Assembly: GCA_005888635.1 (NCBI GenBank)
Contig: VBAW01000021.1
Location: forward strand, 1-51,684
Direction: 5' to 3'
Length of the DNA: 51,684 bases
DNA from: Candidatus Bathyarchaeota archaeon
Lineage (GTDB): Archaea > Thermoproteota > Bathyarchaeia > 40CM-2-53-6
The position numbers and the translations under genes were made by a program. Position 1 is the first letter of the stretch. Every line of letters starts with the position of its first letter. Below the pieces are notes generated by a model, which searched no databases, had not been told where the DNA came from, and was given only the letters and a program-made list of their open reading frames with translations. Positions 1 through 51,684 of this stretch are shown in pieces.

Positions 1-213
1 AAAATCTTCGAAGAGAGCCTAAACAAAGTCGTTCTCGTCCAACTGAAAGGAGGACGAAGCGTCAGGGGAAGATTGTACAGTTTCGATCAACACATGAACC
101 TCGTACTAGAAGAGGCCGAAGACGTAACAAATACGGATGCGACAAAAAAGCTCGGCACGATAATCGTCCGAGGAGACAACGTAGTCCTAGTTTCACCCCC
201 ACCCAAAAGGTGA
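1..213 (+). CDS. Lsm (Sm-like archaeal RNA-binding protein), 5' end cut off
   Basis: The last 70 codons of an Sm-like protein; the start lies outside the window. Sm1 is visible as LKGGRSVRGRLYSFDQHMNL, with the conserved Asp-x-x-x-Asn of the RNA-binding loop, and Sm2 as GTIIVRGDNVVLV. Archaeal Lsm proteins form heptameric rings that bind U-rich RNA and help RNA processing. The tail ends SPPPKR. In many archaea this gene is followed by rpl37e; no such ribosomal protein gene is seen here. Identity is secure from the two Sm motifs; which paralogue it is cannot be told. Confidence 0.93.
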   Translation, partial: KIFEESLNKVVLVQLKGGRSVRGRLYSFDQHMNLVLEEAEDVTNTDATKKLGTIIVRGDNVVLVSPPPKR

Positions 214-486
214 TCCTCGTGCAGCTCCGCGCTCTCCAGCGGTTGCTTGACTTACGTGCCATGCACTCCAGTTGAACGATGATGGGTCTCATACGCGACT
301 TAGGTATCAGTGTCGTTTTGAACCGAATAGCCTGATCAAATTGTCAGGCGCGTTTTCAGTTCCTCAATCTGATACGCTAACGATATTTGGTAACAGCCAG
401 AATTCCCGTTGAGATTGCATTAGGATTTCTACAAAGGTTAATTAGAATCTGCTCTCGATGAGCCGAGAAAGCTACCGTGAGAAGTT
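214..486. other. Gene-free spacer with nested inverted repeats
   Basis: No convincing gene on either strand. Positions 304-375 hold three nested complementary pairs: GTATCAG (304-310) with CTGATAC (369-375), GAAC (320-323) with GTTC (359-362), and CCTGA (331-335) with TCAGG (344-348). They could form an imperfect hairpin between the lsm gene and the surface-protein gene, either a transcript end structure or a small structured RNA. There is no T-run directly after the outer arm. The AT-rich patch near 434-446 might hold the promoter of the following gene. Confidence 0.35.
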
Positions 487-3243
487 TTGATTCGATGCCT
501 TACATGTCTAATAGTCATCATGATCTCTTCCGCCCTTGGTGGCGCAATCCTCCAGTCCCATTACGATAGCTACTCCCTCCATGTGCCGATGTCTGCCGCA
601 CCCGCGTCTCTAGATCCTCTAAACGTCACCGGCTCACCCAATGCGTTCAACTACAGCTATTCGCAGGCCAACCTTTACACCGGTTCAAGCAATCCTCCGC
701 TGATACTTCCGGCTCCTAATGCTACCGGGACACAGTTTAGATGGTTGAGCACAGTGACTCGAACAACCGACAATACACTGATTCCGACAAGCGGGTTCAG
801 GTTCAACATCACGAGCCCTCCACCTCCCTCGCAGGGTAAGCAGGTAGTGAACTGGACCCTGACTATCCCACAATTCAACTGTAAGACTTGCACTTCCGTA
901 CAGGTGATCTTCGACTTCTTCGGAAATATTACGAGGGGAACAAACGCCACCTACGCACTCTTTAATGGCACACAGGCAATACAGCCCTCTGTAACATTTA
1001 CAGCCCTTGGTGAGTTCCCTCCCGCTGCTACTGTTTCCTGCCCAGAGATCTTCTGCATACCGGTCACCCGCTACGTGGGTTACAAACTGACGTTGTCTTT
1101 CACCTTCGCGTGGAACGGAACCGAACTCCCAGGAATGTCGGCCGATGTGGGAGAGATCGAAGTCGCTTCGATAGGGGACCCCATCCCGTCATGTGTCGCT
1201 CCTGTCTCATGCCATTTCATGCAGCAGGACCAGTCAAATTCCAGCTCGATAATACACAACACGAACCTGTCGTCAGTCAGCTACAACAACACACTCACCA
1301 CCCATGTGCAACCTGGAAATGTGAGCACCACTCGGCTCTGGTGGGACATCGAAGCGATCAACATCTACTATCCAGTGGGATACAATGTCACTCAGATCAA
1401 ACTGGATAACACCATAGTCTATCATGCACTTCCCGAGGTCCCGTTAGAAAAAGACCACTGCGCGCCTGGAACGGCTTGCGCAGAATCTCTAATAGCTCTG
1501 AACATTACAGACTTTACGCCGTCGGGTGCAATACACAACTCAACGATCACGATAATTTCGACTACGCCCAACTCCATCCGTCAATTGACAACCCTGTCTG
1601 GAGGAGTGCCAACCCGATTCTTCACGTCTGGAGACCAGATCGGCATCAAGATCCTCAACAATCCCTCCGTGGTCAACGCGTCGATATCACAGCAAACCGG
1701 TCAGCTGAACATAACCTTCCCACAACCCCTACCAATTCAGACAAGCCCAACAACGACCCTCTCAGGAGGAGTCTTCAGCTTCAACCTCCCCTCGGACTGC
1801 GGATTCAACGGAGAACTCTGTGCGAGAGACTGGAATGTCTCCGCCGTCTTCACCAGTGGATTCGATCTTGGGATAAAGTCTGGCTTGTTTAGGATCGACT
1901 CGTTGCAGGTATCCTTTACGGGGAGTACGGGAGGAGATAATGCTCTCAGCATTCAAGGACGACTTACATACGGTAATGGGACGAAAAAAGCGTCAGGCGT
2001 CAACGCCACCATGTTCGCCATCGATACGGGCACGCCGGTGAATACCCCCGTCACCAATAACCAAACCAAAATCTCGTCAACACTTCTCTACATCTCGAAC
2101 GTAACCCTCGTGAACGGAGTCTTCACGCAAGGCCAACCGCTCATCATGCTGTTCACAGTCGTCGACCCTGACCGAACACAGCTGTACAATGCGACTATAA
2201 TAATCGAACATGAATGGCCGGGTCCTCAGCCGCACAACATGAGTGTCACATTCTCGCTACATCCCGGGGACCCCCTAGGCGACTTACCTTTCGGTACATC
2301 TGGACCGCAGACCTACAAAGCCACCATATTGTTTACCGGGACGGGAGTTCAGGTCACGCTGACAAACCTCAGGACCTCACCCAACTCCGAGACCAGTACG
2401 ATGACTCCCGGCACGAGTCCTGTAGTACCGAACAGACCACACGCGGGCCTCTTCAACCTCACCCTCACAAGCAAGATAGGCAACACCACGGAAACGCCCT
2501 CCAGCTTCATAATCTCCCCGACCTATGCATACGTATCATCGTCACTAGTCCCAAGCAGGTATCTCTCGGCCTCGAACCTGATCGTGACTGATCCGAACGG
2601 AAATTTCTCCGCCACGATAAGCTCCCATTTCCTCCTCGGCGCCAAGAACCTGGTCGTATTCTTGCTCGCGAGAGACGCGACTGGAATCGGCTTGGTCAAC
2701 AACTTGTCTAGTATCGCACTGACAGATTCGACAATCCTTCTGTCGACAACGGACTCGATCGGGGCAGTCGTAAAAGACCAAACCGTCACTGCCACACTCC
2801 ATCTAACAAACAACTCCACCAAGATCACCGAGGTGATCACAGTAAACCTCTTCATCCAAGGTAACGGAATGCTCCCACAAACTCTTGGGACGAAGACCGG
2901 GCTAACCCTTCCCCCCGGAGAAAGCCGAACAGTGACACTCACATTTCTTGCCCCTTCGACAGTTGGATCATACACGCTCACGTTTTCCTCACCAGAATAC
3001 GGAGGACCGCTAACGAGCCAGACACTCCAAGTGACAATCCTCCAGAGCAACCTCCAAATCTTGATTCCAGCCGCGATAGGAGTAGTCGCTGCGATAATCA
3101 TCCTAGGCTTCTACTTAGTAAGAAGGCAACCGGAGACAGCAGAGACGGAAGAAAGAACAAAGCCCGCGGGTTCTAAGCCCAAGACTCCTGGCACAAGGAA
3201 CCCTCCTTCCAAATCCTTAACTCGAAGCCAAGACCCTGGCTAG
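487..3243 (+). CDS. Large secreted, membrane-anchored surface protein
   Basis: A 918-residue surface protein of unknown function. A TTG start gives a hydrophobic N-terminus (about residues 3-22) typical of a signal peptide. The long ectodomain is rich in Ser/Thr/Asn, beta-prone and full of N-x-S/T sequons, as in archaeal glycosylated surface proteins. Near residues 770-860 there is a CARDB-like beta-sandwich with a PPGESRTVTLTF-like stretch. One membrane helix follows (about 872-893, ILIPAAIGVVAAIIILGFYLV) and then a charged cytoplasmic tail of about 30 residues. It is followed 11 bp later by rpoP. The closest parallel in this window is the 728-residue protein near the other end. TTG is the first usable start; ATG 33 bp later would cut into the signal peptide. 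Confidence 0.8.
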   Translation: MIRCLTCLIVIMISSALGGAILQSHYDSYSLHVPMSAAPASLDPLNVTGSPNAFNYSYSQANLYTGSSNPPLILPAPNATGTQFRWLSTVTRTTDNTLIPTSGFRFNITSPPPPSQGKQVVNWTLTIPQFNCKTCTSVQVIFDFFGNITRGTNATYALFNGTQAIQPSVTFTALGEFPPAATVSCPEIFCIPVTRYVGYKLTLSFTFAWNGTELPGMSADVGEIEVASIGDPIPSCVAPVSCHFMQQDQSNSSSIIHNTNLSSVSYNNTLTTHVQPGNVSTTRLWWDIEAINIYYPVGYNVTQIKLDNTIVYHALPEVPLEKDHCAPGTACAESLIALNITDFTPSGAIHNSTITIISTTPNSIRQLTTLSGGVPTRFFTSGDQIGIKILNNPSVVNASISQQTGQLNITFPQPLPIQTSPTTTLSGGVFSFNLPSDCGFNGELCARDWNVSAVFTSGFDLGIKSGLFRIDSLQVSFTGSTGGDNALSIQGRLTYGNGTKKASGVNATMFAIDTGTPVNTPVTNNQTKISSTLLYISNVTLVNGVFTQGQPLIMLFTVVDPDRTQLYNATIIIEHEWPGPQPHNMSVTFSLHPGDPLGDLPFGTSGPQTYKATILFTGTGVQVTLTNLRTSPNSETSTMTPGTSPVVPNRPHAGLFNLTLTSKIGNTTETPSSFIISPTYAYVSSSLVPSRYLSASNLIVTDPNGNFSATISSHFLLGAKNLVVFLLARDATGIGLVNNLSSIALTDSTILLSTTDSIGAVVKDQTVTATLHLTNNSTKITEVITVNLFIQGNGMLPQTLGTKTGLTLPPGESRTVTLTFLAPSTVGSYTLTFSSPEYGGPLTSQTLQVTILQSNLQILIPAAIGVVAAIIILGFYLVRRQPETAETEERTKPAGSKPKTPGTRNPPSKSLTRSQDPG

Positions 3244-3254
3244 TCGGAATCTAG

Positions 3255-3476
3255 ATGGAAACGGGTCCTGAAGAGACGCCACAGGAGGCTCCTTTGCAAG
3301 AACCGTCCGTGCGAGACAGAAACCCCGGCGGACTGTTCTACGAATGCATCAACTGTGGATCAAGACTTACGGCAGACCAATTGGCGATGACGCCTGAGAT
3401 CAAATGTCCCTTCTGCGGCTATAGGATTCTTAGAAAAGTTAGGCCGCCCATCGTTAAGCACGTGAAGGCCAGATAG
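3255..3476 (+). CDS. rpoP: DNA-directed RNA polymerase subunit P (Rpo12/RPB12-like)
   Basis: A 73-residue zinc-ribbon protein. The C-terminal half has YECINCGSRL, then KCPFCGYRILRK and the basic end KHVKAR, the signature of archaeal Rpo12, which binds one zinc and helps hold the Rpo3/Rpo10 platform of RNA polymerase. About 25 residues at the N-terminus are acidic and Pro-rich and go beyond the usual core of about 45-50 residues. ATG start, 11 bp after the surface-protein gene; no Shine-Dalgarno is visible. Identity rests on the Cys pattern and the GYRIL motif. Confidence 0.92.
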   Translation: METGPEETPQEAPLQEPSVRDRNPGGLFYECINCGSRLTADQLAMTPEIKCPFCGYRILRKVRPPIVKHVKAR

Positions 3477-3537
3477 AAGCGGACACTCGAAGGTAACTTC
3501 TTCTTATCGCCTCTCGCGTAAAACATTATACTGATTC

Positions 3538-5174
3538 TTGAACGATTCAACGACGATCAAAAGTTTGGAGCAGCCGACCCCTCAGCTAAGAGACAAACAC
3601 AGGCTACTCTCTGAACTTGCCAGACGCAGAGGGTTCTTCTGGGGGTCCTTCGAAATATACGGAGGGGTAAGCGGCTTTATCGACTTGGGCCCCTTGGGGA
3701 CCGGTCTGAAACGAGAAATCGAAGATGCATGGAGAGCGTTCTTCCTTAGGCGTTATGGATTCGTCGAGATTTCGACCCCGATCATAACCCCGGAACGAGT
3801 CCTCGGGACCGGCTATCAACGCTCCTCAAGCAGGTAAAATGTCCTGAGTGTGGAGGAATCCTCGGGTTACCCCAATACTTCGTCACCATGTTCAAGACAA
3901 ACATCGGCCCATACGGAGAAGATCCAGCATATACTCGACCCGAAGCTGCACAGGGCATATTCGTCGATTTCCACCGAGTACTCGAAGTGATGAGGGAAAA
4001 ATTCCCCCTAGGCATCGCTCAGGTCGGGAAAGTTTTGCGAAACGAAATTTCACCCCGCCAAGGACCCATACGATTGCGCGAATTTACCATAATGGATTTC
4101 GAAATTTTCTTCGATCCTGAAAAACCAGAATGCCCCTACCTTGAAGAGGTGAAGGACGACAAGCTCTTCATCGTAACTGAGGAAACTAGAAAGAAAGGAA
4201 GAACCGAAACTACTAGAATCACGACGGCTGAAGCTCTCGAAAAACGACTTGTCAAATCCCCGTGGATGGCGTATTTCATGGCCCAGTCCACAAGATTCCT
4301 TTCGCATTTAGGTATCAACCTGCAAAGCCAACGGTTCTTTGAGAAACTATCTAGTGAAAGAGCGCACTATTCCGCTCAGACTTTCGATCATGAAGTGAAG
4401 CTTGACAGGTGGGATTGGGTAGAGGTGGCCGGGTTCGCCTACCGAACCGACTACGACCTTCGCAGTCACATGCAGGCCACGGGGATCGATCTGCGAGTTT
4501 TCAAAGCGTATGATTCACCGATTGAAAAGAAAGTCCGAACCATCAGACCGAATCACGAAAAGATACGCCAACGACTCGGGGCAGACGCTGGAAGAATCAT
4601 CAGCCTCCTAGCAAAGGAGGACTTGCCTCGGATCCTCCAAGGTAAGAGACCCGGCGATTCAATCAAGATTGGTGCTCACGAAATTCCGGTCGAATTCTTT
4701 GACACAAAAGAGGAGACCGTAAAAGAGGCTGGATCAAAATTCCTTCCCCACGTCGTTGAGCCCAGCTTTGGAGTAGAGAGACTTGTCTATTCCACGCTAG
4801 AACACAATCTCAGGATCAAGGGAGAAAGGCTGATTCTGAGCCTACCCTTCGCGATCGCCCCGACACAAGCCGTCGTTTATCCCCTCGTGAACAAGAATGG
4901 ACTCGTAGAGAAAGCCCAGGGTGTCTATCGAAGCCTACTCCATGGCGGCCTTCGAGTCGAATATGACGATGCGGGGTCCATAGGGCGAAGGTACGCGCGG
5001 GCTGATGAAGCGGGGATACCGCTCGGAATCACGGTCGACTACGACACCATGGAGGATGGTTCGGTCACACTCCGGGATCGAGACTCGTGGAACCAGATAA
5101 GGGTCCAAATCGACGACCTCAAGTCGACAATCGACTCCATTGTCAGCAGTGGGTTCCCCGCAAAAACTGGCTAG
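3538..5174 (+). CDS. glyS: Glycyl-tRNA synthetase, interrupted by a frameshift with internal loss
   Basis: Class II synthetase of the archaeal/eukaryal alpha2 type that charges tRNA-Gly. The first frame (3538-3837, TTG start) carries the N-terminus with GFFWGSFEIYGG and FIDLGPLG and stops at TAA 3835. The second frame takes over from about 3813 and reads LKQVKCPECGG, then MFKTNIGPYG, RPEAAQGIF (motif 2), GIAQVGKVLRNEISPRQG, PSFGVERLVYSTLEHN (motif 3) and the C-terminal anticodon-binding domain. Compared with what I know of the family, the stretch that normally follows motif 1 (SGHV...F, first Cys pair, RADHL) is absent, roughly 30-50 residues. Only the second Cys pair remains. A TATA-like ATTATAC lies just before TTG 3538, so TTG 3562 may be the true start. 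The gene is essential, so an assembly deletion is as likely as true damage. Confidence 0.88.
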
Positions 5175-5239
5175 GCGTACTGCAACTAGTTTTTATGGGA
5201 ATGTCGCCTCTTCCTTGCAGTAGACCGACCCCGGTGTTG

Positions 5240-5902
5240 ATGTTGACCTTTCCAGTTGAAACCGAAGCTAGCATAAGACGTAGAATCCTTGACATCTGTC
5301 GGGATCAGACGAGAAATGTTGTCGAGATAACGCGAGAGCTTGCTCTGATGACTGATAGCGTTGGCGACGGCAAGGGCAAGGACGCGAAGGACCACTATCA
5401 GAACATGGTCAAGATTCTGGACGATTTCGAAGGCACCAAGAAAAAGCTACTAGAGGAGGTTGCTTCGTTCGGGGCCCTATTGAGTAATCGCGAAGACTTC
5501 ATCCGACTCATCTTCCGGGTAGGCGAAGTAGCCGACTACGCTCAGGGAATTGGCTATCGACTGACCGCGGTTATCGATCGGAGCTGGAAGGTCGATAAGA
5601 GGTACACTAAACGACTGTCCGAGCTCATCGGACTCGTTCTCGAAGAGATGTCGAAGATTCGCGAGACTATGATGTCTCTTGGATTCAACCCGACAAAAGC
5701 TATGGAGCTCTCGAAGGGCGTTGAGGAGACAGAAAGGAAAGTCGACACCGCTTACCGCTCGTTGGACTTGGAAGTGCTGGACGAGAAAATTCCTCTGCGC
5801 ACACTCCTGTTGATAAGGGATCTCAGTGCGCATATGGAGAATATGGCGGATCTCGGGGTGGACGTTGTGGACCTAATCCGAGTCATCGCTCTGACCGCCT
5901 AG
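5240..5902 (+). CDS. DUF47/PhoU-like helical protein
   Basis: A 220-residue all-helical protein of the DUF47 family, distant relatives of PhoU that often accompany phosphate transporters and are thought to regulate them. Seen: FPVETEASIRRRILD at the N-terminus, three long amphipathic helices, and E/D-rich repeats such as RVGEVADYAQGIGYRL and IRDLSAHMENMADLGVDVVDLIR that resemble PhoU metal-binding helices. I chose ATG 5240; longer readings would run into the end of glyS. A TATA-like TTTTTAT at 5189-5195 fits a short leader. No phosphate transporter is next to it; the neighbour is endA, 7 bp downstream, so they probably share a transcript. Confidence 0.75.
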   Translation: MLTFPVETEASIRRRILDICRDQTRNVVEITRELALMTDSVGDGKGKDAKDHYQNMVKILDDFEGTKKKLLEEVASFGALLSNREDFIRLIFRVGEVADYAQGIGYRLTAVIDRSWKVDKRYTKRLSELIGLVLEEMSKIRETMMSLGFNPTKAMELSKGVEETERKVDTAYRSLDLEVLDEKIPLRTLLLIRDLSAHMENMADLGVDVVDLIRVIALTA

Positions 5903-5909
5903 TAAGGCC

Positions 5910-6479
5910 ATGAAGACCGCTTCGGCTCAGGATCAAGCCGAACTTATTGGGACGAGGCTCATAATCTGGGATTACAAATCAGGTCTCGGCATATACAGAT
6001 CAGGATTCTTCGGAAAACCAGTAGGCATCCCCAAGCCAAAACCTGACCAGGACTTTGAAGTCCCACTTCTATTAGATCTGATGGAGGGACTTTACTTGCT
6101 CGAACACAAAAGGATCGGCGTCATCGACGGACGTACCAAGAAACCGGTTGGAAAGAGTGTCCTGCTAAAGGCTGCTCGGGATACCTATCGAGGCTTCAGC
6201 GCCGCCTACCAAGTGTACAAGGATTTGAGGGAGAAAGGCTACGTCGTCACTCCAGGAATCAAGTTCGGAGCCGACTTCGCCGTCTACGAACACGGCCCAG
6301 GAATAGACCACGCACCATTCATCGTCTCTGTTGAGACTCCTGAATCAGTGATGGGACCTTTCGAGGTGGTCCGAGCTGGAAGACTTGCTACGACCGTGAG
6401 AAAACACTTCATAATTGCGATTCCGGATACGAAGTCTGGAAAGATCCGGTATCTGGTGTTTCAATGGTTCAAAGCGTGA
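5910..6479 (+). CDS. endA: tRNA-splicing endonuclease
   Basis: A 189-residue homotetramer-type archaeal splicing endonuclease, which cuts introns from pre-tRNA at bulge-helix-bulge sites. The catalytic triad is readable: Tyr126 (FAVYEHGPG), His134 (GIDHAPFIV) and Lys165 (TTVRKHFIIA), with spacing like the Methanocaldococcus enzyme. The N-terminal domain (about 10-85) includes LYLLEHKRIGV. The length fits the alpha4 class (about 180 residues), not the fused alpha2 class. ATG follows the DUF47 stop by 7 bp, suggesting an operon. No tRNA gene, with or without an intron, is recognisable in the window. Confidence 0.93.
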   Translation: MKTASAQDQAELIGTRLIIWDYKSGLGIYRSGFFGKPVGIPKPKPDQDFEVPLLLDLMEGLYLLEHKRIGVIDGRTKKPVGKSVLLKAARDTYRGFSAAYQVYKDLREKGYVVTPGIKFGADFAVYEHGPGIDHAPFIVSVETPESVMGPFEVVRAGRLATTVRKHFIIAIPDTKSGKIRYLVFQWFKA

Positions 6480-6496
6480 AGAACAGCTTGTCTGTA

Positions 6497-7699
6497 CTAG
6501 AGCGTAAGGTCCTCTAATCCACGCGGGTAATGAGTAATGAAGTCCACTCCTTTCTTAGTAATCACAACCGTGTCGGAGTGTCGGAATCCCGCGTAGCCAG
6601 GAAAGTACAGACCTGGTTCACAGGAGAACACCATTCCTTCGCGCATGACTGTGCGGTCCCCCGGATCGAGCCAGGGTGGTTCATGGCCATCCAGACCGAT
6701 TCCGTGGCCCGTGTGATGTCTATGCGCATCCATGAGTCCAGAGCCTTCAATAGATTTGCGAGCTGCCTCGTCAACCCTGTTGCAGGTTATTCCCGGACGG
6801 AACTCTTTGAGAGCTGCGTCCTGGGCTTTCAGCATCGCTTCAAAGTAACGCTTGGCTCTAGAATTAGGTTTTCCAACAATTACGGTACGTTCAAGCTCGC
6901 TCGTGTAGCCTCCCACTTCTACTCCCGCTTCTGAAACAAGAACATCTCCTCTCCGAATCTTGTTTCTGGTGTAGACTGCATGAGGAATCGCAGAGTTCGC
7001 ACCTACTTGTCCACGGAACCCAACGACTAGTGGAGACAGGGCTATTTTCAATTGGAGGTAGGATTGTCCGAGTTTCTTCACCATTCTGTCGAGTGCATCG
7101 TAGCTAGATTTCACAGCTACCAAGGCATCGTGAAGACCAGCGTGAGTATTTTCGAGCAAGATATGGTGCGCTACCTCTGACCATTTCGCGCTCTCCCGTA
7201 GGAGTCGTATTTCCTGTCTAGATTTGATGAGCCGTAATTTGTCCACAATGTCTCGTCCATCAATGAACTTCACCCGACGCATCAGGTCCCTCAATGCAAG
7301 TCCTCGATACCCATAGCCTCCAGCCGCTCCCTCTACGGAATCTGTCGCTATCTTGGAAGAGGCAAATCCTTTTTGCGCCATGAACCTTGCAAAGACCCTC
7401 ATAGGGTGTATCTTCCCGGGATAATCAGGATAGGTCAGGACCTCGTCGGCCAGCGGGCATTCCTCCCGAACATGGTCATACTCTAGATGTGGAGCCATGA
7501 AGAAGGGCGGCTTCTCATTGGGAATGACCGCCGCAAGAGGGCGTTCCGTCGAAATGTGCGCGAAGCCTGTTGTGTATAGGATTCTCGTTGAGTTGGTCAG
7601 ATAGAGAGCGTCTATCCTGTTTCTTCGGAGCTGGTTCTGAATCTTCGCGATTCGGTTTTTGTGTTCGTCGGTGCTGATCTTCAGCTCATTGGGAGCCAT
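6497..7699 (-). CDS. M24-family peptidase (Xaa-Pro dipeptidase/creatinase fold) with altered metal ligands
   Basis: A 400-residue pita-bread-fold protein. The N-terminal creatinase-like domain (about 1-150) and C-terminal M24 domain (about 165-395) are both present. The usual five metal ligands Asp-Asp-His-Glu-Glu read here as Glu257 (SEAG), Glu268 (SELERT), His332 (HTGHGIG), Glu361 (CEPG) and Ser375 (RHSDTV). Two Asp are thus Glu and the last Glu is Ser. It may be a creatinase-like hydrolase, a single-metal enzyme or a non-peptidase. ATG start; a TATA-like TTAATAAC 30 bp upstream predicts a leaderless mRNA. It converges on endA with a 17-bp gap. Confidence 0.85.
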   Translation of the reverse strand: MAPNELKISTDEHKNRIAKIQNQLRRNRIDALYLTNSTRILYTTGFAHISTERPLAAVIPNEKPPFFMAPHLEYDHVREECPLADEVLTYPDYPGKIHPMRVFARFMAQKGFASSKIATDSVEGAAGGYGYRGLALRDLMRRVKFIDGRDIVDKLRLIKSRQEIRLLRESAKWSEVAHHILLENTHAGLHDALVAVKSSYDALDRMVKKLGQSYLQLKIALSPLVVGFRGQVGANSAIPHAVYTRNKIRRGDVLVSEAGVEVGGYTSELERTVIVGKPNSRAKRYFEAMLKAQDAALKEFRPGITCNRVDEAARKSIEGSGLMDAHRHHTGHGIGLDGHEPPWLDPGDRTVMREGMVFSCEPGLYFPGYAGFRHSDTVVITKKGVDFITHYPRGLEDLTL

Positions 7700-7725
7700 A
7701 AGCTAGGGTTGGCGGCTTCAACCTG

Positions 7726-7733
7726 TTAATAAC
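7726..7733 (-). promoter_or_regulatory. TATA-like box of the M24 peptidase gene
   Basis: On the minus strand this reads GTTATTAA. Its centre lies about 30 bp from the ATG, the spacing expected when transcription starts at or next to the start codon. No Shine-Dalgarno lies between the box and the ATG. Confidence 0.55.
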
Positions 7734-7785
7734 AAGTAAACAGTACGCGGGAAAAAAGAAGCGACATGCTGGAGAAAAAACCAGC

Positions 7786-8373
7786 CTAGTCGATCCTTAT
7801 CTGTCTCGGTTTGTTCCCAGGGCTCTTGCGTGTGAGGACCAGTTCCAGAACTCCGTTCTTGTAGCTCGCCTTCGACGTATCAGGGTCTACTTCAACGGGA
7901 AGTTCCAGAGACTTGTAGTAGCGCCTCTTGTCTGTGTCAACCTTCAATACGAGGTTCCGTCCATCGCATTCTAGTGCAATGTCTGACTTCTCTACGCCTG
8001 GAAGTTCAGCGACAACCTTGACAGTGTCTGACTGAACCATTGCGTCAACTAGGGGTTCGCGTTCCTCTTTGACGTCGAGGCTTGGCTTAGCGGTTCCAAA
8101 AGGTCCTCCCTTGAGTGATGGCTTCACGTTGCCGAACTCTCTGACTATTGGTTTGCCGTCTGGTCCCATGCTGAACGAGTAGCCGTAGACAAAGGGTCCC
8201 ATCTCTCTGACAGTTCCCCCGTCGGGCAGTTTTCTCTCCCTGACCAGATCCTTCGGGAGTTCGAGGCCGCGGAACATTTCTTCGAAGTTCTTGTCGAAAT
8301 CGTCGAACCAGCCTGTCAATGGGGATCGGAAGCGTCGCTTGAACCATTCTGGGAAGAATTCATTGTCTTCCAA
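7786..8373 (-). CDS. Small heat-shock protein, Hsp20/alpha-crystallin family
   Basis: A 195-residue ATP-independent chaperone. The N-terminal region (1-105) has the archaeal pattern WFDDFDKNFEEMF and a Gly/Pro-rich linker with GPFVYGYSFSMGPDGKP. The alpha-crystallin domain spans about 108-190 (VVAELPGVEKSDI, then KNGVLELVL). The C-terminus ends QIRID, which contains the I-x-I oligomer contact. The TTG start is set by a perfect Shine-Dalgarno 7 nt upstream, unusual in this window. It overlaps the upstream regulator gene by 14 bp, so the two are translationally coupled and probably controlled together by the palindromic sites near 9143-9191. Confidence 0.93.
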   Translation of the reverse strand: MEDNEFFPEWFKRRFRSPLTGWFDDFDKNFEEMFRGLELPKDLVRERKLPDGGTVREMGPFVYGYSFSMGPDGKPIVREFGNVKPSLKGGPFGTAKPSLDVKEEREPLVDAMVQSDTVKVVAELPGVEKSDIALECDGRNLVLKVDTDKRRYYKSLELPVEVDPDTSKASYKNGVLELVLTRKSPGNKPRQIRID

Positions 8374-9145
8374 TCGATTTCACCTCCTTGCGCCTATAAT
8401 CGTCGAGGGTCTTGCGCGTCTTCTCCAAGAATGCAATGAACTCCGGTAGGACCGTCTTGCCAAGCTGACTTAGCTCGAAGGTTCCTTCCACCGGTTCATT
8501 GACAATCCCTGCTTCTGATAACGCTGTGAGGTTGTGATAGACGAGTTTGGGGTTGATTCTCGCCCGAAACTCTCTCTTGAGAGATGATTTCTGAAGCAAT
8601 GGCGCTAGCATTCTCATCCGAGTCTCGTTCACCAGTAGCTCTATGGTGCGTAGTGTTTGTTGTAGGGTCCGCTCTAGCGTGTCCTCGAACCATCCAAGCG
8701 TCTCGATCTGTAGCTTTCCGGTACCTAGGGCTCCGGGGGCCTCTTCCTCAATTAGATCTGGAGCGATCGCCTCAGGCAAGAGAATCAAGGATCGACCGTT
8801 CTGTGATTGGCTGACGAGCCGGATACTATTCCAGACCGACTCTTCTGGAAGACTAGCAGAGCAGAATACGACGATGATCTCATCTTTCTTGACTCCGCAA
8901 ACATCCGCGCGTATGGTCGAACGGTTCCCGTCTCCCTCAAGGGAAGGGTCTAGATATGCGTCGAATCCTTTGCTGAGCAGCGTCCTCGATGCTATGTATT
9001 TTTGGAAGACCTCGAGCTCCTTGTCGCTGGCTGAGTCGCCGAACTTGTTGCTGAAAGTCCCGTAGTCTAGCGCGGAACGTGGTTCAACCCTCTGCGCCGC
9101 ATCTTCGTTCGAAAGTCTTAGGTTCGTTGCGCTAACCCTCTTCTG
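8360..9145 (-). CDS. Putative winged-helix regulator with an N-terminal alpha/beta domain; no standard start codon
   Basis: The C-terminal part has a winged-helix fold like ArsR-type regulators: PKLVYHNLTALSEAGIVN as the recognition region, then FELSQLGKTVLPEF. Reading back from TTG 8788, the same frame stays open to a stop near 9146-9148 and encodes protein-like sequence such as SKGFDAYLDPSL, RADVCGVKKDEIIVVFC and SLPEESVWNSIRL. That stretch resembles a restriction-nuclease-like alpha/beta domain (weak inference). It has no ATG, GTG or TTG before 8788. Either the start is non-standard, a frameshift separates it from ATG 9102 in another frame, or translation begins at TTG 8788 and gives a 142-residue protein. 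It overlaps hsp20 by 14 bp, so a role in heat-shock control like Phr is plausible but unproven. Confidence 0.6.
   Translation of the reverse strand, partial: QKRVSATNLRLSNEDAAQRVEPRSALDYGTFSNKFGDSASDKELEVFQKYIASRTLLSKGFDAYLDPSLEGDGNRSTIRADVCGVKKDEIIVVFCSASLPEESVWNSIRLVSQSQNGRSLILLPEAIAPDLIEEEAPGALGTGKLQIETLGWFEDTLERTLQQTLRTIELLVNETRMRMLAPLLQKSSLKREFRARINPKLVYHNLTALSEAGIVNEPVEGTFELSQLGKTVLPEFIAFLEKTRKTLDDYRRKEVKSIGRQ
8381..8388 (-). promoter_or_regulatory. Strong Shine-Dalgarno for hsp20
   Basis: The minus strand reads AGGAGGTG, 7 nt before the TTG of hsp20, inside the 3' end of the regulator gene. It is the clearest ribosome binding site in the window and fixes a TTG start. Most other genes here lack one, so internal operon genes appear to use SD-led initiation while promoter-proximal genes look leaderless. 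Confidence 0.8.
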
Positions 9146-9191
9146 TTACCCAGAGTAACAGAGGGGACAGATAAATGTTACCTGAAGTAAC
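9143..9191. promoter_or_regulatory. Two palindromic operator-like sites flanking a TATA box
   Basis: Site 1 is CTGTTAC-N5-GTAACAG (9143-9161), a perfect 7-bp palindrome. Site 2 is GTTAC-N5-GTAAC (9177-9191). Their centres are 32 bp apart, about three helical turns, so they share a DNA face. A further half-site GTAAC sits at 9205-9209. On the minus strand a TATA-like ATTTATCT lies between the two sites (about 9169-9176), so a dimeric repressor bound here would cover the promoter of the regulator-hsp20 operon. The natural candidate is the winged-helix protein of that operon. Confidence 0.6.
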
Positions 9192-9210
9192 TACTTCACT
9201 GCCAGTAACA

Positions 9211-9714
9211 TTAGTAGACTGATACTCTTGTCACGCCATGGATCTTGAGAAGCTTGGGTATGATCTCGCCAGGGACGGCTTTGTCTCCAATCAAGACGAG
9301 CTTAGGCTCAGGGGTCAATTCCGGATCGTCGACCAGAGCCTGTCGAATGCTAATTCCCAGCTCCGAAAATAATTGAGAGGCTCCAGCGATGATTCCCGCT
9401 TTGTGAGGGTCTTCAACAATAATTTCCACCACACCGAGCCCCAGCTGCTTCGCGACCCCTTTCAGCGATAACCCGGCGGATCGCAGATTTGAAAAAAGCG
9501 ATCTAAGCTCTGGGTTAGTCTCTACCATTCTTATTGTCTCGTCGACGGTGCGCCTATCGACCCCCGCGGACTTTGCGATTCTCACTATGGGGACCTCGAT
9601 ATCATTCAGGTAGACCTCATTTCCTCTGAGCCCCAAACCGTTTTCAAGGAGGATGCGTACGACCCTCAACCTCTCAGGGTGTCCCTCCATCATGGCCTGT
9701 ATCTTGGTCCACAT
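9211..9714 (-). CDS. trpY: TrpY-like transcriptional regulator with HTH and ACT-type domain
   Basis: A 167-residue archaeal regulator of amino-acid metabolism. The N-terminal helix-turn-helix (about 12-65) includes VPIVRIAKSAGVDRRTVDETI. The C-terminal ACT-like domain (about 93-167) has VVEIIVEDPHKAGIIAGASQL and LVLIGDKAVPGEI. In Methanothermobacter, TrpY represses trp genes, binds TGTACA boxes and responds to tryptophan. Here the gene is divergent from trpB2 and the shared promoter has a TGTACA-type palindrome, which strengthens the call. ATG start. Autoregulation is likely, because the box lies between its TATA-like element and its start. Confidence 0.82.
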   Translation of the reverse strand: MWTKIQAMMEGHPERLRVVRILLENGLGLRGNEVYLNDIEVPIVRIAKSAGVDRRTVDETIRMVETNPELRSLFSNLRSAGLSLKGVAKQLGLGVVEIIVEDPHKAGIIAGASQLFSELGISIRQALVDDPELTPEPKLVLIGDKAVPGEIIPKLLKIHGVTRVSVY

Positions 9715-9731
9715 TATTCGCTAAACGCTCT

Positions 9732-9747
9732 TGTACAGAACTGTACT
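9732..9747. promoter_or_regulatory. TRP-box-like palindrome between trpY and trpB2
   Basis: TGTACA (9732-9737) is followed after 4 nt by TGTACT. GTACAG-AA-CTGTAC (9733-9746) is a perfect 6-bp palindrome. TGTACA is the known TRP-box consensus for TrpY. An AT-rich TATA-like element, GCTTAAAATG (9753-9762), lies on the trpB2 side. The box therefore sits just upstream of the trpB2 TATA box and in the core promoter of trpY. Confidence 0.7.
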
Positions 9748-9793
9748 GGTAAGCTTAAAATGTTACCTGGATGAACATACATAGACGCTTCAT

Positions 9794-11155
9794 TTGCAGA
9801 CGCTCGCCACAAGGGACATCACGAGGATTAGTCTCTCTCAGGAAGAAATTCCGACTCGCTGGTACAATATTCAGGCAGATCTTACCGAGCCCCTACCTCC
9901 ACCACTCGACCCCGGGACCAGACAACCCGTCAATCCCGCCTCCTTGGAGAGAATCTTCGCAAAAGAACTGATTCGCCAAGAAATCAGCTCCGAACAGACC
10001 ATCACCATCCCGGAAACGGTTCTGGACGCCTATATCCGTATAGGAAGACCAACACCCCTAGTACGCGCGAGGAGACTTGAGAAATTTCTCAAAACCCCTG
10101 CCAAGATCTTCTACAAAGCCGAATATCTTAGCCCTACAGGAAGCCACAAGCCCAACACTGCCCTGGCTCAAGCCTATTACAACAGTCAGCAAGGGACTCA
10201 GAGATTAGTTACCGAATCCGGGGCCGGTCAGTGGGGATCAGCACTCGCACTCGCCTCCTCCATCTTCAACCTAAAGTGTCGGGTCTACATGGTCCGAGTC
10301 AGCTACGACCAGAAGCCCGGGCGAAGAACGATGATGGAAACGTATGGCGCAGAAGTCTTACCTTCACCCAGCAAGGAAACAAAATTCGGAAAATCCCTCC
10401 TCGACCAGAATCAAGACCATCCTGGAACACTTGGAATAGCCATCAGCGAAGCGTTGGAGGACACTGTGACTCACGAAGACTCTCGGTATTGTCTGGGCTC
10501 GGTATTGAACCACGTCCTATTGCACCAATCGATCATCGGACTTGAGGCCAAGAAACAGTTCGAAAGCATCGACATCAAGCCGGACATCATCGCAGGATGC
10601 ATCGGAGGAGGATCGAACTTCGCCGGGTTCGCCTATCCTTTCATATCAGACAAGCTGAGAGGCAAATCTGACACAGAGTTTGTCGCCTGCGAACCAAAGG
10701 CCGTGCCCTCAACAACACGAGGAACATACACCTACGACTTTGGGGACACGGCAGAAATGACTCCACTCCTGAAGATGTACACGGTCGGCCACAAGTATGT
10801 CTCACCGCCCATCCACTCTGGAGGCCTCCGATATCACGGAAAAGCACCTTCACTCTGCTACCTCATCAACAAGGGACACGTGAGGTCCGTAGCCTATCAC
10901 CAGACGGAGGTGTTCCAAGCGGCGAGAACGTTCGCCCAAACTGAGGGTATGATCCCCGCCCCGGAGACTGCGCATTGCATCAAATACGTCATTGACGAAG
11001 CAATAAGATGCAAGGAATCAAACGAACAAAAAGTCATAGCCTTCAACAATTGCGGACACGGTCTCTTGGACCTCAAAGCATACGAAGACTTTCAAGCAGG
11101 CAGACTTGTGGACTACGAACCTGCCAGAATTCAAGTCGAATCCTACGTACAATGA
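9794..11155 (+). CDS. trpB2: Tryptophan synthase beta chain, TrpB2 type
   Basis: A 453-residue PLP enzyme that condenses indole (or an activated serine/phosphoserine donor) to tryptophan. The PLP lysine is Lys119 in [13 protein letters not shown]. The phosphate-binding [11 protein letters not shown] loop and the C-terminal [10 protein letters not shown] are present. The long N-terminus ([26 protein letters not shown]) is typical of TrpB2, which does not pair with the usual TrpA. TTG start, about 37 bp after the TATA-like element; the nearby ATG 9771 is in another frame. No other trp gene is present. Expression is probably controlled by the divergent trpY. Confidence 0.94.
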
Positions 11156-11471
11156 GCGACAGTTCCAGGACAGAGTCGTTCAGCTGATCTCGACCGAGAG
11201 GCGTCCTGAGGAAGCGCTTGAACTCCTCTCCAAACACTATCGCGTTGACATGCCTGCTCTTAGAATCGGACTTCCCCGCGGGGAGAAAAGAGCGTTAGGC
11301 TGCTATGTTCATCGAGAAAAGACCATCTACATATCGAGCCAAGAGTATCTCTACGACCCTTACGTGCTGATTCACGAATTCTACCACCACTTGAGAAATG
11401 TCGGAGGGAAACACCGCGGCACGGAAAGACACGCAAAAGAGTTCGCGCTGTCCTTTCTCAGGACAACGTAA
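11106..11471 (+). CDS. Small zinc metallopeptidase-like protein (HExxH)
   Basis: About 105-121 residues. The second half reads [32 protein letters not shown], with HEFYH as the HExxH zinc motif and a possible downstream ligand in RHAKEFA. It resembles small archaeal ImmA/IrrE- or SprT-like stand-alone peptidases; the substrate is unknown. The in-frame GTG overlaps trpB2 by 50 nt. An ATGA start-stop overlap with trpB2 exists at 11152 but in another frame that stops after 11 codons, so a one-base error near 11160 would give a more normal gene. Probably co-transcribed with trpB2. Confidence 0.72.
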
Positions 11472-11523
11472 GCCTAGCTTTCCCTATAGACTAAAGATGC
11501 GCGCTGGCTAGTGGTTTTCCGCT

Positions 11524-11733
11524 TCAGGTCCAAAGTGTGTTGGGCAGCGTTTTCTCCGGAATATGCGCGATATGCTTGGTCGCGTAGACTTCGCCACAGT
11601 GCGGGCAGCGCAGGCTGCGCCGCCACATTCTGTAGACCAGCCTTAACGCGATGTAACTCATGAGAAAGACGATGACTCCGAAAACCGCGGCGTCAGCGTT
11701 GATGATGAAAATGAAATAGTGGAAGTCGACCAT
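11524..11733 (-). CDS. Small membrane protein with a CxxC knuckle
   Basis: 69 residues. One or two membrane segments (about 5-32, FHYFIFIINADAAVFGVIVFLM) are followed by a basic stretch RLVYRMWRRSLR and CPHCGEVYATKH. The CxxC with His residues nearby suggests a metal-binding turn on the cytoplasmic side (positive-inside rule). ATG start. I do not recognise a family. It converges on the metallopeptidase gene with about 50 bp between them. Confidence 0.5.
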   Translation of the reverse strand: MVDFHYFIFIINADAAVFGVIVFLMSYIALRLVYRMWRRSLRCPHCGEVYATKHIAHIPEKTLPNTLWT

Positions 11734-11902
11734 TTGTTAGGCGTCCCCCGGGCCGGCATGAGAATGCTGTGGATATCCGTGTGGACTCTGTCTGGAATCC
11801 ATAGGCTATATTGGCCCGCAGGTGGTATAAACCTACCTCGGATAGAAAATGCACAATTCTTCTATCGTTCATCGCGTGGTTCTGAAAAACGGAAAGAAAA
11901 GC

Positions 11903-12094
11903 TTACGGTAGGTTGCTTGGAGTTGCAGCCTGTTGGGGCTGAAGAATCTCATCCGCGTGAGTGATCTTGACCAGACCCTTCAACAACAATCTATTCGTCA
12001 TCTTCGCGCAGATGTCACAGTCTTTGCCAGGACAATAGCCCTTCAGGAAATTCTCGCACTTCCACCGATAATTTTCGATCTCCACTGTGGACAT
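11903..12094 (-). CDS. Small Cys-rich protein, possible zinc-binding
   Basis: 63 residues with four close cysteines in KCENFLKGYCPGKDCDIC (C-x7-C-x4-C-x2-C), which could bind zinc or an Fe-S centre. The rest, LLLKGLVKITHADEIL, looks folded, and the tail is Gln/Ala/Pro-rich. ATG start. The family is unknown to me. Support is the Cys spacing and coding-like composition; it could be spurious. Confidence 0.45.
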   Translation of the reverse strand: MSTVEIENYRWKCENFLKGYCPGKDCDICAKMTNRLLLKGLVKITHADEILQPQQAATPSNLP

Positions 12095-12178
12095 AAAATA
12101 GAGCCTTTCTTCGCATTCTCCCTTTCCCCAAATCGACTAAAGCCTCCCGTAACTAGCCCGCAAAATTCCCAGTAACAA

Positions 12179-13339
12179 TCATGACGACCGTCGGCTCCTC
12201 TCCCTGTAGATCTCTCGTTGAATCAAGAATCGCATGATCTCGCTCGTCCCCCCGCCAATCATCATGAATCTAGCGTCACGGAAGTAGCGCTCGATCGGTA
12301 GATCCTTAGTGTACCCAATTCCTCCATGAGCCTGCAATGCTTGGTGGGTTATTTCGAAAGCTGACTCAGTGGCAAAGAGCTTCGCGGTGGCGCCTTCGAG
12401 TCTTGCTAGTTTTCCTTCATCGAGCAGCCGGGCCGCCTTGACGATGAGCAAGCGGGACGCTTCAAGCTTAACGAGCATGTCTGACAGTTTGAAACTGACC
12501 CCTTCGAACTCCTTGATTGGCCGGCCAAACTGCTGTCTCTTTGACGAATAGTCTACGGCTGACTCAAAGGCTGACCGAGCGATCCCCAGCACTCCCGCCG
12601 CGACCGCGGGGCGTTCCCGATCAAGCTCATCAAGCAGTATCGGGAATCCTCGGTGAAGCCCCCCAACCACATTTTCTTGAGGAACTCTTACGTTGCGAAA
12701 TCTGAGGTGGACGACGTTTGCGCCGTGCATCCCAAGGAGACCATACGTCTTCACCACTTGTACACCTTCGGATTCCCTCGGGACAACAATGGCGCTGACT
12801 CCAGACTTGGGAGGCTTCCTAGGCTCAGTGACGACGAAGACGAAGAGGAAATCGGCAACTCCACCATTTGTGATGAAACGCTTCTCACCGTTGAGAACGA
12901 AATCCTGCCCTCGACGTTCTGCGTGCGTCTTGATAGAGGCCGCGTCTGACCCCGCTCCCGGCTCGGTTAGGGCAAGCGCCCCAACCTTCTCCCCCGCAAG
13001 CACAGGACTGAGAAACCTCTGTTTCTGCGGCCTACTTGCAAAGTAGGCAAGTGGCGCAGCGTACAATGCCCCTGAAGCCAAGCGGGCCATTTCTGTAGCC
13101 GCGCTTACGGCTGAGATCTCCTCGGCTACAATGACTTCAAAGCTCCACCCTAGTCCATGCCCTCCATCACTCTTCGAAAAGGCAACACCGAGAAGCTGTT
13201 GCTCTCCCAGTTTCCGAAGTATATCCCGGGGAAACCATCCCTCTTCGACTTTCTCAGCTAGGGGAGCAACATGCTCCGTTGTGAAGCGCTGAACTTTCTT
13301 TCTGAATCTGGCTTCAGGATTTGATTCGAAAAGGTCCAT
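12179..13339 (-). CDS. Acyl-CoA dehydrogenase
   Basis: A 386-residue FAD enzyme that introduces an alpha-beta double bond in acyl-CoA. N-terminal helical domain; middle beta domain with ALTEPGAGSDAASIKT and GEKRFITNGGVADFLFVF; C-terminal helical domain with QQFGRPIKEF, LQAHGGIGYTKDLPIERYFRDAR and GGGTSEIMR. The place of the catalytic Glu in medium-chain enzymes is Gly (GGGTSEIM). ELDRERPAVA keeps the Glu used as base by isovaleryl- and long-chain enzymes, so that type of active site is likely. Substrate unknown; it may serve branched-chain amino-acid or fatty-acid breakdown. HMG-CoA synthase lies 60 bp upstream on the same strand. Confidence 0.92.
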   Translation of the reverse strand: MDLFESNPEARFRKKVQRFTTEHVAPLAEKVEEGWFPRDILRKLGEQQLLGVAFSKSDGGHGLGWSFEVIVAEEISAVSAATEMARLASGALYAAPLAYFASRPQKQRFLSPVLAGEKVGALALTEPGAGSDAASIKTHAERRGQDFVLNGEKRFITNGGVADFLFVFVVTEPRKPPKSGVSAIVVPRESEGVQVVKTYGLLGMHGANVVHLRFRNVRVPQENVVGGLHRGFPILLDELDRERPAVAAGVLGIARSAFESAVDYSSKRQQFGRPIKEFEGVSFKLSDMLVKLEASRLLIVKAARLLDEGKLARLEGATAKLFATESAFEITHQALQAHGGIGYTKDLPIERYFRDARFMMIGGGTSEIMRFLIQREIYRERSRRSS

Positions 13340-13399
13340 GCTACGAGACCGGAGGTCTGGCTGAGACTAATAGTGGCGACCCTATTGCCTCAAAACCTG

Positions 13400-14983
13400 C
13401 TAAGCGTATTGCGTGGGCGCGATTACTAGAGGCTTTGGCCGTGCGATCAGCGCCAAGGTCTCTTGGAAGACAGGCCGGTATGCGATCCCGTACATGATTA
13501 GGCCATCCTTTCCCTCGTAGTCGAGTCTCCGCAGGACGCCCTCAAGCTTGACACCGGGTTTCAAGTCCTGAAGCTTTGCGTCGACAAACAACACTTTGTT
13601 CTGGTCGAGTAGCTCGAAGTTTGATGTGAATCTCTTCTTGAGAGGTAGCTTGGATACGCTCGTCAACCGAGCGATGAGCGGGTATCGCTTCACCTCCATC
13701 TTCCCCGTGCATTCTGAATCAAGACATTTCTCTCTGGCAGGGAAGTAGATCCGTTCGCATCCATAGCATAGACTGAGAGTGAAGGATTTGCCGTTTACCG
13801 GCTCTACATCCCCAACGAGTCTTGGGATCTCAAGTCTTTGCTTTATTCTATGCAGACGAGCCCTGATCAGGTCCTGGTAGGTTTCTATCTTTATCGTCGT
13901 CTTCCTCTTGACATATTCCTCCACAGTTGGTGTCCGCCCCCTCTTTTCTTCTATACCATCTTGGACCTCGAACCAAGTTGCGTTGGAATATGCTCCAGAG
14001 CCGTAGGAGACTGCTAGAACCTGATCTCCGGGCTTGGAATTGTCGAAAACGGATGCCAGAGATATGAGTGTCGAAGCCGCATAAGTGTTGCCTGTGTCCA
14101 AGACCTTAAGCCAAGGCTTGACTTTCTTCTCGATATCCTGCTCGGTAAGCCTCATTCTTTCGGCGATGGATTCATCCTCCACGTAAGGAATCTTGTCCTC
14201 GGTCAGAGCTGCGCATGTCTTCATGGGCAGGTATCCAGAGGGTTGATGGAAGGTTATTGCATCGAATTCTGATAGAGAAAGATCAGGATGCTTACGGAAG
14301 AGATTGGCGATGGCACCGATGACATGCGACTTGTAGGCTTCTACGGTGGTGCGGCCGAAATGCGACGGTACTGCCGCCTGGTCGCGCCTCCAAAAGTCCA
14401 TAAACAGACTTGAAAACGGCGCGATATCTTCGATTGTTGCGATCAGATCCGTCCGGCCAAGAACGAAGGCTCCGGCACCCGCCCCGCAAGAATATTCTAG
14501 AGGGTCGCCTCTCTCTGCTTGTGCCACGTCTGCACCTATCGCTAGGCCGTACTTGATGCGACCGCTACGAATCTCTGAATCTATGAAGCCGACTCCCTGC
14601 ATGCCTGAATTGCACGCTCCCTCAAGATCGGCGACGAAGACATTCTGTCCCATTCCGATGAATGAGGCGACGTGACGTGCGATCGTTCCAACCGCATACG
14701 GTTTCGATTCGGAGCCTGCCGTGACGGTTCCAATCTCATCCGGGGATATGCCCGCCATTCTAACCGCGTTCTCAGCCGCCTCCGTGGCGATTGTAATCGT
14801 ATCCTCAGTGTGACCCGCGAGAGCTTTCTCTCTGAGAAGAAGCCCGTGTCTAACCTTCTCGAGGACTCTTTCCAGCTCTTTGCCTCGCTTTCTCTCCCGT
14901 TCTCTTACAATCTTCTCGGTCTCGATCCGTTCCCATGGAATGTATACGCCATAGCCGACAATCCCTACATCTCTATGACTCAT
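13400..14983 (-). CDS. HMG-CoA synthase fused to a C-terminal DUF35 zinc-ribbon/OB domain
   Basis: 527 residues. The thiolase-fold part (1-345) makes HMG-CoA from acetoacetyl-CoA and acetyl-CoA for mevalonate and archaeal lipids. Catalytic residues are readable: Glu92 (GSESKPYAV), Cys124 (EGACNSGMQG) and His246 (TFHQPSGYLP). From about 395 a DUF35 domain follows: zinc ribbon Cys406/409/420/425 (CYGCERIYFPAREKC) and an OB fold. In most archaea HMG-CoA synthase is about 350 residues and DUF35 is a separate subunit that joins it to the acetoacetyl-CoA thiolase. Here the two are one chain, and no thiolase gene is in the window. ATG start; TATA-like CTTAAATA about 58 bp upstream. Confidence 0.9.
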   Translation of the reverse strand: MSHRDVGIVGYGVYIPWERIETEKIVRERERKRGKELERVLEKVRHGLLLREKALAGHTEDTITIATEAAENAVRMAGISPDEIGTVTAGSESKPYAVGTIARHVASFIGMGQNVFVADLEGACNSGMQGVGFIDSEIRSGRIKYGLAIGADVAQAERGDPLEYSCGAGAGAFVLGRTDLIATIEDIAPFSSLFMDFWRRDQAAVPSHFGRTTVEAYKSHVIGAIANLFRKHPDLSLSEFDAITFHQPSGYLPMKTCAALTEDKIPYVEDESIAERMRLTEQDIEKKVKPWLKVLDTGNTYAASTLISLASVFDNSKPGDQVLAVSYGSGAYSNATWFEVQDGIEEKRGRTPTVEEYVKRKTTIKIETYQDLIRARLHRIKQRLEIPRLVGDVEPVNGKSFTLSLCYGCERIYFPAREKCLDSECTGKMEVKRYPLIARLTSVSKLPLKKRFTSNFELLDQNKVLFVDAKLQDLKPGVKLEGVLRRLDYEGKDGLIMYGIAYRPVFQETLALIARPKPLVIAPTQYA

Positions 14984-15037
14984 CCGTGATCCCCCAAAAA
15001 CCGATCTTCTATGAACGGCGACTCTCGCGAATCACCA

Positions 15038-15044
15038 TATTTAA
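15038..15044 (+). promoter_or_regulatory. TATA-like box shared by HMG-CoA synthase and a possible small ORF
   Basis: CATATTTAAGG reads as a TATA element on both strands. Toward the plus strand its centre is 26 bp before ATG 15067, ideal leaderless spacing. Toward the minus strand it is about 58 bp before the HMG-CoA synthase ATG, giving a leader of about 30 nt. Confidence 0.45.
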
Positions 15045-15066
15045 GGCTAGCCGGACTGCAGTCTTG

Positions 15067-15162
15067 ATGCAACGCTGTCAAGCGATTGGCCTCTTGACCG
15101 ATGTCAAGAGAAGTGTCGAAGAAGCGAATCTGCAATTGCCTATGGAACTTCGCTCCAATTGA
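15067..15162 (+). CDS. Possible 31-codon leaderless small ORF
   Basis: Reads MQRCQAIGLLTDVKRSVEEA and on to LRSN. It begins exactly where a leaderless transcript from the 15041 TATA element should start, and it ends about 65 bp before the M6 peptidase gene. No family is recognised. It could instead be the 5' leader of the peptidase mRNA. Confidence 0.25.
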   Translation: MQRCQAIGLLTDVKRSVEEANLQLPMELRSN

Positions 15163-15228
15163 ACCAGTTACAGACGGCTTTTGCGGTCCAAGAGCAAGCG
15201 AGAAGCGGAAATCGCTCCAGGACGGTAG

Positions 15229-16983
15229 ATGCCTTTCCGGGTCAGCCTTCTAATCGCTCCAACACTAATAACTGCCCTTCTCATATCCCAAATGGGACCC
15301 ATACAATTCTATAATCCGGCTCCATTGACTGCTAGGAATTCCGAACTTCCTTTCACTCCGGTGAGCGGCGCCCAGCCTACTCTCGTAGTGCTTGTAGGGT
15401 TTTCCGACAAGACCAACAGCACTTCTCCAACTGGGATAGCTGGGACGCTTTCCATCATGAACAACTATTACGCCGAAGACTCGTACGGAATCGTCTCGTT
15501 TGCGACGACGCTCAGTCCCTCAGCAACCTCCCCATGGTATTCGCTACAGCAGACTATGGAATACTACAGCGCCAACACAGCATCGGTTGACAATCAATTA
15601 GTCACAGACTCACTTCAGGCCGCATACAAAGCCGGAGTGAACTTTCATGATTACAAGTACGCGATAATAGTCCATGCCGGGAACGATGAGGCGATGCCGC
15701 CACATGCGTCTACCGATATTCACTCATTTACAATTCCCGGGTATGTTTTCAATCCCTCTCCTCTAGACTCCTTCCAGATCTCAACCTCGGTAGTCTCAGA
15801 GTCCGACCCGGTAGGGGTCTACGCCCACGAAGCAGGCCATCTTCAGGGTCTGCCAGATCTCTACGACCTGACGCAGCAAATAGACCCCGTTAACAACTTT
15901 GTCGGCTATTGGGAAATCATGGCGCTCGGAGAATGGAACCCAAACAATGCGAATCCACTCCAACCATCGCCCGGAACGTACCCATCACAACACTCATCAT
16001 GGTCAAAGATCAAGCTGGGATGGATCTCCAACTCAAGCATACGAACAGTCTACCCTGGGAACTTGACAACAATATCCGTCCATAATCTAGAACTTCCCAC
16101 GCCGGGTACCCGGGCGGTTAAGATCCCGATCAGCGTGAACTCCGACGGATCCTTGTCATATTACCTCGTAGAGATGAGAGCAAGACTCGGAACGTATGAC
16201 CAATATCTCCCATTCCCATCGGATTATCCGGGAGCAGGTCTCCTAATCTACAAGGTGAACGAGAGTATCGCAGGAGGACATGGGAATCTGAGACTCATCG
16301 ACGCACACCCAGGCGGAGACCTAAGTGATGCCCCGTTTGGACCCTGTTCCTCCCCGTGCGTTAGCAACAACACCTTCTCAGACCCTACTAACTTCGTCAA
16401 GATCATTGTGACCGCCACGAACTCCACCGTTTACACGATAATCGTCGACAGGACCAGCTCTCCCCTCCTGCTTCTTCAGGTTAACACTCCCGCCCCTGGA
16501 ATGCTCATCTCAATTGACGGTGCGAACCTGACCTCAGACAGGTCCAACGAATTACGGCTACCTGTACACTACGGGCCTCATGAGGTCTACATCCAATCCC
16601 AGATACCCCTCTCCTTAGGCTCCACGACAATCCAAGTGGGATTGACGAACTCCTTCGCTGCATGGAATGACGGGAGTACGGCTAATCCGCGTTGGGTTTC
16701 CGTCGTTACGGACACTGTCATTACCGCAACTTATCGAGTAACCGTAGAGCCATCATTCGCGACGGCCGCAACAGCCGCGATTCTCCTTGCAGTAGTTGCC
16801 ACAGGAATAACGCTGAACCGCAGACGAAGTAAGAATAAGACTCATCCTATGGCGTCTTCTGCGCCTCTTGGACTGCCCAGCTCACCGGCCGTCAGCGAGA
16901 GTTCCCAATCACTCCCACGGAATGACGGTCTTGGCAAAGACGCCGTAAAAAGTGACCACGAGCCCAATCAAGCTCATCCCTAG
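15229..16983 (+). CDS. Secreted M6-type (immune-inhibitor-A-like) metalloprotease with membrane anchor
   Basis: 584 residues. The N-terminus (VSLLIAPTLITALLISQM) is a signal peptide. The catalytic zinc motif is His200-Glu-Ala-Gly-His204, continuing LQGLPDLYD, the M6 form with Asp210 as a likely further ligand. Later parts are beta-rich with several N-x-S/T sequons. A membrane helix (about 517-535) and a basic tail (NRRRSKNK) anchor it, so the protease domain faces outside. Likely role: extracellular protein breakdown. ATG start. The last 75 bp overlap the convergent 190-residue gene. Confidence 0.85.
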   Translation: MPFRVSLLIAPTLITALLISQMGPIQFYNPAPLTARNSELPFTPVSGAQPTLVVLVGFSDKTNSTSPTGIAGTLSIMNNYYAEDSYGIVSFATTLSPSATSPWYSLQQTMEYYSANTASVDNQLVTDSLQAAYKAGVNFHDYKYAIIVHAGNDEAMPPHASTDIHSFTIPGYVFNPSPLDSFQISTSVVSESDPVGVYAHEAGHLQGLPDLYDLTQQIDPVNNFVGYWEIMALGEWNPNNANPLQPSPGTYPSQHSSWSKIKLGWISNSSIRTVYPGNLTTISVHNLELPTPGTRAVKIPISVNSDGSLSYYLVEMRARLGTYDQYLPFPSDYPGAGLLIYKVNESIAGGHGNLRLIDAHPGGDLSDAPFGPCSSPCVSNNTFSDPTNFVKIIVTATNSTVYTIIVDRTSSPLLLLQVNTPAPGMLISIDGANLTSDRSNELRLPVHYGPHEVYIQSQIPLSLGSTTIQVGLTNSFAAWNDGSTANPRWVSVVTDTVITATYRVTVEPSFATAATAAILLAVVATGITLNRRRSKNKTHPMASSAPLGLPSSPAVSESSQSLPRNDGLGKDAVKSDHEPNQAHP

Positions 16984-17481
16984 TCCAGCAAAATTCATTC
17001 CTCCATCCCTCGCCACCAGCGTACTGACGGAACTCGCAATTAGAGTTGCCGATAAAAGCACCTGTTTTGAAGTGCTGGAACCCCTATTGTCAAAACCGAA
17101 ATAGTAAGTCGTCGAGGCGTTCAAGGAGATTCGAATGCTAGAGTTTGAAACAGTCTGGTTGAAGAGGCATCCCCTTTGTTGCGAATCAAGCATACAGCTT
17201 TGGAACGCCCCTTCTGGAAAGAACTTGAACTGGATCGAAGATGGCACTCCTGATTGGGTGGACACAGTCAGATTAACGAGCAGTTCGTTTTCTCTCCCTG
17301 GAAAAACGGTGACGGTAACGTTAGTCTCGGACAGAGAATCCGAGCTCACTGGGATTGGCTTGGAACTGACAACCATCTGGGCCGACTGAAGTGGAACCGC
17401 GTGAAAATTGGGAATCATGGAGTACGCCAAAAGTCCAACGATTAAGAGAAATGACCCGGCGAGGACTAGACCAAATTTCAT
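16909..17481 (-). CDS. Membrane protein with an extracellular domain, in the ABC transporter operon
   Basis: 190 residues. Helix 1 is at about 4-22 (LVLAGSFLLIVGLLAYSMI), then an outside beta-rich domain of about 120 residues with many N-x-S/T sites and two cysteines (CMLDSQQRGC, possible disulfide), then a C-terminal helix (about 163-182, FAGLGMSLIGLVVTFYGVF). Family not recognised. It follows the ATPase gene by 6 bp, so it may be an accessory or substrate-capturing part of the transporter; this is inference. Its 3' end overlaps the M6 protease gene antisense. Confidence 0.65.
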   Translation of the reverse strand: MKFGLVLAGSFLLIVGLLAYSMIPNFHAVPLQSAQMVVSSKPIPVSSDSLSETNVTVTVFPGRENELLVNLTVSTQSGVPSSIQFKFFPEGAFQSCMLDSQQRGCLFNQTVSNSSIRISLNASTTYYFGFDNRGSSTSKQVLLSATLIASSVSTLVARDGGMNFAGLGMSLIGLVVTFYGVFAKTVIPWE

Positions 17482-17487
17482 CCGATT

Positions 17488-18306
17488 TCAGCGATCCTCC
17501 ATGTCTCGGAGTCTCTTGAACTCCTTTAGTCCGCTGAGCCTATGGCGCATGATGCTGTTCTCCAGTTCTGCTTGGAGCAGCGCGAAAATGTCACGATGAA
17601 TACTTACAAAGTCTGAGTCTGTCTGAATTCTCGGGCGTTCTATTTTGACGCCTACAATGCTCTTGACTCTTGCCGGACGTGCTGAAAGGACAAGTATGCG
17701 GTCGGCCAGTTCAATCGCCTCGGGAAGGTTGTGAGTTACAAGAAGGAACGTCTTCCGGGTCTCATCGTGAATCTCAGCAACTTCGGCCCTCAGGGCCTCT
17801 GCAGTGAACTCGTCGATAGCGCTGAACGCCTCATCCATCAACACCACTTCCGGATCTATGGCGAGTGCGCGAGCGATGCCGACTCGTTGTTTCATTCCTC
17901 CCGAGAGTTGTTTTGGAAATAGATTCTCCGACCCCTTGAGCCCAACCATCTCCAGGAGATCCATTGCAACCTCTGCCCTCTCCTTTTTCGGCCGCCCTTG
18001 GACCTCAAGTCCGAATTCAACATTCTGAATTACTGTCCTCCAAGGGAGTAGGGCAAAGGTCTGAAAGACCATGCTGATCTTTGAGTGAGGTGCGGTAAGA
18101 AGATCACCCCTAAAACGAATCTGGCCGGAGGAAGGGTGATCAAGTCCGGCGATCATCCTCAAGAGAGTCGACTTGCCGCACCCGCTCGGTCCCACAATGC
18201 ACAGGAATTCTCCTTCATTCACGTGAAACGAGATATCCTTCAGCGCCGTTACGATTTGAGGTGGGTCTTCGTAGACCTTTGTCACGTTGGACAGTTCCAC
18301 ATGCAA
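17488..18306 (-). CDS. ABC transporter ATPase, nitrate/sulfonate/taurine (SsuB/TauB) type
   Basis: 272 residues. Walker A GPSGCGKST (39-47), Q-loop VFQTFALLPWRTVIQNVEFGLE, signature LSGGMKQRVGIARAL, Walker B VVLMDEAFSAID and H-loop LVTHNLPEAIELADRI are all present. LLPW-T-NV and the family context match importers for nitrate, sulfonates, taurine or thiamine precursors; the substrate cannot be told. TTG start (GTG two codons later also works), 3 bp after the permease stop. ATP hydrolysis would drive uptake through the neighbouring permease. Confidence 0.92.
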   Translation of the reverse strand: MHVELSNVTKVYEDPPQIVTALKDISFHVNEGEFLCIVGPSGCGKSTLLRMIAGLDHPSSGQIRFRGDLLTAPHSKISMVFQTFALLPWRTVIQNVEFGLEVQGRPKKERAEVAMDLLEMVGLKGSENLFPKQLSGGMKQRVGIARALAIDPEVVLMDEAFSAIDEFTAEALRAEVAEIHDETRKTFLLVTHNLPEAIELADRILVLSARPARVKSIVGVKIERPRIQTDSDFVSIHRDIFALLQAELENSIMRHRLSGLKEFKRLRDMEDR

Positions 18307-18309
18307 GTC

Positions 18310-19107
18310 CTACCGCCACCTCTTGATGCGATTCTCAAACCTCTCAAAGAAGGCTCTGTCTATCGCAATCGTGATCAGACCAACCGTCATTATTGCGGCC
18401 AAACCATAAGTCAACGAATGAGCTGAGCTTCCTAGGCTAGAAGAGATGAAGGTGCCAATCCCAGCAACGCTCGCGATAACCTCGACCGCAAGCAACACGT
18501 TCCAACTGAACTCGAAGGATAAACGAAGACCCGTGACAAGGTTGGGAAAGATTGATGGAAGGATCATTTTCGTGAAAGTCTGAACTCTTCCGGCTTTGAA
18601 TACTGAAGCGACGTGGAAGTAATCGCCAGGTATTTCTTTCACCCCTTGTCGGATCGTAAAATAAACCGGGAAAAAAGCACTGAAAGCGGAGATTGCAACG
18701 GCGGCAACATTTCCTCGGCCGATTACTGTAACCAAGAGCGTTAGAATCGCAAGATCAGGCAGAGCACCCACGAGCATGATGATCGGTGTGATCGCCTGGT
18801 CAAGTTGACTCCGCATTCCCACAAGCAGAGCTAAAGGGAATACCAAGACCAGCGCCAACGAGACTCCCGTCGTAACGTTGGCAAAACTTTGGCCGACGTG
18901 CGCCAAGAAGAATGGCGTTCCTGCGAGTCGAATGAGAGCTAGGAAAACGTCGTGCAGTGCCGGGAGCTGGGTGCTTGACACAAAGCCGGAGAGGGAGACC
19001 GACTCCCAGAGGGCGAAGATCGCGACTAGCAACACTGCCCAAGCTGGTGGGCGGAATTTTCTTACTCTCTTCTCTCGTACTCGATGAAAAGACGTTGAGC
19101 CGAACAT
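18310..19107 (-). CDS. ABC transporter permease, SsuC/TauC (BPD inner-membrane) type
   Basis: 265 residues with about six membrane helices, the first at 23-41 (AWAVLLVAIFALWESVSLSG). The EAA-loop region reads HVASVFKAGRVQTFTKMILPSIFPNLVTGLR, where the ATPase docks, and the family pattern FEFSWNVLLAVEVIAS follows. First gene of a three-gene operon (permease, ATPase, membrane protein). The expected periplasmic-type binding protein is not in the window. The 250 bp upstream up to the adenosylhomocysteinase stop contain no gene that I can support. Confidence 0.9.
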   Translation of the reverse strand: MFGSTSFHRVREKRVRKFRPPAWAVLLVAIFALWESVSLSGFVSSTQLPALHDVFLALIRLAGTPFFLAHVGQSFANVTTGVSLALVLVFPLALLVGMRSQLDQAITPIIMLVGALPDLAILTLLVTVIGRGNVAAVAISAFSAFFPVYFTIRQGVKEIPGDYFHVASVFKAGRVQTFTKMILPSIFPNLVTGLRLSFEFSWNVLLAVEVIASVAGIGTFISSSLGSSAHSLTYGLAAIMTVGLITIAIDRAFFERFENRIKRWR

Positions 19108-19357
19108 ACGAGACAGAAGCCCATAACTCCGAGACGTCGCAAGTCGGTCGTCAGAACTAATTAGCTTTGGACGAAAATTAGGTAAAATGCTACGCTGAGA
19201 GCGAGCTCTACTCTACGGACCTGCCCGGAACTGTTACCGGTTAGGAGGAAAGATTGTTGCTAGAGGTTAGCGCGATTGACTCAGTTAAGTCCAAACTTTG
19301 GTAGCGTAAAGTCGGGACCTAGCTGTGCATAACCGTGCATATCGGTGTGCGTAATGC

Positions 19358-20602
19358 TCAGGGACGCCATGACTTGGCGTATTTTTGCTGCACCTTTGTC
19401 AAAGAGTCAATTCTCTTCCCGAATGCCTCCAGTCGCCAGCGTGCAATCTGCAAGTCCAGCTCTTCTGGAACTCGAATCACCTTCGACTCGAGTTTAGAAC
19501 CTTCTCGCAGAAGATATTCAGCTGACAAAGCCTGACCTGCGAAGCTCATGTCCATGACCTCCGCCGGATGCCCGTCAGCCGCCGCCAGGTTGACGAGTCG
19601 ACCGTCTGACAGGAGATAGAGTCGCTTCCCAGACTTCAATCTGTACTCGGTGACTTCTGGTCTAACCTTTTTCCGCGCAACCGCTATCCTCTCAAGGTCC
19701 CTTACCTTCACCTCCACGTCATAGTGCCCCACGTTACAGAGAATCGCCTTGTCCTTCATCAAACCCATATGAGCAGCAGTGACGACGCCGGTGTTGCCCG
19801 TTGCGGTGATGAAGAGATCCCCTATTTTGGCAGCCTCCGCCATCGGCATTACGTCAAAGCCTTCCATTAGCGCCTCTAGCGCTCGCACTGGGTCTACTTC
19901 GGTCACGATTACCCGTGACCCCATTCCTTTGGCTCTCAGTGCAACGCCTCGTCCGACCCAGCCAAACCCAGCGACAACTACACTCTTGCCTGCCAAGAGG
20001 AGGTTTGTCGCGCGCATGACGCCCTCAAGCGCCGACTGTCCAGTCCCGTATCTGCTGTCAAAGAGAAACTTGGTAAGAGCATCATTTACGGCTATGACTG
20101 GAAAATTCAGACGCCCGTCCTTCTCCATTGCCCTCAACCGAGTGACCCCCGTCGTGGTTTCTTCACAAGCCCCAATGATCTTCTCAACGAACCTTTTGCC
20201 TTTCAGATGGGCTGCAATAGAGAGCTCGGCACCATCATCGATCAGGATGTCGGGCTTTAGTCCAAGAACTCGGTCTAAGTTGGCTTTGTGTTCGCTATCA
20301 GTGACGCCCCGCCAGGCATACACGTGAACTCCAGTTTCGGATAGTGCTGCTGCCACATCGTCTTGAGTCGAAAGAGGATTACTTCCCGTGATAGCGACTT
20401 CCGCCCCTGCGCTTAGGAAAACCCCACTAAGAACCGCCGTCTTGGCTTCTAGGTGGAGACACATTCCGACTCGGTGTCCCTTGAAGACCTTGGTCGCGGC
20501 GAATCTTCGGGAGATTCTTGCAAGCACTGGCATGTTCGTCTGCGCCCATGCAAGTTTGACACGGCCAGACGGAGCGAGCGCGGAATCCTTAACCAGGCTC
20601 AA
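19358..20602 (-). CDS. ahcY: Adenosylhomocysteinase (S-adenosyl-L-homocysteine hydrolase)
   Basis: Splits S-adenosylhomocysteine into adenosine and homocysteine and so relieves product inhibition of methylases. The NAD-binding Rossmann motif VVAGFGWVGRGVALRAKGMG, the substrate region VFKGHRVGMCLHLEAKTAVL, SRYGTGQSALEGVMRATNLL, and the C-terminal LAAADGHPAEVMDMSFAGQA are all present. I chose TTG 20602 (414 residues): the TATA box at 20636-20643 lies only 1 bp from the longer TTG start at 20635, so that codon would not be transcribed. The shorter N-terminus, SLVKDSALAPSGRVKLAWA, also matches family length. Confidence 0.94.
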   Translation of the reverse strand: MSLVKDSALAPSGRVKLAWAQTNMPVLARISRRFAATKVFKGHRVGMCLHLEAKTAVLSGVFLSAGAEVAITGSNPLSTQDDVAAALSETGVHVYAWRGVTDSEHKANLDRVLGLKPDILIDDGAELSIAAHLKGKRFVEKIIGACEETTTGVTRLRAMEKDGRLNFPVIAVNDALTKFLFDSRYGTGQSALEGVMRATNLLLAGKSVVVAGFGWVGRGVALRAKGMGSRVIVTEVDPVRALEALMEGFDVMPMAEAAKIGDLFITATGNTGVVTAAHMGLMKDKAILCNVGHYDVEVKVRDLERIAVARKKVRPEVTEYRLKSGKRLYLLSDGRLVNLAAADGHPAEVMDMSFAGQALSAEYLLREGSKLESKVIRVPEELDLQIARWRLEAFGKRIDSLTKVQQKYAKSWRP

Positions 20603-20635
20603 GACTCGTTCAAGATCGAGAGCCCAATATTCCAA

Positions 20636-20643
20636 TTATATAT
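20636..20643 (-). promoter_or_regulatory. TATA box of the adenosylhomocysteinase gene
   Basis: ATATATAA on the minus strand, the best TATA match in the window. With transcription starting about 25 bp downstream, TTG 20602 would follow a leader of about 15 nt. It rules out the upstream TTG as the start. Confidence 0.65.
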
Positions 20644-20829
20644 GGTCTAGCGTACAGATATTCCAATCGGAATGCTGAGCCCTCCCGCGCTTGCAACTAG
20701 TCAAGAGATGATGGGACAGGAGTCCTGCGTCTCGGCTAGAACAGCTTCAGACACTTTGCGACCGCCGCCATGTATAATAAGGAAAGGGGACATGCTACGT
20801 TGAAACTCACCGGGAGTATTCGAGAATAG

Positions 20830-22290
20830 GTGTCTGAAAAGGGATTCAGGGCTAAGTTCAAAGACTCTGATGTCGCGGTCACGTTCAGGGACCTTATTCT
20901 CCTACCCGGATGGACTGAAGTCGAACCTAACGAAGTCCAATTATCTACTCAAGTTTCCCTGAAACATTCAATCAACATCCCACTAGTTTCTAGTCCGATG
21001 GACACCGTTACAGAGAGCGAGATGGCCATAGGATTGGCTCGGCTGGGTGGACTAGGAGTTATTCATCGAAATTGTACCGCCGAAGAGGAATTGGAGATGG
21101 CGAAGAAAGTGAAGAGGGCAGAGTCCCTGGTCATCAAGGAAGTCATCACAATTAGTCCCGATTCGACGGTGAAGTATGCAACAGAGCTGATGCAGAAACA
21201 CAATATTTCAGGACTACCAGTAGTTCAGGGGGAACACCTCGTTGGAATATTGACCGGACGGGACGTTCGCTTTGCAGATGCGAGCCTTCTGACAAGCGAC
21301 GTGATGACGAAGAAGGTAATCACTGCTCCCGCAGACACCAACATCGAAGGCGCGAAGGAGATTCTTCACAAGCATCGCGTGGAAAAGCTTCCGCTCATCG
21401 ACAAGGAAGGCAGGTTGAAGGGCCTTATGACAATAAAGGACATTCTCCAGCGAGGCCGGTTTCCAAACGCCGCGCGTGACGAGAATGGCCAGCTCCTCTG
21501 CGGGGCCGCGGTATCACCATTCGATCTCAGGCGAGCGAAGAAACTCAGCGAGGTCGCCGACATCCTTGTGATAGATGTTGCTCACTTCCACAACGCAAAC
21601 GTGTTCAGTTCGATGAAGAAGATGTTGGAAGAAGTCGACACTGACGTTGTGGTGGGCAGCATTGGAACCTACCAGGCTGCTGAAGACATTCTGACCAAAC
21701 TCGACGGAGTAGCAGGTTTCAGAGTGGGAATCGGATCAGGCTCCATCTGCACGACAATGGAGGCAACGAAGGCCGGGTCCCCGACTGTGTTCGCAACCGC
21801 CCAGGTCGCGGATGCTCTCCGCACATACGGGTCAAAGCTACCGATAATCGCCGACGGAGGAATCAGAGGTCCAGGTGACGCGGCGATTGCACTGTCACTG
21901 GGAGCTTCCGCAGTGATGATGGGCAATATTTTCGCCCGCTCTAAGGAAGCACCAGGCACTCTGATAACTATCGGGGGAAGATACTACAAACAATATCGAG
22001 GAATGGGAAGCCCATCTGCCATGGCCAAGAGATTCTCGTCCGACCGATACGCTCAACCCTCAAAGGGCTTACCTGAGGGGGTCGAGGGTTGGGTTCCGTA
22101 CAAGGGTGAGCTCAGCGTAGTGGTGCAGGAGATGGTCGCAGGGCTACAAGCATCCATGGGATATGCTGGGGCAAGAACGATTCCCGAACTCTGGGAAAAG
22201 TCTAAGCTCGCGGGCATTACCAATTCCGGGGCTGAAGAAGCAAGACCACACGATGTATTGCTCCCATCTGAGTCTCCGGAAAGGGTCTAG
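20830..22290 (+). CDS. guaB: IMP dehydrogenase (GuaB) with CBS pair
   Basis: 486 residues. Makes XMP from IMP with NAD, the committed step to GMP. The TIM-barrel N-part (SSPMDTVTESEMAIGLARLGGLGVIHRN) is followed by two CBS domains (about 95-215), then the catalytic loop GSGSICTT with the active-site Cys, VFATAQVADAL, IADGGIRGPGDAAIALSLGASAVMMG and the flap YRGMGSP with RYAQPSKGLPEGVEG. GTG start. TATA-like GTATAATA (20772-20779) is 54 bp upstream, giving a leader of about 28 nt. It overlaps the convergent amidohydrolase gene by 4 bp. Confidence 0.94.
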   Translation: MSEKGFRAKFKDSDVAVTFRDLILLPGWTEVEPNEVQLSTQVSLKHSINIPLVSSPMDTVTESEMAIGLARLGGLGVIHRNCTAEEELEMAKKVKRAESLVIKEVITISPDSTVKYATELMQKHNISGLPVVQGEHLVGILTGRDVRFADASLLTSDVMTKKVITAPADTNIEGAKEILHKHRVEKLPLIDKEGRLKGLMTIKDILQRGRFPNAARDENGQLLCGAAVSPFDLRRAKKLSEVADILVIDVAHFHNANVFSSMKKMLEEVDTDVVVGSIGTYQAAEDILTKLDGVAGFRVGIGSGSICTTMEATKAGSPTVFATAQVADALRTYGSKLPIIADGGIRGPGDAAIALSLGASAVMMGNIFARSKEAPGTLITIGGRYYKQYRGMGSPSAMAKRFSSDRYAQPSKGLPEGVEGWVPYKGELSVVVQEMVAGLQASMGYAGARTIPELWEKSKLAGITNSGAEEARPHDVLLPSESPERV

Positions 22291-23858
22291 GAGACCACTT
22301 TTCCTCCGATTATTGTCTGGACTACCTTTGTTTCTCGCAGGGATTCGAGACTGGACTCGTAGGGATCTCTGTCTAACACAACCATGTCGGCGACATTTCC
22401 CACACCCAAGGTGCCTCTGAAGTTTTCAGAGAAAGACGCGTAAGCAGAGTTCTTTGTATAAGCTACCAGAGCTTCACCCACCGTGAGTCTCTCCTTTTTG
22501 TCGAGACCGGGCCGTGCCACCGCCGACCAAATCCCCTCGAACGGATTGGGATCCTCCACGGGGCAGTCGGACCCGGCAGTGAGCAAGATTCCCGCTCTGC
22601 TCATTGAGGCGAAAGGGTAGAGTTCAGAGAGCCGTTCCTGGCCCAGCCGATCGTTCGCCCATTGGTCCGAGTACACGAATCTCGGCTGTACGGATGCGAT
22701 TATCCCTAGTCTGCGCATTTCCTTCATCGACGCTTCACTCACAATCGATGCATGTTCAATCCGATGTCGGAGATGTCTACAACCTTCTGGCCCAAAGGTG
22801 TCCCTGAGGATTCGGACTGCGAGGTCTACAGCTTTACCTCCGATAGCATGGATGCAAAGCTGGAATCCGGATTTTTTCGCTTTCGACGCTATCTCGGCCA
22901 GTTCTTCTTGACTCATGACGAGCATGCCGCTTGAGGTCGGGTCATCATGGTAAGGCTCGTTCAGGGCGGCCGTGCGAGCTCCCAAGGATCCGTCAAGGTA
23001 CAACTTCACTCCTCCGACGTGAAAAGAGTCTCCGTTGTTCTTCTCACTTGAGAGTTCTAAGGGTGCGAGACTATCCACAAGCTTTGCTGGTATGATCGCG
23101 TAGATAGATTGCGGGATCTTCTGTTCCTGTTTCAACTCTCGCAAAGAATTCAGCTCGGTTAAACTGCTGATGATACAGTGTAGTGATGTCAAGCCGAGCC
23201 TTGCAAGCTTCCTAGAGGCGTAGACCAAGGCCTTCTTGGTCTCGTCCATTGACTCTGGGACGACCTTCTCAACGAGTTCTATGGCAGTCTCCTTTAGGAC
23301 CCCGTTGGGCGTTCCTTGTGGATTCCTGACAATCTGTCCTCCTGAGGGGTTCGTGGAGAGGTTGTCGATTCCGGCTACAGAAAGAGCGGCTGAGTTGGCA
23401 ACCGCTAAGTGGCCGCAGATTCGCTTGAGGAAGACGGGGTTTGAAGTTGCAAGATCTAGATCGTCTTTTGTAGGGTAGCGGTGCTCCCGAAGCTTCTCAT
23501 CGTCCCATCCCCTGCCTAGGACCCAGGCGTCTCGAGATCTAGTGCTGCTCCAATTTGCGACTCGCCTCTTGATTTCCTCAATAGATCGCGAACGAGAGAG
23601 ATTGAGAGTGCGAAGAAGCATTCCGTAATGTAGGAGATGAATGTGTGAGTCGGAGAAGCCCGGTAATACCGTCCGGCTGCGAAGATTGACTACTCGTGTA
23701 GGCTTCGACTTGAGCTTGAGAATCTCCCGATTCGAGCCAAGATCGGTAACCCTACCCTTCGAAATCGCTGTTGCTTCGAAGCGTCTTCGGGATTCCGGTT
23801 CCGGGTAGATCCTGCCATTGTAGAGGATGAGATCGGTAACAGGCAATGTAACAGGCAA
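22287..23858 (-). CDS. Amidohydrolase, YtcJ-like (amidohydrolase-3 family)
   Basis: 523 residues. The metal motif LPGFSDSHIHLLH, the later ligands in CIHAIGGKAVD and RHRIEHASIV, and the final Asp in TAGSDCPVEDPNPFEG follow the YtcJ-type metal-dependent hydrolases, which cleave N-acyl or cyclic amide bonds; the substrate is unknown. YLDGSLGARTAALNEPY is a family hallmark. TTG 23858 gives MPVTLPVTD; a second TTG 12 nt later is equally possible because CCTGTTAC is repeated there. The 530 bp upstream contain repeat copy A and no gene. Confidence 0.88.
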   Translation of the reverse strand: MPVTLPVTDLILYNGRIYPEPESRRRFEATAISKGRVTDLGSNREILKLKSKPTRVVNLRSRTVLPGFSDSHIHLLHYGMLLRTLNLSRSRSIEEIKRRVANWSSTRSRDAWVLGRGWDDEKLREHRYPTKDDLDLATSNPVFLKRICGHLAVANSAALSVAGIDNLSTNPSGGQIVRNPQGTPNGVLKETAIELVEKVVPESMDETKKALVYASRKLARLGLTSLHCIISSLTELNSLRELKQEQKIPQSIYAIIPAKLVDSLAPLELSSEKNNGDSFHVGGVKLYLDGSLGARTAALNEPYHDDPTSSGMLVMSQEELAEIASKAKKSGFQLCIHAIGGKAVDLAVRILRDTFGPEGCRHLRHRIEHASIVSEASMKEMRRLGIIASVQPRFVYSDQWANDRLGQERLSELYPFASMSRAGILLTAGSDCPVEDPNPFEGIWSAVARPGLDKKERLTVGEALVAYTKNSAYASFSENFRGTLGVGNVADMVVLDRDPYESSLESLRETKVVQTIIGGKVVS

Positions 23859-23947
23859 GATTATCCTGTCTGGAACCGCTTGATGGAGATTTCAGCATTG
23901 GGCTGTTAGCGTGCCTACTCTCGGCCAGATATTTCTCCAAACTGCCG

Positions 23948-24186
23948 TTTTGTGTCGCGAGGATCAACTACTTTTGAGATTTTTCGACAGGGGTCTCGCC
24001 AGTTGAAGCTGATCCGGGCGAGTCCTGTTGTTCAGGGCGCAGAATGGAACTGTCAACCGTTTCTGTGATCGCGGATTAAGCGTAGAGGTCAACGCGAAAA
24101 AGTCGCAAGCTCAAATCGCCTGCCCCGATTCCGGATCCAAGCGTATTCTGCGCTTGTCCTGTTTGAAAAAGGAGCAGTCTGCGAAT
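23948..24186 (+). repeat. Dispersed structured element, copy A
   Basis: A non-coding segment that recurs at 38166-38413 in the same orientation. Over 147 ungapped positions (23991-24137) I count 22 mismatches, about 85% identity, mostly transitions. GGCGCAGAAT (24036-24045) pairs with ATTCTGCGCT (24145-24154). Inside that pairing lie stems GCGT/ACGC (24080-83 with 24092-95) and AATCG/CGATT (24114-18 with 24126-30). CTCGCC/GGCGAG forms a separate stem before it. The right edge is AGTCTGCGAAT. A TATA-like GATATTT near 23927-23933 could start a plus-strand RNA at the element's left edge. TTTTGTGTCG, the left edge, recurs once at 24219. The rest of the gap (23859-23947, 24187-24389) shows nothing else. 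No ORF in it is conserved with copy B. Confidence 0.75.
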
Positions 24187-24389
24187 TGTCAAGCCGTTGA
24201 CTGGCCGGGTAGGGGGATGTTTTGTGTCGGTCCTGACGGATAATTTTCTCAGAAGAATTCTAAGTGCATCAATCAAACTTTGAAGCTCACGAAATGGCCC
24301 GACCCCGTTTTGAACGCGAATTCTCTGCTGAAACGGTTTTCAGATGACGATTCGTGATCTGTGAGAAAATGAAATGTCGCGGTCAGAGA

Positions 24390-26111
24390 CTAATTGGCGA
24401 GCAGAGAAGAAAGAGAAGGGTCAATGTTGGCGGGATCGCTGATCGGAGGCCCGCAGGTTTTCCCCGCGCAAACGTAAGCTACTGGAGCCTTCCCAGCATC
24501 GAACCCGAGACGATCTATCTGGTCCACGTCCCTGGCTGGATCCAGATACCTTACGTATCTTCTGGCAGGATAGAGCTTCAGAGCTTCCGCCTTGAACGCG
24601 ATGAATTGTTTCGACTTGGAAGGTGCGATAATTGTGATCCCTATAGGACCGTTAAACAATGAATCGAGCACCAGCGCATAGCTCGCTCCCGTAACTCCGT
24701 ATCTCTCATAGTCGGCATTGAATAACTCGAGTGCTTTGCCCGCAACGGTTGCATAGTTGGCTTTCTCTAAGAGCCATGATAGTCGCAGGAGTCCATTTGC
24801 GATCATGCTGTTCTCATCAATTGGCTTGTCTCTCGTCCTGAGTTCGCCCAAGTTGGAATCCTCCGAAGGAATATCGTAGAAGCCTCCTGAAGTCTTGTCG
24901 TTCAACTTCTCAATCGAATCCTCCGCCATTGCGACGGCTTTGTCGAGATAGGCTCGCTTGCCCGAGTATTCGTAAGCGTCCAGAAGTGAATGGAGCAACG
25001 GCCCGTAATCCACCAAGAGTCCTTTCAACTTCACACCCTCCTCTTCTCTCCAGTAGTGAAAGGGCAGTCCTCCGTCCTCTTGAAGACCCAGGATGCGGTC
25101 TAGGGTCTTCAAAGCAAACTTGCCGAGTTCCGACCGGTCCAAGACGATACTCGAAAGAAGGAAGGCCGAGACGAGTAGCGCATTGTAATTCGTGTAGAGT
25201 GTCATGTCAATCGCCGGGGTCTTGCGAGTGCTACGCCCTAAGAGATCGAGTTTGTAGTACTCCTCATCTGCATCCTGACTTCCGAAGAATCCTCCCTTCT
25301 CCAAGTCCGCCAAACTCGAATTCACGTACTTCACGATTCCCTCTGCCCTATCTCGGTATAGCTGTCTACCGGTTAATTGGAAGGCATGTAAGTATACAGC
25401 CAGAAGTTTCGCATTATCCTCCGCCATCTTCTCGAAGTGGGGAATCGACCAGTCCCGAGTAGTGCTGTACCTGAAGAATCCCTGTTCTACCTGATCATAG
25501 ATTCCTCCGTTACCCATCTTGTCAAGGGTCTTCGTTGCAACGGTCAGCATTTCTTTCTCCCCGTGATAATGGTAACGTAATAGCGCATACTCCAACGCCT
25601 CGGAGTGGGGAAATTTCGGCTCGAAACCAAAGCCGCCATAATCTATGTCAAAGTTGACCGCCACAGTTGTCGCAATGTCTTTTGTGATCTTGTCCGACAA
25701 GGCTTCGTTCTCGGCTTGAGGAATTCGCCTTGCCTGGAACTTGCTACCAATCTTCCCCTTGTTTGTTCCATAGAAGTCTAGAACGGAGCGGAGGACTTCC
25801 CTCAACTGCTCAGGAGGAATGTAGGTTCCGCCGGTGATGATTCTCCCTTCATTGTCCAAGAAAGCTGTAGTAGGCCAACCCCCCATATTGTACCGACGAT
25901 TAACGTCGGGTCTCCTGTCGGTGTCGACTCTAACAGGAACGAAGTTCTTGTTCACTAAGTCGATGACCACTGGATCCTTGTAGGATGTGTTGTCCATAAC
26001 GTGGCACCAATGGCACCAAGAACCCGTTATGTCCAACAGAATCGGCTTCCCAAGCGACTTCGCCCTCTCAAAACTCTCCTTTCCCCATTCCAGCCACTGA
26101 ATCTTATTCAT
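24390..26111 (-). CDS. DUF255 thioredoxin-like protein (YyaL/SSP411 family)
   Basis: 573 residues from ATG 26111. The N-terminal thioredoxin-fold domain has WLEWGKESFERAKSLGKPILLDITGSWCHWCHVMD with the CHWC redox motif and YNMGGWPTTAFLD. The rest is an alpha/alpha barrel like cellobiose epimerases (KFPHSEALEYALLRYHYHG, YDQVEQGFFRYSTTRDWSIPHFEKM, GGFFGSQDADEEYYKLD). Typical family length is 600-700, so this one is short. The role is unsettled in all organisms. A longer reading to 26186 would start upstream of the TATA element (26144-26151) and is unlikely. Confidence 0.88.
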   Translation of the reverse strand: MNKIQWLEWGKESFERAKSLGKPILLDITGSWCHWCHVMDNTSYKDPVVIDLVNKNFVPVRVDTDRRPDVNRRYNMGGWPTTAFLDNEGRIITGGTYIPPEQLREVLRSVLDFYGTNKGKIGSKFQARRIPQAENEALSDKITKDIATTVAVNFDIDYGGFGFEPKFPHSEALEYALLRYHYHGEKEMLTVATKTLDKMGNGGIYDQVEQGFFRYSTTRDWSIPHFEKMAEDNAKLLAVYLHAFQLTGRQLYRDRAEGIVKYVNSSLADLEKGGFFGSQDADEEYYKLDLLGRSTRKTPAIDMTLYTNYNALLVSAFLLSSIVLDRSELGKFALKTLDRILGLQEDGGLPFHYWREEEGVKLKGLLVDYGPLLHSLLDAYEYSGKRAYLDKAVAMAEDSIEKLNDKTSGGFYDIPSEDSNLGELRTRDKPIDENSMIANGLLRLSWLLEKANYATVAGKALELFNADYERYGVTGASYALVLDSLFNGPIGITIIAPSKSKQFIAFKAEALKLYPARRYVRYLDPARDVDQIDRLGFDAGKAPVAYVCAGKTCGPPISDPANIDPSLSSLLAN

Positions 26112-26143
26112 GAGCGAGCCGACAGCATACAATCGTCGAGAAT

Positions 26144-26151
26144 CATATAAG
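26144..26151. promoter_or_regulatory. TATA-like box serving both directions
   Basis: CATATAAG on plus and CTTATATG on minus. It lies 32 bp before the GAF gene ATG (26179) and 36 bp before the DUF255 gene ATG (26111). Both spacings suit short-leader or leaderless transcripts. Confidence 0.5.
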
Positions 26152-26178
26152 AACCCTAGAATCACTCGACAGCAGAGA

Positions 26179-26592
26179 ATGCCCAAGTCCCGGACACAGG
26201 CTACTCAAAGCCCAGGTTCCTCTAGGGTTCTCGCTAGCTTGAACAGAGCTCTCTCAAACCAGTCCTTAACCAAGGCGTTGGCGATGTCCGTCGAGATACT
26301 CCGAGAGAAATTCAAATCACTTCGACTGGGTGGGAATCTATCTCGTGCGAGAAAACGATCTGGTCTTGGAAGCTATGCAGGGGATGAAGAGACTGAGCAC
26401 GTTAGGATACCGATAGGAGAGGGAATCTGCGGCTCCGCTGCCAAAGAAGTACTCGGGGAGATAGACATCGACAGCAATCGACTACCCGCGTTCAACCAAG
26501 AAGATCGAGAGATTCTCCAAGAGGCAGCATCGCTTCTAGCCCGTCGTATTGAGAGTCAGTACATGACGTCTCATGAACCTTCAGCTCTGTGA
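26179..26592 (+). pseudogene. Damaged GAF-domain gene (free-methionine-sulfoxide-reductase-like)
   Basis: The ORF starts MPKSRTQATQ and carries ALAMSVEILREKF, then loses sense between about 26316 and 26385. In that stretch the +1 frame reads HFDWVGIYLVRENDLVLEAM, a classic GAF core. Sense returns to the first frame at DEETEHVRIPIGEGICGSAAKE. This implies two compensating one-base indels, one after an A-run and one at a G-run. The next residues jump to VLGEIDIDSNRLPAFNQEDREIL, so the usual middle of about 30 residues (V-P-D-V region with the fRMsr cysteines) is missing. It could be a decayed gene or read errors plus a deletion. It overlaps the pyrD end by 22 bp. Confidence 0.7.
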
Positions 26593-27500
26593 GCTGCGGC
26601 CGTCGATATAATCTCCTGAATCGATCTGTATCCTTTCTTCTCGAGGAACTTCCCGATTCCTGTGGTCACTTCTCGGAACACTTCGAGACCTCTACTCGTG
26701 ACCGCGCTTCCAATCTGGACAGCTGATGCACCTGCCATCATCATCTGCACCGCGCCCTTCCAATCCTCAATTCCACCGACCCCAATGATGGGGATGCGAA
26801 CTGCCTGCCTAATTTGATAGACCGCTCTAAGCGCGATCGGATGTATGGCTGGACCTGAGAGCCCGCCGAGGACGCCTCCAAGGATCGGGAAACCTGAATC
26901 TACGTCGACCGCTGTTCCCAAGACCGTATTGATCGCCGTGATAGCGTCGGCACCCGCACCTTCGGCAGCCCTCGCGACTTCAGTAATGTCGGTAACGTTC
27001 GGACTTAGCTTTACGAACACGGGGACGTGGACTCGACTCTTCACAGTTTGAGTAACTTCTGCAACGACATTCGGCCGTTGGCCGATCTCAACCCCCACTT
27101 CCTTGACATGTGGGCATGAAACATTAAGCTCCACCGCGATAGCACCACCCCTTTCCCCCATCATTGCAGACTCTGCAAATTCCTCCGCATCAAAACCGAA
27201 GACGCTCGCTATGACTGGCACTCTCTGCTTCGAAGCGGTCTCAACCTCCTCCCGCATCTCCTCCATTCCCGGGTTGGGTATGCCCAAGGCGTTGAGAAAC
27301 CCGCCGTGTACTTCAATGAAAGACGGGTTTCTGTACCCTTCCCTCCCCTTCCTATTGAACGATTTACTGACAACGGCTCCGGCACCCGCTCTTGAGACTC
27401 GGATCAGCATCTCGCCCGAAACTCCCAGAATCCCGGAGGCTAGAATCGTCGGATTGGGGAGTTTAATACCTGCAAACTCTACCGACAAATCCGGTTCCAA
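26571..27500 (-). CDS. pyrD: Dihydroorotate dehydrogenase, class 1B-like
   Basis: 309 residues. An FMN TIM-barrel enzyme that makes orotate in pyrimidine synthesis. The N-terminus VEFAGIKLPNPTILASGILG, the GFLNALGIPNPG loop, the active-site Cys in ELNVSCPHVKE (class 1 uses Cys as base), KLSPNVTDI, INTVLGTAVD, and GVGGIEDWKGAVQMMMAGASAVQIGSA for phosphate binding are all present. Class 1B normally pairs with the PyrK electron-transfer subunit; none is in the window. TTG start, with TATA-like ATAATTAG about 38 bp upstream in the spacer shared with nop5. Confidence 0.93.
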   Translation of the reverse strand: MEPDLSVEFAGIKLPNPTILASGILGVSGEMLIRVSRAGAGAVVSKSFNRKGREGYRNPSFIEVHGGFLNALGIPNPGMEEMREEVETASKQRVPVIASVFGFDAEEFAESAMMGERGGAIAVELNVSCPHVKEVGVEIGQRPNVVAEVTQTVKSRVHVPVFVKLSPNVTDITEVARAAEGAGADAITAINTVLGTAVDVDSGFPILGGVLGGLSGPAIHPIALRAVYQIRQAVRIPIIGVGGIEDWKGAVQMMMAGASAVQIGSAVTSRGLEVFREVTTGIGKFLEKKGYRSIQEIISTAAAHRAEGS

Positions 27501-27595
27501 GTGCGCCTAAACATGAACGGTATTGCCGTGCTAATTATCTTCGCGCGAGCATCAAGCAATCATCACGTTCTCGTCTTCGAGTCAGGAGCAGAGTC

Positions 27596-28906
27596 TTGAA
27601 AGCGTACTTGATCGATTCCCCCGCCGGACTGTTTCTACTCGAAAAAACGGGGAAGATTTCGGAAAAGGCTCTCTTTGCCCACAATCCGAGCGATGCCGCC
27701 AGCCAGTTGAAGAAAGTCCTCAACGGGGAGCTACCCCCAGAGTCCTCAGCCTTCGGCCAACGGCTCATGCAGATAGAACTCGACCAGGTTACCGTGGACA
27801 GCGAGCCACTAGCGAGACTGGCCCGTTCAATCGTCAAAGCAGAAGTTGTGCAAGACGAGAACGACCCTACCATTTCAAAGCTCAGAAACAGACTGCCATC
27901 GATTCTAGTTCGCCTTAGGATCATCGAATCGAAAGATGAATATGAGCAATTCGTCCGAGAGGTTTCCCTTGAACTTGCCAAAACGGCGATAACAGAAGCT
28001 ACAACGAAACGAGATCTCTACGCAATTCAAACAGTGCGAAGTATCGAAGACCTGGACAAGATTCTCAACCTTCTCGCCGGCAGAGTCAGAGAGTGGTATG
28101 GCCTCCACTTCCCCGAACTGGATCGCTTAGTGGAAAAACACGACTCGTACATTCGACTCGTTCATAATCTCGGCGCCAGAGATTCATTCTCATACGACGC
28201 CTTGACAAAACTCGGCATACCACAAGACAAGGCGACGCAGATCTCCGCATCGGCCGAGAAGTCCTCTGGGGCCGAAATGACAGGCTCGGATCTAGAATGG
28301 CTACGTCAGGTCTGCGGAACAGTGCTTGAGCTGTATGGCTTGAGAGAAGCTGCCGAGAAATACACTGACAAGATCATGGGAGAGGTAGCACCGAACATGA
28401 CATCAGTCCTCGGCGCAGTTCTCTCCGCGAAACTCATCTCCATGGCAGGAGGACTCGAGAATATCGCAAAGATGCCATCAAGCACCCTCCAAGTGCTCGG
28501 AGCAGAAAAAGCGCTCTTCAGAACGCTAAAGACTGGAGCTAGACCGCCGAAGCATGGTGTCATCTTTCAATACGCACCGATCCATCAGTCGCCAAAATGG
28601 CTTCGCGGAAAGATCGCGAGAGCAGTTGCTGGAAAACTCGCCATAGCAGCCCGAATGGACGCGTATGGGGGAGGTGACAAGGGGCAGGGGCTTAAGGACG
28701 CACTCGAAAAGAAGATCGTAGATCTGAAAGGTCGTTATCAAGGTCCACCTCGCAAGAGAGAGCATGGAAGGACGTGGCGCCCGCCAGCACAAGAAGTTCG
28801 AAGGGATATACTGGGTACTCCGAGAGGGAGAGGAGAGACTGGCCACACTCAGCCAGGACCCCGGGACGACCGTCTACGGGGAAGACACCGCAAGGATCGG
28901 AGATAG
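27596..28906 (+). CDS. Nop5/Nop56-58 box C/D RNP scaffold protein
   Basis: 436 residues. Bridges L7Ae and fibrillarin on C/D guide RNAs for 2'-O-methylation. N-terminal domain (1-120), coiled-coil (about 125-240, with RSIEDLDKILNLLAGRVREWY and HFPELDRLVEKHDSYIRLV), and NOP domain (about 250-385) with PNMTSVLGAVLSAKLISMAG and LGAEKALFRTLKTGARPPKHGVIFQY. The normal basic end should come near KGRYQGPPRKR. Instead the frame stays open for about 47 more codons, Arg/Gly-rich, overlapping fibrillarin by 143 nt. The tail may be real or due to a lost stop. TTG start. First gene of nop5-fibrillarin-DUF61. Confidence 0.93.
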   Translation: MKAYLIDSPAGLFLLEKTGKISEKALFAHNPSDAASQLKKVLNGELPPESSAFGQRLMQIELDQVTVDSEPLARLARSIVKAEVVQDENDPTISKLRNRLPSILVRLRIIESKDEYEQFVREVSLELAKTAITEATTKRDLYAIQTVRSIEDLDKILNLLAGRVREWYGLHFPELDRLVEKHDSYIRLVHNLGARDSFSYDALTKLGIPQDKATQISASAEKSSGAEMTGSDLEWLRQVCGTVLELYGLREAAEKYTDKIMGEVAPNMTSVLGAVLSAKLISMAGGLENIAKMPSSTLQVLGAEKALFRTLKTGARPPKHGVIFQYAPIHQSPKWLRGKIARAVAGKLAIAARMDAYGGGDKGQGLKDALEKKIVDLKGRYQGPPRKREHGRTWRPPAQEVRRDILGTPRGRGETGHTQPGPRDDRLRGRHRKDRR

Positions 28907-29459
28907 AGAGTATCGGGTCTGGGACCCATATAGGAGTAAGCTCGCTGCCGCAGTGCTGAAAGGGCTGTCTGAAGTTCCTATCAAACCCGGGAATAGTGTT
29001 CTCTACCTCGGGGCGGCAAGTGGCACCACCGCCAGTCACGTGAGCGACATCGTAGGAGAGAAGGGACGAGTCTACTGTGTAGAGTTCGCTCAGAGATCAT
29101 TTAGAGACCTAGTTAATAACACGAGTAAGAACAGGAGAAATATGACCCCAATCTTCGGAGACGCAAGGTTTCCAGAAAAGTACAGGAGCATCGTCCAAGG
29201 GGTCAACACTCTCTACGCTGACATCGCACAACCGGACCAAGCAAGAATCCTCTCTGAGAACATCCATCAGTATCTCAGCGACAATGGAGATTTCATGTTA
29301 GCGGTAAAGGCTAGAAGCATCAATGTCTCGGAGGAACCATCAACAATTTTTCAACGAGAAAGAACCGTCCTTGAGGAAAAAGGCTACCGGGTGAAAGAAA
29401 TGATCCGACTCGACCCGTTCGAAAAAGACCACTGTATGATTCTGGGCAGCAAACGGTGA
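28764..29459 (+). CDS. flpA: Fibrillarin-like rRNA/tRNA 2'-O-methyltransferase
   Basis: 231 residues. SAM-dependent methylase of the C/D RNP. Starts MEGRGARQHKKFEGIYWV, typical of archaeal fibrillarin. The Rossmann core has NSVLYLGAASGTTASHVSDIVG (SAM motif I), VYCVEFAQRSFRDL, ADIAQPDQARIL and FMLAVKARSINV, whose Asp and Lys belong to the K-D-K-H-like catalytic set. The C-terminus LDPFEKDHCMILG is conserved. ATG start inside the nop5 reading frame; usually the two genes abut or overlap only slightly. Confidence 0.95.
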   Translation: MEGRGARQHKKFEGIYWVLREGEERLATLSQDPGTTVYGEDTARIGDREYRVWDPYRSKLAAAVLKGLSEVPIKPGNSVLYLGAASGTTASHVSDIVGEKGRVYCVEFAQRSFRDLVNNTSKNRRNMTPIFGDARFPEKYRSIVQGVNTLYADIAQPDQARILSENIHQYLSDNGDFMLAVKARSINVSEEPSTIFQRERTVLEEKGYRVKEMIRLDPFEKDHCMILGSKR

Positions 29460-29466
29460 ACTCGAC

Positions 29467-29922
29467 TTGGAGCAGCGTGATCGGTTCTTTGACGCACTGC
29501 TTCGCGATGACATGAGAAAGCTCAACTCTCATCTTCCTAAGAACCGTAGAACTCTGAAAGAACTTCTGAGCGATCCCGCCCCGAAGGTTCCAGCTGCGTC
29601 TGGAGACCCTATCAAGATGAAGAAGGATGAGCTTGAAGAACTGTCTCGTTCTCTTCCTGCTGAAGCAGATACACGTGTAAAGCTACCGATTGTTCTGCTC
29701 AGAAGGAGAGACCTCGGACCAGGGGCCTACACAGTTATGGGAGATAGGTACGAAGAGTATGCAATGTTGCTGCTGGCTGGATCCTTCAACGGAAGTTTCG
29801 AAGAGTACAGAGAACAGAAATCTGACGTAGCCATACTATTCAAACCACAAATTAGTCTGTTGATGAGAAGATTTCACTCGTTACTAATACTCGGATTTGG
29901 GAGTTCGGACATACGCGGGTAG
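29467..29922 (+). CDS. DUF61 / UPF0216 family protein
   Basis: 151 residues of an archaea-specific family of unknown function. Seen: DALLRDDMRKLNSHLPKNRRTLKELL at the N-terminus, a charged linker, LPIVLLRRRDLGPGAYTVMGDRYEEYAMLLLAG, and FKPQISLLMRRFHSLLILGFG. TTG start 7 bp after the fibrillarin stop, preceded by GGTGA (29456-29460) that could act as a ribosome site. Its place behind nop5-fibrillarin suggests a link with RNA modification or ribosome assembly; this is inference from context. Confidence 0.82.
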   Translation: MEQRDRFFDALLRDDMRKLNSHLPKNRRTLKELLSDPAPKVPAASGDPIKMKKDELEELSRSLPAEADTRVKLPIVLLRRRDLGPGAYTVMGDRYEEYAMLLLAGSFNGSFEEYREQKSDVAILFKPQISLLMRRFHSLLILGFGSSDIRG

Positions 29923-30087
29923 AGTCCATCTATGAGCAATGTCCGTGATGTCAAGTCACGGAGATGACAAACTCTAACGTTCATTAGCGAAGGCTTTCGA
30001 TGCGAAAACAGCCCACAGGATGAATAAGCCAGACTACCAGTATGATTCCGACTGAAGGTGAGTAATTTCTCCGAGTGCTTGAGAAGT

Positions 30088-30213
30088 CTACGAATCGATA
30101 CTGAGGGTCCATTTTCCTGCAGGCAGGCGCGGGGATGCTCGAATTGGCACAACTTTGACGTTCAACTTCTTGCGCTTCGTCGTGGTCTTCAAGTAGTATT
30201 TCCTCGGCCTCAT
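30088..30213 (-). CDS. Possible 41-residue basic small protein next to sagB-like gene
   Basis: An ATG-started ORF reading MRPRKYYLKTTTKRKKLNVK and ending WTLSIDS; 11 Lys/Arg in the first 25 residues. It is divergent from the SagB-type gene and shares its upstream region. No family is recognised. It could be a nucleic-acid-binding miniprotein, a peptide substrate of the oxidoreductase, or chance. The gap around it (29923-30256) also has a hairpin CCGTGA-N7-TCACGG near 29941-29959. I see no Cys and no clear leader/core boundary. Confidence 0.33.
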   Translation of the reverse strand: MRPRKYYLKTTTKRKKLNVKVVPIRASPRLPAGKWTLSIDS

Positions 30214-30226
30214 CTCACATCGCACG

Positions 30227-30234
30227 AAATATAA
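30227..30234 (+). promoter_or_regulatory. TATA-like box of the SagB-type gene
   Basis: AAATATAA, centred 26-29 bp before the TTG/ATG start of the downstream gene, preceded by purine-rich bases that would suit a BRE. Predicts leaderless transcription. Confidence 0.55.
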
Positions 30235-30256
30235 CGCTTTCCGATGCCAAAGGGGA

Positions 30257-31429
30257 TTGATGAAGAGCAAGTTGACTTCTGACGGTAGAAAAAACAATAG
30301 TGAACTGTCTAGGTTGAAGATGAGAAGATCGTCCAATATAATGATGTATTTTCGTCGAGAGCACCTGATTGCCGAGAATTACATGAGGCGACGAACCTTC
30401 AGAATTGACTTGAACGCCATGACGCTCCTCAGCTACTTTTCGAACTGGAGAACTGCTTCGGAGGCCTCAGAGAGTCTGAGCGGTTATACCAGAGAGTCCG
30501 TCTTTCACACGATTCAGAGCCTAAGAGACAGCGGTTTGCTTATCACCAAAGATTCTACTGAGAACAAGCTAGAAAACAAATTTGGAAAGGAATGGCAGTG
30601 GCCGACAGCCTCCCGGTACTATCACTTTTCCACCAAGATCGACGACCCTCACAATTCGACCGAAGAGATTAACCGGTATTACGATAAATATCTCAAGGGA
30701 AGAAGACAGCCGCCAATTTACAAATCTTATCCTAGACAACTTAAGATCGATCTGCTGAAAGAACCTGACATCGAAGCCCCATTTTTCGCAACGCTTCGCA
30801 GGAGACACTCGACGAGAGAACTCTCTGGGAAACCGATAAGCTTCAATGAAATGTCAAGACTCGCTTACTACACCTGGGGAAGGATCTCATCCTACAAAAC
30901 TCGCGAGTTCGGTGAGCTGCTCCACAAGACCAGTCCCTCTGCTGGAGCCCGCCACCCAATAGAAACCTACGCGATCGTCAATAATGTCGAGGGGATTGAG
31001 CCAGGCATATACCACTACTCTGTGAGGGACCACTCGCTTGAACTTCTCAAAGCTGGAGATTTCCGAGAGCGATGCGTGGTATTGACCGCAGGTCATTCAT
31101 GGACAAGAAACGCCAGCGCCCTTTTCGTAATGACAGCTGTCGTTGCTCGAACGGCTTGGAAATATCGAGTGCCCCGAGTCTATAGGGCATTCCTACTTGA
31201 CGCCGGACATCTCTCGCAGTCGTTTCTTCTAATCGCTACAGCTCTCGGACTTGGCTCCTTCTGCATTGGCATATTCCGTGACAACCTTATCGAGAAGGAG
31301 TTGAATATCGACGGTATCTCAGAAACAGTACTATTCGCCGTAGGAGTCGGGCACGCCCTCAAGAGCCATCACGAACCAGATCAAAGCGTCTATCATGATT
31401 ATTCTCACCCTCTGCCTAGCGAAGCCTGA
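30257..31429 (+). CDS. SagB/ThcOx-type FMN oxidoreductase (nitroreductase fold)
   Basis: About 390 residues. The N-terminal 190 residues include a winged-helix-like part (FRIDLNAMTLLSYFSNW to IQSLRDSGLLI), as in SagB-type dehydrogenases. The C-terminal nitroreductase domain starts RRRHSTRELSGKPISFNEMSRLAYYTWG, then SPSAGARHPIETYAIV and IYHYSVRDHSLELL, and ends FCIGIFRDNLIEKELNIDG and FAVGVGHA. Family members oxidise azolines to azoles in RiPPs, but many archaeal ones are orphans. No YcaO/cyclodehydratase is present here. Start is TTG 30257 or ATG 30260; the TATA box fits either. Confidence 0.85.
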   Translation: MMKSKLTSDGRKNNSELSRLKMRRSSNIMMYFRREHLIAENYMRRRTFRIDLNAMTLLSYFSNWRTASEASESLSGYTRESVFHTIQSLRDSGLLITKDSTENKLENKFGKEWQWPTASRYYHFSTKIDDPHNSTEEINRYYDKYLKGRRQPPIYKSYPRQLKIDLLKEPDIEAPFFATLRRRHSTRELSGKPISFNEMSRLAYYTWGRISSYKTREFGELLHKTSPSAGARHPIETYAIVNNVEGIEPGIYHYSVRDHSLELLKAGDFRERCVVLTAGHSWTRNASALFVMTAVVARTAWKYRVPRVYRAFLLDAGHLSQSFLLIATALGLGSFCIGIFRDNLIEKELNIDGISETVLFAVGVGHALKSHHEPDQSVYHDYSHPLPSEA

Positions 31430-31639
31430 TTACGCCTGGCGTTTCAACAACTAGCCATTCCGCAGGTCGAGTTTGCCACGTCGCGCGCGGGAACCACCGA
31501 CACTCCCACAAATGGGTCTCGGAGGCTGCCAGCTACCTAGCTTGAACCTCAGACACTCATAGCATCTAGTGCTCCAGATTCCACTCGATGCGTTCAACGC
31601 TTATCTACGCGACAATTCCTGATATCAACTGGTCTTTGC

Positions 31640-32731
31640 TTGCCCGATGATTCCATAGCAAAACGCGTTGTCCAGACCTCGTTGAGAATCCATGAGGACG
31701 ACATGGTTGTCATTGATACCTGGCAACACACTATCGACCTAGCAAGCGACATTGCGCTCGAATGCCTCAGGACAGGTGCAAAGCCTCTGATCACACTGAT
31801 GACTGACCGATTGTGGTGGAAGGCCCTAGAGGAAATACCGGAACAATACTTCCGCAAGACACCTAGACATATCCTGAGTGCGATGGAGAGTGCTACAGTA
31901 TGGATTGGGATCGGGGGTCCCGAAGACCCGACAAAGTTCAGAGAAGTTCCCTCTTCCCGTCTCGAGCCGTTTTTCGAGGGCGACAAACCACTCGTAGACA
32001 AGACTATTGAAAGAAAAATCCGAGTCTTGCAAGTTCTGCTCGGCGACGTCACCCTTCAAAGAGCTAGGGCTTATGGTTTCGACTATGCCAGATGGCTCAA
32101 GAACACTGAGGATGCGATTAAGGTCGACTATCCGAAAATGACGGAGTTAGGCAAGAAGATTGCAGGCCGTCTCGAACGGGCATCAAAGGTCCACATCACA
32201 TCCAAGATCGGAACGGATCTCAGGTTTGACATTACGAAGCGGCCAGTACACATTGAAGACGGGATTGTAGACCAAGAAGACATGGAACGAGGCCTCGTCT
32301 CTACTCAACTTCCGTCGGGGAAAGTTGAAGTGCCACCTGTCGAAACGAGTGCTCGAGGCACTGTTGTGCTTGATACTCCCAGGGCCTTGAAGGGACGTCT
32401 CATAACCGATCTTCAGTTTGTCTTTGAGAAGGGAAGGATCAAGGAATTCCACGCCAAAAAATACGAGGATGTGTTTAGAGAGGTCTTCGAAGCGACTCAG
32501 GGCGACAAGGACAGGATTGGCCAATTTGCTCTTGGTTTGAACCCCAAGATAGAGATTATCGGATATCGCACAGACGAGCTTGCTCTAGGAACAGCGACCA
32601 TTGGAATCGGAGCCAACAAAGGAATCGGGGGACAGAACGACAGTAGTCTGGCATTCTCAGGGACGCTCACGAAACCGACCATCGACATCGATGGGTTGGC
32701 CATCATGGTCGACGGAAAGCTCGTAATCTGA
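31640..32731 (+). CDS. M29-like aminopeptidase (leucyl aminopeptidase superfamily)
   Basis: 363 residues. N-terminal Rossmann-like part (VVIDTWQHTIDLASDIALECLRTGAKPLI) and C-terminal catalytic-type part (TSKIGTDLRFDI, LPSGKVEVPPVETSARGTVVLD, FALGLNPKIEIIGYRTDELALGTATIGIGAN). In typical M29 enzymes metal ligands include a Glu near LPxGEV and a late His. Here LPSGKVEV and GGQNDSSLAF lack the late His, so activity may differ. TTG start, TATA-like CTTATCT 35 bp upstream. It precedes hutI and may feed peptide-derived histidine into that pathway (inference). Confidence 0.78.
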   Translation: MPDDSIAKRVVQTSLRIHEDDMVVIDTWQHTIDLASDIALECLRTGAKPLITLMTDRLWWKALEEIPEQYFRKTPRHILSAMESATVWIGIGGPEDPTKFREVPSSRLEPFFEGDKPLVDKTIERKIRVLQVLLGDVTLQRARAYGFDYARWLKNTEDAIKVDYPKMTELGKKIAGRLERASKVHITSKIGTDLRFDITKRPVHIEDGIVDQEDMERGLVSTQLPSGKVEVPPVETSARGTVVLDTPRALKGRLITDLQFVFEKGRIKEFHAKKYEDVFREVFEATQGDKDRIGQFALGLNPKIEIIGYRTDELALGTATIGIGANKGIGGQNDSSLAFSGTLTKPTIDIDGLAIMVDGKLVI

Positions 32732-32794
32732 CCGCGTTATAATTATCAAGACTCTGTCGAACAGGTAAAAGGGAAACCACGGACGAAACGCCGA

Positions 32795-34024
32795 ATAGAT
32801 CTCCTGATCCTCGACTCAAAGGAAACCGTCTCAGTAGCCAACCCTACGAAGGACGACCTCGACGTCATAGATGACGGGGGAGTCGCAATCAATAGGGGCA
32901 AGATCGTCGAGGCTGCATCATCTCAACTACTCCAAAGAAAGTACTCGGCTTCAAAGCACATACTCGCAACGGATGAGATAGTCCTCCCCGGCTTTGTAGA
33001 CCCGCACACCCACCTAGTCTTTCAAGGATCAAGAGAAGAAGAATTTCAACAACGACTCGGAGGAGCCTCCTACCTCGACATTCTCCACAAAGGAGGAGGA
33101 ATTATGGAAACCGTCAATAAGACACGCCAGACAACTGAGGACGAACTCTTCTCAATCGCCCAATGCCGTCTCGACGCTATGATAGAGGCCGGAACAACCA
33201 CCCTAGAAATCAAGAGCGGATATGGGCTCAACCTGCAAGATGAGCTGAAAATCCTCAGAGTCATTCGCCGGCTGAAGAGACAGAATCCGTGCAAGATAGC
33301 TGCAACATTTCTCGGCGCTCACTCAATACCCACCGGAATGATCTCCGAAGAGTATGCGAAGATGGTTATGGAGGAAATGATTCCTGCCATTCATCAGAAA
33401 AGACTTGCGGAATTCTGCGATGTCTTCTGCGAAAAAGGAGTCTTTAACCCGGAGCTTTCGAAAGAAATATTGAGAGCGGGATCCAGGAACGGTCTTAGGC
33501 CTAAGATACACGCAGACCAGTTCTCAGACAGCCAAGCCGCAAGAGTCGCAAACGACGTTAGGGCGACGTCGGCTGATCACCTCGTGCATTCGGAATTAGG
33601 CGAGCTGCAGAGAATGGGCGAAACTTCGGTAATTCCAGTTCTTCTTCCCGCCTCCTCGCACAGTCTGATGAGCGAGGACTATGCGCCTGCGAGGGACATG
33701 TTATCACAAGGACTCCCAGTGGCACTGGGAACCGACTTTAGTCCGTCCAACTGGATTCTCGGACTGCTGACAGTTGCCGCGGTTGCGACCAGAGGACTCC
33801 GGATGAAAGCAGCGGAGATCATTCGCGGAATCACGATCAACGCAGCCAGATCGTTGAGCCTTCAACAAAGTGTAGGGAGTATCGCGAACGGCAAACGCGC
33901 TGACATCGTAATCTTGAAGGTTCCAAGTTACAAGTGGATTGGCTACACGTATGGGGAAGGATTGGTGGACAAGGTCCTTATTGAGGGAAAGGAAGTGGTG
34001 AGGGAGGGCAAGAGAGTCCATTGA
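32795..34024 (+). CDS. hutI: Imidazolonepropionase (start codon not standard)
   Basis: Opens 4-imidazolone-5-propionate to N-formimino-L-glutamate. N-terminal beta part [20 protein letters not shown], then the metal motif [71 protein letters not shown] and ITINAARSL. The frame is open back to the peptidase stop at 32729, but no ATG, GTG or TTG occurs in any frame between 32732 and about 32870. ATG 33104 would remove the HTH metal site. The likely initiator is ATA 32795, ACG 32783 or CTG 32804; I set 32795 as a placeholder. TATA-like GTTATAATTA at 32736-32745 lies just after the peptidase gene. Confidence 0.9.
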
Positions 34025-35712
34025 CTCCTCAGGGTCAACCACAGCCCGTTACCACTCTGAAGCAGAAACAGAATCTGTCTCTGATCACGGGTAGGACCCT
34101 GAACTGCAGAAATTGGCAGATTGAGGGGGCTTTGAGAATGCTACACAATGTTCTGCAGCCGGACGTAGCGAAAAACCCTGATGAGTTGATCGTCTACGGT
34201 GGAACAGGAAGAGCTGCTCGATCATGGGATGCTCTTGAGACGATCGAGACTTCTCTCAAGAAGCTGGGGGAGGAGGACACTCTTCTTGTCCAGAGCGGGA
34301 AGCCTGTGGCGATCTTCAAGACTCATAGGATGGCGCCGAGGGTCTTGATCGTCAACAGCATGCTAGTGCCCAAATGGGCGACATGGGATTACTTCTACGA
34401 ACTCGAACAGAAGGGACTGATAATGTTCGGACAAATGACTGCCGGATCTTGGGCTTACATCGGAACACAGGGAATTCTACAAGGCACTTACGAGACGCTT
34501 GCTGCTGCGGCTAGAGAGCATTTTGGGGGGAGTCTGAAAGGTAGAGTCGTCCTAACAGCTGGCCTCGGCGAGATGGGGGGAGCGCAACCGTTGGCAGTGA
34601 CGATGAATCATGGGATCGCCCTAGCCGTCGAGATCGATAATCGGGCGATAGAGAGGAGACTGAAGCATGGCTACGTTCAGAGATCGACTGATGATCTTGA
34701 CGAAGCGATCGATATTGTGAATCAAGCTAAGCAAGAAGGAACTTCGGCAAGTCTTGCCCTGCTCGGAAACGCTGCTGAGATTCATCCAGAGCTTGTGAGA
34801 AGATCAATCATTCCGGATATCGTTACAGATCAGACATCGGCCCACGATCCACTAAACGGATACTATCCCGCGGGAATGTCGAAGGAGGAAGCTGACCAGC
34901 TGAGAAAGTCCGACCCGACTGACTATCTCGACAAGGCTGGCAAAAGCATCGTGACCCATGTCAAAGCCATGATCAATATGGGTCGCAAGGGAGCTGTTGT
35001 CTTCGAATATGGCAACAACATTCGACAAAAGGCCTTTGACACCGGTCTGAAAGAAGCATTCGAATTCCCGGGATTCGTTCAGAAGTACATCAGACCAATG
35101 TTCTGTGAAGGTAGGGGTCCGTTCAGGTGGACGTCGCTCGTTGGGGACCAAGAAGACATCCGGAAGATAGACCAGCTCGTCCTTGATACTTTTCCAGACA
35201 ATATGGACCTTCGGAGATGGATAGAGAAGGCTCAGCGGCACGTCAAGTTCCAAGGACTGCCCGCCCGGGTCTGCTGGCTGGGATATGGCGAGAGAGCAAA
35301 GTTCGGAGCACGCATCAACGAAATGGTCAGAACAGGAAAATTATCGGGTCCCATATGGATCGGACGCGATCACCTCGACTGTGGGAGTGTCGCCTCGCCG
35401 AGACGAGAGACAGAGGGGATGATGGATGGAAGTGACGCGATAGCTGACTGGCCGATCCTCAACGCGCTTCTCAATACTGCGGCAGGTGCAACGTGGGTGA
35501 GTGTCCATCAGGGTGGCGGGGTCGGGATGGGCTACAGTATACATGCGGGCATGTGTCTTGTGGCTGATGGCACACCTGAAGCCGCGGAAAGGCTAGAAAG
35601 AGTCCTGACTGTGGACCCTGGGATCGGAATTGTCCGACATGCTGACGCAGGCTATTCGAAAGCGAAGAAGATTGCTAGAGAGAAGGGAATACGGATGCCG
35701 ATGCTCAAGTAA
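34021..35712 (+). CDS. hutU: Urocanate hydratase
   Basis: 563 residues, normal length. Converts urocanate to imidazolonepropionate using tightly bound NAD. Seen: [75 protein letters not shown] (NAD region), [28 protein letters not shown] and [17 protein letters not shown]. The TTG start overlaps the hutI stop by 4 bp (TTGA), a sign of translational coupling. The order I-U-H makes a compact histidine breakdown operon. Confidence 0.96.
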
Positions 35713-35763
35713 GCCCGCCAATACTTATCTCTCAAACATCCTCTGCAAACGACCCGTGGGACA

Positions 35764-37311
35764 TTGGCCCAGGTTATGATAGACGGATCACACCTTACAC
35801 TCGATCAGGTCTTGCGGGTTGCAAGAGAGAACGCCGAGACAGTCATCTCAGAGAAAGCGATCGCCCGCACAAGAAACGGACGCAAAGCCCTCGAACAACT
35901 ATTACAAGAAAAGAAAGTGATCTACGGAGTCAATACAGGATTCGGAGCACTATCAAACTTCAGAATACCGACGGAGGATCTGAAACAGCTACAGACGAAC
36001 CTTATCCGGAGCCACTCCACTAGCGTGGGACGACCACACTCGTCGGAAGTTGTGCGGGCTATGATGCTTCTACGGGCAAATACGCTTCTCAAAGGAAACT
36101 CGGGAATCAGACCAGAGGTAGTCAGCATGATCGTAAAGCTACTCAACAAGCAGATCCACCCATACGTACCGGAGAAGGGCTCGGTGGGCGCCAGCGGAGA
36201 CTTATCGCCGCTGTCTCACATGGCCCTTGTACTTCTTGGGGAAGGAAGCGCCGAATCGCGCGGCCGATGGATTCCAGGTAAGAAAGCTCTAGAAGTTTCG
36301 GGCAGTGTTCCCCTCAAGCTCGAAGCGAAGGAGGGACTCGCACTGAACAATGGTACCCAGCAGATGGTCGCGATAGGCTGCTTGTGCCTTTTCGACGCCT
36401 ACCAACTCCTAGCGACTATGGAAGCTTCGCTCGCTCTATCGCTCGAAGCTCTGAAGGGCTGGGTCGATGCCTTCGATGAAAGAATACAGAAGCTTAGGCC
36501 CCATCCGGGACAACAGATGGTAGCTGAAGAAGTTCGAGGACTAGTGAGAGGAAGCAGAACGGTTAGAACGATAGAGAGTGGCGATCATTCGAATGGTCGC
36601 CCTCAAGACCCATACTCATTCAGATGCGCCCCACAAGTGATGGGAGCGTCGAAAGATGCGTTTGATTTCACAAAACAGATTCTAGAGGTAGAGATGAATT
36701 CGGCTACTGACAATCCTCTCGTGTTTCCAGAGGATGGCGTCTGTATTTCCGGGGGCAACTTTCACGGACAGCCAGTTGCTATGGGACTCGATATCATGGC
36801 CTTGGCGATCTCCTATCTTGCCAACATGTCGGAGAGAAGAATATCCGCCCTGTTAGACCCGTCGCTCAACAACGGGCTTCCACCGTTTCTGGTCGGGGGA
36901 CGATCGAAGCCGGGACTCTCAAGCGGGTTGATGGCGGTCCAGTACACGGCGACATCGCTTGTTGCTGAGAGTAAGCTGCTGACGCATCCTGCTAGCAGTG
37001 ACTCGATCCCGACGTCGAGCAATTTTGAGGATTTTGTCAGCATGGGACCCGGAGCAGCCCACAAGGCGAGAATGATTCTTGAAAACTCCCAGTACGTGGC
37101 CAGTATAGAGCTACTTGTTGCGGCGCAAGGAGTTGATTTGAGAGGCGCTAAGGGACTGGGAGGGGGGACTAGACGAGTCTTTCAAGCTATCAGACGAAAG
37201 GTTCCTCCGCTAATTGAAGATCGGTCTTCCCACGATGATATCGAGAAGATTCGCAAGATGGTTCGCGATGGTGAGATAGCGAAGATCGTCGCCCAAGTTA
37301 CTGGGTCCTGA
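35764..37311 (+). CDS. hutH: Histidine ammonia-lyase
   Basis: 515 residues. Removes ammonia from histidine to give urocanate. The self-made MIO cofactor comes from Ala-Ser-Gly in GSVGASGDLSPLSHMALVL. Other family signatures are YGVNTGFGALSNF, QMVAIGCLCLFDAYQLLA, QDPYSFRCAPQVMGA, NSATDNPLVF, SGGNFHGQPVAMGLD and the C-terminal Ser/Ala-rich helices. Start is TTG 35764 or ATG 35776; TATA-like ATACTTATC (35721-35729) suggests that hutH also has its own promoter. Confidence 0.96.
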   Translation: MAQVMIDGSHLTLDQVLRVARENAETVISEKAIARTRNGRKALEQLLQEKKVIYGVNTGFGALSNFRIPTEDLKQLQTNLIRSHSTSVGRPHSSEVVRAMMLLRANTLLKGNSGIRPEVVSMIVKLLNKQIHPYVPEKGSVGASGDLSPLSHMALVLLGEGSAESRGRWIPGKKALEVSGSVPLKLEAKEGLALNNGTQQMVAIGCLCLFDAYQLLATMEASLALSLEALKGWVDAFDERIQKLRPHPGQQMVAEEVRGLVRGSRTVRTIESGDHSNGRPQDPYSFRCAPQVMGASKDAFDFTKQILEVEMNSATDNPLVFPEDGVCISGGNFHGQPVAMGLDIMALAISYLANMSERRISALLDPSLNNGLPPFLVGGRSKPGLSSGLMAVQYTATSLVAESKLLTHPASSDSIPTSSNFEDFVSMGPGAAHKARMILENSQYVASIELLVAAQGVDLRGAKGLGGGTRRVFQAIRRKVPPLIEDRSSHDDIEKIRKMVRDGEIAKIVAQVTGS

Positions 37312-37318
37312 GTCGAAC

Positions 37319-38083
37319 GTGATAGTCTACCCACTTAGATCGAGTCTTGCGAAACCCGGAGACTCCATTCCCGAACTGTTCTCTAAGGCTCTAGCAAAGA
37401 AACGTACACGTCTCAAAACAGGAGACATAGTAGCAGTCTCAAGCAAGATTGTTGGAATCTGCGAAAATAGGATCCGATACCTCGACAGCATAAGACCCGG
37501 GTGGCGGGCTAGAAGACTCGCTCGCAAACATTCTATGGTTCCCTCGTTTGCTCAAGCCGTTCTAGACGAAGCGGATACCGTGGTCGGCGGCGTGAAGGGA
37601 GCGCTTCTAACGGTGAAGAACGGTGACGCTGTTGCGAATGCCGGGATCGACCGAAAGAACGCGCCGGAGGGAGCTGTTGTGATCTGGCCTCGATATGCAG
37701 ACTTGTCTGCGGTGAAAATCCGACAGTCTATCCGACGAAGATCGGGAAAAAATGTGGGAGTCGTAATTGTCGATAGTCGAGTGAGCCCGATGAGGCTGGG
37801 GACGACGGGCTTTGCGATCGGCTGTGCAGGTTTCGAACCAGTCGAAGACCTCAGAGGAGGCGTCGACCTTTTCGGCGGACGAATCGAGATCACGTTCCGA
37901 GCGATCGCCGATGGAGTAGCAGCATCGGCTCAGCTTGTGATGGGCGAGGCGTCGGACCAGATTCCCTTCGCGATAGTTCGCGATGCCCCCGTTAGACTAA
38001 GCAATGGGCACGATATTCGTTCAGCAAAGCTGACGTGGAATCGATGCCTCTACATGAGCCAGATCCCACGCGGAAATGATTGA
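37319..38083 (+). CDS. CofE-like F420-0:gamma-glutamyl ligase family protein
   Basis: 254 residues. CofE adds glutamate to coenzyme F420-0 with GTP. Seen: LKTGDIVAVSSKIVGICENR, LLTVKNGDAVANAGIDRKNAPEGAVVIWP, VGVVIVDSRVSPMRLGTTGFAIGCAGFEPVEDLRGGVDLFGG and VAASAQLVMGEASDQIPFAIVRDAPV. The usual D-T/S-x-G-R-P-x-R motif is DSRVSPMRLG here, so it belongs to a side branch and could ligate glutamate to something else. GTG start 7 bp after hutH, clearly in the hut operon; no formiminoglutamase is seen. Confidence 0.82.
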   Translation: MIVYPLRSSLAKPGDSIPELFSKALAKKRTRLKTGDIVAVSSKIVGICENRIRYLDSIRPGWRARRLARKHSMVPSFAQAVLDEADTVVGGVKGALLTVKNGDAVANAGIDRKNAPEGAVVIWPRYADLSAVKIRQSIRRRSGKNVGVVIVDSRVSPMRLGTTGFAIGCAGFEPVEDLRGGVDLFGGRIEITFRAIADGVAASAQLVMGEASDQIPFAIVRDAPVRLSNGHDIRSAKLTWNRCLYMSQIPRGND

Positions 38084-38165
38084 GTTTGAGGAGCATCGAT
38101 TTGGATTCAAAGACTACAGACTCTCCGGGAAATAGCAGGATTCCCGGGAAGCGCCCAAAGAGCAC

Positions 38166-38413
38166 TTTTGTGTCGTGAGGAGCGACTGCTTTTGAGATTT
38201 CTAGGAGAGGGGTCTCGCCAGTTGAGACTGTTCTGGGCGAGTCTCGCGTTTCAGGGCGCAGAATAGAACCGTCACCTGTTTTTCTGATCGCAGATTAAGC
38301 GTGGAGATCAGCGTGAAAAAGTCGCGATCTCAAATCGCCTGCCCCGATTCCGGATCAGGGTTCATTTTGCGCCTATTCCTCTTCTTGACTTTCGAAAACC
38401 CTAGTCTGCGAAT
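38166..38413 (+). repeat. Dispersed structured element, copy B
   Basis: Second copy of the element at 23948-24186, same orientation, between the convergent ends of the cofE-like and metzincin-like genes. 38210-38356 aligns without gaps to 23991-24137. GGCGCAGAAT (38255-38264) pairs with ATTTTGCGCC (38364-38373): one G-C of copy A is G-U here, and copy A's outer G-U is G-C here. The inner stem is GCGT/GCGT (38299-302 with 38311-314) with two wobbles where copy A has Watson-Crick pairs. Eight extra bases relative to A lie between the right arm and AGTCTGCGAAT. The rest of the gap shows no gene. Confidence 0.75.
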
Positions 38414-38444
38414 CATTCTCTAGTCTGCTGTTGTGGGGCGCAGC

Positions 38445-40451
38445 TCAGACCGGTTTTTGGCATCTATCGCAGTACCAGCGCATTTGAGCCGGGTCCCACC
38501 TCAAAGGCTGCTGGCAAGTGGGACATCGATTGTACTGGACTCCTGCCGGTTTTCTCCTTCGGAATATCAGATATCCGAGCAGGATGCCGATTGCTACGCC
38601 TATTGCGACTCCGATGAGGCTGAAGACGAGGGCTGGTGAGATGGCGCTGTTGGCGAGCTGCTGAGCCGCGCTAGCATCTTCGGCTGCTGCCAGCGAGTAC
38701 TGTACGGCACCGGCATAGTCCATTGTGTCGTACAGGTTTTCTGCCTGCGCAATATTCTGGTTAGCCATGGATATGTCTCCGGAGTTGAGGAGAGTGTTCT
38801 GAGTGCTTGAGAGAGACTGTACGGCGAAAGAAAGTAGCTCATCATTCACTCCCCGCAAGATCGAGTCCCTGTCGAACTGGCTATAGTTCAGACTGTAAGC
38901 ATAGTATCCCATGACGGTGTTCGTAAAGTCCTCTGTCAAATCGTAGATGAAAGGATGGTTCAGGCCCATCATGTGTCCTAGTTCGTGAATCGCGTCATGT
39001 GTGAAGCCGGCTCCCTTTCCAGGCTGACTGTAGGTTGAGTTGTTGCCGATGGTGAAGTCGGCCTGCTGGGACAATCCTATCATGACCATATCTCCCAACG
39101 CCTCGCCTCCGAATGTACCATAGATGTTGGGCGACCCGATGTCTTCCTTAAGCGGAACACCGAACGTGTAATTTCCTTTGAAAGCAAAGAGAAATGCTGG
39201 AACATCAATTGTCGAAGTGGTCCGGGTTACATTGATGAAATTCGTAATGTGTCCCAGACCGTAAGTTGTGAACCAGTTGTAGACCAAGTCGCCATCCACG
39301 ATCGGCCGGCCGGATACGGGATCTCTGAGAGTTGTTGTTGCATTAGCCATTATCGCGGCGAGCCCAGGGTAGTCCGTCACGTTTGCATAATTGATCTTGA
39401 CGGTTACGCCAGCAAACGGGACGAGACTGGCCAAATTCTCCTGAATCATAGTTTCATTGATCGTTGCGGTCAGCTTCGGACCCTGTAATTTTTCCGTCGT
39501 CGTCCGATTATCGAGAACGAAGAGTTGGACGTTATAGTTCTGGGCGTAGTTCACTGGATAGAGCTGGTCGGGAGCGAACAGATTGTTGACAGCGCCATAG
39601 ACGTAGGACCCGATGAACTTACTCATCCAGAGCTTCCCATAGTACGTGCTGGTGCTGATTCCTCTCAACTGAGATGCGACTTGCACCGGGAGCTCGTTCG
39701 TCCAGTAGCTGGGCCCAGCAGAGAGATCCATGTAATAGAATCGGCCGCTCCCACCCCAGCCCGTCATGAAGTGGCGCGTCATGTTGAGACCTAGGTCAGG
39801 GTCTGTGACTGTTCTGTTGTAGTAGTGAGCAGTCACCGACTGACGAATGCACGGTCCACATTGGGCGACATAGTTTTGATATTCTGTGTATTGGAACGAC
39901 GGGACACCTAAGCCGCTGAGGTCTGCAACGAACAGAGTATATCCGGAAACTGGGTTTCCTCCGAATAGAGTCATGTTGGACCCGAGCCAAGATTCGACCT
40001 TGTCAGCATCGTAGAAGTAGTTGCGTGCAACCGAGACAGTCGACGAGTTTGTGAAGTAAGGATTGACCAGTCCGGATGGGCTCGTAGGCCTTGGACCAGT
40101 GTCCTCTTGTTTTTCAATCGACCGGAGATATTGCACGAACTTGGTCGTGGTTGAGTTGTCAGCGAAGGTTAACTGGTAGTTGAAGTTGAAAATCACGCCA
40201 GTATTCAAGGGCCCAGCAAGAATCGCTTGGTATTTCAGAGGAGGAACAGAGACACTGCTCTTCAGATAAGTCGAATTCAACTCTCCCGGTGTGATTCCAA
40301 GAAACACGATCTTGATCGTGAGCGAGGCAGATCTGTTCAGCCCAAAGCCCTGTTCATTGATCAACTGAGGTGATTGAGAATGGACCGGAGGAAACTGAAC
40401 GATGGAGAGAAGCACAATTAGTGCGACGGGAAGTACTTGGGCAAGGCGCAT
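38445..40451 (-). CDS. Secreted, membrane-anchored metzincin-like metallopeptidase with cytoplasmic zinc ribbon
   Basis: 668 residues. Signal peptide (LPVALIVLLSIVQF). A large outer domain with many N-x-S/T sites. The catalytic motif HELGHMMGLNHP (489-500) has the H-E-x2-H-x2-G-x2-H ligand set of metzincins, followed by a possible Met-turn NTVMGYYAY. A helical region rich in Ala/Gln/Asn (about 535-605) looks like paired helices. A membrane helix (about 608-632) and a cytoplasmic zinc ribbon (CPTCQQPLRW to WYCDRC) end the protein. ATG start. A membrane sheddase or nutrient protease is plausible; the inner zinc ribbon hints at contact with cytoplasmic partners. Confidence 0.83.
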   Translation of the reverse strand: MRLAQVLPVALIVLLSIVQFPPVHSQSPQLINEQGFGLNRSASLTIKIVFLGITPGELNSTYLKSSVSVPPLKYQAILAGPLNTGVIFNFNYQLTFADNSTTTKFVQYLRSIEKQEDTGPRPTSPSGLVNPYFTNSSTVSVARNYFYDADKVESWLGSNMTLFGGNPVSGYTLFVADLSGLGVPSFQYTEYQNYVAQCGPCIRQSVTAHYYNRTVTDPDLGLNMTRHFMTGWGGSGRFYYMDLSAGPSYWTNELPVQVASQLRGISTSTYYGKLWMSKFIGSYVYGAVNNLFAPDQLYPVNYAQNYNVQLFVLDNRTTTEKLQGPKLTATINETMIQENLASLVPFAGVTVKINYANVTDYPGLAAIMANATTTLRDPVSGRPIVDGDLVYNWFTTYGLGHITNFINVTRTTSTIDVPAFLFAFKGNYTFGVPLKEDIGSPNIYGTFGGEALGDMVMIGLSQQADFTIGNNSTYSQPGKGAGFTHDAIHELGHMMGLNHPFIYDLTEDFTNTVMGYYAYSLNYSQFDRDSILRGVNDELLSFAVQSLSSTQNTLLNSGDISMANQNIAQAENLYDTMDYAGAVQYSLAAAEDASAAQQLANSAISPALVFSLIGVAIGVAIGILLGYLIFRRRKPAGVQYNRCPTCQQPLRWDPAQMRWYCDRCQKPV

Positions 40452-40496
40452 CTTGGTTTCATCTCGAAGTCGGGCCGGATTTCTATTAAGCGTCGT

Positions 40497-41717
40497 CTAG
40501 GATTCCATAACTGGGACCGTGAAGTCTCCCTTCGGAACGATTAGTATCTTCGATTCCTTGCCTTCAACGCGTATCGCCTTCTGCACTGCTTCGGTGGCAG
40601 TCTGGGATGGTTTCAACCCAAAGGAGTCCCGTACAAATAGTTCCGGAAGAATAGATACCAACTGAATTCGGCACTTCTCAAGGGCGTCTTGGAGGAACAG
40701 GTTAACATGGCCGCCAAGCTTGAATCTATATCTCAGCTCCGTCGACAATTCCTTCCGTTCAGGAAATCGCCGAGCGTACTCTAGGAAGCTGGAATCGCCA
40801 ACTCCTTTCGAACATTCGGCCACCAAGATTATCGTGCCCTCTCTCCTCACGGCGCCAAGAACATTGGAGGCTACTCTGACCGCATGGTAGAGGTCTGCTC
40901 CCAACAGGCTCCCCGCCGACACGATGACGATGTCCAGCTTCCGTTCAATCTTTGGACTGTAGATCTCGCGGTAGCGCGAGACGCCTTCCCTGAACACGGA
41001 CTCCATTTCCCCGGCAAAGGCCGAGCCAACTCCTCCCGCGCCGTCTGGCATGAAGCATAAGCTGTAGAATGGTCCAGCGAGTTTGCACGCTTCGAGAGAA
41101 TCCGACAAGACCTGATTGTCCGGTGCGGATGAAGATGTTGGGAAACCCTTCGTCAAGAGTGATCGGTTCTTTGTTATCGAATGGATCGAGGACGAGCCTG
41201 GTAGAACGGCCTCGGGTCCTCCGGTGAAGCCGCTTGCGAAATGGGGCATGACGAGTCCGACGCCGATCTTGACCTCGCACGAGGCTAGGTCAGGGTCCAA
41301 CTCGACACTCGTTCCTGCCGAAGTCTTTCCGAGTTCTGCGAACGAGGCCTGGGAAGGGTCGATAATCTTGAGATCCTCACCAGCGGGGGCCACGTTTGAC
41401 ATGCGTTTTCGGATGAAGACTCTCACATTGTCGATACCCAGCGCGGTGAGACGGGCTCTCAGAGCCTTCACCGCTTCGTCCCTTGCGATAGATGGAACGA
41501 TGGGATCAATGAGTATTCCAGCAACGCTACCAGGTTTGATCATATCTTTCAGGAAGAGCCCTCCAACCGGCTTTTCGAGAGCCTCCTCGATTATGGAAGC
41601 GGCATCTTTCGTCCCAAGCGGCTTGGCCGGCTCCAGAATTCTGTAGAAATTGTCGTCTGGAACCCGGACTGGAACCTCGGTCTCGCCATAAGGTATCCAG
41701 AGTTCCAAACCGGCCAC
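40497..41717 (-). CDS. LarA-like (DUF2088) protein lacking key lysine
   Basis: 406 residues similar to lactate-racemase-type LarA, which uses a nickel-pincer cofactor bound to a Lys in a GGRK-like motif. Here the aligned stretch is FASGFTGGPEAVLPG: the Lys position is Glu. The His of the cofactor pocket is kept (VMPHFASGF), but the first-domain His-Asp region reads KIIDPSQ with no His. C-terminal parts (DIVIVSAGSLLGADLYHAVRVASNVL and ILVAECSKGVGDSSFLEYA) match the family. It is thus a divergent member, maybe an epimerase with another mechanism or a non-enzyme. GTG start; TATA box 28 bp upstream. Confidence 0.8.
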   Translation of the reverse strand: MAGLELWIPYGETEVPVRVPDDNFYRILEPAKPLGTKDAASIIEEALEKPVGGLFLKDMIKPGSVAGILIDPIVPSIARDEAVKALRARLTALGIDNVRVFIRKRMSNVAPAGEDLKIIDPSQASFAELGKTSAGTSVELDPDLASCEVKIGVGLVMPHFASGFTGGPEAVLPGSSSIHSITKNRSLLTKGFPTSSSAPDNQVLSDSLEACKLAGPFYSLCFMPDGAGGVGSAFAGEMESVFREGVSRYREIYSPKIERKLDIVIVSAGSLLGADLYHAVRVASNVLGAVRREGTIILVAECSKGVGDSSFLEYARRFPERKELSTELRYRFKLGGHVNLFLQDALEKCRIQLVSILPELFVRDSFGLKPSQTATEAVQKAIRVEGKESKILIVPKGDFTVPVMES

Positions 41718-41741
41718 CTTGATTGTTCGATTGGGCTTGCC

Positions 41742-41747
41742 TTTAAA
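41742..41747 (-). promoter_or_regulatory. TATA-like box of the LarA-like gene
   Basis: TTTAAA (minus strand context CGATTTAAAG), centred 28 bp before the GTG start, so the mRNA is probably leaderless. The neighbouring CTATACTA at 41751-41758 on the plus strand may drive pyrE with a leader of about 45 nt. Confidence 0.5.
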
Positions 41748-41825
41748 TCGCTATACTAGCCGGCAGAGTTCGCGTCTGCTTAGACGAATCGTCAAGGCGG
41801 GCGGAAAAATTCGAGGATAACTGAA

Positions 41826-42428
41826 ATGCCCAAACCGATTGAGGAAGAACTTCCGAAGATTCTGGTGCATACCGGAGCTCTGAAATTTGGCATGTTCACA
41901 CTTTCCGGAGGAAAACTCAGTCCATACTATCTCGACTTGCGAGTCCTCCCAAGTTTTCCAGACGCGTTCCACGCCTCCATCGAACTCTTGGGAAAGACCG
42001 CGAGAACGATCGCGGACATTGCCAAGATTGCTGGGATTCCAACCGGCGGATTGCCGTGGGCTTCAGTTTTGGCCTACACTCTCTCGAAGCCGCTCGTCTA
42101 TGTGAGAAAGGAAGTGAAGCATCATGGTAGAGAGAAGATGGTTGAGGGTCTTCTCGTTCCCGGTGACAAGGTCTTGCTCGTGGACGATGTGATTACTACA
42201 GGGAAGAATATTCTCGACGCGGCACAGACCCTTAGGGCTGAAGGGGGAGTTGTGGAAGACGCTCTAGTCTTAGTAGATCGTGAGGAGGAAGGAAGGGAAC
42301 ACCTGTTCAAAGCCGGCATGAAGCTTCATTCGGTCACCCGGATTTCTGAACTTGCCAAGCGACTGTTAGATATGGATGCTATCACGGAATCACAGTACGA
42401 GGAGCTGACGGCCCAGCAACAGAAGTGA
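41826..42428 (+). CDS. pyrE: Orotate phosphoribosyltransferase
   Basis: 200 residues. Joins orotate to PRPP to give OMP. The PRPP loop VLLVDDVITTGKNILDAAQTLRAEGG is clear; GMFTLSGGKLSPYYLDLRVLPSFP and VYVRKEVKHHGREKMVEG (the flexible catalytic loop with Lys/His) are typical. The C-terminal helix is rich in Glu and Gln. ATG start. It works downstream of pyrD, which lies about 14 kb away in this window. Followed 22 bp later by the M16 peptidase pair. Confidence 0.94.
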   Translation: MPKPIEEELPKILVHTGALKFGMFTLSGGKLSPYYLDLRVLPSFPDAFHASIELLGKTARTIADIAKIAGIPTGGLPWASVLAYTLSKPLVYVRKEVKHHGREKMVEGLLVPGDKVLLVDDVITTGKNILDAAQTLRAEGGVVEDALVLVDREEEGREHLFKAGMKLHSVTRISELAKRLLDMDAITESQYEELTAQQQK

Positions 42429-42450
42429 TTTCTAGCAACCACACTAGGGT

Positions 42451-43773
42451 GTGATCAAATTGGTTCAGTCAATTTCTCTATTCAAAGAACTGCAAGTAAG
42501 TCGCCACGTTTTAGATAACGGTCTCAAAGTCCTGATCCGCGAAATACCAAACGCCCCAGTGTCCGGCTGCTGGGCCATATACCGGGTCGGATCTAGAAAC
42601 GAGAGGCCAGGCGTAACAGGAATCTCCCACTGGGTCGAGCACATGCTCTTCAAAGGCGGAGGGAAACTCCACAAGGGCGACATAGGCCGAATAGTCAGCA
42701 GTGTCGGAGGCGAATACAACGGGTTCACATCAAAGGATTTCACAGCTTACTTTGAGGTTCTCCCCGCTGACCAGATAGAGAAAGGGCTCCTTATCGAGTC
42801 GGAACGTATGATGAACGCCGCCTTCGATCCGAGAGAGGTCGAGTCGGAGAGGACGGTCGTTGTCTCGGAGCGAGAGGGGAATGAGAACGACCCCGAGTTC
42901 TTAGCCTCAGAGGAACTTTTTCTATCAGCCTTCAGGTTCCACCCGTACAGATGGTCTGAGGGAGGGCTGAAGGCAGACCTTCTGAAAATAACGAGAGATG
43001 ATCTCTTCGACCATTACCGACGCTACTACGTTCCTGGAAACGCGCTGCTCGTCGTTGTAGGTCCCTTCTCGCCCAAGAAGATCCTTCCCAAGATCCAAGA
43101 GTACTTCGGCCCACTAGCTAAGAGCGATCGGCCTAGCGATCCTACAGTCGCTGAGCCTCCTCAGTCAGGTGAGCGCCAGGTCGAGGTTCGAATCCCGTCC
43201 GAGGCTGACTACATCAAAGTAGCATATCATACGCCCGGGTTCGGAAGCGAGGACGTTTATGGGTTGATGATGCTTGACGCGATCTTAAGCGGGGTTCGCC
43301 TCTTCGCATTCGGCCCCGGCCAATCCTCGGGAAGAAGCGCCAGACTGCACAAAGCACTTGTCGAAAGAAAGCTAGCGACTGAAGCCAGCTCGGAGTTTTG
43401 GCCGACCATCGATCCGTCCGTGTTTGCATTGGACGTTACGGTCTGGGAGGGCGTTTCTATTGATAGAGCTGAGAGAGTGTTGATGGAGGAAATCGAAAAG
43501 ATTCAGAAAACTCCTCCCAGCAAGCACGAGCTTGAGAGGGCGATCGCGCAGATCAAAGCTCAGTACGCGTATACGCTTGACGGAGTCGCTCGACAAGGCT
43601 TCGTCATAGGCATCTTCGAAATGATCACATCCTTCGAGACCATGGCTAGGCTTGTTGAGAAACTGGCGAAGATATCGCCAGCGAAGGTCTCGGAGATAGC
43701 CGCGAAATACTTGACCGTGCAGAACCGGACAGTGTGCAGATGTGTTGGCGTAAGGAACAACCATGGGTCTTGA
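42451..43773 (+). CDS. M16-family zinc peptidase, catalytic subunit
   Basis: 440 residues. The inverted zinc motif HxxEH is His60-Trp-Val-Glu63-His64, in GISHWVEHMLFKGGGKLHKGDIGRIV; the further Glu ligand is expected in the helix around ESERTVVVSERE. Two M16 halves are visible (about 15-220 and 225-430), with FFPF-like HPYRWSEGGLKADLLKITRDDLFDHYRRYY. GTG start. It overlaps the next gene, its non-catalytic partner, by 11 bp, and the two should form a heterodimer like bacterial PqqF/YmfH-type and mitochondrial processing peptidase pairs. Substrate unknown. Confidence 0.92.
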   Translation: MIKLVQSISLFKELQVSRHVLDNGLKVLIREIPNAPVSGCWAIYRVGSRNERPGVTGISHWVEHMLFKGGGKLHKGDIGRIVSSVGGEYNGFTSKDFTAYFEVLPADQIEKGLLIESERMMNAAFDPREVESERTVVVSEREGNENDPEFLASEELFLSAFRFHPYRWSEGGLKADLLKITRDDLFDHYRRYYVPGNALLVVVGPFSPKKILPKIQEYFGPLAKSDRPSDPTVAEPPQSGERQVEVRIPSEADYIKVAYHTPGFGSEDVYGLMMLDAILSGVRLFAFGPGQSSGRSARLHKALVERKLATEASSEFWPTIDPSVFALDVTVWEGVSIDRAERVLMEEIEKIQKTPPSKHELERAIAQIKAQYAYTLDGVARQGFVIGIFEMITSFETMARLVEKLAKISPAKVSEIAAKYLTVQNRTVCRCVGVRNNHGS

Positions 43774-45037
43774 AACCGACCTAGCGAAGCTAGTCGATGA
43801 GCAATCTGCCGGTCCAGGAATCAAGTGCCTTCTTTACAAGAGCGCGAATAATCCGACCGTAGCGGTTCACGGTAGTATTCTAGCCGGAACATCCTCAGAA
43901 CCCTCGGGGAAGTTAGGTCTCTCAGAACTTACCACTCGCCTCCTCATCAGAGGAACCCGGAAACTCGGAGCAGTCAAGATCGCGGATCTCTTAGAATCAG
44001 TCGGCGCGGCAGTTTCCTTTCGAAATTCTCAGGATAGTATCATATTCCAGGCGCGGATGACAAGCCCCTGGACAAAACGGGTCCTCGGCGTTGTCGCAGA
44101 CTGTCTAACCAGACCTGCTCTTTCACCAAGGGACATTCAACGAGAACGAGAGGGACTCCTCACGGACATTAGGCTCAGAGACGATGACACGACACGACGC
44201 GGCATGCGAGAACTTCAGAGACTCGTCTACCCGCCCGGGCATCCATATAGGAAGGACAGGTTCGGAACCGCGGAAACCGTAAAGGACCTTGAGAGGTCGG
44301 ATGTCAAGGATTATTTCGAGAATGTGATCAGCCAGGCGCCGACACTCATCGCGTTTGCGGGCCAGTTCAAGAAGGACGAGGTCGTGAGCTGGGCCGCGCG
44401 GACTTTTGGAACGAGGAATGAGAGAAAGATCAATTCGAAGAGGGATACCGGATCAAATTCGGCTTCTAAGAGTGTGAAAAGAGAGATCGTGATGCCGCAC
44501 AAGACTCAAGCGGACATCCTAATCGGTGGAGTAGCATGCTCCCGAACCGAACCTGATTATGAGCCGTTGAACCTGTTGAACGTCATCTTGGGCGAGTTGG
44601 GCTTCATGGGCAGGCTGGGACAACGGGTCCGGGACAAGGAGGGGTTAGCGTATTCCTGCACTTCCTTCGTCAACGCCGGAAGTTTCGGTGGGAGCTGGAC
44701 CGCCCTCGCCGGGGTCAACCCTCGGAATGTGGCCAAGGCTCTGGTGTTGATGAAGGAGGAGATTGAACGGGTCCGTCAAGAATTGGTGGAAGAGCAAGAG
44801 TTGGCGGATGCCAAGCAGAACCAGTTGGGATCTGCCCTGATGGAGTTGGAATCGACAGAGGGAATCGCAAGGACCAGCCACAACCTGGCCCATTTTGATC
44901 TTGGCCTCGACTATTTCGTCAAGAGACGACAGCTCTTCTCCAAGATAACCCAGGAAGACCTGATATCAATGGGCAAGAAATATCTCGACAGTTCCCGATT
45001 GTCAACTGTCATTGTAGGTCCCCGATTGAAGAGCTAA
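43763..45037 (+). CDS. M16-family peptidase, non-catalytic partner subunit
   Basis: 424 residues with the same fold as the preceding protein but no HxxEH: the aligned stretch is GLSELTTRLLIRGTRKLGAVKIADLLESVGA. C-terminal half: LIGGVACSRTEPDYEPLNLLNVILGELGFMGRLGQRVRDKEGLAYS, the R/Y pair region that in M16B partners binds substrate. ATG start overlapping the catalytic gene by 11 bp, with an AAGGA-like site upstream. Expected to be co-translated and to complete the active heterodimer. Confidence 0.9.
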   Translation: MGLETDLAKLVDEQSAGPGIKCLLYKSANNPTVAVHGSILAGTSSEPSGKLGLSELTTRLLIRGTRKLGAVKIADLLESVGAAVSFRNSQDSIIFQARMTSPWTKRVLGVVADCLTRPALSPRDIQREREGLLTDIRLRDDDTTRRGMRELQRLVYPPGHPYRKDRFGTAETVKDLERSDVKDYFENVISQAPTLIAFAGQFKKDEVVSWAARTFGTRNERKINSKRDTGSNSASKSVKREIVMPHKTQADILIGGVACSRTEPDYEPLNLLNVILGELGFMGRLGQRVRDKEGLAYSCTSFVNAGSFGGSWTALAGVNPRNVAKALVLMKEEIERVRQELVEEQELADAKQNQLGSALMELESTEGIARTSHNLAHFDLGLDYFVKRRQLFSKITQEDLISMGKKYLDSSRLSTVIVGPRLKS

Positions 45038-45045
45038 TTTCCAAA

Positions 45046-45054
45046 TCTTAAATC
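45046..45054 (+). promoter_or_regulatory. TATA-like box before the tRNA-binding protein gene
   Basis: TCTTAAATC, centred 28 bp before ATG 45078. It lies only about 10 bp before ATG 45060, which would therefore not be transcribed from this promoter, so 45078 is preferred. A GGAGAGG at 45066-45072 could also serve 45078 in transcripts that begin further upstream. Confidence 0.5.
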
Positions 45055-45077
45055 GCATAATGACTGGAGAGGAAAAC

Positions 45078-45419
45078 ATGGACGATCCGGCCAAGGAAGT
45101 TTCGATTGATGAGTTCAAGCGTCTTGAGATGAGAGTGGGAACAGTGGTCGAAGTATCGCGAGTTCCTCGAACCAACAAGCTCTACAAGGTCGTCGTCGAC
45201 CTCGGAGTCCATGGAAGGAAGAAGACGGCCACAAGCTTAGTTGATTACTACAAAGCGGAGGAGCTGCTTCACAAACGGGTAATCTTCTTGGCCAACTTGA
45301 AGCCTACTACATTTGCTGGGCAGAAGTCTGAGGGAATGCTTCTGGCCGCCTCGGAAGGTGAAAAGCTTGCTCTGCTGGTTATTGAGAGAGATGTCCCGGA
45401 CGGGTCACGCGTTAGCTAG
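45078..45419 (+). CDS. tRNA-binding (EMAP-II/CsaA/MetG C-terminal-like) OB-fold protein
   Basis: 113 residues from the preferred ATG. The OB-fold tRNA-binding domain shows FKRLEMRVGTVVEVSRVPRT, KLYKVVVDLG, RVIFLANLKPTTFAGQKSEGMLLAA and DVPDGSRV, as in free-standing archaeal homologues of the MetRS C-terminus and CsaA. Likely a dimer that binds tRNA elbows or assists MetRS. The start choice rests on the TATA box and the Shine-Dalgarno; ATG 45060 would add six residues. First gene of a cluster with rlmE, THEP1 and rnhB. Confidence 0.88.
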   Translation: MDDPAKEVSIDEFKRLEMRVGTVVEVSRVPRTNKLYKVVVDLGVHGRKKTATSLVDYYKAEELLHKRVIFLANLKPTTFAGQKSEGMLLAASEGEKLALLVIERDVPDGSRVS

Positions 45420-45434
45420 AAGCCGCACCTTGTC

Positions 45435-46076
45435 ATGACAGGAACATGGCTGGCCAAGAGAAGGAAGGACCAGTACTACAGGCTCGCACGGATTCGAGGA
45501 TACAGAAGCAGATCAGCCTACAAGCTCCAGCAGACCATTAGGACCTACGGGATTGTAAAACCGGGTCAGAAGGTTGTAGACCTTGGAGCCCAGCCCGGAG
45601 GATGGCTACAGATCGCGCGAGAAACAGTTGGACCCGAAGGGCTAGTTCTGGGCATTGACATCAAAGAGATTCAACCCCTACACTCACCAAATGTCAAGCT
45701 CCTGAAGATGGATGTCTACGCGGAAGATGTGCCGGATCGCATCATCGCCGAGCTGGGCGGACCGGCGAACACCGTTCTCTCGGACCTCGCTCCCTCTATC
45801 ATTGGGGCTTGGGACGTGGACCATGCAAGACAAGTGGACCTGGCTCGAAGAGCACTGGAGATTGCTGAGAAGGTCTTGGATCATCATGGAAACGTGCTCA
45901 TCAAGCTCTTTGAGGGCCCCGAACGGAAAAAGCTCCAAGACGACGCCGCACTCTTCTTCGAGAGGAGCCGACTATTGAAGCCGAAGGCCAGCAGACCAGA
46001 AGCTTCCGAAATATACTTCCTAGGACTTGGCTTCAAGGCCCGATGGCATCAACCGCGCATGGGGCCGACTGGGTGA
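45435..46076 (+). CDS. rlmE: rRNA/tRNA 2'-O-ribose methyltransferase, RlmE/FtsJ family
   Basis: 213 residues. K-D-K-E tetrad: Lys in RSAYKLQQ, Asp in LSDLAPSIIGAWDVDH, Lys in NVLIKLFEGPER, Glu in ASEIYFLGLG. The SAM site reads VVDLGAQPGGWLQIARE. Methylates ribose 2'-OH in 23S rRNA (U2552 in bacteria). The N-terminus WLAKRRKDQYYRLARIRGYRSR is a normal RNA-binding start. ATG 15 bp after the previous stop; the end overlaps the next gene through GTGA. Confidence 0.94.
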   Translation: MTGTWLAKRRKDQYYRLARIRGYRSRSAYKLQQTIRTYGIVKPGQKVVDLGAQPGGWLQIARETVGPEGLVLGIDIKEIQPLHSPNVKLLKMDVYAEDVPDRIIAELGGPANTVLSDLAPSIIGAWDVDHARQVDLARRALEIAEKVLDHHGNVLIKLFEGPERKKLQDDAALFFERSRLLKPKASRPEASEIYFLGLGFKARWHQPRMGPTG

Positions 46077-46627
46077 GGGTCATATTACTGACCGGTCGGC
46101 CTGGAGTTGGCAAGACAACAATCGTCAATCGGATCCACGAGCACTATTCAGCGACTGGCTTGAAGATCGAAGGAATGACGACACGCGAGGTCCGCGAGGG
46201 AAGTGCAAGAACGGGCTTCATGATAACCGACCTCTCATCCGGCCAGGAAGGATGGCTAGCCAAGAAAGATCTCACGGCAGGGCCGAGAGTCGGATCCTAC
46301 GTCGTAGCTTCTGAAGATCTGGAGAAGATTGGGGTCGCTGCCTTGGAACGTTCAATGAAAGGACCCGCAGACTTGGTTATCGTAGACGAGATCGGCCCAA
46401 TGGAAATGACCAGCACTTCCTTCAGAAATAATATCTCCAGGGTCTTGAACGGAAACAGAGCGGTTATCGCTACGGTGAAGTTTGGCTCGCGCTATCCGGA
46501 AGTCGAGAAAGCGTGGCAGAAGAGTGTACATTGGGAGATTACGAAAGAGAATCGTGAATCGATCTATCGCAAGATAATACGTCAGGTCGACGACTGGATT
46601 AGGGAGCCTAGAAGGTGGGCGTCGTGA
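46073..46627 (+). CDS. Nucleoside-triphosphatase THEP1 type (DUF265)
   Basis: 184 residues from GTG 46073. P-loop LLTGRPGVGKTTIVNRI, then IEGMTTREVREGSARTGFMITDL, Walker-B-like DLVIVDEIGPMEM and a C-terminal helix. THEP1 enzymes hydrolyse NTPs; the cellular role is unclear. I prefer GTG 46073 because it overlaps the rlmE stop as GTGA; ATG 46043 would add ten residues with a 34-bp overlap. The next gene uses the same GTGA junction. Confidence 0.9.
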   Translation: MRVILLTGRPGVGKTTIVNRIHEHYSATGLKIEGMTTREVREGSARTGFMITDLSSGQEGWLAKKDLTAGPRVGSYVVASEDLEKIGVAALERSMKGPADLVIVDEIGPMEMTSTSFRNNISRVLNGNRAVIATVKFGSRYPEVEKAWQKSVHWEITKENRESIYRKIIRQVDDWIREPRRWAS

Positions 46628-47280
46628 GAGTATGCGGCGTCGACGATGCCGGAAGAGGCCCAGTAATCGGCCCCCTAGTCATTGCTGGAGTGATAATCGA
46701 GGAAGAGAAACTTGACAGATTGAAGATGCTCGGCGTGAAAGATTCGAAACAGCTCCTCGCATCCGCTAGGACCCGTCTCTCGAAGGAGATTCCAAGCGTT
46801 GTTGATGATTATCACGTTGTCGAATTAGGGGCCGAGGATTTGGATAGGATAGTGAACCGAGCACCTAAGTTTCAAAGGTTGAATCTGCTGGAAGCCAAGG
46901 CGATGGCGCAGGTCATAGAGAAGTTGAGACCCGAGTTAGCGTATGTCGACTCGTCCGATACTCGGACAGAACGCTTCAAGAACAACATACTTGACTGCCT
47001 CTCCTTCACTCCGCGAATAGTCTCAGAACACAAAGCAGACATCAACTATCCCATAGTCTCCGCAGCCAGCATAATGGCAAAGGTCCACCGAGACAGCAGA
47101 ATTGAGGAGATCAAAGAAGAATACGGAGAGATAGGTTCAGGATACGCCCATGATGCCTTGACGGTCAAATTCTTGCGAGACTACTACTCCGATCATGGAG
47201 ATTTTCCACCGATCGTCCGCCGTTCCTGGAAGACGTTGGGGAACATTGTTCGAGACTTGACACAGTCTACTCTCGAGTAG
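46624..47280 (+). CDS. rnhB: Ribonuclease HII
   Basis: 218 residues. Cuts RNA in RNA-DNA hybrids, including single ribonucleotides. MRVCGVDDAGRGPVIGPLVIAG carries the first catalytic Asp and the GRG motif; LAYVDSSD and KADINYPIVSAASIMAKVHRD carry the rest. The C-terminal helix ends at VRDLTQSTLE. GTG 46624 overlaps the THEP1 stop as GTGA and is preceded at 7 nt by AAGGTG, so it is better than GTG 46615. Last gene of the cluster; 141 bp of non-coding DNA separate it from the convergent vapBC pair. Confidence 0.94.
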   Translation: MRVCGVDDAGRGPVIGPLVIAGVIIEEEKLDRLKMLGVKDSKQLLASARTRLSKEIPSVVDDYHVVELGAEDLDRIVNRAPKFQRLNLLEAKAMAQVIEKLRPELAYVDSSDTRTERFKNNILDCLSFTPRIVSEHKADINYPIVSAASIMAKVHRDSRIEEIKEEYGEIGSGYAHDALTVKFLRDYYSDHGDFPPIVRRSWKTLGNIVRDLTQSTLE

Positions 47281-47421
47281 AGCGTTCAGTAGGATATCGA
47301 CGGCTCAGGCAAATGCCTTCTCGCTCATTGGTAGTCCGAGTAACTTTGACACATCACAGCCGTCTGACTACATAACTAATGGTGTACGAGATAAGCCTGT
47401 GGGCTCGAAGCCTCCAAACAT

Positions 47422-47820
47422 TCACCAGACTCTTCTGACCCCGGATATTCGGTCGAAGACCGAGTCTGTGGAAACGACGCTTCCATCCAAGACTTGGGCT
47501 TCAGCGGCAACTCCGGCGTCGAAATAGTCGACCTTTTCCTCGCCTTCTATTCTGGAAGTCAGATACAAGACTTGAGGGGAGAGTGCCTTCACCCTGGAAG
47601 TTGTTGCTGGATGGTCCCGGGCCAGGAGCGCGTGCCTCACCATTCTCTCACGGTAGCTCATCCCGCGACTCTTCATCACGATATCAAACTCGAAGAGCGC
47701 GAACGATGCGAGGTAGAAGCCCGGTTGGATCAAATGTGTGAGGTGAAAGGTTGACTTCTCGTGACGAGGGTCTTTGGGATCGGCCGCACCAAAGAGTACG
47801 ACCGTGTCGAGAACTGGCAC
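47422..47820 (-). CDS. vapC: PIN-domain RNase, VapC-type toxin
   Basis: 132 residues. Acidic site residues: Asp5 (VLDTVVLF), Glu44 (FALFEFDIV), Asp101 (DYFDAGVAAEA) and Asp119/123 (STDSVFD). Mg-dependent RNase fold. The GTG start follows the antitoxin stop by 3 bp, the standard VapBC layout. VapC proteins usually cut tRNA or rRNA; the target here is unknown. Confidence 0.85.
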   Translation of the reverse strand: MPVLDTVVLFGAADPKDPRHEKSTFHLTHLIQPGFYLASFALFEFDIVMKSRGMSYRERMVRHALLARDHPATTSRVKALSPQVLYLTSRIEGEEKVDYFDAGVAAEAQVLDGSVVSTDSVFDRISGVRRVW

Positions 47821-47823
47821 TGC

Positions 47824-48105
47824 CTAGTTCTTCTTGAAGAGATACTTGGAGGCTTCGTGGCGCTCTTCCCGGAACCGGAAGCCGGTCAGGGAAGTCTTGA
47901 ACCGTTTTCCTTTGAGAGACGTAATGAGGACTCCCTCCGAGTAGGGAATGGCTAGGACCTCGTCGCCGGGAGCGATCCTTAGAAGTTCCCGCACTTCTTT
48001 GTCGAGAAGAACCCTGTACCTGTCGTCAACTTTGAGGACGGCCAATCTTTCCCACGTTTTCATTATACTACCCACCATTAAAGGTTTCCTCCCCGACAAC
48101 TTCAT
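47824..48105 (-). CDS. vapB: AbrB/SpoVT-type antitoxin (VapB)
   Basis: 93 residues or fewer. A swapped-hairpin AbrB DNA-binding domain is seen in LAVLKVDDRYRVLLDKEVRELLRIAPGDEVLAIPYSEGVLIT; the C-terminal RFREERHEASKYLFKKN would bind the toxin. Three in-frame ATGs exist (48105, 48078, 48063). The last gives MKTWERLAVLK, closest to family length. It should neutralise the toxin and repress the pair. Confidence 0.82.
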   Translation of the reverse strand: MKLSGRKPLMVGSIMKTWERLAVLKVDDRYRVLLDKEVRELLRIAPGDEVLAIPYSEGVLITSLKGKRFKTSLTGFRFREERHEASKYLFKKN

Positions 48106-48137
48106 TCAGGCTAGTTCCTGCCTTTGACTTATCCTAA

Positions 48138-50324
48138 TCAGTGATTACTTCGACCTACAAGACACCAGGATCTAGGCGCCTCGGGTTTTGGGGCTGCTAA
48201 TGAGACTTTCTGGCGAATGCTGTAGAGAGTAGCCATGTCGGCGGCACTACCATTACCGCTGCGATTCGCGAGACTCCTTAGCCCTCTGCCTACTGCGGAC
48301 ACGAGAGTCCCTCCGAACGGCGACCATGCTAGAACCAGAACTATGATGATTCCGAAGACAGCGGCTCCCAAAGTGTACCAGACCAAGTTTGGCATACAAG
48401 CGAGTCCTGGGATCGGGGGCTGGAAAGGTATCGGGTTCGGAGTTGGTGGTATCAGACATGAGGCTCCCGGAGGATTGACCGGTTGAAGGACGAAGTTGAC
48501 GACGGTCGTGTCGCCGACTGAGGTGACGACGTTTGTCTGAAAGACCGTTGAGTAGCCTAGGGCTGAGGCGTAAAGTGTGTAGGTGCCTGGTGGAATGTTC
48601 GACAGACTATAGTAGCCGTTAGTGTCGGTCGACAGCTCGATCTGTCCGGGTTGGCCGCTACAAGGTGCGCTCAGACCGATGCATGCGCCTACGATCGGAC
48701 TGTAGTGGCCTAGTATGTTCTTACTCGATCCGTCAACGACTCGTCCTGAGATGAAGCCTGCCGTTGTGCCTCCATTTGGCGGTATGCCCGGATACTGATA
48801 GAGCCAGCTTGCCAGACTCTTGGAGCCGATAATGTCATAGATAATTGGCACGTTGATTACTAAAGGCGCCGGGGTTGTTATGCAGCTCGTCAGTGTGCTA
48901 ATTGTGCAGCTCGCAGCATTTGCAGAATACTGCACCCCGAGACTCTGAGTATCAACGTAGCTGAAAACCTGTCCATAGGTGTTCGCCGCGATCATTTCTG
49001 GCATCGTCGTGTTGTTGAGCTGCGACAGATTAACGAGCTGGTCGACAGTTGGCACTGTTGCTGGCCGGGTCAGTCCAGGGTCCTGAAAGATAGGCAGCTG
49101 GGTATGAATGCCTTGCACGAAATTACAAGAGTTCTGACCTGTGCAGCCCGACGTCTGGATTCCTTGACCGCCAATCCAGACGCCCACGATCCCATACCAG
49201 CAGTTTCCTGAGACGAGGTCGGATTGGCTGCACGTAAGTCCTCCAAAACCCACCGAGTTAAGACCGAAACTGATTCTCGTCGATGTTAGAATTGATACCT
49301 TGTTGATGTCTGAGACTAACCCAGGGAGAGAACTGGTCAATGTCCGCATAGGATCGCATTTGCCTATGGCGAAGAACCCGCAGATACTGACATCGCTGTT
49401 ACAGACATTCGCGGAGCCAGAGTTCGTCTTTACACAGCGGGGCACAATCGCCGGTGGTACAATTTGGAGGGTTAGACTCGTAATCTCTCGGTAGATATAC
49501 CATGTCTGCCGAGTGACTTGTGTCCCAATCTGGACAAATGTCCCTTTGTATTGTTTGCCGTCGACTATAGGATTTATCACGGTTGTATTGCTTTTCGAGG
49601 TGATCGACGAGCTTGTTATACAGGCGGTTACTCCTTCAATGCACGGCGGGTTGACTGATTGCCCTGCCTGAACAATCTGGTAATCAGTAGTCCAGCAAGC
49701 ATTGGCTGGTATGTTGCCCTTGTCTGGCGTTGCACCGAGAAACTTTGTACAAGTTGGATCACCGACCGGGGTTGCTGAGGTCAAGAGAATTCCACCAAGC
49801 GCTCCGGTTACAGTACCAGACAAATCAAAACCCCTGACATCCACGCACGACGTTGACGTTGTTCCCGATGCTAATGGTATGTTTGGAACGCAGGCGTCAG
49901 GTATGCCCGAAGGAAGTCTTAGACTCCAAGTGGCCAGGTTTATTCCACAAACGATCCCTAGACAGTCGTTGTATACTACACCCTCGCCGAGCATTCCAAC
50001 CGGATCATACATTGTCCCTGCTGAAACTACGAAGAGCCCATTGCACAACCCCCCGCATGAACCTATTGAAGCGGACTGTGTCTGAATGCCTGAGCGACCG
50101 TTCGCGAAGTATTGGAAACTGGTCGTACAGGAAGCGCAGGGTCCTGGGTTATAGAACGGGTTCGTAGGAAACGTAGGTTCTTCACTCTTCGCCGGGACGA
50201 CGTGGGGAATATTGCCCCTGACGGTCGACGAGGAGCTAAGAGCCACCGTCGCGACGAGCAGTAAGGCAAGGCCCGCGCTCTCAAGACTTCTCTTATTCCA
50301 AATATGCGCTACGGGACCGTTCAT
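48138..50324 (-). CDS. Large secreted, membrane-anchored protein with carboxypeptidase-regulatory-like domain
   Basis: 728 residues. Signal peptide ESAGLALLLVATVAL. The ectodomain (about 35-545) has many cysteines (e.g. GPCASC, GSCGGLC), suggesting disulfides, and many N-x-S/T sites. A beta-sandwich of the carboxypeptidase-regulatory type spans about 545-640 (FISGRVVDGSSKN, TDTNGYYSLSNIPPGTYTLYASALGYS). A membrane helix (about 665-687, YTLGAAVFGIIIVLVLAW) and a cytoplasmic tail follow. Function unknown; cell-surface adhesion or sugar binding is possible. ATG start. Confidence 0.78.
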   Translation of the reverse strand: MNGPVAHIWNKRSLESAGLALLLVATVALSSSSTVRGNIPHVVPAKSEEPTFPTNPFYNPGPCASCTTSFQYFANGRSGIQTQSASIGSCGGLCNGLFVVSAGTMYDPVGMLGEGVVYNDCLGIVCGINLATWSLRLPSGIPDACVPNIPLASGTTSTSCVDVRGFDLSGTVTGALGGILLTSATPVGDPTCTKFLGATPDKGNIPANACWTTDYQIVQAGQSVNPPCIEGVTACITSSSITSKSNTTVINPIVDGKQYKGTFVQIGTQVTRQTWYIYREITSLTLQIVPPAIVPRCVKTNSGSANVCNSDVSICGFFAIGKCDPMRTLTSSLPGLVSDINKVSILTSTRISFGLNSVGFGGLTCSQSDLVSGNCWYGIVGVWIGGQGIQTSGCTGQNSCNFVQGIHTQLPIFQDPGLTRPATVPTVDQLVNLSQLNNTTMPEMIAANTYGQVFSYVDTQSLGVQYSANAASCTISTLTSCITTPAPLVINVPIIYDIIGSKSLASWLYQYPGIPPNGGTTAGFISGRVVDGSSKNILGHYSPIVGACIGLSAPCSGQPGQIELSTDTNGYYSLSNIPPGTYTLYASALGYSTVFQTNVVTSVGDTTVVNFVLQPVNPPGASCLIPPTPNPIPFQPPIPGLACMPNLVWYTLGAAVFGIIIVLVLAWSPFGGTLVSAVGRGLRSLANRSGNGSAADMATLYSIRQKVSLAAPKPEAPRSWCLVGRSNH

Positions 50325-50964
50325 CAGGGTTCACCTATCACTGCCGCAAGGCTATCGCTGGTTTTTCCTGTGTGCTCGTGAACTGGAGCAGTTCTCGTGG
50401 AATCGATGTCGCATCTAAACCTCCAGTCGCGGGCAGTTACAGGACGCTCCAAGAAATACTTCGGACATCTCTCCTCAATGAGTAGCGCGTGGAGAGGATA
50501 CCGGGAGCCTCGGGTCGTCGAATCTATCATAAAGCTCACTTTGATCCTTGGTAAGCCAAAAACGAGAGGGGAGCCCGAAAGCCAAATGTGAAAGTATAGG
50601 TTCACGTCTAGCAACCTTGCAGTGGAATACGAGAATCGTGCGAGCCAACAGCACGAAACAACGAGAGCCGAAGACCAGTTCATGAGACGAAGAGGTACAC
50701 GACGATAAGTTAACAGAACACTAGGCAAGGTATCCATATCAGTCGAGACAAGCTTTCGTCTTTCTGAGGAATGATTGGTTGAATCAAGAAAGCTCTGTTG
50801 GTGGTTTTGACCAGTCCATAATCCGCTAACTTTATTCTGTCCGTTGAATAACTAGTTACTCAGTGATTGGTTTGACCTACGAAACAGCCAGACTGTCTTT
50901 GACCAATCATCGCCGTCTACCAAGACATGACTGACCGGGAGATATAACCAATTTCCGGACGAAT
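50325..50964. other. 640-bp spacer with TGATTGGT repeats
   Basis: No secure gene. TGATTGGT occurs at 50772-50779 and 50864-50871 and in reverse complement at 50902-50909; the last two form an 8-bp inverted repeat around 30 nt. The area 50800-50960 is AT-rich, unlike flanking genes. It may be a control region for vapBC-side or carbonic-anhydrase-side genes, or a binding-site cluster. One weak ORF (50397-50591) is listed separately. Confidence 0.35.
50397..50591 (+). CDS. Possible small protein, 64 codons
   Basis: A GTG-started ORF with protein-like composition, including SAWRGYREPRVVESIIKLTL followed by a basic end. It is not assigned to a family. The opposite strand is open over the same stretch (137 codons), so the reading frame alone proves little. 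No Shine-Dalgarno and no clear TATA box. Confidence 0.25.
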   Translation: MESMSHLNLQSRAVTGRSKKYFGHLSSMSSAWRGYREPRVVESIIKLTLILGKPKTRGEPESQM

Positions 50965-51504
50965 CTAGGCGCTTGGGAGTGGATGGTTGAAAGCTCTCGT
51001 CTTCTCGTATAGTTGGGCCATTTTCACATAAGCCTTGTAGGATTCCTTGATTGCACGAACGTCTTCGATAGTTGCTTTCCGGATCACTTTGGCCGGAGCT
51101 CCCACCGCCACTGACCTAGGTGGAATCTTTCTACGTTCCAAAAGGATAGACCCTACCCCCAGAATTGAATGCTTGCCAATTGTTGCCCCATCGAAGACTA
51201 TCGCACCTGCTCCAATCAGGCATTCGTCTCCTATTCTGCAAGCATGAACGATCGCACCATGCGCAACAGTCACTCCTTTCCCCACGACGGCGGGATTCTC
51301 TCCGGAGCAGTGCACCACGACATTATCCTGGATGCTACAATCAGCGCCGATTCTAATGTAGCCGTAATCGCCCCTGATCACGGCACCAGGCCATATGCTT
51401 GTTCGGGGTCCAATAACAACATCGCCAATTATCGTGCAGTTCGGTGCGAGAACTGCTGACCGATGAATTCTTGGCTTCTTAGGGCCTAAGGCGTAAGTGG
51501 GCAT
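50965..51504 (-). CDS. Gamma-type carbonic anhydrase / left-handed beta-helix protein
   Basis: 179 residues. Hexapeptide repeats (APNCTIIGDVVIGPRTSIWPGAVIRGD and IGADCSIQDNVVVH) build a left-handed beta helix. The three metal His are His65 (VVVHC), His82 (TVAHG) and His87 (AIVHAC), as in Cam/CamH proteins. The C-terminal helix (RAIKESYKAYVKMAQLYEKTR) packs on the trimer. CamH-type proteins are candidates for CO2 hydration, but many have no proven activity. ATG start, 17 bp after the previous gene on this strand, so the two are probably co-transcribed. Confidence 0.9.
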   Translation of the reverse strand: MPTYALGPKKPRIHRSAVLAPNCTIIGDVVIGPRTSIWPGAVIRGDYGYIRIGADCSIQDNVVVHCSGENPAVVGKGVTVAHGAIVHACRIGDECLIGAGAIVFDGATIGKHSILGVGSILLERRKIPPRSVAVGAPAKVIRKATIEDVRAIKESYKAYVKMAQLYEKTRAFNHPLPSA

Positions 51505-51521
51505 TCTAACGCCGGACTCGG

Positions 51522-51684
51522 TTAGTCTTCGGCCTCGTCTTTCTCTTCAGTTCTCTCTTTCGCCAGTTTTGCCTTTGCCTGTTCCACTTTTAGTTGTTCC
51601 TTTTCCAATTCTTTAGCTGGGATAGGTGGTAGACGTGGTTTCTCTGTACCCTCGTAGAATATCAGGCTCTTGGATTCGAGTATC
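51522..51684 (-). CDS. Unidentified protein, C-terminal end only
   Basis: The last 53 codons of a gene that starts beyond the window. The end reads ESKSLIFYEGTEKPRLPPIP and then a Lys/Glu-rich helix (ELEKEQLKVEQAKAKLAKERTEEKDEAED), likely a charged coiled coil or flexible tail. No family can be named from this piece. It is upstream of and close to the carbonic-anhydrase-like gene. Confidence 0.7.
   Translation of the reverse strand, partial: ILESKSLIFYEGTEKPRLPPIPAKELEKEQLKVEQAKAKLAKERTEEKDEAED

What the first reader, a model, noticed from the sequence alone, without database searches (positions are those of the whole stretch)
23948..38413. A 240-bp non-coding element occurs twice, 14 kb apart, same orientation
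23948-24186 and 38166-38413 share about 85% identity over 147 ungapped bases (22 mismatches counted by hand), with shared left and right edges (TTTTGTGTCG and AGTCTGCGAAT). Flanking DNA is unrelated. Neither copy encodes a protein conserved in the other. Both sit between genes and next to gene ends. This is the signature of a dispersed repeat family or a multi-copy small RNA that I do not recognise.
Basis: seen in the sequence. Interest (0 to 1): 0.75.

Follow-up and report, generated by a model that had tools for sequence, protein, structure and literature searches.

The report
Shuffled intergenic repeats in soil archaea
The two matching stretches belong to a family of roughly 240-base non-coding repeats scattered between genes in one family of soil archaea; copies stay at fixed places for long periods but appear to swap their interiors with one another, and in one mapped case the DNA between two copies has flipped.

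Summary
In detail: window 23937-24186 and 38155-38413 are 82% identical, same strand, non-coding. They belong to a dispersed repeat family of a soil Bathyarchaeota-like MAG: 31 places at E<1e-20 by BLAST, 46 units at E<=1e-4 by a sequence profile. The profile matches all 18 genomes searched in the genus, 20 of 21 in the family (two only weakly), 0 of 17 others in the order. Units of about 235 bp occur singly (53 of 87 fetched loci) or as head-to-tail doublets (34 of 87, partial second units counted). RNA structure is not supported (mean folding z -0.22 and -0.58), and no terminal inverted repeats or target-site duplications were found. What is unusual: sites are shared across species, yet in 12 of 16 chosen orthologous sites a unit's nearest relative lies at another site; PHI indicates recombination in three of four sets; and a 6-kb inversion between two related genomes has both breakpoints in opposed doublets. 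Best reading: old, now mostly sessile intergenic repeats undergoing ectopic homologous recombination, perhaps kept as U-tract-rich 3' ends of transcripts (inferred).

The parts
23937..24186 (+). Copy 1 of the repeat (subfamily A1, my name) with the start of a linker-like sequence at its 3' end
   Evidence: nhmmer match 23940-24171, 222 bits; alignment with copy 2
24187..24229 (+). Probably a decayed linker and the stub of a second tandem unit (TTTTGTGTCG at 24220-24229)
   Evidence: read in sequence and compared by eye with intact linkers; no significant profile match of its own
38155..38413 (+). Copy 2 of the repeat; its right end resembles the right end of the second unit of the G009 ortholog, so it may be a doublet collapsed to a hybrid single copy
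   Evidence: nhmmer 38157-38382, 231 bits; in G009, L061 16024-15817 matches element 1-208 and L061 15546-15489 matches element 182-240
22287..23858 (-). Amidohydrolase gene left of copy 1
   Evidence: Pfam PF07969
24390..26186 (-). Thioredoxin/DUF255-like gene right of copy 1 (its stop faces the repeat)
   Evidence: Pfam PF03190
37319..38083 (+). F420-0:gamma-glutamyl ligase-like gene; 82 nt lie between its stop and TTTTGTGTCG of copy 2
   Evidence: Pfam PF01996; coordinates
38445..40451 (-). 668-aa gene, convergent; 31 nt lie between the right edge of copy 2 and its stop; no Pfam match
   Evidence: relatives

Best explanation
The element is a lineage-specific family of short non-coding intergenic repeats (unit about 235 bp, single or head-to-tail doublet, usually with a linker of about 70 bp) that probably spread in an ancestor of one Bathyarchaeia family and is now largely sessile. 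Shown: (1) family, copy number and distribution; (2) sites shared across species; (3) at many shared sites the unit is closer to a copy elsewhere than to its ortholog, with recombination among copies; (4) one 6-kb inversion bounded by opposed doublets. Inferred: the exchange is ectopic homologous recombination (gene conversion, sometimes crossover); at copy 1 the differences from G009 stop, by eye, about where similarity between copies stops. Also inferred, at about 0.3: copies are kept because they end transcripts. They tend to start just after a same-strand stop codon, carry several T4-T5 runs on their + strand, and often end in GATTTTTC when no linker follows. How the family first spread is unknown.
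For: 31 places by BLAST and 46 units by profile in G000. Profile hits in 18 of 18 genomes of the genus including G000, 20 of 21 in the family (the two other genera with best E 6.7e-9 and 1.8e-6), 0 of 17 in other families of the order. Sites with matching flanks across species. Copy 1: 150-bp flanks 97% and 95% identical to G009, element 84%, while a copy at another G009 site (L067) is 91% over 195 bp. In 12 of 16 chosen orthologous pairs a unit's best match among 109 units is at another site; in 8 of 16 the element is less alike than both 150-bp flanks. PHI: G000 units z -7.3 (0/1000 permutations), G000+G009 z -7.1 (0/1000), G003+G008 z -3.2 (1/1000). Inversion: G000:C15 509-2226 and 8723-15600 direct, 2041-8895 inverted relative to G009:C16, with doublets at 2009-2539(-) and 8409-8941(+). 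The window and G009:C34 are collinear over 8361-47366 with one large break, about 6 kb, at copy 2. Of 41 site groups, 12 start within 35 nt after a same-strand stop, 2 lie in the mirror position. T4+ runs: 3.24 per unit on +, 1.06 on -; mononucleotide shuffles 0.76 and 0.37.
Against: PHI is not significant over all 109 units together (z -0.4, 343/1000), perhaps from saturation. The 16 pairs were picked from the list, which holds only occupied sites. Only one inversion is fully mapped; other synteny breaks near copies (sites L016, L023, L009, L020) are unresolved, and MAG assembly errors cannot be excluded. Breaks at copies were not compared with a genome-wide control. Indels per substitution in the element (0.027-0.033) are not clearly different from flanks (0.044), so selection is not shown. 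14 of 39 site groups with a call have the upstream gene on the opposite strand, which a pure terminator role does not predict. Gene calls were a home-made hexamer score.
Confidence: 0.7

Rival explanations
1. Non-autonomous transposon (MITE-like), still mobilised in trans by a transposase.
For: Intergenic, multi-copy, short, and apparently absent at some orthologous sites: copy 1 in G011 (and a site about 450 bp shorter in G003 and G008), copy 2 in G003 and G008, the L006 site in G003, G008 and G012 by spacing.
Against: No terminal inverted repeat above shuffles and no consistent target-site duplication in 81 loci. At the 4 G000 sites looked up by flanks and found with both flanks together in the close relative G009 (both window sites, L008, L013), all 4 are occupied. 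Empty sites were seen only in more distant genomes, where spacers no longer align well. No transposase search was made.
Confidence: 0.3
2. Family of structured small RNAs made from many loci.
For: Conserved motif order over about 170 bp; a recurrent CTCGCC...GGGCGAG hairpin (by eye); an RNAalifold run with ribosum scoring gave -44.5 on + with a large covariation term; a few strong couplings are Watson-Crick (columns 155-180, 162-189, 164-187).
Against: Default RNAalifold on 88 diverse rows gives no pair; mean z -0.22 on + and -0.58 on - over 99 copies; most of the strongest couplings are not Watson-Crick; no pronounced AT peak upstream; no Rfam match on the elements.
Confidence: 0.12
3. A transcription-ending 3' module: a long terminator with several U-tracts, kept at gene ends by selection.
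For: 12 versus 2 site groups start right after a same-strand stop; T-run excess on +; TTTT near the end of 16 of 28 last units and 20 of 48 single units, against 9 of 33 first units and 10% of 616 background windows; U-tracts bound by aCPSF1 end archaeal transcripts (PMC8716108, passages).
Against: Much longer than a U-tract terminator; many copies face the other way; selection not shown.
Confidence: 0.3
4. Binding sites for a chromosome-organising or regulatory protein.
For: A core of about 30 bp with a dyad (CAGTTGAAACTG, by eye) is the part that BLAST still finds in distant congeners (query 67-97); conservation has a weak 20-21 bp period.
Against: By my rough estimate the period is not significant after allowing for the periods scanned; no protein candidate was sought or found.
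Confidence: 0.15

Closest known systems
ERIC / BOX / RUP-type intergenic repeats of bacteria
   Same: Short, intergenic, tens of copies or more, sometimes at gene 3' ends (review PMC10969869, passages)
   Different: Archaeal; no palindrome or inverted-repeat architecture found; doublets with a linker; interiors that appear swapped at fixed sites
Archaeal MITEs (Sulfolobus SM1-SM4 and others named in PMC10969869, passages)
   Same: Copy number in a similar range (25-44 reported there for S. solfataricus; 31 places or 46 units here)
   Different: No TIR, no TSD, no parent insertion sequence identified here
REP/BIME repeats (recalled)
   Same: Extragenic units that occur singly or in pairs, often after stop codons (recalled)
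   Different: Unit about 235 bp, not a 35-bp palindrome; pairs head to tail
Archaeal U-tract terminators (PMC8716108, passages)
   Same: Several U4-U5 runs on the sense strand after stop codons
   Different: Long conserved body beyond the U-tracts; not tested as terminator

Membership tests
MITE (features partly from PMC10969869 passages, partly recalled) | Terminal inverted repeats | tested here: not met
   Local alignment of ends: mean 7.93 against 7.59 for shuffles, maxima 13 and 11, 81 loci
MITE | Target-site duplication | tested here: not met
   No offset pair above the permuted maxima for k=3-6; boundaries are imprecise, so a weak signal could be missed
MITE | Parent autonomous element supplying transposase | not tested
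   No transposase search was made; copy 2 has no match in plasmid or phage records
MITE | Multi-copy, short, without a transposase gene, intergenic | tested here: met
Structured non-coding RNA family | Conserved secondary structure with compensatory changes | tested here: not met
   the ribosum-scored consensus was not reproduced with default scoring
Structured non-coding RNA family | Discrete transcript | not testable with these tools
   No RNA-seq available
Known Rfam family | Covariance-model match | tested here: not met
   Window 23800-38600 only: three weak matches to microRNA models, none on the elements
Archaeal U-tract terminator | U4+ tracts shortly after stop codons on the sense strand | tested here: inconclusive
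   By position 12 of 41 site groups start within 35 nt after a same-strand stop; many others are placed otherwise
ERIC/REP-type palindromic repeat | Imperfect palindrome over the unit | tested here: not met
   Folding hardly better than shuffles; no inverted ends

The most novel reading that the evidence does not exclude
A genome-wide cassette-shuffling system in uncultured archaea: some 30 or more fixed chromosomal sites, many at gene ends, share one pool of roughly 200-bp interiors that are exchanged between sites and between species by ectopic recombination while the edges stay put, so that transcript 3' regions diversify faster than the DNA around them; crossovers between the same copies invert multi-kilobase gene blocks.
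Probability: 0.3. Interest if true: 0.72.

Novelty: new variant of a known kind. Interest (0 to 1): 0.5.

Why it matters
Dispersed intergenic repeats are well known in bacteria, less so in uncultured archaea. This family offers a natural record of ectopic exchange in Bathyarchaeia: fixed sites, alignable flanks and many alleles make the exchange rate measurable from MAGs. It can mark inversion breakpoints and may confuse assembly and orthology near gene ends. The literature searches made listed no description of it, but their listings were short or capped and only open-licence PMC papers are held.

Tried and rejected
Structured RNA: an RNAalifold run with ribosum scoring looked encouraging, but default scoring on a diverse alignment gave no pairs and folding z-scores are near zero. 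The model R1 is therefore sequence-only.

Coding or degraded gene: rejected by stops in all six frames in most copies and lack of codon phase.

tRNA association: copy L009 looked tRNA-like upstream by eye; ARAGORN reported tRNAs in only 4 of 87 loci, not L009.

Viral origin: a 17-mer scan gave 10 exact hits in viral contigs, none with a profile match even at E<10. Copy 2 has no match in plasmid or phage records.

Exceptional length constraint: suggested by the nearly gapless alignment, not supported against flanks.

The first multiple alignment mixed strands because loci were not oriented; it was redone.

Rows dropped: loci L028-L030 repeat L020, L011 and L014 and were dropped before the context counts (87 loci remain); the tree used hits spanning at least 170 model positions (109 units); the edge test used 81 loci; the folding test 99 full-length copies.

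Full report
Observation. Copies 23937-24186 and 38155-38413 are real, same strand, 82% identical (138/168 ungapped; 204/248 gapped; direct-repeat family D1), far above chance (206 bits; at most 29 bits in 20 shuffled windows). The left flank of copy 2 occurs once in G000 and once in G009 among 21 genomes. The window is a whole contig, G000:C17, of a 2.18-Mb MAG. Its genes include an archaeal Nop5/56 and an F420 ligase. Relatives of one gene lie in three soil archaeal MAGs, one titled Candidatus Bathyarchaeota.

Family. BLAST with copy 2 finds 31 places at E<1e-20 in G000, itself included. In 40 other genomes BLAST matches 16 of 17 congeners, several only in a core of about 30 bp, and 0 of 23 outside the genus. 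A sequence-only profile (R1) finds 46 units in G000 and matches 18 of 18 genomes of the genus (G000 included) and 2 of 3 genomes of other genera of the family, weakly (best E 6.7e-9 and 1.8e-6); none of 17 genomes in other families of the order. Copy 2 has no match in the plasmid or phage collections.

Anatomy. nhmmer over 88 sequences held gave 127 hits. The unit is about 235 bp. Of 87 non-duplicate loci, 34 hold two units (partial ones counted) and 53 one; paired units share orientation, and no cluster had more than two. In most doublets a linker of about 70 bp joins the units. Last and single units often end in TTCTGGGCGATTTTTC or similar (TTTT near the end in 16 of 28 last and 20 of 48 single units; 9 of 33 first units; 10% of 616 background windows), whereas first units usually run into GTTTGAAAC..CAGTCTGCGGATT. 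Both window copies bear linker-like right ends, and copy 1 is followed by a stub TTTTGTGTCG at 24220. Subfamilies exist and doublets combine them (names mine).

What it is not. Not coding. Not a demonstrably structured RNA: default RNAalifold gives 0 pairs on 88 rows and mean z is -0.22 (+) and -0.58 (-) on 99 copies with 40 shuffles each; a ribosum-scored consensus did not hold up, though a few couplings are Watson-Crick. No TIR and no TSD found.

Fixed sites, moving interiors. Flank matching shows many sites shared across species (that list holds only occupied loci by construction). Among sites looked up by flanks, both window sites and L008 and L013 have both flanks together in G009 and all four are occupied. 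Copy 1 is absent in G011 (110 bp between flank matches against 553), and its site is about 450 bp shorter in G003 and G008. Copy 2 is absent in G003 and G008, present as a divergent type in G011 and, by eye, in G012. The L006 site is empty by spacing in G003, G008 and G012. In 16 orthologous pairs chosen (13 G000-G009, 3 G003-G008), the element is less alike than both 150-bp flanks in 8, and in 12 a unit's best match among 109 units is at another site. Examples: window copy 1, ortholog 84%, other site L067 91%; L007, ortholog 82%, other site L066 92%; L022, ortholog 78%, other site L080 92%. In 4 of 16 the ortholog is best. PHI supports recombination within G000 (0/1000), G000+G009 (0/1000) and G003+G008 (1/1000), but not across all 109 units (343/1000).

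Rearrangements. G000:C15 and G009:C16 differ by an inversion of about 6 kb whose two breakpoints lie in oppositely oriented doublets: left and right flanks direct (80% and 85% identical), middle inverted (91%). The window and G009:C34 are collinear from 8361 to 47366 except for one large break, about 6 kb, at copy 2. At the L023 site the element is reversed relative to a flank in G009 and G011, and about 3 kb more lies there in G011; the L016 flanks lie on two G009 contigs; synteny ends near the L009 and L020 copies. These last cases are unresolved, and no genome-wide control was made.

Function. Of 41 site groups, 12 start within 35 nt after a same-strand stop and 2 lie in the mirror position; 25 have a same-strand and 14 an opposite-strand upstream gene. 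Units carry 3.24 T4+ runs on + and 1.06 on - (shuffles 0.76 and 0.37). U-tracts serve as archaeal termination signals bound by aCPSF1 (PMC8716108, passages). A terminator-like 3' role is plausible but unproven; indel rates give no sign of special constraint. The first residues of neighbouring proteins showed me no common theme; no family search was run on them beyond.

Judgement. A real, lineage-specific repeat family that the searches made did not find described; fixed sites with apparently swapped interiors are its most unusual property.

Noticed in passing
G000:C151:3471-3566 and 14 other G000 places (L224-L238): A second dispersed repeat of about 93 bp with a T-run, a CCCCCGGGGGG core and a purine-rich tail; 15 matches in G000, 7 of them, by coordinates, within about 220 bp of the first family; matches also in G003, G008, G009 and G011.
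   Followed up: partly
L061 9505-15489 (G009:C34): About 6 kb present beside the copy-2 site in G009 and absent in the window; a Kelch-like and small membrane-like ORFs by eye, no transposase seen by eye, no family search run.
   Followed up: partly
G017:C22, G017:C73, G014:C116: Short contigs carry copies (and for G017:C22 flanks) much like those of G000, although a gene of G017 matches the window at only 64%; either horizontal transfer or misbinned contigs.
   Followed up: no
window 38445-40451 (-): 668-aa protein with an HELGH metalloprotease-like motif and, in its relative L061, a C-terminal four-cysteine ribbon (by eye); no Pfam match; relatives 72-88% identical in three soil archaeal MAGs.
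   Followed up: no
linkers of doublets, e.g. L004 between its two units: The linker holds a short inverted repeat (TCTTCG...CGAAGA) seen by eye in some doublets.
   Followed up: no
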